Shown here: positions 1-34,203 of the stretch, piece after piece | How the letters are laid out: each line of letters begins with the position of its first letter | How positions within the stretch are numbered: position 1 is the stretch's first letter | Virus record (IMG/VR): IMGVR_UViG_3300009091_000037 | Coordinates: 1 to 34,203 of that record | Length of the DNA stretch: 34,203 bases | Direction: 5' to 3' (one strand) | Source of the DNA: a virus | Position numbers and translations under genes: made by a program | The notes under the pieces: model-generated | The model's input: the letters and a program-made list of their open reading frames with translations, nothing else | Told to the model about the DNA's origin: nothing | Database searches by the model: none

Positions 1-83
1 AGCCATTATTTTTGGATGGAAAAATTTTAAATATAGAATCTCTTGCTGATATAAGAAATAGATTAAGGAGTAATCTTGTCTAA
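1..83 (+). CDS. 3' end of an unrecognised gene (cut by window edge)
   Basis: An open frame enters from the left edge (first full codon at position 3) and ends at TAA 81-83. The visible tail reads about 26 residues, ending NRLRSNLV. The stop overlaps the TTG start of the next gene, and the AAGGAG that serves that gene lies inside this frame, so the two are probably co-transcribed and coupled. Too little is visible to name a function. Confidence 0.6.
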   Translation, partial: PLFLDGKILNIESLADIRNRLRSNLV

Positions 84-285
84 AAAACAAAGAATATATA
101 AGGGAATAAGCATTGACCCCGATTTAGAAAATTTATATTTAAAATATCGTCAATGGCGTTTTGAAAAATTCGGTGAAGGGATAACGTTTTCTAAACTTGC
201 AAAAAATCTTTTATTCGGATTTTTAACGAAACAAAAAGTAGAAACAAAAAACTTTTCAAAAATGAATGAACGGAGGCAGAAATGA
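76..285 (+). CDS. small basic protein, possible ribbon-helix-helix DNA-binding protein
   Basis: A 69-residue ORF starting at TTG 76, chosen because AAGGAG lies 5 nt upstream and no better start exists. The N-terminal part reads as a short strand (IYKGISI) followed by two predicted helices, the layout of small RHH proteins, but the match is only by eye. The C-terminal 20 residues are charged and probably disordered. Its TGA overlaps the ATG of the Erf gene (ATGA), so it is translationally coupled to recombination functions. The function is not established; it could equally be a small annealase accessory protein. Confidence 0.6.
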   Translation: MSKKQRIYKGISIDPDLENLYLKYRQWRFEKFGEGITFSKLAKNLLFGFLTKQKVETKNFSKMNERRQK

Positions 286-980
286 AGACATCCCAAACTC
301 TGGACAAATTACTACCTTCTCTTGTTGAGGCTCAAAAATCAATCAATGGACCCGTTAAAAACAAATCCGTGAATCAAGCTAATATGAATTACAAATATGC
401 CGATTTATCGTCTGTTTTAGAGGCAATAAAAGAACCGTTATCAAAAAATTCGCTTGTGGTTACTCAGGGAATTGAAATAGACAAAGAAATGGTGACGATT
501 GAAACAATCCTATATCATGTATCCGGTGAATTCATTGGATTCTCATGTTCATTTATGTCTGGAAAAAAACAAAAAGAAAAAGATCCGAATGGAGAAAAGG
601 ATGCGTATGGAAAAATAAAAGAAACAACTCTTTTTATTCCGGCGCTAGATCCTCAATCCATTGGAAGTACTATTAGCTACGCGAGACGCTATTCTATTTC
701 ATCGCTTTTGAATATTTCACAAGAGGACGATGACTGTACTTGTGTTTCTCATACTGAAGACAAAAAAGAAACTGCACCGGCTCCTAATCGTCCATCAAAA
801 GAGGTGAATTATTTTGCGCAGGCCAAAACACATATTGCGAATGCAACTACTATTCAATTTTTGAATGATATTTTTAATCGTATTAACCAAGCGACGTGTT
901 GGAAAGAGGGAGAAAAAGAAGAATTATTGAGACTTTTAAATTTAAAAAGTAACGAACTCACTATTTCAAAGGAAAAATAA
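282..980 (+). CDS. erf: Erf-family single-strand annealing recombinase
   Basis: A 232-residue protein of the ERF superfamily, the ssDNA-annealing proteins that phages such as P22 use to circularise or recombine their genomes. Residues 10-60 carry the typical N-terminal helix and NYKYADLSSVLEAI segment, and residues 128-139 carry the hallmark GSTISYARRYSI before an acidic stretch (EDDDC, 148-152). The C-terminal 70 residues are variable, as is usual for the family. The start at 282 is supported by GGAGG 6 nt upstream and by an ATGA overlap with the preceding stop. It lies in a + strand early operon; ssb sits at the other end of the window. Confidence 0.9.
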   Translation: MKTSQTLDKLLPSLVEAQKSINGPVKNKSVNQANMNYKYADLSSVLEAIKEPLSKNSLVVTQGIEIDKEMVTIETILYHVSGEFIGFSCSFMSGKKQKEKDPNGEKDAYGKIKETTLFIPALDPQSIGSTISYARRYSISSLLNISQEDDDCTCVSHTEDKKETAPAPNRPSKEVNYFAQAKTHIANATTIQFLNDIFNRINQATCWKEGEKEELLRLLNLKSNELTISKEK

Positions 981-982
981 TA

Positions 983-1285
983 ATGCTTTTATTCGCTTAT
1001 GCTACTTTACAAAATGAAAATTTACTCAACTCAATACTTGGATATATTCCCCACCATGAGACATATAATCTCTCTGGGTATCGGAAAATATATACCTACA
1101 TACCCAAAGAAAAAGAAAATTATCCAAACTTAAATCCATCAAATCAAAAAGAAACAGTGGATGGTATTTTGTTGCACATTACATCGTCGGATTTAAAAAA
1201 ATTAAATGAATATGAAAAAAAATATAAACTGATTAAACTTGTTTTGAAAGACGGCCGGGAAGCATATTATTTTAGTTTGACTTGA
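983..1285 (+). CDS. gamma-glutamylcyclotransferase-like (AIG2/GGCT fold) protein
   Basis: A 100-residue protein with the GGCT/AIG2-like signature. FAYATLQ at residues 4-10 corresponds to the family's YGTL phosphate-binding loop. A central TVDGILLHI strand (about 58-66) is followed by LKKLNEYEKKYKLIKLVL and the terminal AYYF strand. The conserved Glu after 'LDxxE' is present as NEYEKKY (about 75-81). In the known family the reaction releases 5-oxoproline from gamma-glutamyl amines; the target in a phage is unknown. AAGGA precedes the ATG. The TGA stop (1283-1285) is also the first three bases of a repeat module, so this is the last ordinary gene of the left + operon. Confidence 0.65.
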   Translation: MLLFAYATLQNENLLNSILGYIPHHETYNLSGYRKIYTYIPKEKENYPNLNPSNQKETVDGILLHITSSDLKKLNEYEKKYKLIKLVLKDGREAYYFSLT

Positions 1286-1295
1286 AAGGACAAGT

Positions 1296-1379
1296 ATGAA
1301 TACAGGAATACCTTTGGGGTATCGCTTAAGGAATCGCTTATGGGATCGCTTGTGGAGTTGCTTGAAAGGACAAGTATGA
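1296..1379 (+). CDS. tiny L-x-x-R repeat peptide, left module
   Basis: A 27-codon ORF with the module leader MNTGIPLGY, three tetrapeptide units (RLRN, RLWD, RLWS register) and the terminal CLKGQV. AAGGA lies 5 nt before the ATG, whose upstream neighbour stops 10 nt earlier. Its TGA overlaps the next ATG (ATGA), and the codons for Lys-Gly in its tail form the next Shine-Dalgarno. It is the shortest copy in the window. That it is translated is inferred from the ribosome-binding site and the conserved frame; no function is known. Confidence 0.55.
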   Translation: MNTGIPLGYRLRNRLWDRLWSCLKGQV

Positions 1380-1405
1380 ATACTGAGTCATTTATTTTCG
1401 ACTAA
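1376..1405 (+). pseudogene. second, truncated module start (9 codons)
   Basis: After the ATGA overlap the frame restarts as MNT and then departs from the module consensus (MNTESFIFD, stop). This looks like the leader of a further module whose body was lost, or the original target sequence into which the left module was inserted. It overlaps the 3' end of the convergent methyltransferase-like gene. Confidence 0.4.
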
Positions 1406-1829
1406 TTGCCCTGGCCCCATTAGATGCAGATATTGTATGATTTATTGCGCAAAAAAAATCTCTATTCTCGATACTTTGCTGTAGTGAGTGAGCGATTAAA
1501 TACATTTCTAGTTCCGATAATCCTCTGTCCATCTTGGACACAGCCCAATCGAAAATTCTTTTTCGAGCCAAGGGGACTAATTCATGGTCAAGTTCGATAG
1601 CATAAAATTTAAACAATGTATCAGCTAATGCCTTTGTTTTGTCTCCATGCTTTTTCTTCAGTTCTTCAAAAATTCTATCGACGATAATGATGAGCATGGA
1701 TCCATCTCCGCAGCTAGGCTCAAAAAAGAAAGTGTCATGATCTGAAAATAAGTGTTGATCAAGCATATCGAGCATTTCGCGAGTAACCCATGGTGGAGTA
1801 AATACTTGACCTTGTTTAAACTCATTCAT
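1392..1829 (-). CDS. N6-adenine methyltransferase-like protein lacking the NPPY half
   Basis: A 145-residue protein with the N-terminal half of an N6-adenine methyltransferase. QGQVFTPPWVTREML (about 6-20) is motif X, FFEPSCGDGSML (about 35-46) is the SAM-binding motif I, and FYAIELDHELVPLARKRI (about 73-90) is motif II. The catalytic NPPY/DPPY motif expected further on is absent, because the frame stops at 1392. The gene is therefore either a decayed methyltransferase cut next to the left repeat module, or a member of the short phage proteins that bind SAM without methylating. AAGGAG precedes the ATG. It is the last gene of the operon running from 3572. Confidence 0.7.
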   Translation of the reverse strand: MNEFKQGQVFTPPWVTREMLDMLDQHLFSDHDTFFFEPSCGDGSMLIIIVDRIFEELKKKHGDKTKALADTLFKFYAIELDHELVPLARKRIFDWAVSKMDRGLSELEMYLIAHSLQQSIENRDFFCAINHTISASNGARAISRK

Positions 1830-1848
1830 ACTTCTCCTTCATGGTTAT

Positions 1849-2487
1849 TTAATAAAAGGTTTTTGAATAAATGACAGCCTCTTCATAGACTTCAATCCCA
1901 CCGACCTGTTCACTTGCCTTCATACCCAACGCTTCCACAAGGTTTCCAATCGCCTTTTCGTCTGGAATTAGAAATGACCGCTTAATTTCCTGTTCATTGA
2001 CAATTCTAAATTTAAATATTTTTTTCACATTTGACGACTTAGATACTGTGGTATTTTCTACCACAACTACAGGTTTTCTTTCTGCCGCAAAATCTAATTG
2101 AATATCTGCTTCTTTTTTTAAGCCAGCCTTTTCTAGCTGAATTGCATTTTCAAGAGCCTCTTGATCATGTTTTGCTTTCAATTCCGCTTCCAATCTTTTT
2201 TGCTCTTTAATTCTCAATGCTTCTTGTTGAAGATAATAAGCGGACATTTTTGCTTTAATGCTTTTTTCGGCATTTTCAAAAGGTTCTAAATATTTCTTTT
2301 TTTGCGCGACAAGTAATTTGTGGGTGCCAAAGGCTTGCTTAATTCCTGGTTCTAGTTCATCTTCAATGCGCTTCATTGCCCCTTTTATTTTTGACAAAAA
2401 TTCCCCAGCACTTGCATACTCATTATCAGAGCGAATGATAATGTCCTTCTCATTTCCAACCAGTTCGATTTCAAATTTATTTTCCAT
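1849..2487 (-). CDS. coiled-coil phage protein of unknown function (early region)
   Basis: A 212-residue protein. The start at 2487 (MENKFEI) is preferred over an upstream ATG because AAGGAG lies 5 nt before it. Residues about 30-130 form a long charged, Lys/Glu-rich coiled coil with FENAEKSIKAKM, a pattern common in a phage protein often found beside recombination genes. The C-terminal part (about 145-212) looks globular, ending SEQVGGIEVYEEAV. A role with recombination is inference from the family pattern only. It follows the 77-residue gene by 2 nt. Confidence 0.7.
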   Translation of the reverse strand: MENKFEIELVGNEKDIIIRSDNEYASAGEFLSKIKGAMKRIEDELEPGIKQAFGTHKLLVAQKKKYLEPFENAEKSIKAKMSAYYLQQEALRIKEQKRLEAELKAKHDQEALENAIQLEKAGLKKEADIQLDFAAERKPVVVVENTTVSKSSNVKKIFKFRIVNEQEIKRSFLIPDEKAIGNLVEALGMKASEQVGGIEVYEEAVIYSKTFY

Positions 2488-2489
2488 TT

Positions 2490-2723
2490 TTACTCCTTGT
2501 TTGTGCAACAATTACATTTATTGCATTGTTCTGCTTCGTTCAAAAAATCATCCACATCGACATCTTCACCTGCATGATATATCCAAGCCGCTATCATTTC
2601 CATTGAGTCATCAAGATGTTTCTTTTTTTCAATGATAAGATTAGCCAGTTCTGCATTTCCATTTAATTCATTCAATACCTGGGATCTTGTTTTTTCCATA
2701 AAATCTTTTGCATAAATAATCAT
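2490..2723 (-). CDS. small acidic protein with a C-terminal Cys cluster
   Basis: A 77-residue ORF starting at MIIYAKDF; this ATG is chosen because GAGGT lies 4 nt upstream, while the farther in-frame ATG has no ribosome-binding site. The middle is helical and acidic. The end carries CNKCNCC, four cysteines within seven residues, which could bind a metal. No family recognised. It sits between the RHH gene and the coiled-coil gene in the same operon, so it is probably expressed early. Confidence 0.6.
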   Translation of the reverse strand: MIIYAKDFMEKTRSQVLNELNGNAELANLIIEKKKHLDDSMEMIAAWIYHAGEDVDVDDFLNEAEQCNKCNCCTNKE

Positions 2724-2755
2724 ACATACCTCATAATATACACGGTACAATGTAT

Positions 2756-2923
2756 TTATTGTTTGTCTGAGATTTCTTTGACATCAAAATAAAAATCTAT
2801 AATTTTTCTAATCATTTCAGAGAAGTTCAAATTTTCTTTTTTCGCATATTTTTGAAGACTCTTAATTTTTGATTCCGTTAATCTCAAGTGAACATATTTT
2901 TTCTTTTTTATATCTTTTTTCAA
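2756..2923 (-). CDS. ribbon-helix-helix (Arc/CopG-type) regulator
   Basis: A 55-residue protein read from TTG 2923. This start is chosen because GGAGG lies 5 nt upstream and the TTG overlaps the upstream gene's TGA (TTGA); the longer frame from 2944 has no ribosome-binding site. KKYVHLRLTESKIKSL gives the strand and first helix, NLNFSEMIRKIIDFYF the second helix, as in Arc/CopG. Such proteins usually bind operators as dimers, so it may repress its own operon or a neighbouring promoter in 3573-3842 (inference). Confidence 0.75.
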   Translation of the reverse strand: MKKDIKKKKYVHLRLTESKIKSLQKYAKKENLNFSEMIRKIIDFYFDVKEISDKQ

Positions 2924-3264
2924 AGGCCGCCTCCGAATTTCCAATTTCTAAATGTTTCGTCGATATAGAGCAATGCATAGGTCAGACTATCGTTTTCCAT
3001 ATATCTTTTTATCGTGGCCATAATCTCTTGCCATAACTCAAGATCTTCTTTTTTTTGAAAAGAAACAGTAATGTCCTCATTGTCTTCATAGACCGCCTCA
3101 ATTTCTGGCTTTGAAACACCATATTGCTCAGAATATGTAATACAATCCTGGAGAGAGAATTCTTCAACCTCATAGGCAATATCGATTTGATACTTTTTAA
3201 AATTGTAACGATAGTACAATGTTTTATAGATCCTAAAAGGGAAATTTAATTTGGGAATAGTCAT
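2920..3264 (-). CDS. unrecognised early protein
   Basis: A 114-residue protein with a mixed alpha/beta pattern and no recognisable motif. It ends in FGGGL, whose codons supply the GGAGG ribosome-binding site for the RHH gene downstream, so the pair is translationally coupled. GAGG lies upstream of its ATG. Second gene of the operon from the promoter at 3610-3638. Confidence 0.6.
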   Translation of the reverse strand: MTIPKLNFPFRIYKTLYYRYNFKKYQIDIAYEVEEFSLQDCITYSEQYGVSKPEIEAVYEDNEDITVSFQKKEDLELWQEIMATIKRYMENDSLTYALLYIDETFRNWKFGGGL

Positions 3265-3308
3265 GTTTTTTCCTCAGTAACATCAAAAATTGATCGTGAG
3301 AACCTCAC

Positions 3309-3572
3309 CTAATATACCTTGTCACCTTTGCGTAGCAACCTGACAAATGGGTTCTCGTCAATCTCGTATTGGAGAGCAGAATGATGATATAGTTCGAGGA
3401 GTCTGTCTATACTATACACATATTTTGAAAAAAGTATGATTCTACCATTGATTCTATCTGACATGTTTGAAACAATTTCGACCATGTAATTATTTTTTGT
3501 TTCTTTAATTTTCAATCCACCGCATCGAGGATAGTCAAAATTGACATCATTATATACCTCTTTTGATTTCAT
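3309..3572 (-). CDS. unrecognised early protein, first gene of the minus operon
   Basis: An 87-residue protein with a perfect AAGGAGG before its ATG and a strong sigma-70-like promoter about 40 bp upstream, so it should be among the best expressed early products. The sequence shows alternating strands (NYMVEIVSNMS, GRIILFSKYVY) and no motif I recognise. First-gene position behind a strong promoter is typical of small host-takeover or regulatory proteins, but that is inference. Confidence 0.65.
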   Translation of the reverse strand: MKSKEVYNDVNFDYPRCGGLKIKETKNNYMVEIVSNMSDRINGRIILFSKYVYSIDRLLELYHHSALQYEIDENPFVRLLRKGDKVY

Positions 3573-3609
3573 GTTTTTTCCTCCTTTTTTTAGTTTAACT
3601 TATAATAAT

Positions 3610-3638
3610 AGTATAGCACATTTGTAAACCAAAGTCAA
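3610..3638 (-). promoter_or_regulatory. strong sigma-70-type promoter for the 3572-1392 operon
   Basis: On the minus strand, TTGACT (3638-3633) and TATACT (3615-3610) are separated by exactly 17 nt, with TG two bases before the -10. The expected start is about 3603, some 30 nt ahead of the first gene's start codon. Confidence 0.85.
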
Positions 3639-3655
3639 TAGAAAAACAAACGCAC

Positions 3656-3685
3656 TGTGTAACTTTTGTGTAACAAATTAGTTAC
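3656..3685. promoter_or_regulatory. candidate operator (repeated TGTGTAAC and inverted GTAAC/GTTAC)
   Basis: TGTGTAAC occurs at 3656-3663 and 3667-3674 as a direct repeat. GTAAC (3670-3674) also pairs as an inverted repeat with GTTAC (3681-3685) around AAATTA. The same TTGTGTAAC, inverted, overlaps the start region of the late promoter at 4401-4409. The cluster lies between divergent promoters, the place expected for a shared repressor or activator site. Confidence 0.5.
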
Positions 3686-3714
3686 TTGCTAAACGTATGA
3701 AATCCGTGTAGATT
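3686..3714 (+). promoter_or_regulatory. candidate plus-strand promoter ahead of a terminator leader
   Basis: TTGCTA (3686-3691), a 17-nt gap and TAGATT (3709-3714). Each hexamer is a moderate match, so the call rests partly on its place directly upstream of an intrinsic terminator and a gene without another promoter. Confidence 0.4.
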
Positions 3715-3742
3715 TACTACCATACTCTTAGGTACAATGGTT

Positions 3743-3781
3743 CATCAGCGTAGATTGCTTACGTCTACGCTGATGTTTTTT
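3743..3781 (+). terminator. intrinsic terminator in the leader of the 3842 gene
   Basis: A perfect 12-bp stem, CATCAGCGTAGA (3743-3754) with TCTACGCTGATG (3764-3775), a 9-nt loop and six T (3776-3781). It lies between the candidate promoter and the next gene's ribosome-binding site, so it either ends a short leader RNA of about 60 nt or attenuates the gene. Confidence 0.85.
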
Positions 3782-3841
3782 AACTTAAGCAAACATAGAA
3801 ATCACGAACGACAAAATGACGCGTATAAAAATGGAGAGAAT

Positions 3842-4327
3842 ATGAAAAGAAATGAGATTGGATTATATCTTGAGGCCCTTCAGTCTGGACAGGAAATTAA
3901 GTCAGCAAAAGTCGCATATGCCATCATCAAAAACAAAAAAATGCTCATTGATGAATTGAAGAACGTTGAAAAAACTCAAAATGAATTGCTAAAACAAATC
4001 CAACCCTATGAAGATGCCAGAATTGAAATGCTGAAAAAACATGCAAAGCATGACGGTACTGGAAATCCCATGATTAAAAAATCAATCGTCAATGGTTTTG
4101 AACAGTCTGAGTTTGTTCTTTTGGATCGAGACTTGTTTGGAAAAGAATGGACCGAAAAACAAAAAGAGTTGAAAGAGTATTTAGACAAAAAAGAAACTTT
4201 AGATAAATCATTTAATGAATTTTTGAATGAAGAATTCAATTGCATTTTTCATAAAGTTAAAATAGAAGAATTCCCTTCTGACATAACCGCAAATCAACTA
4301 GAAAAATTAGAATTCATTATTGCTTAA
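3842..4327 (+). CDS. charged coiled-coil protein, unrecognised
   Basis: A 161-residue protein. The start at 3842 (MKRNEIG) is chosen because GGAGAGAAT precedes it, and the longer open frame upstream runs through the terminator hairpin. Residues about 25-60 and 105-140 are Lys/Glu-rich helices, with HAKHDGTGNPMIKK between them. The pattern recalls small phage replication-associated proteins (DUF1617-like), but I cannot confirm this by eye. It stands alone between a leader terminator and the late promoter, and may be regulated by attenuation. Confidence 0.6.
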   Translation: MKRNEIGLYLEALQSGQEIKSAKVAYAIIKNKKMLIDELKNVEKTQNELLKQIQPYEDARIEMLKKHAKHDGTGNPMIKKSIVNGFEQSEFVLLDRDLFGKEWTEKQKELKEYLDKKETLDKSFNEFLNEEFNCIFHKVKIEEFPSDITANQLEKLEFIIA

Positions 4328-4369
4328 TCTTTCTCTATTTTTCACAATCTTTCTCATTTTTATTGTTCA

Positions 4370-4398
4370 TTGACAAATCTAATTTATTTGGTTACAAT
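4370..4398 (+). promoter_or_regulatory. late/virion operon promoter
   Basis: A consensus TTGACA (4370-4375), 17 nt, then TACAAT (4393-4398), placed 49 bp before the portal start. No other promoter this good is seen ahead of the virion genes, so it probably drives much of 4448-24081. Confidence 0.85.
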
Positions 4399-4409
4399 TT
4401 AGTTACACA
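4391..4409. promoter_or_regulatory. candidate operator over the late promoter
   Basis: GTTAC occurs at 4391-4395 and again at 4402-4406, the second inside GTTACACAA, the exact reverse complement of the TTGTGTAAC at 3666-3674. The site covers the -10 hexamer and the start point, so a bound protein would be expected to block or gate late transcription. Confidence 0.5.
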
Positions 4410-4447
4410 ACTTAGAATTCAACTTTGAACAACGTCTTGGAGTCAAC

Positions 4448-6388
4448 TTGGAAGAAAAGTATTTCTTCTTAGAGTCGGATGAGAAAATAGCCACAGAAAT
4501 ATTCAAACGCGTTAATATGTTTCAAGAGTTCGCGATTGCTGAAGGCTATTATTACAACTGGTATAAGAACAAAAAATATTATCACGGCTATTACTTTGGA
4601 TACAAAGGCTCTGATATTGTTGAGTGCGGTGATCAAAGCGAACTTCATGCCGCTACATTCAATCATTTCAGAAACGTCCTAAGGCATACGATTAATCAAG
4701 CGTCTGGGGATATTCCTTCATTCTCTGTTTCCGCTTCAAACACAGACCCTGTCTCACGTAGGGCATCTCGCATCGGGAAAGATATTATCAACTACTACTT
4801 CAAGGTGAAACGATGTGTAAAGTACATCAATGAGGCGATCGAGTATGGGGTTGTCCAGGGCGATGGGTATGTTGTTTGCGAGTATAATCCCTTAATAGGA
4901 GAAGAGCATGTATCGGATGAGACTGGTACGATAAGAAAAAAGGGTGATTTGGATTTACATGCTTTAGGTCCAACGGATGTTTTTTTTGATGTGGCCCAAA
5001 AATCAAAAGAAGATTGGCAATGGGTGATTTTTAGAACCAGGAAAAATAAATATAATTTAGCCGCTGCATTTCCTGATCTGGCAGAAGATATTCTGTCGAT
5101 CCCTGCATACTTTGAAATTGACAAATATTTCATGAATCAAATAGATGCTCTCAAAATGACGTATGCAAAAGATGAAATCTATATTTATTCCGCCTATCAC
5201 AATCCATGCGAAATTATGCCAAACGGCGGCTATTGTATGTTTGCTGGAAATTTTGGAAAACCAATTTTCCTGTTTCGCAATGTAGATAAAAATGGAAAAG
5301 ACTTCAATCCATATGGTCGACTCCCAATATTTTATATTTCTCCTTCAAAATATATGGATACTTCATTCGGTCGAACGGATGCAAACGATTTACGCTCTCC
5401 TCAAGAGATGTTAACCGTGGCCGTTTCAAGTATGATTTCAAATGCCGCTGCATTTTCCGCCAATAATATATGGTGTCCTGATGGAAACGTAGAGATAGAA
5501 GAGCTTTTGGGGGGTATGAATTTAATCAAGAGTTCAACAAAGCCAGAGGTTGTTTCCTTTTTTCAACAAAATCCGGCGTTCACAGATTTGATGAATATTT
5601 GTATTGGGACAATTGAGACTCTGAGTGCTCAAAGTGCTGTCGTTCGCGGTGACTTAGAAAAACTGCCTCAATTGAAATCTGGAATTGCCCTAATGACAGT
5701 GTTGAACCAATCAAAAGAATTCTCTCAAGCTCTCATTAAGTCCGTGTATGAATGCTATGAAGATCTCGGGACTTTTATTCTTGAGACATTACAACGCGTT
5801 GCAACGGTTGAGCGATTTGTTGAGGTTGTTGGAAAAATGAATACAAACGCTGTGGTGTCTTTTACGTCCGACGACATTAAGGCTGCAAAACGAGTTGTAG
5901 TTGATCGAACCAATCCAATCGCGAATCAGCCAGCTGGCCAAATTGAAATCGCAGATAATTTGCTACAAAAAGGCCAACTCTCAAAAACTGAATTTTTGAA
6001 TGTTGTTAATACCGGAAAGCTTCAAACAGCAACAGAATCGGACGAAAGAATGCTAGATTTTATTGCTGTTGTGAAAGAAAAACTATTAAAAGGTGAAACG
6101 ATGGTTCCGATTCATGGAATCAATCATCAACTATATATTAAAGAATTGCAAGCGTTGGTTTTTGACGCAGACATTTTAACCAATCCAAACAATCAGACGA
6201 TTCTGAAAAATATTATGGAATTAGTTCAGGCTCAACTTGAAATCGTAAGAGAAGGGGATGAAGTGGCCAACTTTATTTATGGCGGTACCCCCCCTACTCC
6301 AAGAGTTCCATTGAATCAACCGGAATTAATGCCATTAGGGCAAACAATAGCACCACAACCAATCGGCCCCACTCAACCTAATCAATAG
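4448..6388 (+). CDS. portal protein
   Basis: A 646-residue protein that forms the dodecameric ring at the capsid vertex through which DNA is packaged and ejected. Evidence is its size, its place directly before scaffold and major capsid genes, and the long P22/T7-type portal pattern: aromatic N-terminal helix region, ASGDIPSFSVSA and the following RRASRIGKDIINYYFKV segment (about 85-120), and a Pro/Gln-rich C-terminal tail. The start is TTG 4448, with GGAG 5 nt upstream. The first gene after the late promoter. Terminase is not adjacent but in the minus-strand operon, an unusual split. Confidence 0.85.
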   Translation: MEEKYFFLESDEKIATEIFKRVNMFQEFAIAEGYYYNWYKNKKYYHGYYFGYKGSDIVECGDQSELHAATFNHFRNVLRHTINQASGDIPSFSVSASNTDPVSRRASRIGKDIINYYFKVKRCVKYINEAIEYGVVQGDGYVVCEYNPLIGEEHVSDETGTIRKKGDLDLHALGPTDVFFDVAQKSKEDWQWVIFRTRKNKYNLAAAFPDLAEDILSIPAYFEIDKYFMNQIDALKMTYAKDEIYIYSAYHNPCEIMPNGGYCMFAGNFGKPIFLFRNVDKNGKDFNPYGRLPIFYISPSKYMDTSFGRTDANDLRSPQEMLTVAVSSMISNAAAFSANNIWCPDGNVEIEELLGGMNLIKSSTKPEVVSFFQQNPAFTDLMNICIGTIETLSAQSAVVRGDLEKLPQLKSGIALMTVLNQSKEFSQALIKSVYECYEDLGTFILETLQRVATVERFVEVVGKMNTNAVVSFTSDDIKAAKRVVVDRTNPIANQPAGQIEIADNLLQKGQLSKTEFLNVVNTGKLQTATESDERMLDFIAVVKEKLLKGETMVPIHGINHQLYIKELQALVFDADILTNPNNQTILKNIMELVQAQLEIVREGDEVANFIYGGTPPTPRVPLNQPELMPLGQTIAPQPIGPTQPNQ

Positions 6389-6417
6389 GCGGTGGCAAGC
6401 AAACATTAAGGAGAGTT

Positions 6418-7533
6418 ATGACAGAGGGAATGACAGCACAGACGGCTATGCCTGTAGATTCGAATGTTCAAATTTCAGCTGAGAATTTAAATTCACAGGT
6501 GCAAGATGGACAGACCGGACAAGAAGGACAAGATTTTCATGGAGCAAACACGGATCAAGACAATCAGGGATCTCAATATTCGAATCAAGAGAACCAAAAA
6601 AATACTAAAACAAATAACAAAGAAAACTTTAATCCAAAAGAAATGGAAATCATTTCAAAATTTATGAAGTCATGGAATGTCCCAAAAGGTTGGGAGCCGG
6701 TCCTAGATAAAGGGCAAGTTAAATTTTATGGAGTTGTCGATAAACAAGCAATATTGGCCACCCCAGAAGAGTTAATCAAAGGCTTTGGTTTAACTCAAGC
6801 TGGCTATGAACGGTTGTCCCATGCAAAGGAAATTGAAAATCGATACAAACAACTAGAATCTAAAATATCAAAAGACCCAAACGAGTTGATTAACTATGGT
6901 CGACAGCTCGGATTGTCTGATCAACAAATAGAAGAGTTTGCTTTCAACTACCTATCTGAAAAAACAAAATACAATCAAATGTCTCCACAAGAGAGAGCGC
7001 TGCACGATAGAGAACAAAAAATAAAAGAACGCGAAAAGGCAATCGAAGAGTCACGTCTTAACGAAGAGCAAGCCAAACATCACGCGATGGTGTCTGAGAT
7101 CGGATCTAAAATTACAAGTGAGCTGATTGAAGCAGCCCAAAAACATGGATTCACGCAGCCAAAACCTGGAAAAGATGGAATTGAACTCACCGAACTCATG
7201 TTGGATACGGTCAATATTTTAGCAAATTATGGAAAAAATAATAAACAAATTCCTGTGGCTGATGCCATGTGGATGGCCAATCAAAACTATGAAAGAAAAT
7301 TACAAAAGTGGCTAGTGCAACACGACGTAAACCAGGTCGTTAAGCTATTGCCAAAGAACATAAAAGAAGCCATTCGGAAAGAGTTACTCAGTCAGGTTCC
7401 CGATATACCAACGGCGAACAGTATTGATGGAATGTCTAATCGAGTGGATTTGTCACGTATGAGAGTTAATCGACAACCACAACAACAACAGAGAGGTCAA
7501 ACTATCACGGATTTTAAAATGTCCAGGAATTGA
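6418..7533 (+). CDS. capsid scaffolding protein
   Basis: A 371-residue hydrophilic protein between portal and major capsid genes, the position of scaffolds. Residues 1-75 are Gln/Asn-rich and disordered; about 140-260 is a long charged helix (RALHDREQKIKEREKAIEESRL). The basic C-terminal tail contains a run of glutamines (PQQQQRG). Scaffolds guide capsid assembly and leave before DNA packaging; a basic C-terminus often contacts the coat protein. AAGGAG precedes the ATG. Confidence 0.8.
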   Translation: MTEGMTAQTAMPVDSNVQISAENLNSQVQDGQTGQEGQDFHGANTDQDNQGSQYSNQENQKNTKTNNKENFNPKEMEIISKFMKSWNVPKGWEPVLDKGQVKFYGVVDKQAILATPEELIKGFGLTQAGYERLSHAKEIENRYKQLESKISKDPNELINYGRQLGLSDQQIEEFAFNYLSEKTKYNQMSPQERALHDREQKIKEREKAIEESRLNEEQAKHHAMVSEIGSKITSELIEAAQKHGFTQPKPGKDGIELTELMLDTVNILANYGKNNKQIPVADAMWMANQNYERKLQKWLVQHDVNQVVKLLPKNIKEAIRKELLSQVPDIPTANSIDGMSNRVDLSRMRVNRQPQQQQRGQTITDFKMSRN

Positions 7534-7551
7534 CCTTGGGAGAATTAAATT

Positions 7552-8847
7552 ATGTCATCCGTTAACACAACCGTCAATTTGAATGCCAACTTTAAAAAAA
7601 GTTATGCTGATCTACCGGCCAAACTGATTCCTGATAGTGTTATTTTTGCAAGAGAAATTCCAGAGGTCAAAAGAGAATCAACTCCAGGTGGAATATACAG
7701 TAGAATGGTAGTTGTATCTTCTGAGCAAGGTATTACAAAAGCGCCTAGCGGCGGTACTCTTGGGGCTTTTGCGTTGAACAGTCCCGAATCGATGAATGTT
7801 CAGGAGGCTCAGGTATCGGGCTCTGAATTGGTTCTTAGAATGTCATGGTCATATAAAGTCATGTCCTCTTCTGCCAATTCTCCAAACAAGTTTGAAGATG
7901 TAACAAAACTAGTAGTTGCCAATTCATTGGAGAGTGCGTGGTTTCATCAAGAGGCTGATATATTATGGGGACAAGATGCAAAAGGCGTTGGAGTTATTTC
8001 AGATAAAAACTTTACAAACAACACTATTGATATTTCGGAAGCCGAGTTTGCTTTTGGCTTGTTTGTTGGAAGAGAAAGATCTTGGTTAGCCATTGAAAGT
8101 GCAGCTGGCCAGTTACGTGGATATATTCAGATTTCCCAAGTAGACATTGAGAATCGAAGGATTTACACCGACTCTACAACTCCGGTACCAGTTGGGACAA
8201 TCGCCGGTGATATTATTAGACTTAAGGCCGATGGGTTATTGGGAGTTAATTCATTTATCGGACTTCACAAAGCCTGTTTGACAACAACCGGCACATTGTT
8301 CAACGTTCCAACAACATACTCACTCTGGAAGCCATTGGGTGATTATGATATTGGCGGACAACCACTGTCGTTCCAAAAGTTACTACAAGTATTGTTTAGG
8401 CCAATTTCTCGCGGTTTAGGAAAGTCATTCAAAGAGATCGAAGTGTATGTATCACCTAGAACGTGGATGAGCATTTCTCAAGATGAAGTGGCTCGTAGAA
8501 AATATGACTGGTCCTATTCTTCAAAAGGATACCAGAATGGTGCAGATAACATCACTTATACTTGCATGGCCGGTACCTTGACTCTGCGAAGTCACGACTT
8601 GATGAAGCAGGGATACGCGTTGATTATGCCAAAGGCATCACGTTGTATGGAGAAGATCGGTTCTCAGTCCACGCCTACGTTCAAAATTCCTGGACAAATG
8701 AATGCAACCGGCGGAGAAGATTATTTGATGCCGATGCCAAACAACGCAGGATACGAGTCCCGTCTATATTATGACACAAGTATTCTAAGCCCTTATTTTC
8801 CACAAATGCAATGGATTACTGGGATTACAAACCCAGCTTTAGTTTAA
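7552..8847 (+). CDS. major capsid protein
   Basis: A 431-residue protein immediately after the scaffold gene, in the position and size range of HK97-fold coat proteins of P22-like phages. The sequence is strand-rich with few charged runs. An N-terminal segment (LIPDSVIFAREIPEVKRES) precedes a Gly-rich loop typical of coat E-loops. I see no close match to P22 gp5 by eye, so the assignment rests on context. GGGAG precedes the ATG. A long stem-loop follows the stop. Confidence 0.85.
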   Translation: MSSVNTTVNLNANFKKSYADLPAKLIPDSVIFAREIPEVKRESTPGGIYSRMVVVSSEQGITKAPSGGTLGAFALNSPESMNVQEAQVSGSELVLRMSWSYKVMSSSANSPNKFEDVTKLVVANSLESAWFHQEADILWGQDAKGVGVISDKNFTNNTIDISEAEFAFGLFVGRERSWLAIESAAGQLRGYIQISQVDIENRRIYTDSTTPVPVGTIAGDIIRLKADGLLGVNSFIGLHKACLTTTGTLFNVPTTYSLWKPLGDYDIGGQPLSFQKLLQVLFRPISRGLGKSFKEIEVYVSPRTWMSISQDEVARRKYDWSYSSKGYQNGADNITYTCMAGTLTLRSHDLMKQGYALIMPKASRCMEKIGSQSTPTFKIPGQMNATGGEDYLMPMPNNAGYESRLYYDTSILSPYFPQMQWITGITNPALV

Positions 8848-8860
8848 TTTTATTTTCACT

Positions 8861-8888
8861 CAGGGTGGGACATCAAAGTCCTACCCTG
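8861..8888 (+). terminator. stem-loop after the major capsid gene
   Basis: CAGGGTGGGAC (8861-8871) pairs with GTCCTACCCTG (8878-8888) over 11 bp with one G-U pair and a 6-nt loop. No T run follows, so it is more likely a partial terminator, an mRNA-stabilising hairpin or a processing site that raises coat expression over the fibre gene than a full stop. Confidence 0.55.
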
Positions 8889-8904
8889 TTGTGGGGACCG
8901 AACT

Positions 8905-11900
8905 ATGACAATACCTTTACAAGTAAGAAATGGAACCGTTCGATATTATCCACAAAACAGCGATGAGAAATGGGGAACTGAAGCGTCTGCAATGATGCAA
9001 GATGTAGTACTTGGAATCAACCAAAGTGCACAAACTGCACATTTACAAAATTATGATATTGTTATTGGAACGGACTCTGATGTAGCGGACGGAAATGCTA
9101 CACATAGCTCATGGTCCACCGCAATTGCAGCGGCAATCGATGGAAACACTATTTTTGTAAGAAAATGTACTCTTTCTTTAGCTTCTCAATTAGTGATTAA
9201 TAAAAAACTAAAAATCGTTGGGACTAAACAAGCTTCAGTCATTCAAGATTCCGTTACTATAACAAATGGGTCCATGATAAAAATAACTGTTAATGACGTT
9301 GAATTTGTGGATGTAGAAATTCAACAAAGTCTCGGAACGCCTGATTATGCTATCGAATTAAGTAATGTAAATAGAATTTGTTTAAATATTCCGGTATCAG
9401 GGACATTCGCAATCTCATCTATTTATAGAAATGGAATGACGATTAATGGAATGATAGGACAAATTCTCTCATCAACTACACTTGACAACTATCTTGGAAC
9501 TAATGCATATTCCAAGTATGTATATTTGAATGATGTATTAACATCAACGTATCATACTATTTTAAATTCCAATTCATCAACTGCGTTGACTGCCAATCGG
9601 AATTTAACAATTGACGTAAAGAATGCTGATCGCACATTGTCTTTATCTGGAAATCTTACTATTGGAAACTCTTTATCTACGGGAAGTCACACTATTACAT
9701 TGAACACGACAGGTACAACTAGCATAACGCTTCCAACTGCCGGAACGTTGTCTACTTTAGATGGTGTCGAAACGTTAACGTCAAAGACATTGACTTCTCC
9801 AACCATAACGAATCCGACGCTTTCTGGTGGGACAGTAGTTTCTACAGTTGGCGTATATGATACAAATGCTTCACATTCTCTGAATTTAAAATGGAATGAA
9901 GACGACACCATTAATCGAGTTTTAAATTTAAAAGTCAACGGATCGGATAAGACTATTGATTTATCGGGAAACTTAACCCTTGCAAATAGCTTTACAACAA
10001 GTGGAAATTTCGCTTTGACATTGACTCAAACGGCGGCTACAAACGTCACGCTTCCTACTACCGGAACGCTGTCTACTCTAGATGGGTCTGAAACGCTGAC
10101 AAACAAAACATTAACGTCTCCAATTTTAAATACAGCAACGATTAATAATTCTACAATCTCAATCCCTTCACTTTCAGGAGGGACGGTTATTTCTACGGTG
10201 AGCGTATATGATACAAATGCTTCACATTCTCTGAATTTAAAATGGAATGAAGACGATACCATTAATCGAGTTCTGAATTTCAAAGTTAACGGATCGGATA
10301 AGACTATTGATCTAGCCGGTGACTTAACTTTATCCGGTGCATTTGCGTTGACATTGACCCAAACAGCGGCAACCAATGTCACACTTCCAACTACCGGAAC
10401 GTTGACCACTTTGGCCGGTAGCGAAATATTGACAAATAAAACATTAACTGCACCTACAATAACAAACGCGACTTTATCGGTGACAAATACAAGCGGAGCC
10501 GGTGTTCTTTCGATCAAAAGAAATGAAGCCAGTGCGGTTGATTATACATTGACATACAAAGTAAACGGAGCTTCAAGGACGATTGATCTTGGCGGTGATT
10601 TAAAAACAACAACCCAATCAATCACATTGAATGCAAATGCCGCCGGATCTATTTTGACCTTGCCTGATTCGGGGACGTTGGCAACCATTGGAAATTCTGA
10701 AACGTTTACAAATAAAACGTTGACTGCTCCTACGATTAACAAAGCCTATATTACAATTCCAGATATTGACTCTTCTAATGCGCTATTGATAAAATGGAAT
10801 GAAGGAGCCGCTTTAGATCGAACCTTAAACCTGGCCCTTAATGGAGTGGACCGATCTATCACATTAACAGGGGATTTGAGTGTATCTGGAAACGCAACAA
10901 TTAACCAAGATTTATCAACGACCTCTGCCACAGCTCAACTTGCCACATTAACATGTTCAACAAGTTTAGTATCTGCGTTAATAACCAAAGCATCAGCGGA
11001 CTTAAAGGTGACAACAACCACAAGTGGGGACGTGGAACTAAATCCGGTATCTACTATTTCCAGAATAATGGGCGATACCGCAAACAATTCAGGGACAAAG
11101 CGTGTCTTGTTTGGATCGGATGGGGATGGAACGGACTCTGATAACAGCGCTGGCATTCAGTCTGACACGTCTGGAAATATTCAAGTAAAATATAGAGGTG
11201 GAGTATGGTCAAACATAGCCAGTGCGGCTGGTTTTGCTACAACAACCTTGAACAATCTTGGAACTACAGCGATTAACGCAGCTTTAAATTACGCCGACAC
11301 TAATTTAGGCTTAGTCAATATTCCAGTTGGAACTATTATTCCTTGGATTGGCGGTTATTTCGGAAATGGAAGTAATGGAAGTTATACCCGAGTGCTCGGA
11401 ACGGCAAACACAATTGCCGCCGTTAATACGCTTCAAAACCCAAACGGATGGTATGTATGCGATGGGACAGAATTAAATTTAGCATCCTCTCCAATTTTTA
11501 ATGGAGCCACTCGATTTTTGCCCAATCTTTCAGACAGCCGTTTTTTACTGGGCTATACATCATGCGGAACGCAAGGCGGTGCCAATTCTTTAACGACAGG
11601 AAACGCAAGTGTAAATACAACAACAATGACAGCTGGAATTTCAATTAGCAATCATACCGTAACGAATAATGCTGTAACATCAGGTGCAGGGACTGCTCAT
11701 TCTCACGTGTTAACCCCAGGCACTGCTTATGCCCAAATTGGATTGATTGACAATGGAACGATCTGGGTGAAGAACTATTCTGTGACTGCCTATTCAACAA
11801 CAGGTTATTTGTCAGGGACATATACAGCGGATTCTGGTCCAACTAGTATTGGTTCTGGGGTTGGGGGAAGTACAAATACCGAGTCATCACACACTCATGG

Positions 11901-12033
11901 GGTTACGTCAAATGTTGCTGTGTCAAATCATTCGTTTTCAAATGCAACCTATACTGTAGATGCCCATACTCATTCAATCACAAATAGTTTGCCGCAATAT
12001 TTAACCGTTTTTTATTTGATGAAGGTGAAATAA
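8905..12033 (+). CDS. long tail fibre with collar-like, His-rich receptor tip
   Basis: A 1042-residue fibre. The N-terminal part (about 1-200) includes a pectate-like start (IAAAIDGNTIFVRKC). The shaft (about 215-660) is built of repeated blocks of the type GTLSTLDGSETLTNKTL and DDTINRVLNLKVNGSDKTIDL, common in phage fibres. The C-terminus (from about 810: PVGTIIPWIGG, WYVCDGTEL, LPNLSDSRFLLG) is a tail-collar/needle head with His-x-His motifs near residues 931, 995 and 1020 (AHSHV, SHTHG, AHTHS), which in T4 gp37-like tips bind iron. It ends SLPQYLTVFYLMKVK, as collar domains do. Expected to bind the host receptor. Confidence 0.85.
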   Translation: MTIPLQVRNGTVRYYPQNSDEKWGTEASAMMQDVVLGINQSAQTAHLQNYDIVIGTDSDVADGNATHSSWSTAIAAAIDGNTIFVRKCTLSLASQLVINKKLKIVGTKQASVIQDSVTITNGSMIKITVNDVEFVDVEIQQSLGTPDYAIELSNVNRICLNIPVSGTFAISSIYRNGMTINGMIGQILSSTTLDNYLGTNAYSKYVYLNDVLTSTYHTILNSNSSTALTANRNLTIDVKNADRTLSLSGNLTIGNSLSTGSHTITLNTTGTTSITLPTAGTLSTLDGVETLTSKTLTSPTITNPTLSGGTVVSTVGVYDTNASHSLNLKWNEDDTINRVLNLKVNGSDKTIDLSGNLTLANSFTTSGNFALTLTQTAATNVTLPTTGTLSTLDGSETLTNKTLTSPILNTATINNSTISIPSLSGGTVISTVSVYDTNASHSLNLKWNEDDTINRVLNFKVNGSDKTIDLAGDLTLSGAFALTLTQTAATNVTLPTTGTLTTLAGSEILTNKTLTAPTITNATLSVTNTSGAGVLSIKRNEASAVDYTLTYKVNGASRTIDLGGDLKTTTQSITLNANAAGSILTLPDSGTLATIGNSETFTNKTLTAPTINKAYITIPDIDSSNALLIKWNEGAALDRTLNLALNGVDRSITLTGDLSVSGNATINQDLSTTSATAQLATLTCSTSLVSALITKASADLKVTTTTSGDVELNPVSTISRIMGDTANNSGTKRVLFGSDGDGTDSDNSAGIQSDTSGNIQVKYRGGVWSNIASAAGFATTTLNNLGTTAINAALNYADTNLGLVNIPVGTIIPWIGGYFGNGSNGSYTRVLGTANTIAAVNTLQNPNGWYVCDGTELNLASSPIFNGATRFLPNLSDSRFLLGYTSCGTQGGANSLTTGNASVNTTTMTAGISISNHTVTNNAVTSGAGTAHSHVLTPGTAYAQIGLIDNGTIWVKNYSVTAYSTTGYLSGTYTADSGPTSIGSGVGGSTNTESSHTHGVTSNVAVSNHSFSNATYTVDAHTHSITNSLPQYLTVFYLMKVK
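9851..10319 (+). repeat. internal duplication in the fibre shaft
   Basis: About 118 bp at 9851-9968 is repeated at 10202-10319 with few differences, an offset of 351 bp (117 codons, in frame). It encodes the VYDTNASHSLNLKWNEDDTI block. The near identity suggests recent duplication or gene conversion, a common way for fibre length to change. Confidence 0.8.
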
Positions 12034-12267
12034 ATGACATATTTTTTTAAATGGAGAAAGTCGGGTTCTATCTTTTACAAAAAAGAAAAAGTAAGAGGAC
12101 ACCGCTTTGAAGAAAAACAAAATAAAATGATTCTATATCTTGAAAAAGGCGAAATAAAAGAGATTGCAAAATGGACTGATCATGAATGCTTTTTAGGATT
12201 AGATTGGATTTTATTTACTGAAGAAAACATGAAAAAAGAATCAGGACAAAATGTTAAAATAGTTTGA
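12034..12267 (+). CDS. small unrecognised protein after the fibre
   Basis: A 77-residue basic, aromatic-rich protein whose ATG directly follows the fibre stop; AAGGTG in the fibre's last codons is its ribosome-binding site, so it is coupled to the fibre. Small genes in this place are often fibre chaperones or fibre-attachment proteins, but nothing in the sequence proves it. Confidence 0.6.
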   Translation: MTYFFKWRKSGSIFYKKEKVRGHRFEEKQNKMILYLEKGEIKEIAKWTDHECFLGLDWILFTEENMKKESGQNVKIV

Positions 12268-12274
12268 GGTATTT

Positions 12275-12751
12275 ATGATTATTTCACAATTCATAGGCTT
12301 TGGAATAGCAGCTAGTCTTGGGTTGTTGATGAATTTATCATCTATTAACCCTAATCTTGTTAAAACAAATCAATATGCACAATTGGGAGGATATCTTCAT
12401 AACGATATTCCAAAATTTAATGATAGAGAAACTAAACAAAACGAGTTTACAAAAACACACTTAAAACTTGGCACCGAATGGCGATTTATGAATTTTTTAC
12501 AATTCAATATTGCTATGCAGGGTTTTGGGACTGAAAAAGGATTTACAAATGGAGTATTGGGCGGTTTATGGGGAGTGTCTAGTGATCTTACTGATTACAT
12601 TACATGTGGTTATGAACACTGGTCGGGACATATAGGGGACAATGGAAACGGATTGACTGCAAACGCAGGTAGTTATGATTATATTTTTATTTCTGTTCAT
12701 ACAAAAAAAATCGACAATGAAGGGTCATTGTTGGGGATGATTTTAAAATAA
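12275..12751 (+). CDS. probable membrane/beta-structured virion-region protein
   Basis: A 158-residue protein with a hydrophobic N-terminus (MIISQFIGFGIAASLGLLM), either a signal peptide or membrane anchor. The rest alternates aromatic and polar residues (LKLGTEWRFMNFLQFNIAM, YITCGYEHWSGH, YDYIFISVHT), a pattern of outer-membrane beta strands. No family recognised. GAGGT lies before the ATG. It could help DNA entry or surface exclusion; both are guesses. Confidence 0.55.
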   Translation: MIISQFIGFGIAASLGLLMNLSSINPNLVKTNQYAQLGGYLHNDIPKFNDRETKQNEFTKTHLKLGTEWRFMNFLQFNIAMQGFGTEKGFTNGVLGGLWGVSSDLTDYITCGYEHWSGHIGDNGNGLTANAGSYDYIFISVHTKKIDNEGSLLGMILK

Positions 12752-12766
12752 CTTTAGGAGGGACTT

Positions 12767-13192
12767 ATGGCTACAAAACAAAACACAACCACTGATCAAA
12801 GATCTTTGCCTTTCAATTATTTAAGAGCGAATACTGAAGATGTAAAAACAGTATTCGGTATGTTTCAACTGGGTGATACACACAATGATTCCCCCGCAGT
12901 CGTCAATGGCGATGGATTTTCCGTATCTTCTCACGCTACGGTAGAAGGTGTGTATGAAATTACAATAAATGATCCAACCATTCAGACAATATTGTTTGCC
13001 GGTGGAAATCTTGGCATTGGAACCGATGGTACCGACGTTGCATTAGAAGGCGCAAGTGCTCAGGCTTATCTAGATGCACCGTACTTAAATACAGGGACAA
13101 GGAAAGTCTTGATAAAAATTGCACAATTAACGGATGGAAAAAATCTGTTTATAGCCAATGCAGTAATTTCATTTATGATTAACTATAAATAA
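12767..13192 (+). CDS. small virion-type protein, possible capsid decoration or fibre accessory
   Basis: A 141-residue, strand-rich, Gly/Asp/Thr-rich protein without Cys, with a strong AGGAGG ribosome-binding site. Composition and location in the virion operon suggest a structural protein made in quantity. An intrinsic-terminator-like hairpin follows within 20 bp. No motif is recognised. Confidence 0.55.
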   Translation: MATKQNTTTDQRSLPFNYLRANTEDVKTVFGMFQLGDTHNDSPAVVNGDGFSVSSHATVEGVYEITINDPTIQTILFAGGNLGIGTDGTDVALEGASAQAYLDAPYLNTGTRKVLIKIAQLTDGKNLFIANAVISFMINYK

Positions 13193-13207
13193 TTTTTATT
13201 TATTTTT

Positions 13208-13241
13208 GGCCGGATTGATAGTTACATCTTTCCGGCCTTTT
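13208..13241 (+). terminator. intrinsic-terminator-like hairpin
   Basis: GGCCGGA (13208-13214) pairs with TCCGGCC (13231-13237), loop 16 nt, followed by TTTT (13238-13241). The short T run and large loop suggest partial termination, leaving some read-through into the next genes. Confidence 0.6.
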
Positions 13242-13250
13242 GGAAAAACA

Positions 13251-13418
13251 ATGGATAATTGCCAATATGAAAAAGTGATTGAAAATATCCAGTGTCAACT
13301 CAATGAAATTAGGGTTGATACAAAAGAATTATTAAAGTTCAAATGGCAAGTTATGGCTATTGTCAGCGTTGTTTCAACAGCCATTTCGTTTGCTGTTACA
13401 TTTATTTTTAAAAAGTGA
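13251..13418 (+). CDS. XhlA/holin-like small membrane protein
   Basis: A 55-residue protein from ATG 13251 (MDNCQYEK). The longer open frame begins inside the hairpin and is rejected. A charged coiled-coil N-terminus (about 1-28, with IECQLNEI-like heptads) is followed by one membrane segment (VMAIVSVVSTAISFAVTFIF) and a Lys-Lys end, the layout of XhlA-type haemolysin/holin-associated proteins. Here it lies in the virion operon, so it may also be a membrane adaptor for entry. Confidence 0.6.
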   Translation: MDNCQYEKVIENIQCQLNEIRVDTKELLKFKWQVMAIVSVVSTAISFAVTFIFKK

Positions 13419-13424
13419 GGGAGT

Positions 13425-13781
13425 ATGAAGAATTATTTTTCAAATATGATTAAACAAAACAATGATAGAATTTTAGATGTCTACACTACTGAAGACGATG
13501 ATTTAGTATTGTGTGGCAGTCAGGCTGTATTTAATTTGAGTTCTCCAAGTGCTGAAAGATCAATAAAGCTTATGCATCATGATGTTACAATGGAATGTGA
13601 GCATCCTTTTGACAAAAAACCACTCATGATGATTAAGTGCAAGGTTGATTGCTCTGTGAATAACATCACAATAAAAGATAACAATGGGACGACTCTTTAT
13701 GTATTGAATTCTGATTATTCAACAAAAGAAATTTATTTGATTTTTAAATGTGACAATAAAAATAACTGGATATTAGCTTAA
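13425..13781 (+). CDS. unrecognised virion-region protein
   Basis: A 118-residue strand-rich protein (VFNLSSPSAERSIKLMHHDVTM, NITIKDNNGTTLYVL) with a GGGAG ribosome-binding site. The pattern is that of a small beta-sandwich, such as those on fibres or capsids. No catalytic motif and no family recognised. Confidence 0.55.
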   Translation: MKNYFSNMIKQNNDRILDVYTTEDDDLVLCGSQAVFNLSSPSAERSIKLMHHDVTMECEHPFDKKPLMMIKCKVDCSVNNITIKDNNGTTLYVLNSDYSTKEIYLIFKCDNKNNWILA

Positions 13782-13792
13782 GGAGTATTTCC

Positions 13793-14179
13793 ATGAGAAA
13801 TAGAGCACACTTAGCTGCTTTGGAAAAAATAAAAGAAGATTTGACTCAACTGCTTCATGAAAAATATGCAATGGATGATACTGAAGAAAACGATACTGGG
13901 CTATCCATTGACGGGGTTGAAATAGAACCAAAAAAAGAGAATAGCATTGATGATAATGAAATGTTATTAGATGAATTTAGTAAAGATGACAGCATAGAGA
14001 GTGGATCGATTGATAGAGAGCCTAAAATGATGTCCATTCATGAAGTCGGATATAGTAAGTTTCCAGAAGAAAATTCAGAAGATAACACTGAAGATTTTAC
14101 AAGCGAAGACATGAAGGGTATGGACCATGAAAAAATGTTGAAGACAATCAAGGGATTTTCAAAACGTATGAGAAAATAA
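13793..14179 (+). CDS. acidic unrecognised protein
   Basis: A 128-residue protein, strongly acidic in its middle (about 20-110, many Asp/Glu) with a basic C-terminal tail (KTIKGFSKRMRK) and a basic N-terminus. Probably disordered. Preceded by AAGGAG. It lies just before the adaptor gene; such acidic proteins can be DNA mimics or chaperones, but no evidence favours either. Confidence 0.55.
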   Translation: MRNRAHLAALEKIKEDLTQLLHEKYAMDDTEENDTGLSIDGVEIEPKKENSIDDNEMLLDEFSKDDSIESGSIDREPKMMSIHEVGYSKFPEENSEDNTEDFTSEDMKGMDHEKMLKTIKGFSKRMRK

Positions 14180-14182
14180 ACT

Positions 14183-15106
14183 ATGGTATACACCACAACA
14201 AAGCTATTAAACGCCATTCGAGAAGATGCATCATTGCCGTCTTCTGCAAAAAATAAATTCGGAGACGACAAGCTGCTTAGGATCTTGACAGAAGAGAATG
14301 ATCTACGTGTTACTAAACTTCTATTGAGAGAAAAGGCGGATTTCTACGTTGAGCACGTTGATATTCCTTTAGTTGCTAATACGTCTGAATATGCACTTCC
14401 TTCCAAGGCTATTGGTTGGAGTCTATACGAGATTGGGTTCATTGGGACTGATGGACAATATATGTCTGTTGGAAAAAGTAGTTTGAATTATCAATCGGCC
14501 TATAATGTCATGGTTCCAACGTCAACTCCAAGGCTTGTATTCATTGAGGGAAATAAACTGATTACGCAACCTAAGATTAATGATTCTCCACAAGGAAGTT
14601 TTAGGTTGTATTATGAACGCAAACAGAGTGAATTTACAACGGTCGCAGCATGTGGAAGGATTTCAGAAGTCAATTCAAATGATACAAACTATTTGTTAAC
14701 CGTCGATTCGGTCCCAATTCTTTCCGACGGTGTAGATGTTATTGCCGGAACCAATCCGTTTGGAATTATTTCAGAGAATCAAACGGCAACAGCGGTCGGG
14801 TCAGTTCTCAATATTCTAAAAACTTCTTTTGTCATTACTCCAACCGTCGGTGATTATGTGACCCCAACAGGAAAAACATGCATTCCACACGTTCCCGAAG
14901 AGATGCATTCAGCATTGGTTAGATGCGCCGTAGCTAGATGTATTGGAATGATCGGAGGGGCAAATAATGCAAATAATTATGCGATTGCAGAAAAAGAACG
15001 GGATACTGTTTTGGAACTTGCCAGGCAATCACTGAAATCTCGGATTCAAAATCGTCCGAAAAAATTAATTTCAAAAAACTTTGTGCTCAATTTAATGAGG
15101 TATTAA
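14183..15106 (+). CDS. head-tail adaptor (P22 gp4 / T7 gp11-type)
   Basis: A 307-residue protein directly before the nozzle gene, as in P22- and T7-like phages. The N-terminal helical part (about 1-55: LNAIREDASLP, LLRILTEENDLRVTKLLL) and the C-terminal helices (PEEMHSALVRCAVARCIGMIGG, AIAEKERDTVLELARQSL) frame a beta-rich insert, as in adaptor rings. It is expected to sit under the portal and seal the DNA-filled head. The ribosome-binding site is weak and translation may depend on the upstream gene, whose stop is 3 nt away. Confidence 0.65.
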   Translation: MVYTTTKLLNAIREDASLPSSAKNKFGDDKLLRILTEENDLRVTKLLLREKADFYVEHVDIPLVANTSEYALPSKAIGWSLYEIGFIGTDGQYMSVGKSSLNYQSAYNVMVPTSTPRLVFIEGNKLITQPKINDSPQGSFRLYYERKQSEFTTVAACGRISEVNSNDTNYLLTVDSVPILSDGVDVIAGTNPFGIISENQTATAVGSVLNILKTSFVITPTVGDYVTPTGKTCIPHVPEEMHSALVRCAVARCIGMIGGANNANNYAIAEKERDTVLELARQSLKSRIQNRPKKLISKNFVLNLMRY

Positions 15107-17884
15107 GTGTCGGAATATAAGTATTTCTTTGAAAAGGTCGGGATAAAAACACACAAAAATCCTATTGTTGAACAAAATGGATCTGCTTTATTGTGTACTA
15201 ATTTTGACTTAATCAGAGATAATATTTACAAAAAATCTCGTGGTAGGATCGCTTACGGTAGCGGACTTCCTGAAGATTGTACTTTTTTACAATTGCTTCA
15301 ATATCAATCTCGGTTATTTGTTCATCTATCGAAAGACACTGCATTTAATATTTATTATGACAGTGACGGGGTCGGAACGTTTACAAAAAAAGTAGATAAC
15401 AATGCGAATGATTTATTTTATGCCCCTACAAATTGGAAAATAAAATCAATTGAAGAGAATGGAAATCTATATATCACCTCTTCAATTGGAATACAAAAAC
15501 TAGACTCATTGTCTGGTACTTTCAAAAAAGCAGGGACAAAAAAATGCTTAGGCTCTGATTTAAGAATTATTGACATCACTGGAAACTGGTTGCCAACAGC
15601 CAACGCAGTATCCTATAGAACGTTGTCGTATTATAAAGATGCGAATAACAATCAAATTATTGGGTCCCCATCGGATCGTCAAGATATATCGAACGCATCA
15701 GGTGCAGATAGATCCGTGGAACTTAAAATATTTTTATCGGACGACATTACAGTTAATCACACGATTGAAATATATCGATCAAGTGCCATTACTTCATCGT
15801 CTGTCCCACCTGAAGATTTTCAACAAGTATATGAAGCGAATCCAACCAGTGCAGAAGTCGCCCAGGGATATATGATTGTAAATGATATTGTCCCTGAAAC
15901 ATTTAGAGGGAAAGCACTCTACACAAACCCAACTCAAGAGGGAATTCAAAAATCAAAAGACCTACCACCATTAGCCCAATCCATTACTAAATTTAGAACT
16001 AGAACTTTTTATGGAAATATAAAAACAACTCAAGAGTTGAACACAACATTAATCAGCGCATCTAAATTAATCCCAGGATCGAGTACATTAACTATTGCAA
16101 ATGGAACGGAATCGCTAATAATTGGGTGCGTTACTGAAATATCAGACAAAACACTTAATGCTGTTGCGAATAATGGTGGAGTATGCGAACTCACAACGTC
16201 CATTAATCATGGCTATTCAACTGGAATGTTTTTACGTCTCGTAGATATCGTCGGAGCCGGTGGGTTCGATACAAATGCCACCGGAGTTTGGAAAATAACC
16301 GTAACGGCTTTAAATAAGTTTACGATAACATTGGCTTGGAACGCAGGCTATACATGCACGTCCGGTACTTCTATTTTACATGAAGACATTGATACGTCGC
16401 CAAGGTTTATTCAATATACAAGTGGAACGTCAAGTCAGAATATTGACAAGACGGCGCGAAGTATTGTGAAAGCATTACAGCTTAGTAGTGGAAATACAAA
16501 GTGGGATGCATATTATACCAGTGGATACGCTGATTTACCTGGAAAGTTTTTAATTAGAAATAAAATAGTCGGAGATGCTTTATTTTATTTAACGACAAGT
16601 GACGATGTGACAAAAACCTGCTTCAGTCCACAAATCCCAACTTCGGGGACCAATTATAAATCAACCAACAATGAATTCAAAAATGGTATATTATATTCAG
16701 AAGACAATCAACCAGAAGCGGTTCCGAGTTTAAATATTTTATATGTTGGTTCATCAAACGACGATATCATTGATATTGTAGGACTTCGAGACGCATTATA
16801 TATTATTAAAAAGAATAATGGAATATGGAGACTCACAGGGGATACTCCCAGCTCTTTTCTGTGTACAGAAGTGGATGGAACGGTAGAATGTTTGCAGCCA
16901 TTTTCTATTGCAAAAGGTGAGAATTCTATTTTCATGATGAGCTGTAATGGTTATGTAAGAATAGCGGACACAGGCGTTGAGATCATCGGACGAGATATTG
17001 AATTAGATACATATAGAACAATCTATAACTCTGGATATCAAGAGGCTGGCTATGGATGGGTTTATGAAACAGAGAAATCATATTTTATTTCCACATTTTT
17101 AAATCAATCATCAACTCAGGTTGATATTACTCGAGTTTATAATACAACAACAAACGGATGGACCACACGTGGTTACGGTATGTATACAAACGGTCCAAGC
17201 ATTAAAATGGGACTTGTTGTTGATAACTTGATGTATATGGCACCCATGACAGGAAATCAAATTTTAAAAGAAAGAAAATCTTATAATGCGAATGATTTTT
17301 ATGAGCCTGATATTTCGGTTAACATTGACAGTATTACTGGAAACTTGGTTCATTTGATAGATCCAATCGTTATTCCAACAGAATGTATATTGGTTCAAGG
17401 TGATAATACTTTTACGATTCAATCGATCAATTCAACAGGTACTGTGTTAACATTTTTATCAACAGACTCCATAGTATTGGGAGCTGCGACGATTAAGCAA
17501 GGCGTGGATAGTGACATAACGTTTAATCCTGTTCATTGTTCTATTCCAGACTGGGAGAAGGTTTTTCAGCGTTTATTAATCTTTTTTGATAACAATGAAA
17601 CGAATATATCCAATATTCATATCTATACATCAACAAATTCCGAACTGGATGAAATTGAAACACAGTGGAACCCAAACTATTCCAACCCATTCGGAGCGCT
17701 TCCTTGGGGCGAATTATGGGGAGAAAAAACAATCACTGATTTTATGAACATGCTCATTCCAGACAAACATTCCTTAGCAAACTTTTTAAAAATACGATTA
17801 CGCCATTGCAGGGCCGGTGAAAACATGGCTTTGACAGGCTTGTCATTTATTTTTGAACAAACAGATAATCGTGGAGGGAATTAG
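15107..17884 (+). CDS. tail nozzle protein (P22 gp10 / T7 gp12-type)
   Basis: A 925-residue, strand-rich protein starting at GTG 15107, directly after the adaptor stop, with GAGGT upstream. Size, position and the propeller-like repeats (INDIVGLRDALYIIKKNNGIW, ENSIFMMSCNGYVRIADTGVEIIG at about 550-640) fit the hub/nozzle that closes the short tail. The C-terminal region (about 760-925) looks like a separate beta domain. The stop is immediately followed by the next ATG. Confidence 0.75.
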   Translation: MSEYKYFFEKVGIKTHKNPIVEQNGSALLCTNFDLIRDNIYKKSRGRIAYGSGLPEDCTFLQLLQYQSRLFVHLSKDTAFNIYYDSDGVGTFTKKVDNNANDLFYAPTNWKIKSIEENGNLYITSSIGIQKLDSLSGTFKKAGTKKCLGSDLRIIDITGNWLPTANAVSYRTLSYYKDANNNQIIGSPSDRQDISNASGADRSVELKIFLSDDITVNHTIEIYRSSAITSSSVPPEDFQQVYEANPTSAEVAQGYMIVNDIVPETFRGKALYTNPTQEGIQKSKDLPPLAQSITKFRTRTFYGNIKTTQELNTTLISASKLIPGSSTLTIANGTESLIIGCVTEISDKTLNAVANNGGVCELTTSINHGYSTGMFLRLVDIVGAGGFDTNATGVWKITVTALNKFTITLAWNAGYTCTSGTSILHEDIDTSPRFIQYTSGTSSQNIDKTARSIVKALQLSSGNTKWDAYYTSGYADLPGKFLIRNKIVGDALFYLTTSDDVTKTCFSPQIPTSGTNYKSTNNEFKNGILYSEDNQPEAVPSLNILYVGSSNDDIIDIVGLRDALYIIKKNNGIWRLTGDTPSSFLCTEVDGTVECLQPFSIAKGENSIFMMSCNGYVRIADTGVEIIGRDIELDTYRTIYNSGYQEAGYGWVYETEKSYFISTFLNQSSTQVDITRVYNTTTNGWTTRGYGMYTNGPSIKMGLVVDNLMYMAPMTGNQILKERKSYNANDFYEPDISVNIDSITGNLVHLIDPIVIPTECILVQGDNTFTIQSINSTGTVLTFLSTDSIVLGAATIKQGVDSDITFNPVHCSIPDWEKVFQRLLIFFDNNETNISNIHIYTSTNSELDEIETQWNPNYSNPFGALPWGELWGEKTITDFMNMLIPDKHSLANFLKIRLRHCRAGENMALTGLSFIFEQTDNRGGN

Positions 17885-18265
17885 ATGAGAATTCCGACGA
17901 TAAAGCGAATTTTAAAAGGCGATATTCCAGACTCCCCAGACTGGTTCGATAAGATTCTATCTACATTGAATCAATTCATGGATGCTGCAATAACATGTTT
18001 TTCTGGTAGAATCACTTTTACTGAAAATATGTTATGTGAAATAAAAGAACTCACTTTCACGCATGGTGTAGAACTTCTTATTTCTCATAAATTAAGTCTT
18101 CTAGGATGTTTAAAGATTATGAGTCCTTATGAAAGTGGTATCCTGACTATAGCAACAGAAGCAATAAGAGTCATTGATAACAATACCATTGGAATGACGT
18201 ATACGTTTACGGGTGGGTCTTCATCAACAAAAGGAAAAATAAAAATCATATTAATAGGAAAATAA
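17885..18265 (+). CDS. small tail-associated protein
   Basis: A 126-residue protein of a type often found just after the nozzle gene in short-tailed phages. A helical N-terminus (RIPTIKRILKGDIPDSPDWFDKILSTLNQFMD) is followed by a beta domain with ELTFTHGVELLISHKL. GGAGGG precedes the ATG. Probably a tail tip or accessory fibre component; the resemblance is by pattern and not by a named family. Confidence 0.6.
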   Translation: MRIPTIKRILKGDIPDSPDWFDKILSTLNQFMDAAITCFSGRITFTENMLCEIKELTFTHGVELLISHKLSLLGCLKIMSPYESGILTIATEAIRVIDNNTIGMTYTFTGGSSSTKGKIKIILIGK

Positions 18266-18267
18266 TT

Positions 18268-19617
18268 ATGGCATATATCAGAAAACAATTTGATCAATCC
18301 GATCCAAATGCTTTGGATAAACAAAACCTACAAGACGAACAGGGGGGGTTTTTTGGAACCGGAATTCAGGAAAACAAAAATCAGTCCAATAATCAAACGA
18401 TAGCTGGGAAACCTAGTGGATGGACTAATTTAAATGCGTATCTGCAAGGAAATCCAAACGCAGGCCAAGAGCTTGGAACTAAAATTCAGAATAAAGCATT
18501 GGGTGATATTCAAACGCAATCAAAAGAATTTAATAAATTAGCAGGATCTTATCAAGCTCCGAAACAAGCACAGGGATTTAATCCAAATCTTTTTAAAAAT
18601 GCTTTAGAAAAAAACGATTATAGTTCATTAACAAATTTAATGAATCAACAATATAATCCAACGGATGTTAATAAAAAATATTCGGATGTTCAAACACAGG
18701 CAAATGCATTAAAAACACAGTTTGAAGGCATTAAACCAGGCGACTATAATTCAATCATGAATTATTACGGAACCCCAGGACAGGGAATGACAAACTATAC
18801 CCCTGGACAAGGACAATTGGACAAATTGTTTTTGCAGCAAAATAAACCATTTATTCAAAATTTTGGAACTCAATCTAAAAATGCTCTCAATCAATATTTA
18901 ACAAAACCCTTGGAGCAACAAAAGGCAGCGGAAACAAAAAAAGAAACAGCCGCTCAACAACAATCTCAACAAGCAGGTCAAGACTGGACAAAAGGAATTA
19001 ATACATGGTTGTCTGGACAAGGTCAAGCTTTACAAACGGAACTTGGAAAGGAAAAAGAGACTGAAACGGCACGCAGTCAACAAAAACCACAAGATCTTAT
19101 TAATCAATATGTGAATCCAACGCAAGCCGCACAAATAAAACAATTCGGTTTAAGTCCTTCTGATTATTTGAGTTATCAAGGATCTACGCCGACATTAGAA
19201 AATGCAGCAAAAGCAATTGGGTTGGATGTTTCAGATTATAATAAATTAAGTGCAATTACTGGACAAGGCGTTTCTATTGGAACGCCAACGGCTTATCAAC
19301 CTGGATATTGGAAATTAAATCAAGATTTATTGGGCACTCAATTAACAGAAAGACAAAAACAAAAAATAGCAAAAGAGGCAGAGGAGAACGCTAAATTAAA
19401 AGAAGCAACAAAAGCGAATTTAATTAAAGGTCCTGATTTAACTCAACCCATTCAGACTAGGCCAATGTTGTCAAATGCTGTCGGGTATGGGACAGAAGAG
19501 AACCAAGTAATACCGAACCTTCCGACCTCTACCGTTCCACAAAAAGAAGATTTAGATTATTTAAACCAATTTTTGGGTGGTAGAAATACTGGAATGTTAA
19601 CTCAGGGATTATATTAA
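18268..19617 (+). CDS. internal/ejection-type virion protein, Gln/Asn-rich
   Basis: A 449-residue hydrophilic protein, very rich in Gln, Asn and Lys with low-complexity runs (AAQQQSQQAGQ, GQGMTNYTPGQG). The composition is typical of ejection proteins carried in the head and pushed into the cell with the DNA. First of five consecutive such genes. The stop lies 14 nt before the next gene. Confidence 0.6.
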   Translation: MAYIRKQFDQSDPNALDKQNLQDEQGGFFGTGIQENKNQSNNQTIAGKPSGWTNLNAYLQGNPNAGQELGTKIQNKALGDIQTQSKEFNKLAGSYQAPKQAQGFNPNLFKNALEKNDYSSLTNLMNQQYNPTDVNKKYSDVQTQANALKTQFEGIKPGDYNSIMNYYGTPGQGMTNYTPGQGQLDKLFLQQNKPFIQNFGTQSKNALNQYLTKPLEQQKAAETKKETAAQQQSQQAGQDWTKGINTWLSGQGQALQTELGKEKETETARSQQKPQDLINQYVNPTQAAQIKQFGLSPSDYLSYQGSTPTLENAAKAIGLDVSDYNKLSAITGQGVSIGTPTAYQPGYWKLNQDLLGTQLTERQKQKIAKEAEENAKLKEATKANLIKGPDLTQPIQTRPMLSNAVGYGTEENQVIPNLPTSTVPQKEDLDYLNQFLGGRNTGMLTQGLY

Positions 19618-19631
19618 ACAGGAGAATTAAT

Positions 19632-20066
19632 GTGTGTAATTTTTGGCCAACAAAAAACTATGTTCAAGAGAGGAGAAGCAAGGCAAGTGACATTTTAAAT
19701 AATTCAAACATAACGGGCGAAACAGTCAAGGAAGCATTAAATGGAATGGCCGGTACTCCATTTAGCGTCGCTTTAGAAAACAACGTAACCAGTCCAATTA
19801 CGTTAATTTCTTATCCGGCAACAGAAAAATTTAGATGGTTATTTTATACAATATCACGTGGAACTATATACACCATTGCTGACATGAAGTGTGTTACTGA
19901 TGGAAATACAGTGGTTGGGGGAATCATGAAAAATACGTCCCCGTCTGGACAAAACGATGGAATTACTATTTCAAAAACAGTTTTAAATGGAAACGTCTTA
20001 ATTCAATATGTATCAACAAATACTGGGATTAATGGAACCTTCAGTTATGGATTTATGAAATTATAG
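19632..20066 (+). CDS. small virion protein with ambiguous start
   Basis: A 144-residue ORF read from GTG 19632, with AGGAG 8 nt upstream. An ATG two bases earlier (19630) opens another frame of only 22 codons (MCVIFGQQKTMF, then stop), and that start is better spaced from the AGGAG. The main frame beyond residue 25 looks real, strand-rich and without Cys (ITLISYPATEKFRWLFYTIS), like a small decoration or fibre protein. The first 20 residues of the main frame are less protein-like, so a frameshift near 19680 is possible. Confidence 0.5.
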   Translation: MCNFWPTKNYVQERRSKASDILNNSNITGETVKEALNGMAGTPFSVALENNVTSPITLISYPATEKFRWLFYTISRGTIYTIADMKCVTDGNTVVGGIMKNTSPSGQNDGITISKTVLNGNVLIQYVSTNTGINGTFSYGFMKL

Positions 20067-20074
20067 GGGGTGTT

Positions 20075-21250
20075 ATGTTTGGAGTCGATGATTTAATTTT
20101 GGCAGGTATAGGAAGTGGACTGGCTAGTGGTGCCTTTGGATTATTGGGACAAAAGTCTGCACAAGATATTGCCGATGAACAATACAATAAAGAAATGGAA
20201 TTAAGAAATAAGGTCACGCAAGAGCTTGGCCAACAATTAACGCCATATGATTTGCCTGGAATTAATTACAATCCATTATTATATCAATCGTCAAATATTC
20301 CAGAGTTGCAACAATATCAATTGCAAAATCTAAATATACCAGAAGAGATGAAAGCCAAACTAGTAGAAGAGGACCCAAAACTTAAACAGGCACAACTTGA
20401 CGCATTAAATAACATCTTACAGCGTAGCCAGGAAGGAATGAGCGCACGAGAAAAGGCAACTTTTGCAAAGAACCGACAACTAGAAGGTGAACAAGCACGT
20501 GGGAGAGAACTAGCGACTCTTCAAAATATGGAAGCTCGCGGAATGGGTGGGTCGGGATTAGAAGCCGTTCAGCGGCAAATGTCGAATCAAGCTATGGCCG
20601 ATCGTCTATCTCAAGAGGGATTGAATCAGGATGCAATGAATGCAGACATCAGAAATCAAGCTTTGCAGAATTTATTATCCGGTACCGGACAAGTTCGATC
20701 TCAAGATTTACAAGCAGGGACCACGAATGCGGACATTATCAATCGCTTTACTCAAATGAATTCTCAAGCAAAAAATCAAGCGATCAATGCCAACATTCAA
20801 GCGCAGAATCAAAGGAATCAAGAGATTGCGAATCAACAAAATCAAAGGAATTTAATGAATTGGCAAAATCAACAGCAAGTAGGGCAATCCAATATCGCTC
20901 AACAAAATCAAGCGCAATTAACGAACCAACAAAATGTCTACAATAAAGCATTGGCTGAACAAGGAAACAAACAAGACATTGCCAAAACAATAGCCGGTGC
21001 AAAATTGGGGGTCATTCCAAGTCAGCAAGCAAAAGCCGCGAGTGATGCAGCGGCAGCCAGAGCACCATGGAATACTTTAGCCACACTTCCAGGAATTGCC
21101 TATGGTGCGTATTCTCAGGGGAAGCAACGCAATGACATTGAAGATATGTATAATAATTTAGCGTTATCCAATTATTTAAGTGGAAATACAAAGAAATTAG
21201 ATCCCTCTCAATTGGGATCAACCAATACTTATGGCGGAATGATCGGATAA
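20075..21250 (+). CDS. internal/ejection-type virion protein with N-terminal membrane segment
   Basis: A 391-residue protein. Residues 3-28 (GVDDLILAGIGSGLASGAFGLLG) are hydrophobic and Gly-rich, like the membrane-seeking segments of ejection proteins. The middle (about 110-310) is a long Gln/Asn-rich coiled region (NANIQAQNQRNQEIANQQNQ). A second Ala/Gly-rich stretch lies at about 330-355. It probably forms part of the trans-envelope DNA channel; inferred from composition and position after the nozzle. Confidence 0.65.
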   Translation: MFGVDDLILAGIGSGLASGAFGLLGQKSAQDIADEQYNKEMELRNKVTQELGQQLTPYDLPGINYNPLLYQSSNIPELQQYQLQNLNIPEEMKAKLVEEDPKLKQAQLDALNNILQRSQEGMSAREKATFAKNRQLEGEQARGRELATLQNMEARGMGGSGLEAVQRQMSNQAMADRLSQEGLNQDAMNADIRNQALQNLLSGTGQVRSQDLQAGTTNADIINRFTQMNSQAKNQAINANIQAQNQRNQEIANQQNQRNLMNWQNQQQVGQSNIAQQNQAQLTNQQNVYNKALAEQGNKQDIAKTIAGAKLGVIPSQQAKAASDAAAARAPWNTLATLPGIAYGAYSQGKQRNDIEDMYNNLALSNYLSGNTKKLDPSQLGSTNTYGGMIG

Positions 21251-21259
21251 GGAGGACAC

Positions 21260-22342
21260 ATGCCAATATCTCAAAATCAAATACCGAATATGTTGGGTAT
21301 TCAAACGGCTGACCCACAACAATCCTATACTACAGCCATGCAAGACTTACAAGAATCTATTGAAAATCAAAAGAGAGCTGAATTATTAAAAAATTACTGG
21401 GATTCTCAGGCTCAATTCCAAAAAGGAATTGCCAATACCGTTCAAACGGCAACCACTCCAACGCCTACCTATTCAGAGATAGCTAGCGGAGTAAAGCCAG
21501 TAAATATGTCTGGAAATATAGGATCTTCATTTGCACCTGATGAAATGCAATCAAGGAATCGCGCTCAACAGATACAAAATGTATTGGCTGCTTATCAGGC
21601 ACCGATTCAACAAAGAGCAATGTTGGCAAAATATCAACAACAACAGCAACAGGATATAAACAAAAAGAATTTAGAATTATTGGGAGAAGAAAAAAAGGCT
21701 GAATTTACTTCTAAATTAAGAAGTCCGCAGCTATTAACTGAAGGAACTTCTGAGCTTAGAAAAGAGATGAATCCAAAAGCAGTGCGAATGAAAGATATTG
21801 AAGCCAACTATGGAAAGATAACCGGATCTGCAAAAATGGATACACCTGCCGGTGATATTAGTATGGTCTATTCTTACATGAAAATGGTTGACCCTGGAAG
21901 TACTGTTCGAGAGGGAGAATTTGCAACAGCACAAAATGCGGCTGGTATACCCGATAGAATTAGAAATATATACAACAAAGCGGCAAGCGGAGAACGGTTA
22001 ACTCCAAGCCAGAGAATTGATTTTGTAAAAGCATCTGGCGACATGTATGAAAAAGAAAAAGACGTGTACATGCAGGAAGTGAAATCATATGAAGACTTGG
22101 CCGGACGACATGGTTATGATCCAAAAGATATTATTTTATTTCGTCCATCTTACGACATAAAAAAAGAAACAGAAGCGGTTGTATCCAGTAACAAAGAAAA
22201 ACGCCCAGTTTCTTTTTGGGATAAAATAAAAGGTGTGAGTACAGCAAATGCAGAACAAATGAAAACAATAAGAATTCCTAAGTCAGATACTCAATCCATT
22301 CGAGATGCAAGACAGGATGGGTTTAATGTTGAGGTGTATTAA
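21260..22342 (+). CDS. internal/ejection-type virion protein with conserved GEF segment
   Basis: A 360-residue protein preceded by AAGGAGG. The N-terminal 150 residues are Gln-rich. Residues about 195-260 hold the conserved core YSYMKMVDPGSTVREGEFA, then ERLTPSQRIDF, seen in many phage ejection and tape-measure-like proteins. The last part has a Lys/Glu-rich segment. Its TAA shares a base with the next ATG (TAATG), so the next gene is coupled. Confidence 0.7.
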   Translation: MPISQNQIPNMLGIQTADPQQSYTTAMQDLQESIENQKRAELLKNYWDSQAQFQKGIANTVQTATTPTPTYSEIASGVKPVNMSGNIGSSFAPDEMQSRNRAQQIQNVLAAYQAPIQQRAMLAKYQQQQQQDINKKNLELLGEEKKAEFTSKLRSPQLLTEGTSELRKEMNPKAVRMKDIEANYGKITGSAKMDTPAGDISMVYSYMKMVDPGSTVREGEFATAQNAAGIPDRIRNIYNKAASGERLTPSQRIDFVKASGDMYEKEKDVYMQEVKSYEDLAGRHGYDPKDIILFRPSYDIKKETEAVVSSNKEKRPVSFWDKIKGVSTANAEQMKTIRIPKSDTQSIRDARQDGFNVEVY

Positions 22343-24081
22343 TGCCAAAATCGTATGAAAAATATTTAATAAATGATTCGACAACTCAAAAATCATATGA
22401 AAAATATTTAAGTCCAGAATTAAGTTCTACTGAAACAGACCTAGATAGAAAAAACTATCAAGCTAAAATTAATCAACCGATTCCACTGGCTCCCATTATG
22501 GAATCCCATCCAGAAATGGCCATGGGATTTGAACCAATAGAGTCAACCCCAAAACAGGAAGTTGAGAAATTAGCCAATGTGGCCAACTTGGCTCCGTTTA
22601 TTGGGGGACCCGTTGAATATGGAAAGGAAAAATTGCTAGGAGAAGAAACGCAACCTGGAAACATTGCACTTGCTCAAGGATTAAGTAGTTTTCCTGCTAT
22701 TCCTGGAATTGCTCGTGGCATTGCACGTGGAATTGGAAAGGCCGGAAGTGGGGCTTATAAAGGGGCTGAAGTTTTGTCGGACTATCTAAAATCATTAGGG
22801 CAAAAAGTACCTGAGAACTTAACCGGAACCATTACGTCGGAAAATCCAAACGCAGCATTGCAAGCTATGAAAACAGAATTGTCGGGAATGAAAGTTACAC
22901 CGGACTTGTTATCAAAAAATGAAGGTTATAGCAAGTTTGGATTAGAACCCATTACTCCGGCGCAATCCATAAAACCGGCGAGTGGACAACCGACCCCTTC
23001 TCAACAAATAGAGTCAATGGCAAAATCATTAGATCCTTCTCTCTATGGAGAACAAGAACGTCAATTTCAAAGTTTAAAAAAAGGAATTGAACCCTATCAG
23101 TCCATGGGAGTTCGAGATCTTGAAACATTCGGAAAAGATATTAAGGGTCAATTACAAAGTGGAATCAAGGGCGAAGGAAAAGCAGGGGAAATTATTGGAG
23201 AATTTAAAAATAAAGCCAGTATGACTCCGATTAATAAATCAGAGTTGCCCGAATTCCCAATACAGTTCAATCCATTTAAACATACTGGAAATGAATCACA
23301 ATTTTCTACACTTCAGAATTTATACAATAATGCAAAAAATCTACGAGACTTGGATGACTTGTCTAGTAACTACTTAAAAGATCAAATTCAAAAAGCAAGA
23401 ATGGAAGGAAACAATAGTTTAGCCAATGATTTTTTAAAAGTAAAAAAAACAATTAATGATTTTATATCAGACAAGGTCCCTTCTGGAAAACCAAAAGAGG
23501 CTTATCAGTTATATGCTCAGACCATGGACTACATGAATGATATTTTAAGTGGGACAGAAGGGGGAGAGTCAGTCAAGGTTGTTAAGAAAATCACGGAAAG
23601 TCAAGAATCTTGGAATGCCTTTAAAAATATTACAAATAAAATGGAAAACCCAGAAGTGCAATCGATTGTAAAAGAACAATACCTGAGCGATATTTTTAAT
23701 TCAAAAAATTGGAGACAATCCTGGGATAAAGTAACAAGAGACAAAAATCAAGCCTATACAGCGATTTTGACACCAGAAGAAATAAATAAAATAAACACAT
23801 ATGCTCAATATTATGATGAAATTCAAAGGACATCGACTAAGACTGTTTTCCCGAGTCGCACACCAGTTGGAAATGCAATGATTGAGTTATTTAAAAATCC
23901 AACAAAAATAGTTGATCTCATAATCGGAAAAGAAGCCCAACAGGCAAAGGTCATTCGACAATATAAAAAGATGAGAAATTTAAAAGAAGTGAATGATCTT
24001 AGTTTCTTCAATAAGCCTTTGTATGGAGTTGGAACGGGACTTAATATTGTGAACTCCAATATTAATAAACAACAACAATAA
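22342..24081 (+). CDS. large internal/ejection-type virion protein
   Basis: A 579-residue protein, the last of the virion operon. The N-terminus carries the direct repeat KSYEKYL twice (residues 3-9 and 17-23). A Gly/Ala-rich segment (about 115-150: FPAIPGIARGIARGIGKAG) could insert into a membrane. The rest is helical and charged, with LDPSLYGEQERQFQSLKKGI and VPSGKPKEAYQLYAQTMDYM. A role in DNA ejection is inferred from position and composition. No lytic transglycosylase motif is visible in this group. Confidence 0.65.
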   Translation: MPKSYEKYLINDSTTQKSYEKYLSPELSSTETDLDRKNYQAKINQPIPLAPIMESHPEMAMGFEPIESTPKQEVEKLANVANLAPFIGGPVEYGKEKLLGEETQPGNIALAQGLSSFPAIPGIARGIARGIGKAGSGAYKGAEVLSDYLKSLGQKVPENLTGTITSENPNAALQAMKTELSGMKVTPDLLSKNEGYSKFGLEPITPAQSIKPASGQPTPSQQIESMAKSLDPSLYGEQERQFQSLKKGIEPYQSMGVRDLETFGKDIKGQLQSGIKGEGKAGEIIGEFKNKASMTPINKSELPEFPIQFNPFKHTGNESQFSTLQNLYNNAKNLRDLDDLSSNYLKDQIQKARMEGNNSLANDFLKVKKTINDFISDKVPSGKPKEAYQLYAQTMDYMNDILSGTEGGESVKVVKKITESQESWNAFKNITNKMENPEVQSIVKEQYLSDIFNSKNWRQSWDKVTRDKNQAYTAILTPEEINKINTYAQYYDEIQRTSTKTVFPSRTPVGNAMIELFKNPTKIVDLIIGKEAQQAKVIRQYKKMRNLKEVNDLSFFNKPLYGVGTGLNIVNSNINKQQQ

Positions 24082-24126
24082 AGAGCGTAAAAATCCTTAA
24101 ATGATTATTTAAAATGAAAGTAGGAA

Positions 24127-24411
24127 TTAATGTTTCGTTTGATTATTGAACTTAATAGAGAAGTCGATTTTTTTAAATGTTTCTTTTACTTCTTTCTCTT
24201 GATTAAATATTTTTAATTTCAAATCAGTGATTTCATCATTCAGATCCTTGATTGATCTAAATAAAATCTCTTCTTTATTCATGCTATATTTTGTTTGTTT
24301 AAAAACATACAGTAACAAAGATAAGCATAATGGGAAAACAAAAGACTCCTTCCATGGAGTCAAAGAAGAAAAAAGAAGTATCAAAAAATATCTCTCAAAT
24401 ATTTTCAACAT
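24127..24411 (-). CDS. possible small membrane/coiled-coil protein
   Basis: A 94-residue ORF from ATG 24411 within a 406-bp stretch between + genes. Residues 1-40 are hydrophobic with two segments; residues 50-85 form a clean coiled coil (LNDEITDLKLKIFNQEKEVKETF). A TTGACT (24446-24441) with a 17-nt gap to TATTTA (24423-24418) would make a nearly leaderless transcript. There is no Shine-Dalgarno. The layout recalls an i-spanin or a superinfection-exclusion protein. Existence as a gene is uncertain. Confidence 0.4.
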   Translation of the reverse strand: MLKIFERYFLILLFSSLTPWKESFVFPLCLSLLLYVFKQTKYSMNKEEILFRSIKDLNDEITDLKLKIFNQEKEVKETFKKIDFSIKFNNQTKH

Positions 24412-24487
24412 AAGCAATAAATAATGTAGAAATTTAAATCAGTCAAGGTTAATATGAAGAGGTGAAATAAATATAGGAGGGATCTTT

Positions 24488-24775
24488 ATGAATCGTTTTC
24501 TTAAATTTGTTATGTTTTTGTTTATTTTCATTGTTGGCTATAGTTTTTTACTTTTTGCCGAAGCAACTAATCCTGGTACTACTCCGCCTATTCAATTTAG
24601 TGCGACTGTTGTAATGATTGGAACGTTTATTCTTTTAGTTGTTGAATTTATACTGGGAGAGACAACTTGGATACCTCAAAATTCTATCCTTGCCGTTGTT
24701 TTTTCATTTATAATCAAAATTGGAAGGATTTTATTTCCCAAAAAGGAAAGTTCTGGAATTTTTGGAAAGAAATAA
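24488..24775 (+). CDS. small membrane protein, holin-like
   Basis: A 95-residue protein with a perfect AGGAGG ribosome-binding site. Three hydrophobic segments (about 4-25, 40-57 and 65-82) are followed by a charged C-terminal tail (PKKESSGIFGKK), a class I holin-like layout. Residues 1-25 could instead be a signal peptide (LLFAEA). It is separate from the lysozyme, which lies on the other strand, so holin function is only a possibility. Its stop is one base from the convergent zinc-finger ORF. Confidence 0.6.
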   Translation: MNRFLKFVMFLFIFIVGYSFLLFAEATNPGTTPPIQFSATVVMIGTFILLVVEFILGETTWIPQNSILAVVFSFIIKIGRILFPKKESSGIFGKK

Positions 24776-24776
24776 T

Positions 24777-24956
24777 CTAATCCTTTTTTCTCTCTCGATA
24801 ACATCCATGACAAACTAAAACCTGTCCAAGTGATTGCGCTCGTTTATATTCCGATAATTTTAAGTTCTCAATAGACAATATTCTCATATGAAAAGATAGG
24901 TATTTAGAATGGTCTTTTTTCTCTCGGATTGCTTTTCTACAAATAAAACAATTCAT
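24777..24956 (-). CDS. zinc-finger-like small protein coupled to terminase
   Basis: A 59-residue ORF, below common length cut-offs. Its ATG overlaps the TGA of the large terminase (ATGA, 24956-24953), a strong sign of translational coupling. Two Cys pairs, C3-x2-C6 and C49-x2-C52, frame a helical Arg/Lys-rich middle, so it likely binds one zinc ion. It could assist packaging or nucleic-acid binding, but no named family is evident. The last gene of the minus-strand late unit. Confidence 0.7.
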   Translation of the reverse strand: MNCFICRKAIREKKDHSKYLSFHMRILSIENLKLSEYKRAQSLGQVLVCHGCYRERKKD

Positions 24957-26563
24957 AGACTACCGACTCCTCTTTTTCCAAACATTTTTTTAAGTGAACC
25001 CTGTGTTTCACGTGAAACAATTTTGGGTCCTAGAAAAAGGTTCTCATCGTATTGTTTTGCGTAAAGAACAGGATAAGGGTTTTTATTCCAGTCAATATTG
25101 TCTAGTAAATAAGCAAGCGCAATAAGTAAATCTAAATGACCAAACGTTGAAGACCGTTCAAAGTCTGTCCGATGCTCATTCCAGGTTCCGAACTTAACTT
25201 GATTGATTAAGTTTGTACATCGTGGATGAATTATTATTTTTGTGTTTTGAATAGCAATCCTAAGTCCATTAATAACACTGTCTTTCCATGTTTGATGGGG
25301 TTGTTTACTTCGTTTTAGGATCGGAGAAACATGATAATGGAATGAGTTTGACATGTCATACAATTGTTGTTTAGCTGAACAGTCCCCGATTCGTTTGTGA
25401 ATCATCGGAGGCAGTTCTTTTTGTTGAAGTAATCGCTCTCTCTTTTGAATAGGTGTTTCACTATAGAACTCAGTCATACCTAGTGCTTTTTCCTTTTCCT
25501 TTGCTAGTCGCACAATGTTTTCTGTTGTTTCATAATTTAAAAACAATTCATCTTCAATAATTAGTTGTGAATTTTTAAAATCTAAGTATCCAAAAACGGC
25601 CCCCATGTAATCCACTAATCCAAAATCATAGCCAACATAAAAATCTAAAAAAGAAGGACGCTCAACTTCTCCGATCCAATTAAAATTTTGAGAGGCTTCG
25701 GGAATTACTAATCTGGATGAGTCCGCAGTGAAAAAACAAGAGATATCGTCCGAAGGATATTCTTTGTTGAATTCAATTTCTGATTTTAGATCTTCTATTT
25801 TCTGCCTTCTAAAAGCCATTTGTTGTCGATTTAAACAATGATTAGCTATTTTCTTGATCTTATCCATATATTCCAATTCACTTTGACTGTAAGTATCATT
25901 ATCGCTCATAACAACATATGCTTTATGATTATACCACGGGAAAAATATATTTATTTTTGACACGGATGCTTTTATATAGTCTTCATAATACCAGTTTTGG
26001 CCATTCGGAGTTGTCTCTGAGGAGTAATGCACAGAAGGGGGCAGGGCGCCCAATGTCGCCGATACGCGTTGTAAATCTTGAAAGGCTGTTTCCGATAAAT
26101 GAAGTCGATGAATAGTGGACGATCGATTTTCAAGTCCAACAGAGATCCTGGAATTTAATTCAGGAAAAAAATATTCAAACTTAGACCCACCGCCTCTATC
26201 AAGAGAAGGCCTACAATCTTGTGGAAGTTTTTCATAGGCATATTTTACGATGCGGAATAATTTTTCAATTGATTTTTGTTCATGGGATTGAATATAGACA
26301 TTGAGATTTTTATTAAAGATGCAATCGTCAAAATAATTCAGAATGAAAAACGTGGATATTCCAAGCTGTCTTGCTTTTAGAATGTTTGGATTAATAATTA
26401 AAACGTCATTTTTAAAACACTGTTTCCATATTTGATATTGTTCGTCGTTAAATTGAAAGATTCGGTCAACTCCTGATTTGTCAATAATATGATAGAGATT
26501 ATTTAAACGCCACAATTTAGAGGATAGTTTTTTTTTATATTTGTCGAAGTCTTCTTTATTCAT
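24953..26563 (-). CDS. terL: terminase large subunit
   Basis: The 536-residue DNA-packaging motor. An N-terminal ATPase carries a Walker A-like KARQLGIST (63-71) and the Walker B region IHRLHLSE (151-158, catalytic Glu 158). The C-terminal RNase H-like nuclease includes GYDFG (311-315, metal-binding Asp 313) and a late acidic residue in GHLDLLIALAYL (near 490). Its start overlaps the end of the small-terminase reading frame by 8 nt. The terminase lies with the lysis genes and not next to the portal. Confidence 0.93.
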   Translation of the reverse strand: MNKEDFDKYKKKLSSKLWRLNNLYHIIDKSGVDRIFQFNDEQYQIWKQCFKNDVLIINPNILKARQLGISTFFILNYFDDCIFNKNLNVYIQSHEQKSIEKLFRIVKYAYEKLPQDCRPSLDRGGGSKFEYFFPELNSRISVGLENRSSTIHRLHLSETAFQDLQRVSATLGALPPSVHYSSETTPNGQNWYYEDYIKASVSKINIFFPWYNHKAYVVMSDNDTYSQSELEYMDKIKKIANHCLNRQQMAFRRQKIEDLKSEIEFNKEYPSDDISCFFTADSSRLVIPEASQNFNWIGEVERPSFLDFYVGYDFGLVDYMGAVFGYLDFKNSQLIIEDELFLNYETTENIVRLAKEKEKALGMTEFYSETPIQKRERLLQQKELPPMIHKRIGDCSAKQQLYDMSNSFHYHVSPILKRSKQPHQTWKDSVINGLRIAIQNTKIIIHPRCTNLINQVKFGTWNEHRTDFERSSTFGHLDLLIALAYLLDNIDWNKNPYPVLYAKQYDENLFLGPKIVSRETQGSLKKMFGKRGVGSL

Positions 26564-26696
26564 CTTTTTTCAATAAATCAACAAGCTGAGAATGAGATAG
26601 ATTCATATTTCCAGACACGTCCACTTTTAGATTTTTTGATTCAATGACTGACAAAATTTTAATAATTAAATCCGATTTTTCCTTATCTGACAGTTT
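26556..26696 (-). pseudogene. C-terminal half of small terminase, downstream of an in-frame TAA
   Basis: Directly after the TAA (26699-26697) the same frame stays open for 46 codons without its own start, beginning KLSDKEKSDLIIKIL and ending LVDLLKKDE before a TAA that overlaps the terL start. The continuing protein-like sequence and the match to normal small-terminase length (about 130 residues) suggest one original gene interrupted by a nonsense codon, or stop-codon read-through. An internal ATG (26606) has only a weak GGA upstream. Confidence 0.65.
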
Positions 26697-26954
26697 TTAA
26701 TTCTCTGAAAATAATAACTCTTGAATTTTTATAGCCGGAACCTTAAAAAAGTTTTTTTCTTTTTTATCAAATTTCATATTAAGAAGAGTTTCTAAAAATG
26801 TTTGACGTTGTAGTTGTTTTATTTTCTCCTCTTCAAATGCCTTTTTCCATCCTGCACGTTTAGCTTCTGATGACGGCTGATATTCAGACGTGAATTTTTT
26901 TCCAGGCAATGGAAAGTTTGGGTTCCCTCTTTTATTATTTCCTTCTCTTTTCAT
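26697..26954 (-). CDS. terS: terminase small subunit, N-terminal part (ends at in-frame TAA)
   Basis: An 85-residue basic protein read from ATG 26954 (a GTG two codons earlier is an alternative). It begins KREGNNKRGNPNFPLPGKKF, a typical disordered start of phage small terminases, and then a helix (EAKRAGWKKAFEEEKIKQLQRQ) for DNA recognition. The position directly before terL supports the call. It ends at TAA 26699-26697, after which the frame continues (see the next entry), so this product may lack its oligomerisation or terL-contact part. Confidence 0.7.
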   Translation of the reverse strand: MKREGNNKRGNPNFPLPGKKFTSEYQPSSEAKRAGWKKAFEEEKIKQLQRQTFLETLLNMKFDKKEKNFFKVPAIKIQELLFSEN

Positions 26955-26960
26955 GGTCAC

Positions 26961-27422
26961 TCACACACTAATCATTTTGTTACATGGTCGTCTAAATAAT
27001 TTTGATTCTGTTTCTCGTCTATTCTCAAGTCCCTTAACAACAACCCCATCGCATTTATTCCATTTTAACATCTCTAAAGGAATTTTGTAAAAGTTTTTTT
27101 GATTCAATAATTTTAAAACTTCAGAAGTTTTAAAATGTCCGATTCCAATATTATAAACGAATAAAACAAGTGCATCCCATTGATTTTGATTTAATGGAAC
27201 TAGAATCAATGGAAATAGCTGTAATTCAAGCTCTTCAATCAATTGTTTTAATAGTTTATCTGCTTCTGGAATATTTATGATTGTTGATTGAGTTACAGGT
27301 TTATTATTTATAAACGTGAATCCGTGGCCCACGGTCCATATTCCTTTTGAATCCTGGTATGCATTTCTTTTGAATCCTTCCAGTCCCTTTAGCGTTAAAT
27401 ATGCTTGAGTTGATAAAATCAT
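26961..27422 (-). CDS. endolysin, T4-type lysozyme (GH24)
   Basis: A 153-residue muramidase that cuts the peptidoglycan glycan chain. The start at 27422 (MILSTQ) is chosen for the AAGGA upstream; the longer form has none. The catalytic set E15 (LEGF), D24 (YQDSKG) and T30 (WTVGHG) is intact. The C-terminal half has NQNQWDALVLFVYNIG and the NRRETESKLF segment typical of the family. No signal peptide, so release depends on a holin. The stop is next to the small terminase start. Confidence 0.92.
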   Translation of the reverse strand: MILSTQAYLTLKGLEGFKRNAYQDSKGIWTVGHGFTFINNKPVTQSTIINIPEADKLLKQLIEELELQLFPLILVPLNQNQWDALVLFVYNIGIGHFKTSEVLKLLNQKNFYKIPLEMLKWNKCDGVVVKGLENRRETESKLFRRPCNKMISV

Positions 27423-27491
27423 TTTTATTCCTTTGCATGTTTCCACTTAGATTAAACCATGTCCTTGTAATTAACGAAATGGTTTAAAAAA

Positions 27492-27785
27492 TTAAAACGG
27501 TGGTGGATTAACTGGATTTACTTGCTCTTGCTGATTTTGGTTATTCATTTCTTCAAATTTTTGACGTTCTATCATTTGTTTAATGTCAATTGTTTTCCAA
27601 TATAGCCAATAATAAATAGCACATGCAACCAGAGTGATAATGGCTCCTATCCAACCTAAACCGACTTTATCCAAAACAGAAATAAAGTTTGATTCAATAA
27701 TTATTTTTAATGCTTTTTGTAGTAGATCCAAAGGAACCAATTCCGGTGCATATTGAGAATAATCAAATGTAAATTTTTTAGTCAT
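27492..27785 (-). CDS. single-membrane-segment protein, holin candidate
   Basis: A 97-residue protein, coupled by ATGA to the gene upstream. It has a soluble N-terminus (about 1-40), one membrane segment (about 44-66: WIGAIITLVACAIYYWLYW) and a Gln/Asn/Pro-rich tail. Position just before the lysozyme gene makes it the best holin candidate in the window, though topology with one segment and a long N-terminus also fits a pinholin or i-spanin. Confidence 0.6.
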   Translation of the reverse strand: MTKKFTFDYSQYAPELVPLDLLQKALKIIIESNFISVLDKVGLGWIGAIITLVACAIYYWLYWKTIDIKQMIERQKFEEMNNQNQQEQVNPVNPPPF

Positions 27786-27991
27786 ATTTTATTTTCTATA
27801 TTACTAGAATTAATATCTGTTATTTTAATTTTATAACAATCAAGATCAAATCCTGATATTAATATTGAAGTACGAGATATATCAGTTATCATAAAAGAAG
27901 TAGCCTCCTCTTTTGTTTCAAATTTTTTTGTTTTTAATTCATTTTCATCAATATAAACAACCATAAATTCATTTTGCATTTTAAAACCCAT
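27782..27991 (-). CDS. small unrecognised protein
   Basis: A 69-residue ORF with alternating strands and helix (FMVVYIDENELKTKKFETKEEATSFM). The GFKMQNEF start is uncertain: ATG 27991 or ATG 27979. The first is chosen only because it follows the neighbouring stop. The C-terminal codons supply the start of the holin candidate through an ATGA overlap. Possibly a small host-directed protein; no motif. Confidence 0.5.
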   Translation of the reverse strand: MGFKMQNEFMVVYIDENELKTKKFETKEEATSFMITDISRTSILISGFDLDCYKIKITDINSSNIENKI

Positions 27992-28001
27992 TTCTTTTGT
28001 T

Positions 28002-28154
28002 TTAAGGATTTATAACTTTATCTACTTCGACCATACATCCATTCTCAGAATGATATAAAATTGCTTCTGCTAATTCATCCCATTGTTCTTCTGTTGCGTT
28101 TCCACTTTTAAATAATTGAATAACTTTATCTTTATATTCATTGATCGTCATCAT
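28002..28154 (-). CDS. small helical acidic protein
   Basis: A 50-residue ORF missed by common length cut-offs. Its ATG (28154) overlaps the TGA of the secreted-protein gene (ATGA), with AGGGGA about 6 nt upstream. The sequence is protein-like and helical (EYKDKVIQLFKSGNATEEQWDELAE). No family recognised. It is one of a run of coupled genes ahead of the lysis genes. Confidence 0.6.
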   Translation of the reverse strand: MMTINEYKDKVIQLFKSGNATEEQWDELAEAILYHSENGCMVEVDKVINP

Positions 28155-28849
28155 TTCCATTCCCCTGGCATGGGTTGATTCAATAACGACATCGTATCCG
28201 ACAAGTGCATTCCTTTACAAAAATAAGTCTCTCTCATCATATATGATTCGGTTATAACACAAAATCGAGACGAAGGAGAACTAAACGAAACATCGTCCAT
28301 TGAATTATTCCAATTTGTTACATATACCTTTACATGGTGTGCATAACTTCCAACGATAATATTAGTTTGTTCTAAATAAATATCGGTCATTCTTTCATAT
28401 TGAGGATCGACCAGAATAATTCTAGCTTCAAAAAAAGAATTCATATATTCTGGTCGATCCATTGGATAGATTGACCCACGACATATAAATGAATTTACCC
28501 CATTAAATTCAGACTGTGGAATATAAAAATCAAATATTTTATTTGCTTCAATAATTTGAATAGAATTTCCAAAATTTGCCTTTATTGTGCCTGTACATTG
28601 GAATTGGAATTTATACTGATAATTTTTTTGAATTCTGAAGTTGAGATTTTGAGTTGGATTATGCCTTTTTGTACAAGCTCCAATATAGTTATCGATATCA
28701 ATACACGCCCTGAGTGGAACGCCTATCCATACGTCAACCTCTGGGCTATTAGCTATACCAGAATTAATCTTCGCTCTATCATCCTCATGGGATATTTCTG
28801 CATGAGCACATGAGTAAAAAATAAAAAATAAAAATAAAATTTTATTCAT
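28151..28849 (-). CDS. secreted Cys-containing protein, unrecognised
   Basis: A 232-residue protein with a clear signal peptide (KILFLFFIFYSCAHA, cut expected after A17; a Cys at 14 makes a lipobox unlikely). The mature part is strand-rich with several cysteines that could pair as disulfides, consistent with a periplasmic or outer-surface location. Its ATG overlaps the remnant tail of the repeat module upstream (LKGHL stop, ATGA), and the module tail supplies its Shine-Dalgarno (GAAAGGA). It may be a periplasmic lysis or exclusion factor; unproven. Confidence 0.65.
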   Translation of the reverse strand: MNKILFLFFIFYSCAHAEISHEDDRAKINSGIANSPEVDVWIGVPLRACIDIDNYIGACTKRHNPTQNLNFRIQKNYQYKFQFQCTGTIKANFGNSIQIIEANKIFDFYIPQSEFNGVNSFICRGSIYPMDRPEYMNSFFEARIILVDPQYERMTDIYLEQTNIIVGSYAHHVKVYVTNWNNSMDDVSFSSPSSRFCVITESYMMRETYFCKGMHLSDTMSLLNQPMPGEWK

Positions 28850-28876
28850 AAGTGTCCTTTCAGTCTATCCACTATT

Positions 28877-28954
28877 CTACCCCTTATCTATTCCATTAGG
28901 ATAACCCTCTAAGCGATCCCTTAAGCTATACCCACAAGGTAATCCTGTGTTCAT
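28877..28954 (-). CDS. repeat peptide module 1 (frameshifted)
   Basis: A 25-codon ORF beginning MNTGLPCGYS and LRDR, then running into another frame and TAG. The normal module frame resumes farther on (RIVDRLKGHL stop at 28846), with AGA and ATA codons in place of CGC and TTA, so this copy has decayed by an indel and point changes. The tail still provides the start signal of the secreted-protein gene, which may be why it is kept. Confidence 0.5.
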   Translation of the reverse strand: MNTGLPCGYSLRDRLEGYPNGIDKG

Positions 28955-29070
28955 AGCTTTCCTTTCAGTCGATCCCTTAAGCGAACCCCTAAGCGATCCC
29001 ATAAGCGAGCCCTTAAGCGATCCCTTAAGCGATCCCTTAAGCTACACCCCAAAGGTAATCCTGTGTTCAT
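28951..29070 (-). CDS. repeat peptide module 2 (6 units)
   Basis: A 39-residue peptide: leader MNTGLPLGCS, six L-x-x-R units with middle pairs RD, RD, RA, WD, GV, RD, and the tail LKGKL. It starts 10 nt after the stop of the QGDV-like gene, whose TGA is the first base triplet of the module leader. Its own TGA overlaps the next start (ATGA). It is strongly basic and hydrophobic with a four-residue period, so it could be membrane-active or nucleic-acid-binding; neither is shown. Confidence 0.6.
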   Translation of the reverse strand: MNTGLPLGCSLRDRLRDRLRARLWDRLGVRLRDRLKGKL

Positions 29071-29080
29071 AGCTGTCCTT

Positions 29081-29386
29081 TCAGTCGACAACTGGCGCAA
29101 CAAGTCCACTAAATATTCCTTTTTCTAAAATCTTTCCGAATTGCCATATTCCATTTTCAAAATAAAGAGTTTCATGAGTATCATGATTAACGCATGCATT
29201 CTCTTTGGCCACAAAAAACCGTTCATTCTCAGTCACGTAAATATCCCCACCCTCTAAAACGTGAGGATGAGTTGACTCTTGAATTGTTTTGCATTCATGC
29301 TTAATTGCGTTATCTGGAAGTTTATCTATTTTTATAAAAACAATATCTCCTTGTTGTCCAGACTCTTTTACTAATTTTTTTTCCAT
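29081..29386 (-). CDS. QGDV-like small protein
   Basis: A 101-residue protein with QQGDIVFIKIDKLPDNA near residues 11-27, resembling a widespread small family that begins RQGDVLLxPVxxLP. His residues follow (STHPHVLEGG, NHDTHETL), as in that family. I recall such genes near DUF6745-type genes, as seen here at 30022-30933, but this needs checking. AAGGA precedes the ATG. It lies between repeat modules 3 and 2, and its last codon joins the module 2 leader. Confidence 0.55.
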   Translation of the reverse strand: MEKKLVKESGQQGDIVFIKIDKLPDNAIKHECKTIQESTHPHVLEGGDIYVTENERFFVAKENACVNHDTHETLYFENGIWQFGKILEKGIFSGLVAPVVD

Positions 29387-29401
29387 TTTTCACATTCCTT
29401 T

Positions 29402-29533
29402 TTATAGAGTTATTTTAATCAAACGAAACAGTATATGATCAAATAATTTATCATATAATCGAAACCACAATGGATCTCGTAATAAAAAAAAGCGATCCCC
29501 TAAGCTATACCCCAAAGGCAATCCTGTATTCAT
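29402..29533 (-). CDS. repeat peptide module 3 (diverged body)
   Basis: A 43-residue ORF with the usual leader (MNTGLPLGYS) and one standard unit (LGDR). After a run of eight T the DNA loses the 12-nt repeat, but a hydrophobic residue still falls about every fourth position (LWFR, LYDK, LFDH, LFRL). The standard LKGQ tail is missing and the ORF ends in TAA. The frame may be an old repeat body or a chance extension past a deletion. Confidence 0.45.
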   Translation of the reverse strand: MNTGLPLGYSLGDRFFLLRDPLWFRLYDKLFDHILFRLIKITL

Positions 29534-29697
29534 ACTTGTCCTTTCAGTCGATCAAATAAGCGATCCCATAAGCGATCCAATAAGCGAGCCCCTAAGCGAT
29601 CCCTTAAGCGATCCCTTAAGCGAACCCATAAGCGACCCACTAAGCGATCCCCTAAGCGATCAAATAGTCTATACCCACAAGGTAATCCTGTGTTCAT
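29530..29697 (-). CDS. repeat peptide module 4 (10 units)
   Basis: A 55-residue peptide: leader MNTGLPCGYR, ten units with middle pairs FD, GD, VG, WV, RD, RD, GA, LD, WD, FD, and the tail LKGQV. Start and stop both form ATGA overlaps with modules 5 and 3. The inner order VG, xV, RD, xD, GA is shared with module 5, so the two descend from one array and have since changed mainly at the middle residues. Confidence 0.65.
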   Translation of the reverse strand: MNTGLPCGYRLFDRLGDRLVGRLWVRLRDRLRDRLGARLLDRLWDRLFDRLKGQV

Positions 29698-29897
29698 AGC
29701 TGTCCTTTCAGTCGATCAAATAAGCGATCCCCTAAGCGAACCCATAAGCGAGCCCCTAAGCGATCCATTAAGCGATCCCTTAAGCGAACCCTTAAGCGAC
29801 CCACTAAGCGATCCCATAAGCGAACCAATAAGCGATCCCATAAGCGAAACCTTAAGCGATCCCTTAAGCTACACCCCAAAGGTAATCCTGTATTCAT
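29694..29897 (-). CDS. repeat peptide module 5 (13 units)
   Basis: A 67-residue peptide, the longest: leader MNTGLPLGCS, thirteen units with middle pairs RD, RF, WD, LV, WD, VG, RV, RD, MD, GA, WV, GD, FD, and the tail LKGQL. It has about 18 basic and 7 acidic residues. AAGGA lies 5 nt before the ATG. A longer frame starting at 29942 runs across the leader in the same phase but has no ribosome-binding site. Its TGA overlaps the ATG of module 4. Confidence 0.65.
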   Translation of the reverse strand: MNTGLPLGCSLRDRLRFRLWDRLLVRLWDRLVGRLRVRLRDRLMDRLGARLWVRLGDRLFDRLKGQL

Positions 29898-29926
29898 ACT
29901 TGTCCTTTCAGTCGATCCCCTAAGAG
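29894..29926 (-). pseudogene. remnant of a further repeat module
   Basis: Upstream of module 5 the module frame is still readable as L-L-G-D-R followed by LKGQV and TGA, with the stop overlapping the module 5 start. No leader or start codon remains; an in-frame TAA lies 27 nt farther upstream. This is the 3' end of a module whose 5' part was deleted. Confidence 0.65.
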
Positions 29927-30021
29927 CTTTCTTTCCGAGCAAATTAAATGAACTTATAATTTATTTAGAAAATTATCTTTAATCCTATGGAAGCCATTAT
30001 TCATCGTTTTATTCTTTTGTT

Positions 30022-30933
30022 TTATGTTATTATTTCCGGTTCTTTATATGTTATATTTTTAAATGGAAATCTAAACACTTTTGCCTCTTCAATTGTTTTA
30101 CAATGATCCCCAACTCCTTCATAGTGGTATCCACCGGTACTAGGATTATACATTTTCAAAACTTTTGCATGTTTATCTTTTTCAATCTCAAGTTCATATA
30201 ATTCATAATCTTCCCATTTTTTAGAACTTTTAAAACTATCTAATAATTTACTTTTCAATTCTTTCATCATTCTTTCAGCACCTATTTTTTCCAACCCAAC
30301 ACGACGTACATCAATGTTTGTTTCAGACAAAACCTTTTTTACGTCTAATTTTTCAGAAGGAGTTTTGATTATATAGTCAGGGACTGAAATTCCATCAATA
30401 AATCCATACCCTGTTCCATCTTTATATTTTATTGAAAAATCATTCGGATTATGAAGTTGAAATAACTCTAAATCATTATTTTTAATTTCACACAGAACTG
30501 GGGATTGGATAACAAAACAAATCTTTTCACAAGGAAGTATTGCCGTAAAATGTCTACATATTTTTTCAAATCTATCAAGATCTTCAATTAATATTTTTTC
30601 AATACCTTTGGTTTCTTTTAAAATATTAATACCGGCCCAATAAAAAGCCACCCACCATGTCCATAAATTTAGAAAAATGATTTCTTTGATAAGTTCCTTT
30701 TTATCTATTTTTGTAGACTCATGAACCATATTAATGGCCTGTTCTGGGCTATCAACATAGTGAATAGTTACTTCATGTTGTATGTCTAAAAATTTTCTAT
30801 ATAAAAAATGGACCGATTCTTTTACAAACGCGTCATTTATTTCTGAGTTTGTTCTTAATCCATTTTTTAACATTACCGTAACATAATCATCAACTTCTTT
30901 TTCTTGTTCTTTTGTTAACTCTAAATTACTCAT
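30022..30933 (-). CDS. DUF6745-like protein
   Basis: A 303-residue protein that by pattern matches DUF6745: a Trp-rich helix (about 92-106, LNLWTWWVAFYWAGI), then FQLHNPNDFSIKYKDGTGYG (about 158-177, the family's HNxxGPAIxYRDGWG), DGISVPDYI, the RRVGLEKIGAERM segment, and a C-terminal GGYHYEGV / KTIEEAKVFRF corresponding to the family's 'lRVPP..kTa.eA..wtF'. Function of the family is unknown. Start ATG 30933 overlaps the upstream gene by 8 nt. The repeat modules follow. Confidence 0.65.
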   Translation of the reverse strand: MSNLELTKEQEKEVDDYVTVMLKNGLRTNSEINDAFVKESVHFLYRKFLDIQHEVTIHYVDSPEQAINMVHESTKIDKKELIKEIIFLNLWTWWVAFYWAGINILKETKGIEKILIEDLDRFEKICRHFTAILPCEKICFVIQSPVLCEIKNNDLELFQLHNPNDFSIKYKDGTGYGFIDGISVPDYIIKTPSEKLDVKKVLSETNIDVRRVGLEKIGAERMMKELKSKLLDSFKSSKKWEDYELYELEIEKDKHAKVLKMYNPSTGGYHYEGVGDHCKTIEEAKVFRFPFKNITYKEPEIIT

Positions 30934-31225
30934 GAGCCATTTTCCCTTCTTCTAGTTTTTTTGAAATCCGAATCGCTTGATTAATAGCCACAATTAAGTT
31001 TTCATATCCGATTCTATTGTTGTCTAAAGTCGTAACCGTATAATCAGTGTTTATTTTATCAGTTGCCAACACCCATGCATTTTGTAAATAATGAGAGATC
31101 TCTGTTGGATTTGAAAGAATAAAATTTTTATAGGATTCATACTTCTCGGGTTTTTTAAAATAGAAGAATTTAAGATAAAGAATACTAATCAGAATTCCAG
31201 CAATAAAATAAAGAATGCATTCCAT
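30926..31225 (-). CDS. membrane-anchored small protein
   Basis: A 99-residue protein from ATG 31225 (MECILYF); GGGAG precedes this ATG, and the one four codons earlier is less likely. One N-terminal membrane segment (about 2-20: ECILYFIAGILISILYLKFFYF) is followed by a soluble helical domain. The end overlaps the DUF6745-like gene, so the two are probably made together. No family recognised. Confidence 0.6.
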   Translation of the reverse strand: MECILYFIAGILISILYLKFFYFKKPEKYESYKNFILSNPTEISHYLQNAWVLATDKINTDYTVTTLDNNRIGYENLIVAINQAIRISKKLEEGKMAHE

Positions 31226-31251
31226 AATTTCTCCCATTGTTTATTTTAAAA

Positions 31252-31434
31252 TTAACAACACTCTACATTATCTAATAACTCTTTTTTTGTTTTTATTTCT
31301 TCTTTATATAACTCTTTTTTCAAAATCATTCGGATGAAGGACGACATTGAACAGTTATATTTTTTTTTATTTTTATATACTCTTTTATAATCATCCGCGG
31401 TCAATCGAATTGTTAATAACTTTATTTTATTCAT
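31252..31434 (-). CDS. ribbon-helix-helix-like regulator
   Basis: A 60-residue protein: strand (IKLLTIRLT), helix (ADDYKRVYKNKKKY) and second helix (SMSSFIRMILKKELY), the RHH fold, followed by an acidic tail ending CC. AGGAAAG lies before the ATG. It is the first gene after a strong promoter and probably controls that promoter, and so the whole unit down to the lysis and terminase genes (inference). Confidence 0.7.
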   Translation of the reverse strand: MNKIKLLTIRLTADDYKRVYKNKKKYNCSMSSFIRMILKKELYKEEIKTKKELLDNVECC

Positions 31435-31465
31435 GGTTCTTTCCTATTGCTTTTTAATAAAAAAC

Positions 31466-31494
31466 AACATACATTTGTATTCTATTTTTGTCAA
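31466..31494 (-). promoter_or_regulatory. promoter for the RHH-to-terminase unit
   Basis: On the minus strand, TTGACA (31494-31489), 17 nt, TATGTT (31471-31466), with TG just before the -10. It should start near 31459, about 25 nt before the RHH gene. No other good promoter is seen until 24777, so the repeat modules and lysis genes probably depend on it. Confidence 0.75.
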
Positions 31495-31512
31495 ACAAAA
31501 AGGGAGGTAATA

Positions 31513-31872
31513 ATGACTTTTGATACAAAAATGAGAAAACAAAAAACTCAAGATGAGCGACAATTGCAGAATTCAATATGCAGTTATCTTTTTCTTAATA
31601 AAGTTTTTTTTTATGAGAATTACAATGGCGGATTAATGAATAGTCAGGGACAATTTAAAACGTTTGGAAAATGGAGAATCAAAGGACTGGCTGATTTAAC
31701 AGTGATCAATCATGGACAAGTCATTTTTTTGGAAGTAAAAACTCCAATCGGAAGCCAATCTAAAAATCAAAAAGAGTTTGAGAAGTGGTGTAAAGAGTGT
31801 GGAGCGTTTTATTATATTGTAAGAAGCATTGAGGACATTACTTTATTATTAAAAAAGGGAATATTAAAATAG
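31513..31872 (+). CDS. VRR-NUC domain nuclease
   Basis: A 119-residue PD-(D/E)xK nuclease of the VRR-NUC type. The start at 31513 is chosen for GGGAGG upstream. The active site is visible: D61 (KGLADLTV), E74-x-K76 (FLEVKT) and the following Gln-containing helix (SQSKNQKEFEKW). Such small phage VRR-NUC proteins are thought to act on branched DNA during recombination or before packaging. It stands alone, divergent from the RHH regulator. Confidence 0.85.
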   Translation: MTFDTKMRKQKTQDERQLQNSICSYLFLNKVFFYENYNGGLMNSQGQFKTFGKWRIKGLADLTVINHGQVIFLEVKTPIGSQSKNQKEFEKWCKECGAFYYIVRSIEDITLLLKKGILK

Positions 31873-31931
31873 AAAATAAAGATATTCAGTAAATTCCATT
31901 GTATCCAATTAAAAGGAAACACTATTGATGA

Positions 31932-32771
31932 TTATGGAAGCGTAGGACCATATATTTTAAATTCTAATTGACGTGTATCTTTTTTGATGCATCTTTTTTT
32001 CTTTACAATTTTGGTTTTATTTTCGTTATTATTTTTAATTCTTTCCTTTGCAAGATTAAAATAATTTTCATCTTTTTCTATTCCAATAAAATGCCGATTT
32101 GTATTTAAGCAAGCAATCCCAGTCGATCCAACTCCCATGGTGAAATCTAAAACTATTTCATTCTCTACAGTATATGTTTTAATTAGATATTCAAGTAAGG
32201 GCACTGGTTTTTGAGTAGGATGAATGCAATGTTCTTGTTTTTTAAATTCTAATATTGATTTTGGATAAACTAAATTGACATCATATTTACATAAGTCTTT
32301 AATAAATTTTTTATTGGATGAATTTAAGCTTCCAGGTTTTATTACTTTAAATCTTGATTTTTCTGTGATTGAGTTTAGTCTTTTTATTCCTCCTTCTGAG
32401 CGTGATACTTTTTGTGGATAATAATAATGATGTTTTGCGTTAAAAACTGAAATATTTTCATGGTAGCGCATTGGGCATTTGTTTGCACAACAAATATTCG
32501 CTGGTTTATTTTTATACCAGACCCAATCGTATTTATATTTTTCTAAATTACTTAATCGCAATTTAGAAGAAAAGGGTTCTATTCCAAACAACGCAATAGC
32601 TCTATCTTTTTTTATTACGCGATTTAATTCTGACCATAGTTTATCAAATGGAATAATAGAATCCCATTTTAAATGAGTAGTTCCATAAGGCGGATCACGC
32701 AAGATAAAATCAATCGAGTGATCCTGTATGGTTGTAAAAATATCGAAACAATCTCCAAGATATAATTTCAT
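31932..32771 (-). CDS. beta-class DNA methyltransferase (N6-adenine or N4-cytosine)
   Basis: A 279-residue SAM-dependent DNA methyltransferase. The catalytic DPPY lies at 26-29 (RDPPYG), before the SAM-binding DFTMGVGSTG (209-218), the motif order of the beta class. HPTQKP (184-189) and GIEKDENYF (230-238) complete the fold. A target-recognition region lies at about 90-180 (ICCANKCPMRYHEN). ATG 32771 has no clear ribosome-binding site. It may protect phage DNA from host restriction; the target site cannot be read from sequence. Confidence 0.9.
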   Translation of the reverse strand: MKLYLGDCFDIFTTIQDHSIDFILRDPPYGTTHLKWDSIIPFDKLWSELNRVIKKDRAIALFGIEPFSSKLRLSNLEKYKYDWVWYKNKPANICCANKCPMRYHENISVFNAKHHYYYPQKVSRSEGGIKRLNSITEKSRFKVIKPGSLNSSNKKFIKDLCKYDVNLVYPKSILEFKKQEHCIHPTQKPVPLLEYLIKTYTVENEIVLDFTMGVGSTGIACLNTNRHFIGIEKDENYFNLAKERIKNNNENKTKIVKKKRCIKKDTRQLEFKIYGPTLP

Positions 32772-32833
32772 ATATTAAGAAGAACATATGTTTCATAATA
32801 ATTCAATCTTATTTTTCCATCCCATTCCTTCGT

Positions 32834-32870
32834 GGGGCATGGCTGGCCCCGACAGCCATTGCCATGCCCC
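32834..32870. other. large nested hairpin
   Basis: GGGGCATGGC (32834-32843) pairs perfectly with GCCATGCCCC (32861-32870). Inside, TGGC (32844-32847) pairs with GCCA (32855-32858) around CCCGACA, leaving a two-base bulge (TT). No T run follows, so a terminator is unlikely; it could be a cruciform, a single-strand initiation site or a structured RNA. Confidence 0.75.
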
Positions 32871-33080
32871 TATAGTTAACCCTTTTTCTTTTCTTTATTC
32901 CAGTCCACGTATTCGCTTAATAGTCAATTTATAGTCTTTCAAGTGTTGTCTTTTTATAGCGAACATGAAGTTACGTCTTGCAAAAAAAGAAACGTTTTAA
33001 GAATTGAACTCGAATCAAATAAGGTCTTAAAACTGAGCATCACTACATTCGATGGAAAAAATATGACGTGTTTAAGCAGG

Positions 33081-33115
33081 GGGGGTAACTGGCTCAATTG
33101 ATGGCCGTTACCCCC
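33081..33115. other. second large hairpin
   Basis: GGGGGTAAC (33081-33089) pairs with GTTACCCCC (33107-33115). After one bulged T, GGC pairs with GCC around a 10-nt loop holding TCAATTGA. A T run (33132-33140) follows only after 16 nt. Confidence 0.75.
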
Positions 33116-33476
33116 TACAAAAGTAACTGTATTTTTTTTTGCTTGAAAGGGCAAAAGCGTTTTACTAAAAAATGGCTGTTTTTAAAGAAGCCGAAGGCTT
33201 TTATGGATTTATTAGATAGTAAAATAGGTTTAGTTATTTGTCAAGTTTTTAATAAATTACAAAAAAGAAATATAAAAAGTTAAACATAATAAAGTATTTA
33301 TAAACATGACTAGAAGCTGCAATTTTAAACAACTATTGTTTACAAAATGCACCGCGCGTTTAACCGAAGAGCCTTGACAGGAAAAATGTTGCTCAGAATA
33401 AATACCCTCTTATTGAATTCTGTATAGGTTTTTAGGGTTGGTTTACATTTTTATAGAAAAATTTTGAAATCCTAAG

Positions 33477-33491
33477 TTATCCACAGGATAA
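33477..33491 (+). promoter_or_regulatory. consensus DnaA box
   Basis: TTATCCACA (33477-33485) matches the bacterial DnaA-box consensus exactly and is followed by GGATAA, making the site palindromic. It lies in AT-rich DNA 50 bp from the end of ssb. A single box is weak evidence for an origin; another exact copy occurs inside the fibre gene. Confidence 0.5.
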
Positions 33492-33543
33492 AAAATGCTT
33501 TTTATTGAATCATTTTATGCAGGTTTTTCGGGATGCCAAGTCT

Positions 33544-33873
33544 TTATAATTTTCCAATTTCATACGCATGTATTTCAATTGTTAAACTCACTTCTCCTGT
33601 TTTAGATTTGAGAGATTTTGTATGAAGAATTCCTGAGAGTTGAACAATATCCCCTACCTCTAGTTTTGAACATTTCTTCACAATCTTTCCGTTAATGATG
33701 ATAGTGAACCTCTCTTCTTTTATAATCGAACGGCCAAGGTTATTAAAATCGTTTCCTATTGTTAACACTTTAAATTCCACAAACGGACGATTATTTATAT
33801 CTTTATAGCTCATTGTACTGCAAACCTTTCCAACAATATCAACTCGATTGTAATAGGTTCCTTTATTCTCCAT
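33544..33873 (-). CDS. ssb: single-stranded DNA-binding protein
   Basis: A 109-residue OB-fold protein with the SSB pattern: NRVDIVGKVC (9-18), an internal strand FVEFKVLTIG, RFTIIINGKIVKKC, then LEVGDIVQLSGILHT and a final strand. It is shorter than bacterial SSB and lacks the acidic protein-interaction tail, as in several phages. GGAG lies 6 nt before the ATG. It is expected to coat ssDNA in replication and in Erf-driven annealing. It is divergent from the pyrophosphokinase-like gene. Confidence 0.85.
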   Translation of the reverse strand: MENKGTYYNRVDIVGKVCSTMSYKDINNRPFVEFKVLTIGNDFNNLGRSIIKEERFTIIINGKIVKKCSKLEVGDIVQLSGILHTKSLKSKTGEVSLTIEIHAYEIGKL

Positions 33874-33890
33874 AATTCACTCCATTTTTT

Positions 33891-33920
33891 TAAATGCAAT
33901 AATTTTAAATGCAATAATTT
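33891..33920. repeat. two tandem 15-bp direct repeats upstream of ssb
   Basis: TAAATGCAATAATTT occurs twice with no gap (33891-33905 and 33906-33920), filling the space between the ssb ribosome-binding site and the divergent promoters. It may be an operator pair or an untranslated-region element; either reading is open. Confidence 0.7.
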
Positions 33921-33924
33921 TATA

Positions 33925-33953
33925 TTGACAAATATTTATAGTCCGACTATATA
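33925..33953 (+). promoter_or_regulatory. promoter for the rightward operon
   Basis: A perfect TTGACA (33925-33930), 17 nt, then TATATA (33948-33953). The predicted start is near 33960. It overlaps a minus-strand promoter and the palindrome described next. Confidence 0.85.
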
Positions 33954-33963
33954 AAAAATACAA
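33935..33963 (-). promoter_or_regulatory. divergent promoter for ssb
   Basis: On the minus strand, TATAAA (33940-33935) follows TTGTAT (33963-33958) after 17 nt. The -35 is weak, which would suit activated or regulated expression. Confidence 0.55.
33937..33951. promoter_or_regulatory. palindromic operator between divergent promoters
   Basis: TATAGTC and GACTATA form a perfect 7-bp inverted repeat around a single C. It covers part of the -10 hexamers of both divergent promoters, so one bound dimer could control both ssb and the rightward operon. Confidence 0.7.
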
Positions 33964-33996
33964 TTTTTTTTATTTGGATAAGTAAAATTTATTGAT

Positions 33997-34029
33997 GGGG
34001 AACAATAATGGTATTGTTTCCCTTTTTTT
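33997..34029 (+). terminator. intrinsic terminator in the leader of the rightward operon
   Basis: GGGGAACAATA (33997-34007) pairs with TATTGTTTCCC (34012-34022) over 11 bp with one G-U pair and a 4-nt loop, followed by seven T (34023-34029). It lies between the promoter and the AGGAG of the next gene, so it would have to be read through or antiterminated. Confidence 0.8.
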
Positions 34030-34039
34030 AGGAGTTTTT

Positions 34040-34203
34040 ATGTTATATTTAAACAATACTCCAATTCACGTTACTTTTTTTCCAGATAAAACATCACAAG
34101 TATGGAAGCTTGATAAATATAATATATGGGATAATGAAATTCCAGAAGTGAAATGGAAATTTGAAGACGAGAGTGAGTTTTTACATTTAGCACAATTAAA
34201 ACT
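34040..34203 (+). CDS. ribose-phosphate pyrophosphokinase-like protein (5' part, cut by window edge)
   Basis: The first 54 codons. NNTPIHVTFFPDKTSQVWKL (residues 5-24) and the later FLHLAQLK match the start of phage-type PRPP synthetases, which often pair with a nicotinamide phosphoribosyltransferase for NAD salvage. The catalytic part lies outside the window, so the name is provisional. AGGAG lies 5 nt before the ATG. It is behind a strong promoter and a leader terminator. Confidence 0.6.
   Translation, partial: MLYLNNTPIHVTFFPDKTSQVWKLDKYNIWDNEIPEVKWKFEDESEFLHLAQLK

Follow-up and report, generated by a model that had tools for sequence, protein, structure and literature searches.

An inverted copy of a putative family of R-L-x-x micro-genes headed by a shared start block in a phage genome

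Start blocks and small ORFs at two distant loci

The window analysed here is the whole of IMG/VR virus record IMGVR_UViG_3300009091_000037 (34,203 bases). On its plus strand, genes for an ERF single-strand annealing protein and a GGCT-like protein are followed by a small module, and a short methyltransferase-like gene and an exonuclease-like gene lie beyond it on the minus strand (Table 1). A sequence-only reading of this DNA had placed the module directly after the GGCT-like gene; indeed, the stop codon of that gene is part of the module itself. Specifically, the 22-nt sequence TTGAAAGGACAAGTATGAATAC occurs twice on the plus strand in identical form around three units, as that reading had also noted; the units are 12 nt long and of the form CGC-TTR-xxx-xxx. 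With up to three mismatches, this sequence has four matches in the 34,203-nt window, compared with a mean of 0.00 in 100 shuffles. A looser start-block pattern has eight exact sites, two on the plus strand (+1283 and +1363) and six on the minus strand (starting at 28862, 28967, 29083, 29546, 29710 and 29910). When up to three mismatches are allowed, the looser pattern gives ten matches; shuffles average 1.72, and none of 100 reaches ten. In line with the earlier proposal of a dispersed module with a copy on the opposite strand, the six minus-strand blocks lie at 28.84-29.91 kb, and the P1 copy is inverted with respect to this main array; the distance of 27.5 kb given before also holds, position 1405 being about 27.5 kb from the nearest array copy (28877).

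In the direction of the ORF that it opens, each block reads TGAAAGGACAAGTATGAATA or a close variant of it, and comprises a stop codon (TGA), the Shine-Dalgarno sequence AAAGGA, an ATG and the first codons. AAAGGA precedes the ATG in all eight blocks, which makes this a repeat that overlaps the ribosome binding site of several genes in one phage.

Table 1. Positions of the start blocks, small ORFs and neighbouring genes in the window
Feature	Position	Strand	Remarks
ERF single-strand annealing protein	282..980	+	PF04404, E 2.3e-21; candidate agent of copy spread
GGCT-like gene	983..1285	+	PF06094, E 9.2e-8; ends on the TGA that opens start block 1
Start block 1	1282..1303	+	TGA stop of GGCT, AAAGGA, ATG and first codons
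ORF P1, 27 aa	1296..1379	+	MNTGIPLGYRLRNRLWDRLWSCLKGQV; its stop lies in the ATGA of start block 2
Start block 2	1362..1383	+	Same 22 nt as start block 1; heads a vestigial ORF
ORF P1b, 9 codons	1376..1405	+	MNTESFIFD; after start block 2, without units; probably a stump
Short methyltransferase-like gene, 145 aa	1392..1829	-	Convergent with the module; short form without NPPY
Exonuclease-like gene	1849..2511	-	phrog_10477, E 2.7e-16; candidate ERF partner
232-aa gene	28151..28849	-	Uses a start block; signal-peptide-like N-terminus by eye; no Pfam match
Start block before the ordinary 232-aa gene	28843..28862	-	Looser pattern match
ORF E, 25 aa	28877..28954	-	ATGA overlap with D; one tetrad, unrelated tail
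Start block of E	28948..28967	-	Looser pattern match
ORF D, 39 aa	28951..29070	-	R-L-x-x tetrads
Start block of D	29064..29083	-	Provides the stop of the 101-aa gene
101-aa gene	29081..29386	-	Located between ORFs C and D; matches no family; stop codon supplied by the TGA of a block
ORF C, 43 aa	29402..29533	-	ATGA overlap with B; diverged tail, tetrad pattern kept
Start block of C	29527..29546	-	Looser pattern match
ORF B, 55 aa	29530..29697	-	ATGA overlap with A
Start block of B	29691..29710	-	Looser pattern match
ORF A, 67 aa	29694..29897	-	Tetrad repeat
Start block of A	29891..29910	-	Looser pattern match
Module remnant	29894..29926	-	LLGDRLKGQV*; precedes A and has no start block of its own; from the frame listing

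The six small ORFs (P1 and A-E; 25-67 codons) open with MNTG(L/I)P(L/C)G(Y/C), and most of them then continue into R-L-x-x tetrads. The codon pattern of this N-terminus has six matches in the window, where shuffles lead one to expect 0.00, and the N-terminal peptide is kept in 6/6 copies. In A, B and D the tetrads are encoded by 12-nt units that follow the N-terminus, and P1 contains three tetrads; the repeat is flanked only by a head of 10 residues and an LKGQ tail, the latter being read from the next block. Additionally, the ORFs are chained to one another. In all four chained cases (P1 to P1b, A to B, B to C and D to E) the stop codon falls on the start of the next block in an ATGA overlap, and in 4/4 (P1, A, B and D) the frame set by the block ATG has no stop before the next block's TGA, with another sense frame containing 3-10 stops. 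Both non-module genes that lie directly upstream of a block, the GGCT-like gene and the 101-aa gene, likewise end on its TGA. ATGA or TGATG overlaps between codirected ORFs are a sequence feature of translationally coupled genes, and the module ORFs may thus be coupled; strict coupling is given for 13 of 14 tested overlapping gene pairs in PMC6728339. The remnant upstream of A points to a further copy that would have been lost there.

Between the P1 copy and the minus-strand array, the longer matches span 57-81 nt at 79-91% (best E 1.5e-23). The copies differ from one another at 3-11 of their first 48 nt, and P1 is nearest to A (three differences) and C (four). Two block variants (AAGT...AATAC and AGCT...AACAC) and two following variants (GTGT and GTAT) are joined in different combinations in A, C, D and B/E, as expected if the copies recombine. 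RNA structure was set aside as the feature under selection: folding gives z values of -2.05 for the P1 region and -3.12 for the array, but repeats have a tendency to self-fold.

Other repeats are present in this genome. A perfect 15-bp tandem repeat of 2.3 copies (TTTTAAATGCAATAA) occupies 33888-33922, just upstream of a minus-strand SSB-like gene, and long internal repeats (158 nt at 89%, and a 107-nt family) are located at 9688-10829 in a tail-fibre-like gene of 1042 aa.

Coding potential of the modules and their predicted products

Judged from sequence, translation of the sense frame is likely, and the tetrad pattern retained in copy C provides moderate evidence for it. Although the DNA of C is strongly diverged, its peptide still reads RLYD-KLFD-HILF-RLIK. 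The tail of C scores higher against the tetrad profile than all 20,000 residue shuffles; in a repeat test on the 30-residue tail, the score is reached by 1 of 5,000 shuffles, and the best score lies above zero in the sense ORF frame alone of the six frames. On the other hand, the tail DNA also resembles the 12-nt unit above shuffles, and four other frames have z values of 3-4 against their own shuffles, so that part of the tetrad signal of C is residual DNA similarity. Neutral divergence to the identity of copy C was therefore simulated: among 20,000 simulations, 1.4% match the score of the four-tetrad core and 60.4% gain a stop, the 1.4% being the only figure among these tests that corrects for residual DNA similarity.

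The modules could instead represent a non-coding or barely translated minisatellite, whose 12-nt units, headed by a start-like sequence, are amplified through slippage and recombination and yield no selected product, a reading that we regard as possible but on the unlikely side. Open frames would then follow from 12 being a multiple of three and from a unit that is free of stops in two of the three sense frames. The variation among 26 recent units (from A, B and D, excluding units that do not start with CGC) fits such an origin. Positions 1-6 and 12 of the unit are invariant and variation falls mainly at 7, 8 and 11, giving 248, 334 and 48 differences at sense codon positions 1, 2 and 3, respectively; this rarity at codon position 3 is the reverse of ordinary purifying selection in the sense frame. 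The state of two copies agrees with it as well, since in E the repeat is gone after one tetrad and the tail has no tetrad signal, and P1b has no repeat. No homologues were found outside IMGVR_UViG_3300009091_000037, which also suits a minisatellite and places conservation of the modules beyond comparison. Moreover, 12-nt arrays that share the spaced unit pattern and its TCGCTTA core are not uncommon, occurring in 9 viral and 54 genome stretches that look like unrelated arrays. However, the start-block peptide pattern occurs in none of these stretches, and the features of the modules themselves argue for genes: the block holds well-spaced AAAGGA and ATG and is common to a real gene, the ORFs run in frame to the next block wherever they are chained, the N-terminal peptide is retained throughout, and the diverged copy C keeps both frame and tetrads, which neutral divergence seldom achieves.

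A second alternative is that the start block is the functional element, acting as a regulatory or translation-boosting sequence for neighbours such as the 232-aa gene, with the tetrad peptides as leaders or by-products. A block does precede this gene, blocks lie at the stop codons of two ordinary genes, and the block resembles the Start-Associated Sequences of Cluster K mycobacteriophages as described in the cited part of PMC3203893. We nevertheless consider this alternative unlikely: an ordinary gene lies downstream of only one of the eight blocks, the others opening six MNTG ORFs and one stump of nine codons, and the Shine-Dalgarno sequences of other genes in the window differ from that of the block.

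It is very improbable that the product is encoded on the opposite strand, as S-(D/E)-P-(L/I) tetrads from a GTG start inside the reversed block. The unit differences read in that direction (334 at codon position 3 versus 248 and 48 at positions 1 and 2) are nearer to the usual coding pattern, and such ORFs are open, but copy C has no S-D-P-L signal (best z 0.93) and has stops in all three frames of its tail, and of the six module blocks just those of B, D and E have the GTG, with GTA in A, C and P1. The tetrad ORF of this type at 29690-29923 on the plus strand shows unit variation closer to ordinary coding constraint than that of the sense strand.

If translated in the sense frame, the modules would probably give short cationic alpha-helical proteins. 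The net charge of A, B and D is +7 to +11, and their best 18-residue hydrophobic moments at 100 degrees are 0.68, 0.71 and 0.48, respectively. AlphaFold2 predicts one helix spanning residues 7-66 of A (mean pLDDT 76, pTM 0.35) and two helices spanning residues 11-19 and 21-42 of C (mean pLDDT 76, pTM 0.40; about 95 over residues 31-43), at moderate confidence and with little or no alignment behind either model. Charged repetitive sequence is frequently modelled as helix. Searches of Pfam and PHROGs with the six peptides gave nothing near the cut-off, and SelB-wing_2, ExoU_C and phrog_23850 were dismissed as peptide families, being far below threshold. A PADLOC scan of A, C, the 101-aa protein and the 232-aa protein gave no match. 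At a guess, the products could serve as host-directed or counter-defence accessories of tunable length.

The short methyltransferase-like gene beside the module

The 145-aa gene (1829-1392) matches N6_Mtase at profile positions 24-92 of 311 only; it contains FEPSCGDG, which we take to be methyltransferase motif I, and lacks NPPY. It had been described as a methyltransferase without its second half; the profile match is indeed partial, but the gene is a member of a short form. A stand-alone homologue of 146 aa, also without NPPY, is present in MT835638.1, a phage record without annotation. Among 28 IMG/VR loci, taken as relatives of this gene only (GGCT was not found beside it there), 11 hold complete short ORFs without NPPY (78-215 aa), 16 have NPPY and one is cut by the contig end. 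The two closest, at about 52% identity, are L090 (171 aa) and L091 (150 aa); both are short and without NPPY, and the L090 match spans residues 4-145 of 145, to the last residue. Rather than this copy alone being short among full-length relatives with NPPY, 11 of the 28 are short, the two closest included. The 145-aa gene is thus one of a recurrent short form, and its length can be explained without the module having deleted anything.

In line with this, the module is absent from 5.5 and 6.4 kb around the L090 and L091 genes, and profile A1, which does match the window itself, finds none in the whole records. Relatives without the module therefore carry the same short gene, contrary to the suggestion that arrival or loss of the module had removed methyltransferase sequence and to the accompanying prediction of a complete methyltransferase in relatives that lack the module. 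The earlier view of the 22-nt repeat as a flank or scar does not hold either, because every module starts with this repeat, and in the array it recurs after the units from A to B, from B to C and from D to E. The direct repeat around three units is accordingly a head, its units and the next head, and the 22 nt make most sense as a start block that opens a small gene, not as an insertion scar. The two identical copies around the units and the partial profile match would suit a mobile element that duplicated a 22-nt target and, on arrival, took away half of the methyltransferase gene. Such an element is nevertheless hardly conceivable: the 22 nt belong to the head of the module at all copies rather than to a target, the same short methyltransferase occurs without the module, and the supposedly lost second half is not found beyond the module, where GGCT and ERF lie.

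The combined locus of GGCT, module and methyltransferase was found in no other record. Short methyltransferase-like proteins without the catalytic motif NPPY (most of 137-215 aa) recur in many phages, for example at L105-L109 of the loci L090-L117, and at L093, L095-L104 and L112 two adjacent same-strand stretches about 0.7-0.8 kb apart both match the short methyltransferase query.

Relatives, comparable systems and a proposed mechanism

In IMG/VR, the exact 21-nt start block and the looser block each have 0 matches, and GGCT, major capsid and terminase, used as queries for close relatives, gave 0 confirmed. Megablast of window positions 1-12000 against 50,697 phage records and tblastn of GGCT against phages returned none. 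Searches of phages and plasmids with an idealised 31-aa peptide also returned none, a query of the kind that the BLAST low-complexity filter may hide. Two viral contigs that match a degenerate N-terminal pattern contain different ORFs without units and were rejected. A host-repeat origin was likewise rejected as far as sampled, the N-terminal pattern and profile A1 each matching 0 of 240 genomes from the phylum of G001.

Structural genes do have relatives. The portal query finds one phage record, a phage of Silvanigrella aquatica, with similarity also in capsid, tail and terminase. The capsid query finds 3 of 240 genomes from the phylum of a Bdellovibrionales record (one of the three weak and with stops) and 2 of 140 genomes in the order of G231, G231 itself included, and structural genes related to those of this phage occur as a set in the G231 and G267 stretches, where the longer matches have about 21-39% identity. 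From these relatives in a Silvanigrella phage and in Bdellovibrionota genomes, we infer that the host is likely in or near Bdellovibrionota, relatives of predatory bacteria. G231:C4 and G267:C6 (L086-L089), from the phylum of a Bdellovibrionales record, are prophage-like stretches with related structural genes. L080, L083 and L086-L089 have no block, no unit pair and no protein match to GGCT, ERF or the methyltransferase at E 1e-3, and the locus is therefore not comparable there.

The micro-gene modules resemble both start-associated repeats and the Tweety gp54 repeats; we file them under neither and claim homology with neither. Among start repeats, the nearest published one that we found is the SAS/ESAS of Cluster K mycobacteriophages, which the cited part of PMC3203893 describes as 13 bp long, located at the ribosome binding site before genes of many families, able to contain the stop of the upstream gene and mostly on one strand, with exceptions. 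Like the block here, it is a short repeat with a Shine-Dalgarno core at many gene starts of one phage, sometimes with the upstream stop and mostly on one strand. Unlike SAS as described there, the block in this phage extends past the ATG into coding sequence and in most cases carries a repeat gene along with it, it does not precede many unrelated genes (1/8), and the host groups differ.

Tweety gp54 is, in the cited sections of PMC2884959, one gene of high G+C in which unique N- and C-terminal parts enclose 40-48 A-A-x-x units, and its unit number tunes counter-defence against Phrann gp29/gp30, a prophage defence, according to the parts cited of PMC2884959 and PMC9262239. The two systems share a 12-bp unit with two invariant codons, variation mainly at the first two positions of the third and fourth codons, and a unit number that varies between copies, whereas here six micro-ORFs at several loci encode R-L-x-x without a C-terminal domain (Tweety as in the same part of PMC2884959). 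In variable region 2 of bbp36 of Bordetella phage BMP-1, also covered in part of PMC2884959, 24-bp tandem units lie in one gene; tandem units in a phage gene are thus common to both, with a number that varies between isolates in bbp36, but the cited bbp36 description mentions neither a start block nor dispersal of the kind seen here. PeSL of T4-like phages, promoter-terminator motifs held in the cited part of PMC4503421 to mediate gene shuffling, are similarly short regulatory repeats at gene boundaries. Unlike PeSL as presented there, no terminator-like site was found at the P1 locus, and promoter-like sites are not above shuffles at the P1 locus or in the minus-strand array. Among the papers listed by searches of the open-licence literature, none describes the combination of start block and tetrad micro-ORFs.

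The best explanation, towards which we lean somewhat, is that the P1 locus carries an inverted copy of a family of self-starting, coupled R-L-x-x micro-genes spread by recombination and seen only in this phage so far. It builds on the observed block, ORFs, overlaps and copy relations; the micro-genes would be translated and coupled, their products may be helical, and recombination may be the route of spread. In particular, a family member consists of a start block (TGA, AAAGGA, ATG and MNTG-P-G codons) and a run of 12-nt units encoding R-L-x-x. Members are chained by the ATGA overlap, or by the block providing the stop of the previous gene, and with stops and starts chained in this way, ribosomes finishing one ORF could restart at the next. 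Copies would spread, and change their tetrad number, via recombination between near-identical start blocks and units. The ERF protein and the exonuclease of the phage are plausible agents, and annealing at short repeats may be how copies are moved and resized.

A broader proposal, which we offer as a doubtful speculation, is that the family spreads as a self-sufficient start cassette: with a stop, a ribosome site and a start codon of its own, each copy would be translated behind any gene where it lands, and the tetrad micro-protein, its length changing by recombination, would form a tunable reservoir for counter-defence or host takeover in Bdellovibrionota phages. At the P1 locus, a repeat around a module and an adjoining short enzyme gene are no proof of an insertion that damaged the enzyme. 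If the modules are translated, they show how small genes can arise in a phage when a ready-made start signal is copied onto an existing stop codon, and the birth of translationally coupled micro-genes would be directly testable in one genome.

Follow-up and report, generated by a model that had tools for sequence, protein, structure and literature searches.

An in-frame TAA interrupts the small terminase gene (terS) of the phage sequence analysed here, and we consider it probable (roughly 80%) that this codon is an isolated nonsense mutation, or an error in the consensus, within a single 132-residue TerS rather than a programmed stop. The sequence, hereafter the window, is an IMG/VR virus record of 34,203 bases with 35% G+C. 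Translation of the minus strand places the terS ATG at 26954-26952 and the internal TAA at 26699-26697 (codon 86), giving a 5' part of 85 codons from ATG to stop (26697..26954, minus strand) and a severed 3' part (26556..26696, minus strand) in which 46 sense codons are followed by a terminal TAA at 26558-26556. An endolysin (phage lysozyme) gene lies immediately upstream of terS (26961..27446, minus strand; PF00959, E 5e-35; phrog_7, E 1e-40). At the other end, the ATG of the large terminase gene (terL; 24953..26563, minus strand; 536 residues) stands at 26563, and the two genes overlap by 8 bases, as ATGAATAA. This layout bears out the initial annotation, made from the sequence alone, which described a frame that stops at 26699-26697 and then stays open for 46 codons up to the terL overlap.

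The split gene is assigned to terS from its place before terL and from homology to proteins in the TerS position of other viruses, because homologues of its N-terminal part lie upstream of TerLs, some of which belong to the same family as that of the window. The window TerL matches phrog_2 (terminase large subunit, E 7e-15) and gives tblastn matches in 230 phage records. The split frame carries the N-terminal motif FTSEYQPSxEAKxxGW, and a degenerate DNA pattern for YQPSxEAKxxGW run on IMG/VR returned eight loci, seven of which encode clear homologues of the N-terminal part of TerS (E 1e-9 to 1e-5); for example, the TerS of locus L237 is 56% identical to it over 45 residues (E 1e-9). The next gene in four of these seven loci, which represent two distinct TerS sequences, encodes a TerL 29% identical to that of the window over residues 61-292. 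A profile built from the N-part homologues then yielded 22 IMG/VR loci. The resulting homologues (L235-L264) comprise about 15 distinct sequences of 112-153 residues counted from the ATG, all in unbroken frames, and at two of the loci, L255 and L257, the next gene likewise encodes a TerL from the same family as that of the window (27-28% identity). In the alignment of 16 sequences, eight columns within F....QP..EAK..G do not vary, and neither does the initial Met. The claim that the TAA splits a small terminase gene thus holds, the motif homologues being single unbroken ORFs.

Curated profiles gave no significant Pfam or PHROG match to the split frame, and five of its homologues were likewise without a significant PHROG match; a PHROG tail-chaperone match (E 0.02) and Pfam DUF matches to the read-through protein were discarded as too weak. 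The PHROG and Pfam libraries appear to lack this family, which the homologues assembled here serve to define, and because the searched libraries lack it, terS would escape recognition by automatic annotation: a gene caller would give an 85-residue protein, lose the C-terminal third and fail to name the gene. The window protein resembles phage small terminases in general in its place right before terL, its length of about 132 residues if read through and, as far as a low-confidence model predicts them, its helices and C-terminal tail, but differs from them in matching no PHROG or Pfam TerS model and in stopping after 85 residues.

It should be noted that no close relative of the window was found, in searches from which near-identical records may have been excluded, the nearest TerS being 38% and the nearest TerL about 31% identical over long stretches. 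A DNA similarity search of phage records gave no match to the window, and nothing was returned when IMG/VR and GTDB genomes were queried with the TerL protein alone, when IMG/VR was queried with the TerS protein alone, or by a capsid alignment search. Likewise, neither the window TerS nor one homologue gave a tblastn match in phages. TerL alignment searches yielded up to 80 loci each, and these TerL relatives carry other kinds of TerS, with no similarity to that of the window. Two unusual arrangements were seen among the loci collected. At L257 (3302-4414), a 370-residue open frame, to which Pfam gives no match, combines a region with HNH-like Cys/His motifs and a C-terminal TerS of the window's family, a putative fusion. 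At L072 (1853-2527), an ORF upstream of terL starts with Terminase_2 small-subunit sequence that continues into a GIY-YIG domain (PF22945), and another TerS-like ORF follows closely downstream; this is likely a homing-endonuclease insertion.

The 46-codon piece beyond the stop is not a chance open stretch, since coding bias is found in the terS frame on both sides of the TAA. The length of the piece alone would arise by chance with a probability of about 3% at the base composition of the window. Codon-usage scores in the terS frame are +22 bits before the TAA and +8.7 bits after it (+17 and +9.4 bits when rescored with an out-of-frame background), and the remaining forward frames at terS all score negatively. 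The description of these codons as protein-like is upheld both by this bias and by homology to an unbroken relative. As both halves share one frame, a frameshift was rejected as the cause of the split. No other ORF is split in the way terS is across 34 kb, as judged by a window-wide scan for ORF pairs split in-frame. The other in-frame neighbouring segments in the window represent normal pairs of adjacent genes, in which the ATG or GTG start falls at codon 0-3 or, in one case, at codon 19. The second half of terS has no ATG, GTG or TTG within 14 codons past the TAA; its first start is a TTG at codon 15 that lacks a ribosome-binding site, and its first ATG is at codon 31.

The best homologue of the window TerS, the unbroken 136-residue protein of L243 (3300033153_006119), aligns colinearly across the TAA, with 39 of 104 residues identical (38%; E 7e-15). 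The C-terminal part on its own also matches the C-terminal part of L243, with a score of 56 that was equalled by 4 of 20,000 shuffles. Since L243 aligns across the stop and the C-terminal part also matches by itself, the two pieces are best read from homology as one 132-residue protein with one nonsense codon, not as two genes; a separate gene for the C-terminal part was rejected, as this part lacks a good start and is colinear with L243. Because the window segment FSEN-stop-KLSDKEKSDLIIKI lies over FASDSPLREKEKIELICKI of L243, L243 has a sense codon in the column of the TAA. The initial annotation had expected a sense codon here in close relatives, and such a codon is present, but at 38% identity L243 is not a close relative. 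The terS of L243, whose frame is unbroken, also lies directly upstream of a terminase-like gene, although this downstream gene showed no match to the window TerL. Other homologues also continue without a stop, with gaps in their alignment near the TAA column, and none of the homologues found, all of them distant relatives, has a stop at this position. Two separate conserved genes in relatives, which would have spoken against a split terS, were not seen as far as these homologues allow the comparison, each being a single unbroken ORF. One homologous terS is itself broken (L261:52-165, contig 3300001335_000011): compared with L255, which comes from the same dataset, it seems to have lost about 32 bases close to the contig end. 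We considered and rejected the idea that this break points to recoding that recurs in the family, because the lesion looks like a deletion and lies elsewhere in the gene, close to where the contig ends.

An isolated change of this kind may stem from the metagenome consensus, through a wrong base or a mixture of strains, or from the sampled phage itself, through a nonsense mutation of very recent date. The absence of a second stop from the 46 codons, and of any other ORF split in this manner, would fit a young or artefactual change. If the TAA is real, the product would be an 85-residue TerS that has lost its C-terminal tail and one predicted helix; all unbroken homologues are longer (at least 112 residues). 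A structure model was built from the 16-sequence alignment, with the TAA read as lysine solely to let the chain fold. It has helices at residues 29-58, 71-81, 90-107 and 121-130 and places the stop (residue 86) in a loop, at low confidence for the four-helix arrangement (mean pLDDT 61, pTM 0.42); in this model, truncation at residue 85 would remove helices 90-107 and 121-130. TerS is essential in vivo; lambda TerS binds TerL through its C-terminal region, and P22 TerS no longer associates with TerL once its tail is deleted (PMC9611059). By analogy, the 85-residue product would lack the TerL-binding region known from lambda and P22.

The consequences may extend to terL. Its Shine-Dalgarno energy is -1.3 kcal/mol, compared with -4 to -13 kcal/mol for most window genes, and because this ribosome-binding site is weak and the start lies in the ATGAATAA overlap, terL probably depends on translation through the end of terS. 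This suggests coupling, with terL translated mainly by ribosomes finishing terS. With a real TAA, ribosomes would stop 133 bases short of the terL start, the level of TerL would probably drop as well, and poor packaging would be expected of such a genome in the absence of complementation. We thus infer a loss of TerS function and a polar effect on terL, just as we infer an origin by mutation or error. A similar arrangement is seen elsewhere on the same strand, at 27492-27991, where two consecutive small genes have Shine-Dalgarno energies of about 0 to -1 kcal/mol, resembling terL, and the second overlaps the stop of the preceding gene, suggesting translational coupling there also.

Among the explanations listed in the initial annotation, an isolated mutation or sequence error is favoured, and the data disfavour both read-through and a working short form. 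Regulated or host-dependent read-through, or a host suppressor tRNA, would produce short and long TerS in a set ratio, and we regard this as unlikely. The C-terminal part does still show coding bias and homology, and its end, which overlaps terL, is intact; an unequal ratio of the two forms could tune packaging, as TerS excess is inhibitory in some phages (PMC9611059). Conserved in-frame stops, suspected of read-through, occur in bacterial genes and are over-represented in mobile-element genes (PMC7918605); the window TAA is like these cases in being one stop within an otherwise conserved frame, but they are conserved in at least two genomes, whereas it was seen once. Programmed read-through is expected to leave a stop conserved among relatives together with a conserved extension, but no homologue found, all of them distant, has a stop here, and a single occurrence looks the same as a mutation. 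Moreover, the RNA 3' of the stop is less structured than shuffled sequences (z +1.68), with no stimulatory structure found downstream of the TAA, and a tRNA gene search of the 34,203-base window detected no tRNA or tmRNA gene, and hence no suppressor tRNA within it. TAA is the ordinary stop of this genome, since it ends 27 of the 43 predicted ORFs, and it is not read as sense across many genes as in a stop-reassigned genome. Such recoding is known, for example, from crAss-like phages, in which TAG is read as glutamine. The window shares with stop-recoded phages an in-frame stop in a late gene, but it has a single TAA in one gene, TAA ends most of its genes, and it carries no suppressor tRNA. 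A stronger form of the same idea, in which recoding at the TAA has become fixed in one clade and sets the ratio of short to long TerS and, through coupling, the level of TerL as a dosage control on the packaging motor, is highly improbable. A stop that was fixed and read through would be an unusual way of setting the TerS:TerL ratio; nothing here supports it.

It is also very doubtful that the 85-residue form suffices, with the C-terminal part either vestigial or made as a separate peptide by internal initiation that keeps terL coupled. The N-terminal part does bear the most conserved motif of the family, and the best canonical restart by anti-Shine-Dalgarno pairing, the ATG at 26606 (codon 31; a partial match, -6.6 kcal/mol), would translate into the terL overlap. 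However, its product of 16 residues is too short to stand in for the lost domain, no start lies closer to the stop than the TTG noted above, the unbroken homologues all exceed the short form in length, and in lambda and P22 it is the C-terminal region that binds TerL (PMC9611059). The absence of a good restart, claimed in the initial annotation, is thereby confirmed. The last explanation, and the least probable of those weighed here, is that the window is a defective prophage in decay, with terS as one dead gene among several. Prophage genes commonly turn into pseudogenes, and a nonsense codon in terS would block packaging. An old pseudogene or decaying prophage is nevertheless disfavoured because no other ORF across 34 kb is split in-frame and the C-terminal part has no second lesion. 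In addition, the window has open and recognisable genes for the portal, a probable capsid protein, recombination (Erf) and lysis, the ORFs searched included no recognisable integrase, and there was no sign of a host flank. An isolated nonsense mutation or consensus error in one terS remains the preferred reading.

Two further observations concern the window as a whole. Distant homologues (19-29% identity) of its portal (4448-6388), its probable capsid protein (7552-8847) and two further proteins of the same block (14183-15106 and 15107-17884) are found in a Silvanigrella aquatica phage (CP017838), and the host of the window phage may be a Silvanigrella relative. The TerLs of the two phages show marginal similarity only, confined to the C-terminal 114 residues (E 4e-7). 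With homology across the block proteins but so little between the TerLs, an exchange of the terminase module relative to the S. aquatica phage seems to have taken place. Finally, a stretch of 70 open codons at 28002-28214 (minus strand), shorter than the usual limit for ORF lists, has a coding bias of +23 bits and overlaps the ends of both neighbouring genes; it is probably a small unannotated gene.

Follow-up and report, generated by a model that had tools for sequence, protein, structure and literature searches.

A probable DUF6745 repeat block standing outside the protein, split into overlapping mini-ORFs, in a viral contig

The repeat block inside DUF6745 proteins

PF20530 (DUF6745) is a domain of unknown function, and our literature search found the term DUF6745 in no paper. 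In this study we encountered the domain in phages, actinobacteria, cyanobacteria, and Deinococcus. DUF6745 proteins from phages and plasmids can contain in-frame 12-nt repeats that read [W/R/G]-x-[S/R/Q]-[V/L] and lie between the N- and C-terminal parts. For example, in L032, L033 (phage cta39025), and L080, a long tetrapeptide block lies between the N-terminal part and a conserved W-x-x-F-Y part. The units in these three proteins are of the form [mostly W/R/G/S]-[D/A/S/N/E/K]-S-[V/L], with a few R-V units in L080. The embedded block is of the -QV type in a Nocardia plasmid (L160, Nocardia farcinica plasmid 3) and of the -QL type in a Mycobacterium prophage (L165, gp38 of Mycobacterium phage prophiGD102-1). 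In L160, the QV block seems to switch frame within the array, which is either a sequencing error or a real switch, and the annotated DUF6745 gene starts late. The Pfam model omits the block: matches to PF20530 begin after it, at residue 201 in L032 and residue 221 in L033. The repeat region is also unreliable in structure models of DUF6745 (pLDDT below 50).

A different kind of repeat can take this position. In L031 and in a Deinococcus plasmid (L167), the C-terminal part of DUF6745 is fused to leucine-rich-like repeats in place of the tetrapeptide block. A search of 200 genomes of the phylum of L012 gave a single DUF6745 hit, and it was fused to leucine-rich-like repeats.

In most of these loci, DUF6745 adjoins a small gene of the 'QGD...H.EH' type, whose product has a predicted all-beta fold (pLDDT 85). 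We built an HMM of this partner from four sequences (the one at 29386-29081 in the DNA described below and its counterparts in L044, L056, and L069). It matched genes beside DUF6745 in L032, L033, Microcystis phage LMM01, Streptomyces, Deinococcus, and the Mycobacterium prophage, and it matched weakly in L159. All told, partner homologues lie beside DUF6745 in L032, L033, L034, L044, L056, L069, L159, L161, L165, L166, and L167. In two Streptomyces plasmids (L161 and L166) and in the Deinococcus plasmid, the pair adjoins genes of the STM4011-STM4015 families, which include two radical SAM families, a hydrolase family, and others; we found no paper on a cassette of this composition. In L159, a GGCTAC-type six-base repeat (GYGYGSG) fills the gap between the partner gene and DUF6745.

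As to what DUF6745 does biochemically, PDB, PADLOC, and NCBIfam gave no informative match, and the NCBIfam hits were at chance level. Structure models of DUF6745 and of the partner matched no PDB fold at E <= 0.001. PADLOC did not match either protein from our locus or from L044, and in L032 and L020 it gave weak hits that coincide with the repeats.

A chain of small repeat ORFs beside a DUF6745 gene without repeats

The window, by which we mean the whole stretch of DNA that we analysed, is an IMG/VR virus record of 34,203 bases. It carries Erf-like, portal, terminase, and endolysin genes. The portal protein has one match, at 25%, to a phage of Silvanigrella aquatica, which hints at the host. 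That phage record (partly N) shows no comparable array. Searching viral contigs with the terminase, the capsid, or the DUF6745 protein of the window as bait returned nothing.

The DUF6745 homologue of the window (30022..30933, minus strand, 303 aa) has no repeat block. It scores just under the PF20530 cut-off of 27 (E 5.5e-6, 26.3 bits) and aligns end to end with homologues that score above it. The arrays of the window are separate ORFs, and they begin just downstream of this gene. The original prediction described five small ORFs and a remnant with a common leader and tail, and we confirmed all of them on the minus strand between 29942 and 28877. Its account of their build and reading frame was also correct. 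From the DUF6745 gene to the gene at 28849-28151, the order on this strand is remnant, M1, M2, M3, the partner gene at 29386-29081, M4, and M5.

The modules begin with the leader MNTGLP-x-G. In the clean modules M1, M2, and M4, the body consists of CGCTTAnnGnnT units (exactly 13, 10, and 6 copies, as predicted) and is followed by a K-G-x-L/V tail. M1 (29694..29897) is 67 aa long and reads MNTGLPLGCSL, 13 RL units, and KGQL; M2 (29530..29697, 55 aa) has the leader, 10 units, and KGQV; and M4 (28951..29070, 39 aa), which follows the partner gene, has the leader, 6 units, and KGKL. The other modules are less regular. M3 (29402..29533, 43 aa) has the leader and a single nearly clean unit, and then its body diverges. 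M5 (28877..28954) is decayed, with the leader, a single unit, and an early stop; its KGHL tail is still present, though in a different frame, where it overlaps with the start of the gene at 28849-28151. The headless remnant (29895..29937) ends in LGDRLKGQV-stop and is coupled to M1.

As had been predicted, every module is preceded by AAGGA, which lies 5-6 nt ahead of each leader ATG. Four features go beyond that prediction. First, M1 and M2, M2 and M3, and M4 and M5 are linked by 4-nt stop/start overlaps (ATGA) behind the AAGGA. Second, the array is interrupted by the all-beta partner gene (29081..29386, minus strand, 101 aa), whose TGA stop lies inside the junction ahead of M4. Third, the last module junction supplies the start of the gene at 28151..28849 (minus strand); its start codon overlaps that junction. 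This gene encodes a 232-aa protein with a signal-peptide-like N-terminus, for which we found no family match, only chance-level hits.

The fourth is a plus-strand copy, P0 (1281..1383), near the other end of the contig from the main chain. It is a single module, MNTGIPLGYRLRNRLWDRLWSCLKGQV, with an ORF at 1296-1379, and lies at the 3' end of the gene at 983-1285, downstream of Erf-like and GGACT-family genes. Direct repeats of 23 bp, identical to each other, flank P0 at 1281-1303 and 1361-1383.

Tandem Repeats Finder scores the 12-nt arrays at 251 and 118, and it finds a higher-order duplication of 164 nt (91%, score 554) that corresponds to M2 and M1. For the leader pattern, we counted 6 occurrences in the window versus 0.41 expected, and none of 100 shuffles reached 6. 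We considered a stem across the leader (CAC/GTG) and rejected it: it has no support from covariation, and a comparison of the copies shows the pair broken in 2 of 6.

The frame of the window units reads [R/W/G..]-[D/V/A/G..]-R-L, so M1, M2, and M4 contain the word [WRG]-x-[SRQ]-[VL] in 12-nt tandem units. The commonest codons in these modules are AGG, GGG, or TGG in slot 1 and GAT in slot 2, followed by CGC and TTA. The clean units have CGC TTA in slots 3-4 without exception and vary at the first and second codon positions of slots 1-2. The clean arrays do not have the excess of silent changes that is usual in coding sequence, and when we tested simply for a shortage of silent changes, no single array gave a significant result. 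So the codon pattern of the clean units is no positive sign of translation. Neither is it an argument against translation, because a similar pattern is seen in embedded arrays, whose frame is shared with a conserved domain: in L033, AGC CTC is fixed and slot 1 varies among GGG, GAG, TGG, and AGG.

M3 departs from this. Its DNA has diverged and includes silent changes (CGA, CGT, TTG), yet it still reads RDPL WFRL YDKL FDHI LFRL, so that x-x-[R/K/H/P]-[L/I] recurs every 4 residues. A mostly basic residue followed by L or I every 4 residues arose in 5 of 200,000 permutations for a 20-aa stretch, which we picked after inspection, and in 2,879 of 200,000 for the whole body; some 12-nt periodicity is still present in the DNA of the stretch, however (9 of 20,000 shuffles). 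We also considered the plus strand, where the frame [LI]S[DE]P fits the substitutions, but this frame is broken at every junction and has no evident start signals.

Repeat blocks inside and outside DUF6745

The embedded blocks of L032, L033, L080, and L165 resemble the window modules in several ways. Both are built of 12-nt tandem units in the same frame, slot 1 is often W, R, or G, slot 2 is mostly small or acidic, and slots 3-4 are nearly fixed. The all-beta partner lies beside DUF6745 in L032, L033, and L165, as it does in the window (30933-30022 and 29386-29081). The window differs in having R-L in slots 3-4 and a wider set of residues in slots 1-2. Above all, the embedded block is in frame inside the protein, while the block of the window is outside and is split into several overlapping mini-ORFs. 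The original prediction knew of no described family built in this way. This holds only in part: the PF20530 model omits the block, and the 82-aa ORF containing M1 has no Pfam match, but repeats of the same kind and frame are embedded in PF20530 proteins. In short, we read the window modules as an outside-standing, split, coupled variant of the DUF6745 repeat block. This is not simple gene fission, as the N-terminal part stays with DUF6745: in the window, L044, L056, L069, and L135, the N-terminal and W-x-x-F-Y parts of DUF6745 have no insert between them. Our searches found no earlier description of this relation between the inside and outside forms.

Other examples came from scanning viral contigs for less strict 12-nt patterns, which gave first L017 (the same gene as L032) and L020, and then 120 contigs. 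Most of the 120 had RVRVRG six-mer sequence and were set aside. Arrays that mix W/R/G with D/A/E were present in five (L044, L056, L069, L080, and L135). Although the scan was blind to DUF6745, all 5 of these contigs contain a DUF6745 gene in the stretches that we examined, versus 0 of the 115 others. We drew up the W/R/G grouping after viewing the data, but with a mechanical cut (at least 25% D/E), DUF6745 is present in 4 of 10 contigs versus 1 of 110 (Fisher P = 1.2e-4).

In four of these viral contigs, as in the window, a free repeat ORF lies near a DUF6745 without repeats, which bears out the expectation, set in advance, that comparable modules would be found in other phages. The units of stand-alone viral arrays are mostly [WRG][DAE]RV. 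The free ORF is directly ahead of DUF6745 in L044, L056, and L069. In L044, it has its own AGGAGG and GTG, is in the expected frame, and ends 9 nt ahead of DUF6745; like the window modules, it is equipped in the tetrapeptide frame with a start, a ribosome-binding site, and a stop of its own. In L135, the free ORF follows an Erf-like gene, downstream of DUF6745, and two modules with a common leader stand at two gene ends, as in the window. In embedded arrays, the protein sets the tetrapeptide frame, and it is in this frame that the free ORFs are read in the window, L044, and L135. There are differences as well: L044, L056, and L069 each have a single array of R-V units and no visible tandem of mini-ORFs, and we found the MNTGLP leader and KGQL tail in the window alone.

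So the block is inside DUF6745 at five loci (L032, L033, L080, L160, and L165) and outside, near a DUF6745 without repeats, at five others (the window, L044, L056, L069, and L135). No locus in the DNA that we examined has both. Because several loci were found through their repeats, these counts do not give the natural frequency of the two forms. The contigs of L056 and L069 break off inside the array, whose start is out of view, which suggests that short-read assembly halts at such arrays and that their counts are too low.

Databases may already list free-standing repeat proteins of this type, with no function assigned to them. The free arrays found in L044 and L069 hit three PHROG families of unknown function (36210, 5189, and 22557, the last only weakly), and the array embedded in the L033 protein hits 22557 as well. 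None of the three matches M1 or M4, and M2 hits only other families at E of 0.6 or worse. More generally, we found no informative family or PDB match for the repeat peptides. Pentapeptide-repeat proteins (A(D/N)LXX, period 5) can be ruled out, as the period of the modules is 4 residues or 12 nt. Scans of viral and genome collections for the leader and junction pattern gave nothing or chance hits, and a pattern scan of 398 genomes from the phylum of L012 gave none. There were no matches from blastn of the array or tblastn of M1 against phages and plasmids, or from tblastn of the L044 array against phages, but the low-complexity filter of BLAST may hide repeats.

The tetrapeptide repeat is not exclusive to DUF6745. 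A protein in L020 contains (S-V-[RWG]-[DA])n. These SV-type repeats are like the window units and are embedded, but the flanking protein is different, and we found no DUF6745 on the contig.

What the separate modules may do

We think it rather likely that the modules are short translated genes that supply in trans the tetrapeptide block present in cis in other DUF6745 proteins. We favor this explanation because one form takes the place of the other and because the free form retains its own translation signals. It also fits with the frame and word that are common to the embedded, window, and other stand-alone repeats, with the presence of DUF6745 in the mixed-array contigs, and with the company of the partner gene. 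The start signals in L044, the likeness of the two modules in L135, and the residue pattern kept by M3 point the same way. On the other hand, the decayed M5 and the remnant, the fixed CGC TTA without a silent excess, and L020 count against it.

If so, then the modules, DUF6745, the all-beta partner, and the gene at 28849-28151 would be carried on one polycistronic minus-strand message. A ribosome that finishes one module could re-initiate at the overlapping ATGA behind AAGGA, and a single transcript would yield several repeat peptides of different length. Most likely, judging from the sequence, the modules are translated and act with DUF6745. The peptides would work with that protein and stand in for the block that it lacks, as a repeat part that is detachable and present in multiple copies.

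The main rival is that the array is a minisatellite at the level of DNA. The 12-nt unit would grow by slippage and recombination, a cassette of junction, leader, and array would spread to gene ends, and translation would be incidental. Changes of 12 nt do not shift the frame, and DUF6745 loci would happen to tolerate the cassette. The invariant CGCTTA hexamer and the mostly amino-acid-changing variation of the clean units are what one would expect from this, as are the decayed copies and the copy of the cassette that lies far away, between direct repeats of 23 bp. The RNA of M1 folds better than shuffled sequences (z = -2.6), but shuffling also removes the periodicity; Rfam has no match up to E of 1 in 28800-30050. 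The similar block in the unrelated protein of L020 is what keeps this idea alive. Nevertheless, it does not explain why the arrays keep company with DUF6745, why the inside and outside forms exclude each other, why independent stand-alone ORFs use the same frame, or why the modules retain starts preceded by ribosome-binding sites. We consider it unlikely.

The mini-ORFs might instead be spacers that move ribosomes along the operon, so that coupling into the genes at 29386-29081 and 28849-28151 would matter and the peptide would not. The ATGA overlaps, both between modules and at the junction into the gene at 28849, suit this idea, and so does the TGA of the partner gene in the junction ahead of M4. 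However, M3 stops before the partner gene without any overlap, the L044 array has a strong site of its own and a 9-nt gap to DUF6745, and a relay has no need for a 12-nt repeat body, all of which makes this improbable. Finally, the original prediction suggested membrane-active or RNA/DNA-binding peptides, and independent arginine-rich or amphipathic peptides unrelated to DUF6745 seem very improbable: M1, M2, and M4 are rich in Arg and Leu, but their relatives are of the SV, SL, QV, QL, or RV types, so neither charge nor helix character is conserved, no informative family or PDB match was found, and we see no direct support for such a role.

To return to modules that act in trans with DUF6745, extra modules could arise by duplication at the shared junction sequence, and the phage's Erf-like protein might copy them by re-annealing. 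Copying by annealing recombination would fit with the junctions that the modules share, with the direct repeats of 23 bp, and with the Erf-like gene that is a neighbor in both the window and L135. A repeat module lies near a gene for an Erf-like annealing protein in both (282-1405 in the window and reverse-complement 4277-5196 in L135); the call in L135 was made by eye and not from a family search.

More speculatively, and we would not expect this to be right, the two forms could be one system in which the variable residues (W/R/G; D/A/E or others) and the copy number make up a readable, easily re-dealt specificity element. The array would then swap between a built-in domain and separate multi-copy peptides that are duplicated around the genome.

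Whatever the role of the repeat, the window and four other contigs indicate that the DUF6745 repeat block can exist as separate genes, and in the window we see a phage multiplying this part as a chain of overlapping mini-genes. What was an anonymous low-complexity stretch thereby becomes a unit that one could delete, extend, or supply in trans, and the function of DUF6745 and its partner is opened to direct tests. The window also contains a longer repeat: 158 nt at 89%, with 351-nt spacing, at 9820-10328, inside a long gene (8905-12033) that looks like a modular structural protein.

Follow-up and report, generated by a model that had tools for sequence, protein, structure and literature searches.

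The 12-bp repeats in the analyzed viral DNA (an IMG/VR virus record, used over its whole length of 34,203 bp and called the window in the following) most probably represent tiny phage genes encoding tetrapeptide-repeat peptides of the form Arg-Leu-x-y, whose translation we infer from the sequence. Arrays of the same kind recur in dozens of phage proteins, which suggests an unrecognised, fast-changing modular element that probably binds a target. The whole account, comprising mini-genes, turnover of units, selection on x and y and a modular interaction surface, has in our estimate about an even chance of being right, and the putative binding role is its weakest step.

The window contains a P22-like portal gene, and its nearest named relative is a Silvanigrella aquatica phage (approximately 25% identity in the portal and 31% in the capsid protein), from which repeats of the tetrapeptide type are absent. 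Zero relatives were returned when IMG/VR was queried with the window terminase and capsid, and DNA queries with the head of the modules, the repeat and a 451-bp region gave no close match in IMG/VR, phages and plasmids. One genome scan matched unrelated 12-mer arrays only, and a scan of IMG/VR anchored on TTA retrieved mostly repeats of other types. The Rfam search gave no match; PADLOC and NCBIfam yielded nothing meaningful, their weak matches falling on the low-complexity array. We further report that 12-bp arrays around TCGCTTA occur in other contexts in unrelated bacterial genomes (L029, L032, L034, L035). Two other repeats were seen in the window itself: the tail-fibre-like gene at 8905-12033 contains internal direct repeats of the LSLKWNEDDTINRVLNLKVNG type, with 158-nt copies that are 89% identical, and a perfect 15-bp tandem repeat of 2.3 copies lies at 33888-33922, just upstream of a small gene (33873-33544, minus strand).

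The repeats are located on the minus strand between genes 30933-30022 and 28849-28151 and are organized in modules, which are listed together with their neighbors in Table 1. A preliminary description had placed them at 29530-29897. This span does hold two complete minus-strand ORFs, and the repeats reach beyond it to 28877, with a further copy on the plus strand at 1296-1379.

Table 1. Repeat modules of the window and associated features
Feature	Position	Strand	Description
M1	29694..29897	-	mini-ORF, 67 aa; MNTGLPLGCS, then (RLxy) array, then RLKGQL; SD AAAGGA 5 nt before ATG
M2	29530..29697	-	mini-ORF, 55 aa; start overlaps M1 stop (ATGA)
M3	29402..29533	-	diverged mini-ORF, 43 aa; start overlaps M2 stop; sole stop-free frame of six
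M4	28951..29070	-	mini-ORF, 39 aa; 5' border is the TGA stop of the QGD gene
M5	28877..28954	-	degenerate short mini-ORF, 25 aa; overlaps M4 stop
M6	1296..1379	+	mini-ORF, 27 aa; directly after gene 983-1285
Remnant-head ORF MNTESFIFD	1376..1405	+	9 codons; after M6, with the same SD and ATGA overlap
Module-derived 5' end GATAGACTGAAAGGACACTT	28850..28876	-	serves as RBS of gene 28849-28151
DUF6745-family gene	30022..30933	-	directly upstream of M1; no internal tetrapeptide array, unlike most phage relatives fetched
QGD gene	29081..29386	-	between M3 and M4; QGD homologue, HMM E 1.2e-16

All six module starts share an identical Shine-Dalgarno sequence, AAAGGA, five bases before the ATG. They code for an MNTG[LI]P leader, after which the Arg-Leu-x-y array follows. 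In three pairs of modules (M1/M2, M2/M3 and M4/M5) the stop of the first and the start of the second overlap in an ATGA. M1, M2 and M4 each close with an RLKG unit that reads CGA CTG AAA GGA, and its AAAGGA is at the same time the Shine-Dalgarno sequence of the next module. Conservation within the modules is highest in the head; its TGA doubles as the stop of the upstream genes 29386-29081 and 983-1285, and an inverted match of 81 nt (86%) connects M6 with the head region of M1. For the 22-mer repeat, 28 matches were observed compared to 0 expected in shuffled sequences. The predicted net charge of the M1, M2, M4 and M6 peptides is +4 to +11, and M1 has no match in Pfam at E 0.01.

While M1, M2 and M4 are open in the Arg-Leu frame, two reverse frames are open there too, and since the repeat itself keeps these two frames open, the openness of M1, M2 and M4 alone is little proof of coding. 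In M3 and M5 the Arg-Leu frame alone is free of stops (in M3 there are 0 stops in this frame vs 4, 5, 6, 1 and 1 in the others), and it is this frame that carries the start and the Shine-Dalgarno sequence. A plus-strand reading, S-[DE]-P-[LI], in a 77-aa ORF at 29690-29923 was rejected as the main reading: it begins with GTG, lacks a good Shine-Dalgarno sequence, covers M1 only and runs into stops in M3 and M5.

To describe the variation in the window arrays we counted codons in the 31 Arg-Leu-x-y units of all modules except the diverged M3. The Arg codon is CGC in 30 units and AGA in one; the Leu codon is TTA in 29, with CTA and TTG once each. The near constancy of both codons that the preliminary description had claimed is thus borne out. 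All three exceptions are silent, and AGA and CTA occur together in the unit that opens the M2 array, TTG in the short M6, so that silent variants are, as had also been stated, largely confined to module ends. The middle codons do take many values, with eight kinds at x (AGG 9, TGG 8, GGG 5, TTT 3, TTG 2, GTG 2, ATG and GAG once each) and seven at y (GAT 17, GTT 5, GGT 3, GCT 3, TTT, AAT and AGT once each). Silent variants at x or y are absent among the 31 units, and the pairwise replacement diversity (pN) reaches 0.51 for x and 0.33 for y. Nine of the 12 unit positions are nearly constant, the three variable nucleotides being positions 1 and 2 of codon 3 and position 2 of codon 4. The two long modules M1 and M2 keep the same unit order: starting at the VG unit, their last nine units can be aligned with 5 nucleotide differences, every one at x or y. 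If changes were spread evenly over the unit, the probability of finding 5 out of 5 in the three variable nucleotides would be approximately 0.001.

The gene upstream of M1 is assigned to the DUF6745 family. It matches the PF20530 profile with E 5.5e-6 and 26.3 bits, slightly short of the 27-bit cut-off, and the array-bearing DUF6745 protein of locus L139 with a phmmer E of 2.5e-19; the family itself was reached by a stray DNA-search match (L021). Phage DUF6745 proteins are typically built of a conserved N-terminus, an array of four-residue units and the DUF6745 domain, where the units follow [S/Q/N/G/K][V/L/I][R/W/G][D/A/G]; a few (L047, L049-L051) possess no array. A QGD gene adjoins DUF6745 in most other loci, and in the window the mini-gene modules are interleaved with the DUF6745 gene and the small QGD gene. 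Arrays of the same class are borne by a second phage family, here called family B (MCxFFSF...YEYNPLTK...WEsGLVPSFDG..WRLH; L087, L093, L096, L116, L119, L138, L146, L148, L150, L156), and the members scanned have no significant Pfam or NCBIfam match. The window arrays lie inside neither protein family and form free-standing ORFs. The window and another phage (L090), in which two stand-alone QVxy mini-ORFs are chained and the second overlaps both of its neighbors, are the sole clear cases of free-standing arrays that we found.

Outside the phages, 18 out of 194 cyanobacterial genomes contain PF20530, in some cases with a QLxx mid-region that has diverged; for the Paraburkholderia class the count is only 2 out of 369 genomes. 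Several paralogues per genome occur in some cyanobacteria, and their Q-L-x-x region (L060, L056, L077) looks as if a frozen array had drifted. On Streptomyces plasmids (L323, L324) DUF6745 genes without an array have STM4014/STM4015-family genes in their vicinity, and two Deinococcus copies adjoin an STM4011 radical SAM gene. Such neighborhoods hint at an older role in cells.

The comparison across phages rests on a generic pattern scan of IMG/VR, which gave at least 120 stretches; of 80 that were fetched, about half belong to this class and the others are different repeats. The pattern fixed a T at position 2 of codon 2 and GGG across codons 3 and 4, and left eight positions free. As codon 1 and the wobble positions of codons 2 and 4 were among the free positions, their constancy is a result and not an effect of selection by the scan; the arrays of L046, L048 and L021 were moreover found independently of the pattern. 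The final set consists of 44 arrays with 941 units from the two protein families and one other stand-alone case. The array finder required more than one base at position 1 of codon 3, and all family loci used as input gave arrays, none being dropped. The arrays are not fully independent, L085 and L103 being one contig and L152 and L321 near-identical.

In this set the mean silent diversity is 0.064, compared to a replacement diversity of 0.296 at x and y and 0.022 at the constant codons. In 44 out of 44 arrays, replacement diversity at x and y is higher than the silent diversity of the entire unit (sign test p 1e-13, to be read with the partial dependence of the arrays in mind). The preliminary description had proposed such a count of silent and replacement changes by codon, and had named as the outcome speaking against it that the constant codons change silently as often as the middle codons change; this outcome was seen in none of the 44 arrays, and its reading of a repeat protein with a variable pair per unit is supported. 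Per-base diversity peaks at position 1 of codon 3 (0.61) and position 2 of codon 4 (0.44) and is at most approximately 0.12 elsewhere. The residues at x are mainly G (304), R (291) and W (249), those at y mainly D (459), A (293) and G (89), and x and y are independent of each other (chi-square p 0.31). Both protein families and the stand-alone arrays have a common unit grammar of two fixed codons, NNG and GNY. The window arrays share it, being built of 12-nt units with constant codons 1 and 2 followed by NNG GNY, and their profile agrees with the pooled 44 arrays; they vary additionally at position 2 of codon 3.

A further hint towards rapid rewriting of the arrays arises from two near-identical loci, L152 and L321 (Mycobacterium abscessus prophage prophiGD102-1). 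Over 3,882 aligned bases there are 12 mismatches, all of which lie within the array, at position 1 of x or position 2 of y. Judged by eye, the differences are better read mostly as gain or loss of unit blocks, which would mean that the array was rewritten while its flanks stayed unchanged. One must keep in mind that a part of this difference may be assembly error, as repeats of such kind have been shown to be prone to it for het-d/het-e (PMC12222747). A second pair, L325 and L326 (Nocardia farcinica NCTC11134 plasmids 3 and 2), carries the same DUF6745 locus at 99.9% identity with one array frameshifted; the frameshift is probably a sequencing or assembly artefact, and the pair was set aside as evidence for turnover.

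Regarding structure, AF2 predicts one long helix of moderate confidence for M1 (pLDDT 74, pTM 0.35). In the DUF6745 protein of L139 the flanking domains are predicted confidently (in part above 90) and the array falls below 50; Foldseek found no match of the whole model in the PDB at E 0.001. With a single helix for M1 and a low-confidence array in the DUF6745 protein, these models give a binding surface no structural support.

Among other explanations, an unlikely one which nevertheless accounts for several observations is a neutral, microsatellite-like VNTR, in which early x,y variants were shuffled by slippage and both the variation and the peptide are irrelevant. Close relatives that differ as if by unit-block moves would be expected from it, as would the AF2 models without a confident fold, and unrelated 12-bp arrays do occur in bacterial genomes; any single array may, taken alone, go back to near-neutral seeding by few early mutations. 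Neutral seeding would, however, also hit silent and constant sites, whereas the same two codons vary in 44 out of 44 arrays despite different constant codons. The nearly equal abundance of G, R and W at x across unrelated phages is a second argument against it.

The conserved head leads to another idea, which we consider quite unlikely, namely a mobile or expanded ribosome-binding and start cassette whose TGAAAGGACA-ATG head is selected for translation coupling, with the array as a tolerated spacer. This would explain why the head is the best preserved part and provides two upstream genes with their stops and gene 28849-28151 with its ribosome-binding site; the same x,y pattern is, however, present in the fused arrays of DUF6745 and family B proteins, which have no such head.

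Changes clustering at the two bases that flank GGG in NGG-GNY could also point to a site-directed mutator, DGR-like or acting by N-GGG-N dislocation mutagenesis, that writes random bases at fixed unit positions. We regard this as improbable in view of the Arg codons at x. A random writer is expected to produce AGG and CGG together, but of the 35 arrays that have three or more Arg units, 21 contain AGG without CGG, 11 contain CGG without AGG, and both occur in 3 only. That 32 of the 35 arrays have one of the two codons alone is an argument that the alphabet is chosen as amino acids and not as random bases, and this exclusivity favors residue selection together with homogenization of units. Position 1 of codon 3 in the window is furthermore A, T or G only, the repeat search of the window revealed no template repeat, A-specific change was not seen, and a reverse transcriptase was not recognised among the window ORFs examined.

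Finally, iterons or tandem protein-binding sites with the core GGNTCGCTTA and incidental ORFs are very improbable: nine nearly constant positions out of 12, modules at gene ends and the inverse copy at 1296 would suit such a DNA element, but the constant bases differ wholly between related arrays while the codon grammar is kept, other arrays sit within long coding genes, and the modules have Shine-Dalgarno sequences, ATG starts and coupled stops, with the Arg-Leu frame kept even in the diverged module. The constant codon pairs of other arrays, e.g. AGC GTC, TCG GTC, CAG CTC, AAC ATC or GGC GTG, are fixed within an array and different among arrays, so CGCTTA is no DNA motif. Of the second possibility offered in the preliminary description, a nucleotide-level constraint on CGCTTA plus recent amplification, the turnover part therefore stands and the constraint does not.

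In the account that we favor, 12-bp units would be duplicated, deleted and exchanged fast, whereby the constant codons become homogenized (concerted evolution), and selection on amino acids would keep x (mainly R, W or G) and y (mainly D, A or G, in the window also V) diverse. From fast turnover and selected diversity taken together it would follow that the array offers a modular surface for interaction, and its x-y string may set or evade the recognition of a changing partner. The window phage would have uncoupled the array from DUF6745 and would produce it in the form of several short peptides, most of them cationic, in series with DUF6745 and QGD. As no close relative was found, selection on the Arg-Leu modules is deduced from one genome and the wider class. 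The alphabet comprises nearly 3 x 2 symbols; at least two protein families and free peptides show the pattern, and the phages that carry them infect very different hosts. It is possible, if doubtful, that this represents an undescribed phage recognition class in which a four-residue unit serves as a two-residue symbol, approximately 5 to 50 symbols form an array, and units are exchanged in an arms race, the window containing the version with stand-alone chained peptides. If the arrays do bind, they would be compact, naturally shuffled binding modules and would hint at a so far unnoticed conflict between phage and host or among phages.

The closest known counterparts are the phage DUF6745 proteins with an array (e.g. 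MW202476.1, UOF77368.1; gene 38 of M. abscessus prophiGD102-1), which have the same 12-nt grammar and a QGD partner. In these the array lies within the polypeptide and its units begin with S, Q, N, G or K, in MW202476.1 with x alone varying, whereas the window combines an array-less DUF6745 with separate Arg-Leu mini-genes. Our literature search, with most subscription papers outside its reach, found no paper on DUF6745 and no description of four-residue phage units with a near-3 x 2 alphabet in free-standing chained mini-genes.

By analogy, uniform repeats with few hypervariable residues are a known kind, represented by TAL effectors and HNWD receptors. TAL effector repeats are helical hairpins of about 34 aa that read DNA by a repeat-variable di-residue. 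They share with the phage arrays the two adjacent variable residues in a uniform repeat; the phage unit has 4 aa and its target is putative. Pentapeptide-repeat proteins such as MfpA have a period of 5 and form a beta-helix. They resemble the phage arrays in their very short tandem unit with a central hydrophobic residue, but the phage arrays have a period of 4 and no predicted beta solenoid. By profile and repeat length the window arrays belong to neither the pentapeptide nor the TAL type, with a unit of four residues and no Pfam match for M1. The HNWD (het-d/het-e) WD40 NLRs of Podospora anserina consist of near-identical repeats under concerted evolution with few hypervariable sites under diversifying selection, and their alleles differ by the combination of repeats (PMC12222747). 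This likeness is one of the mode of evolution: HNWD proteins are fungal immune receptors with a WD40 beta-propeller and have no homology to the phage arrays, whose recognition is putative. Elsewhere, repeats that are uniform apart from one or two hypervariable residues in each unit have proved to be recognition devices.
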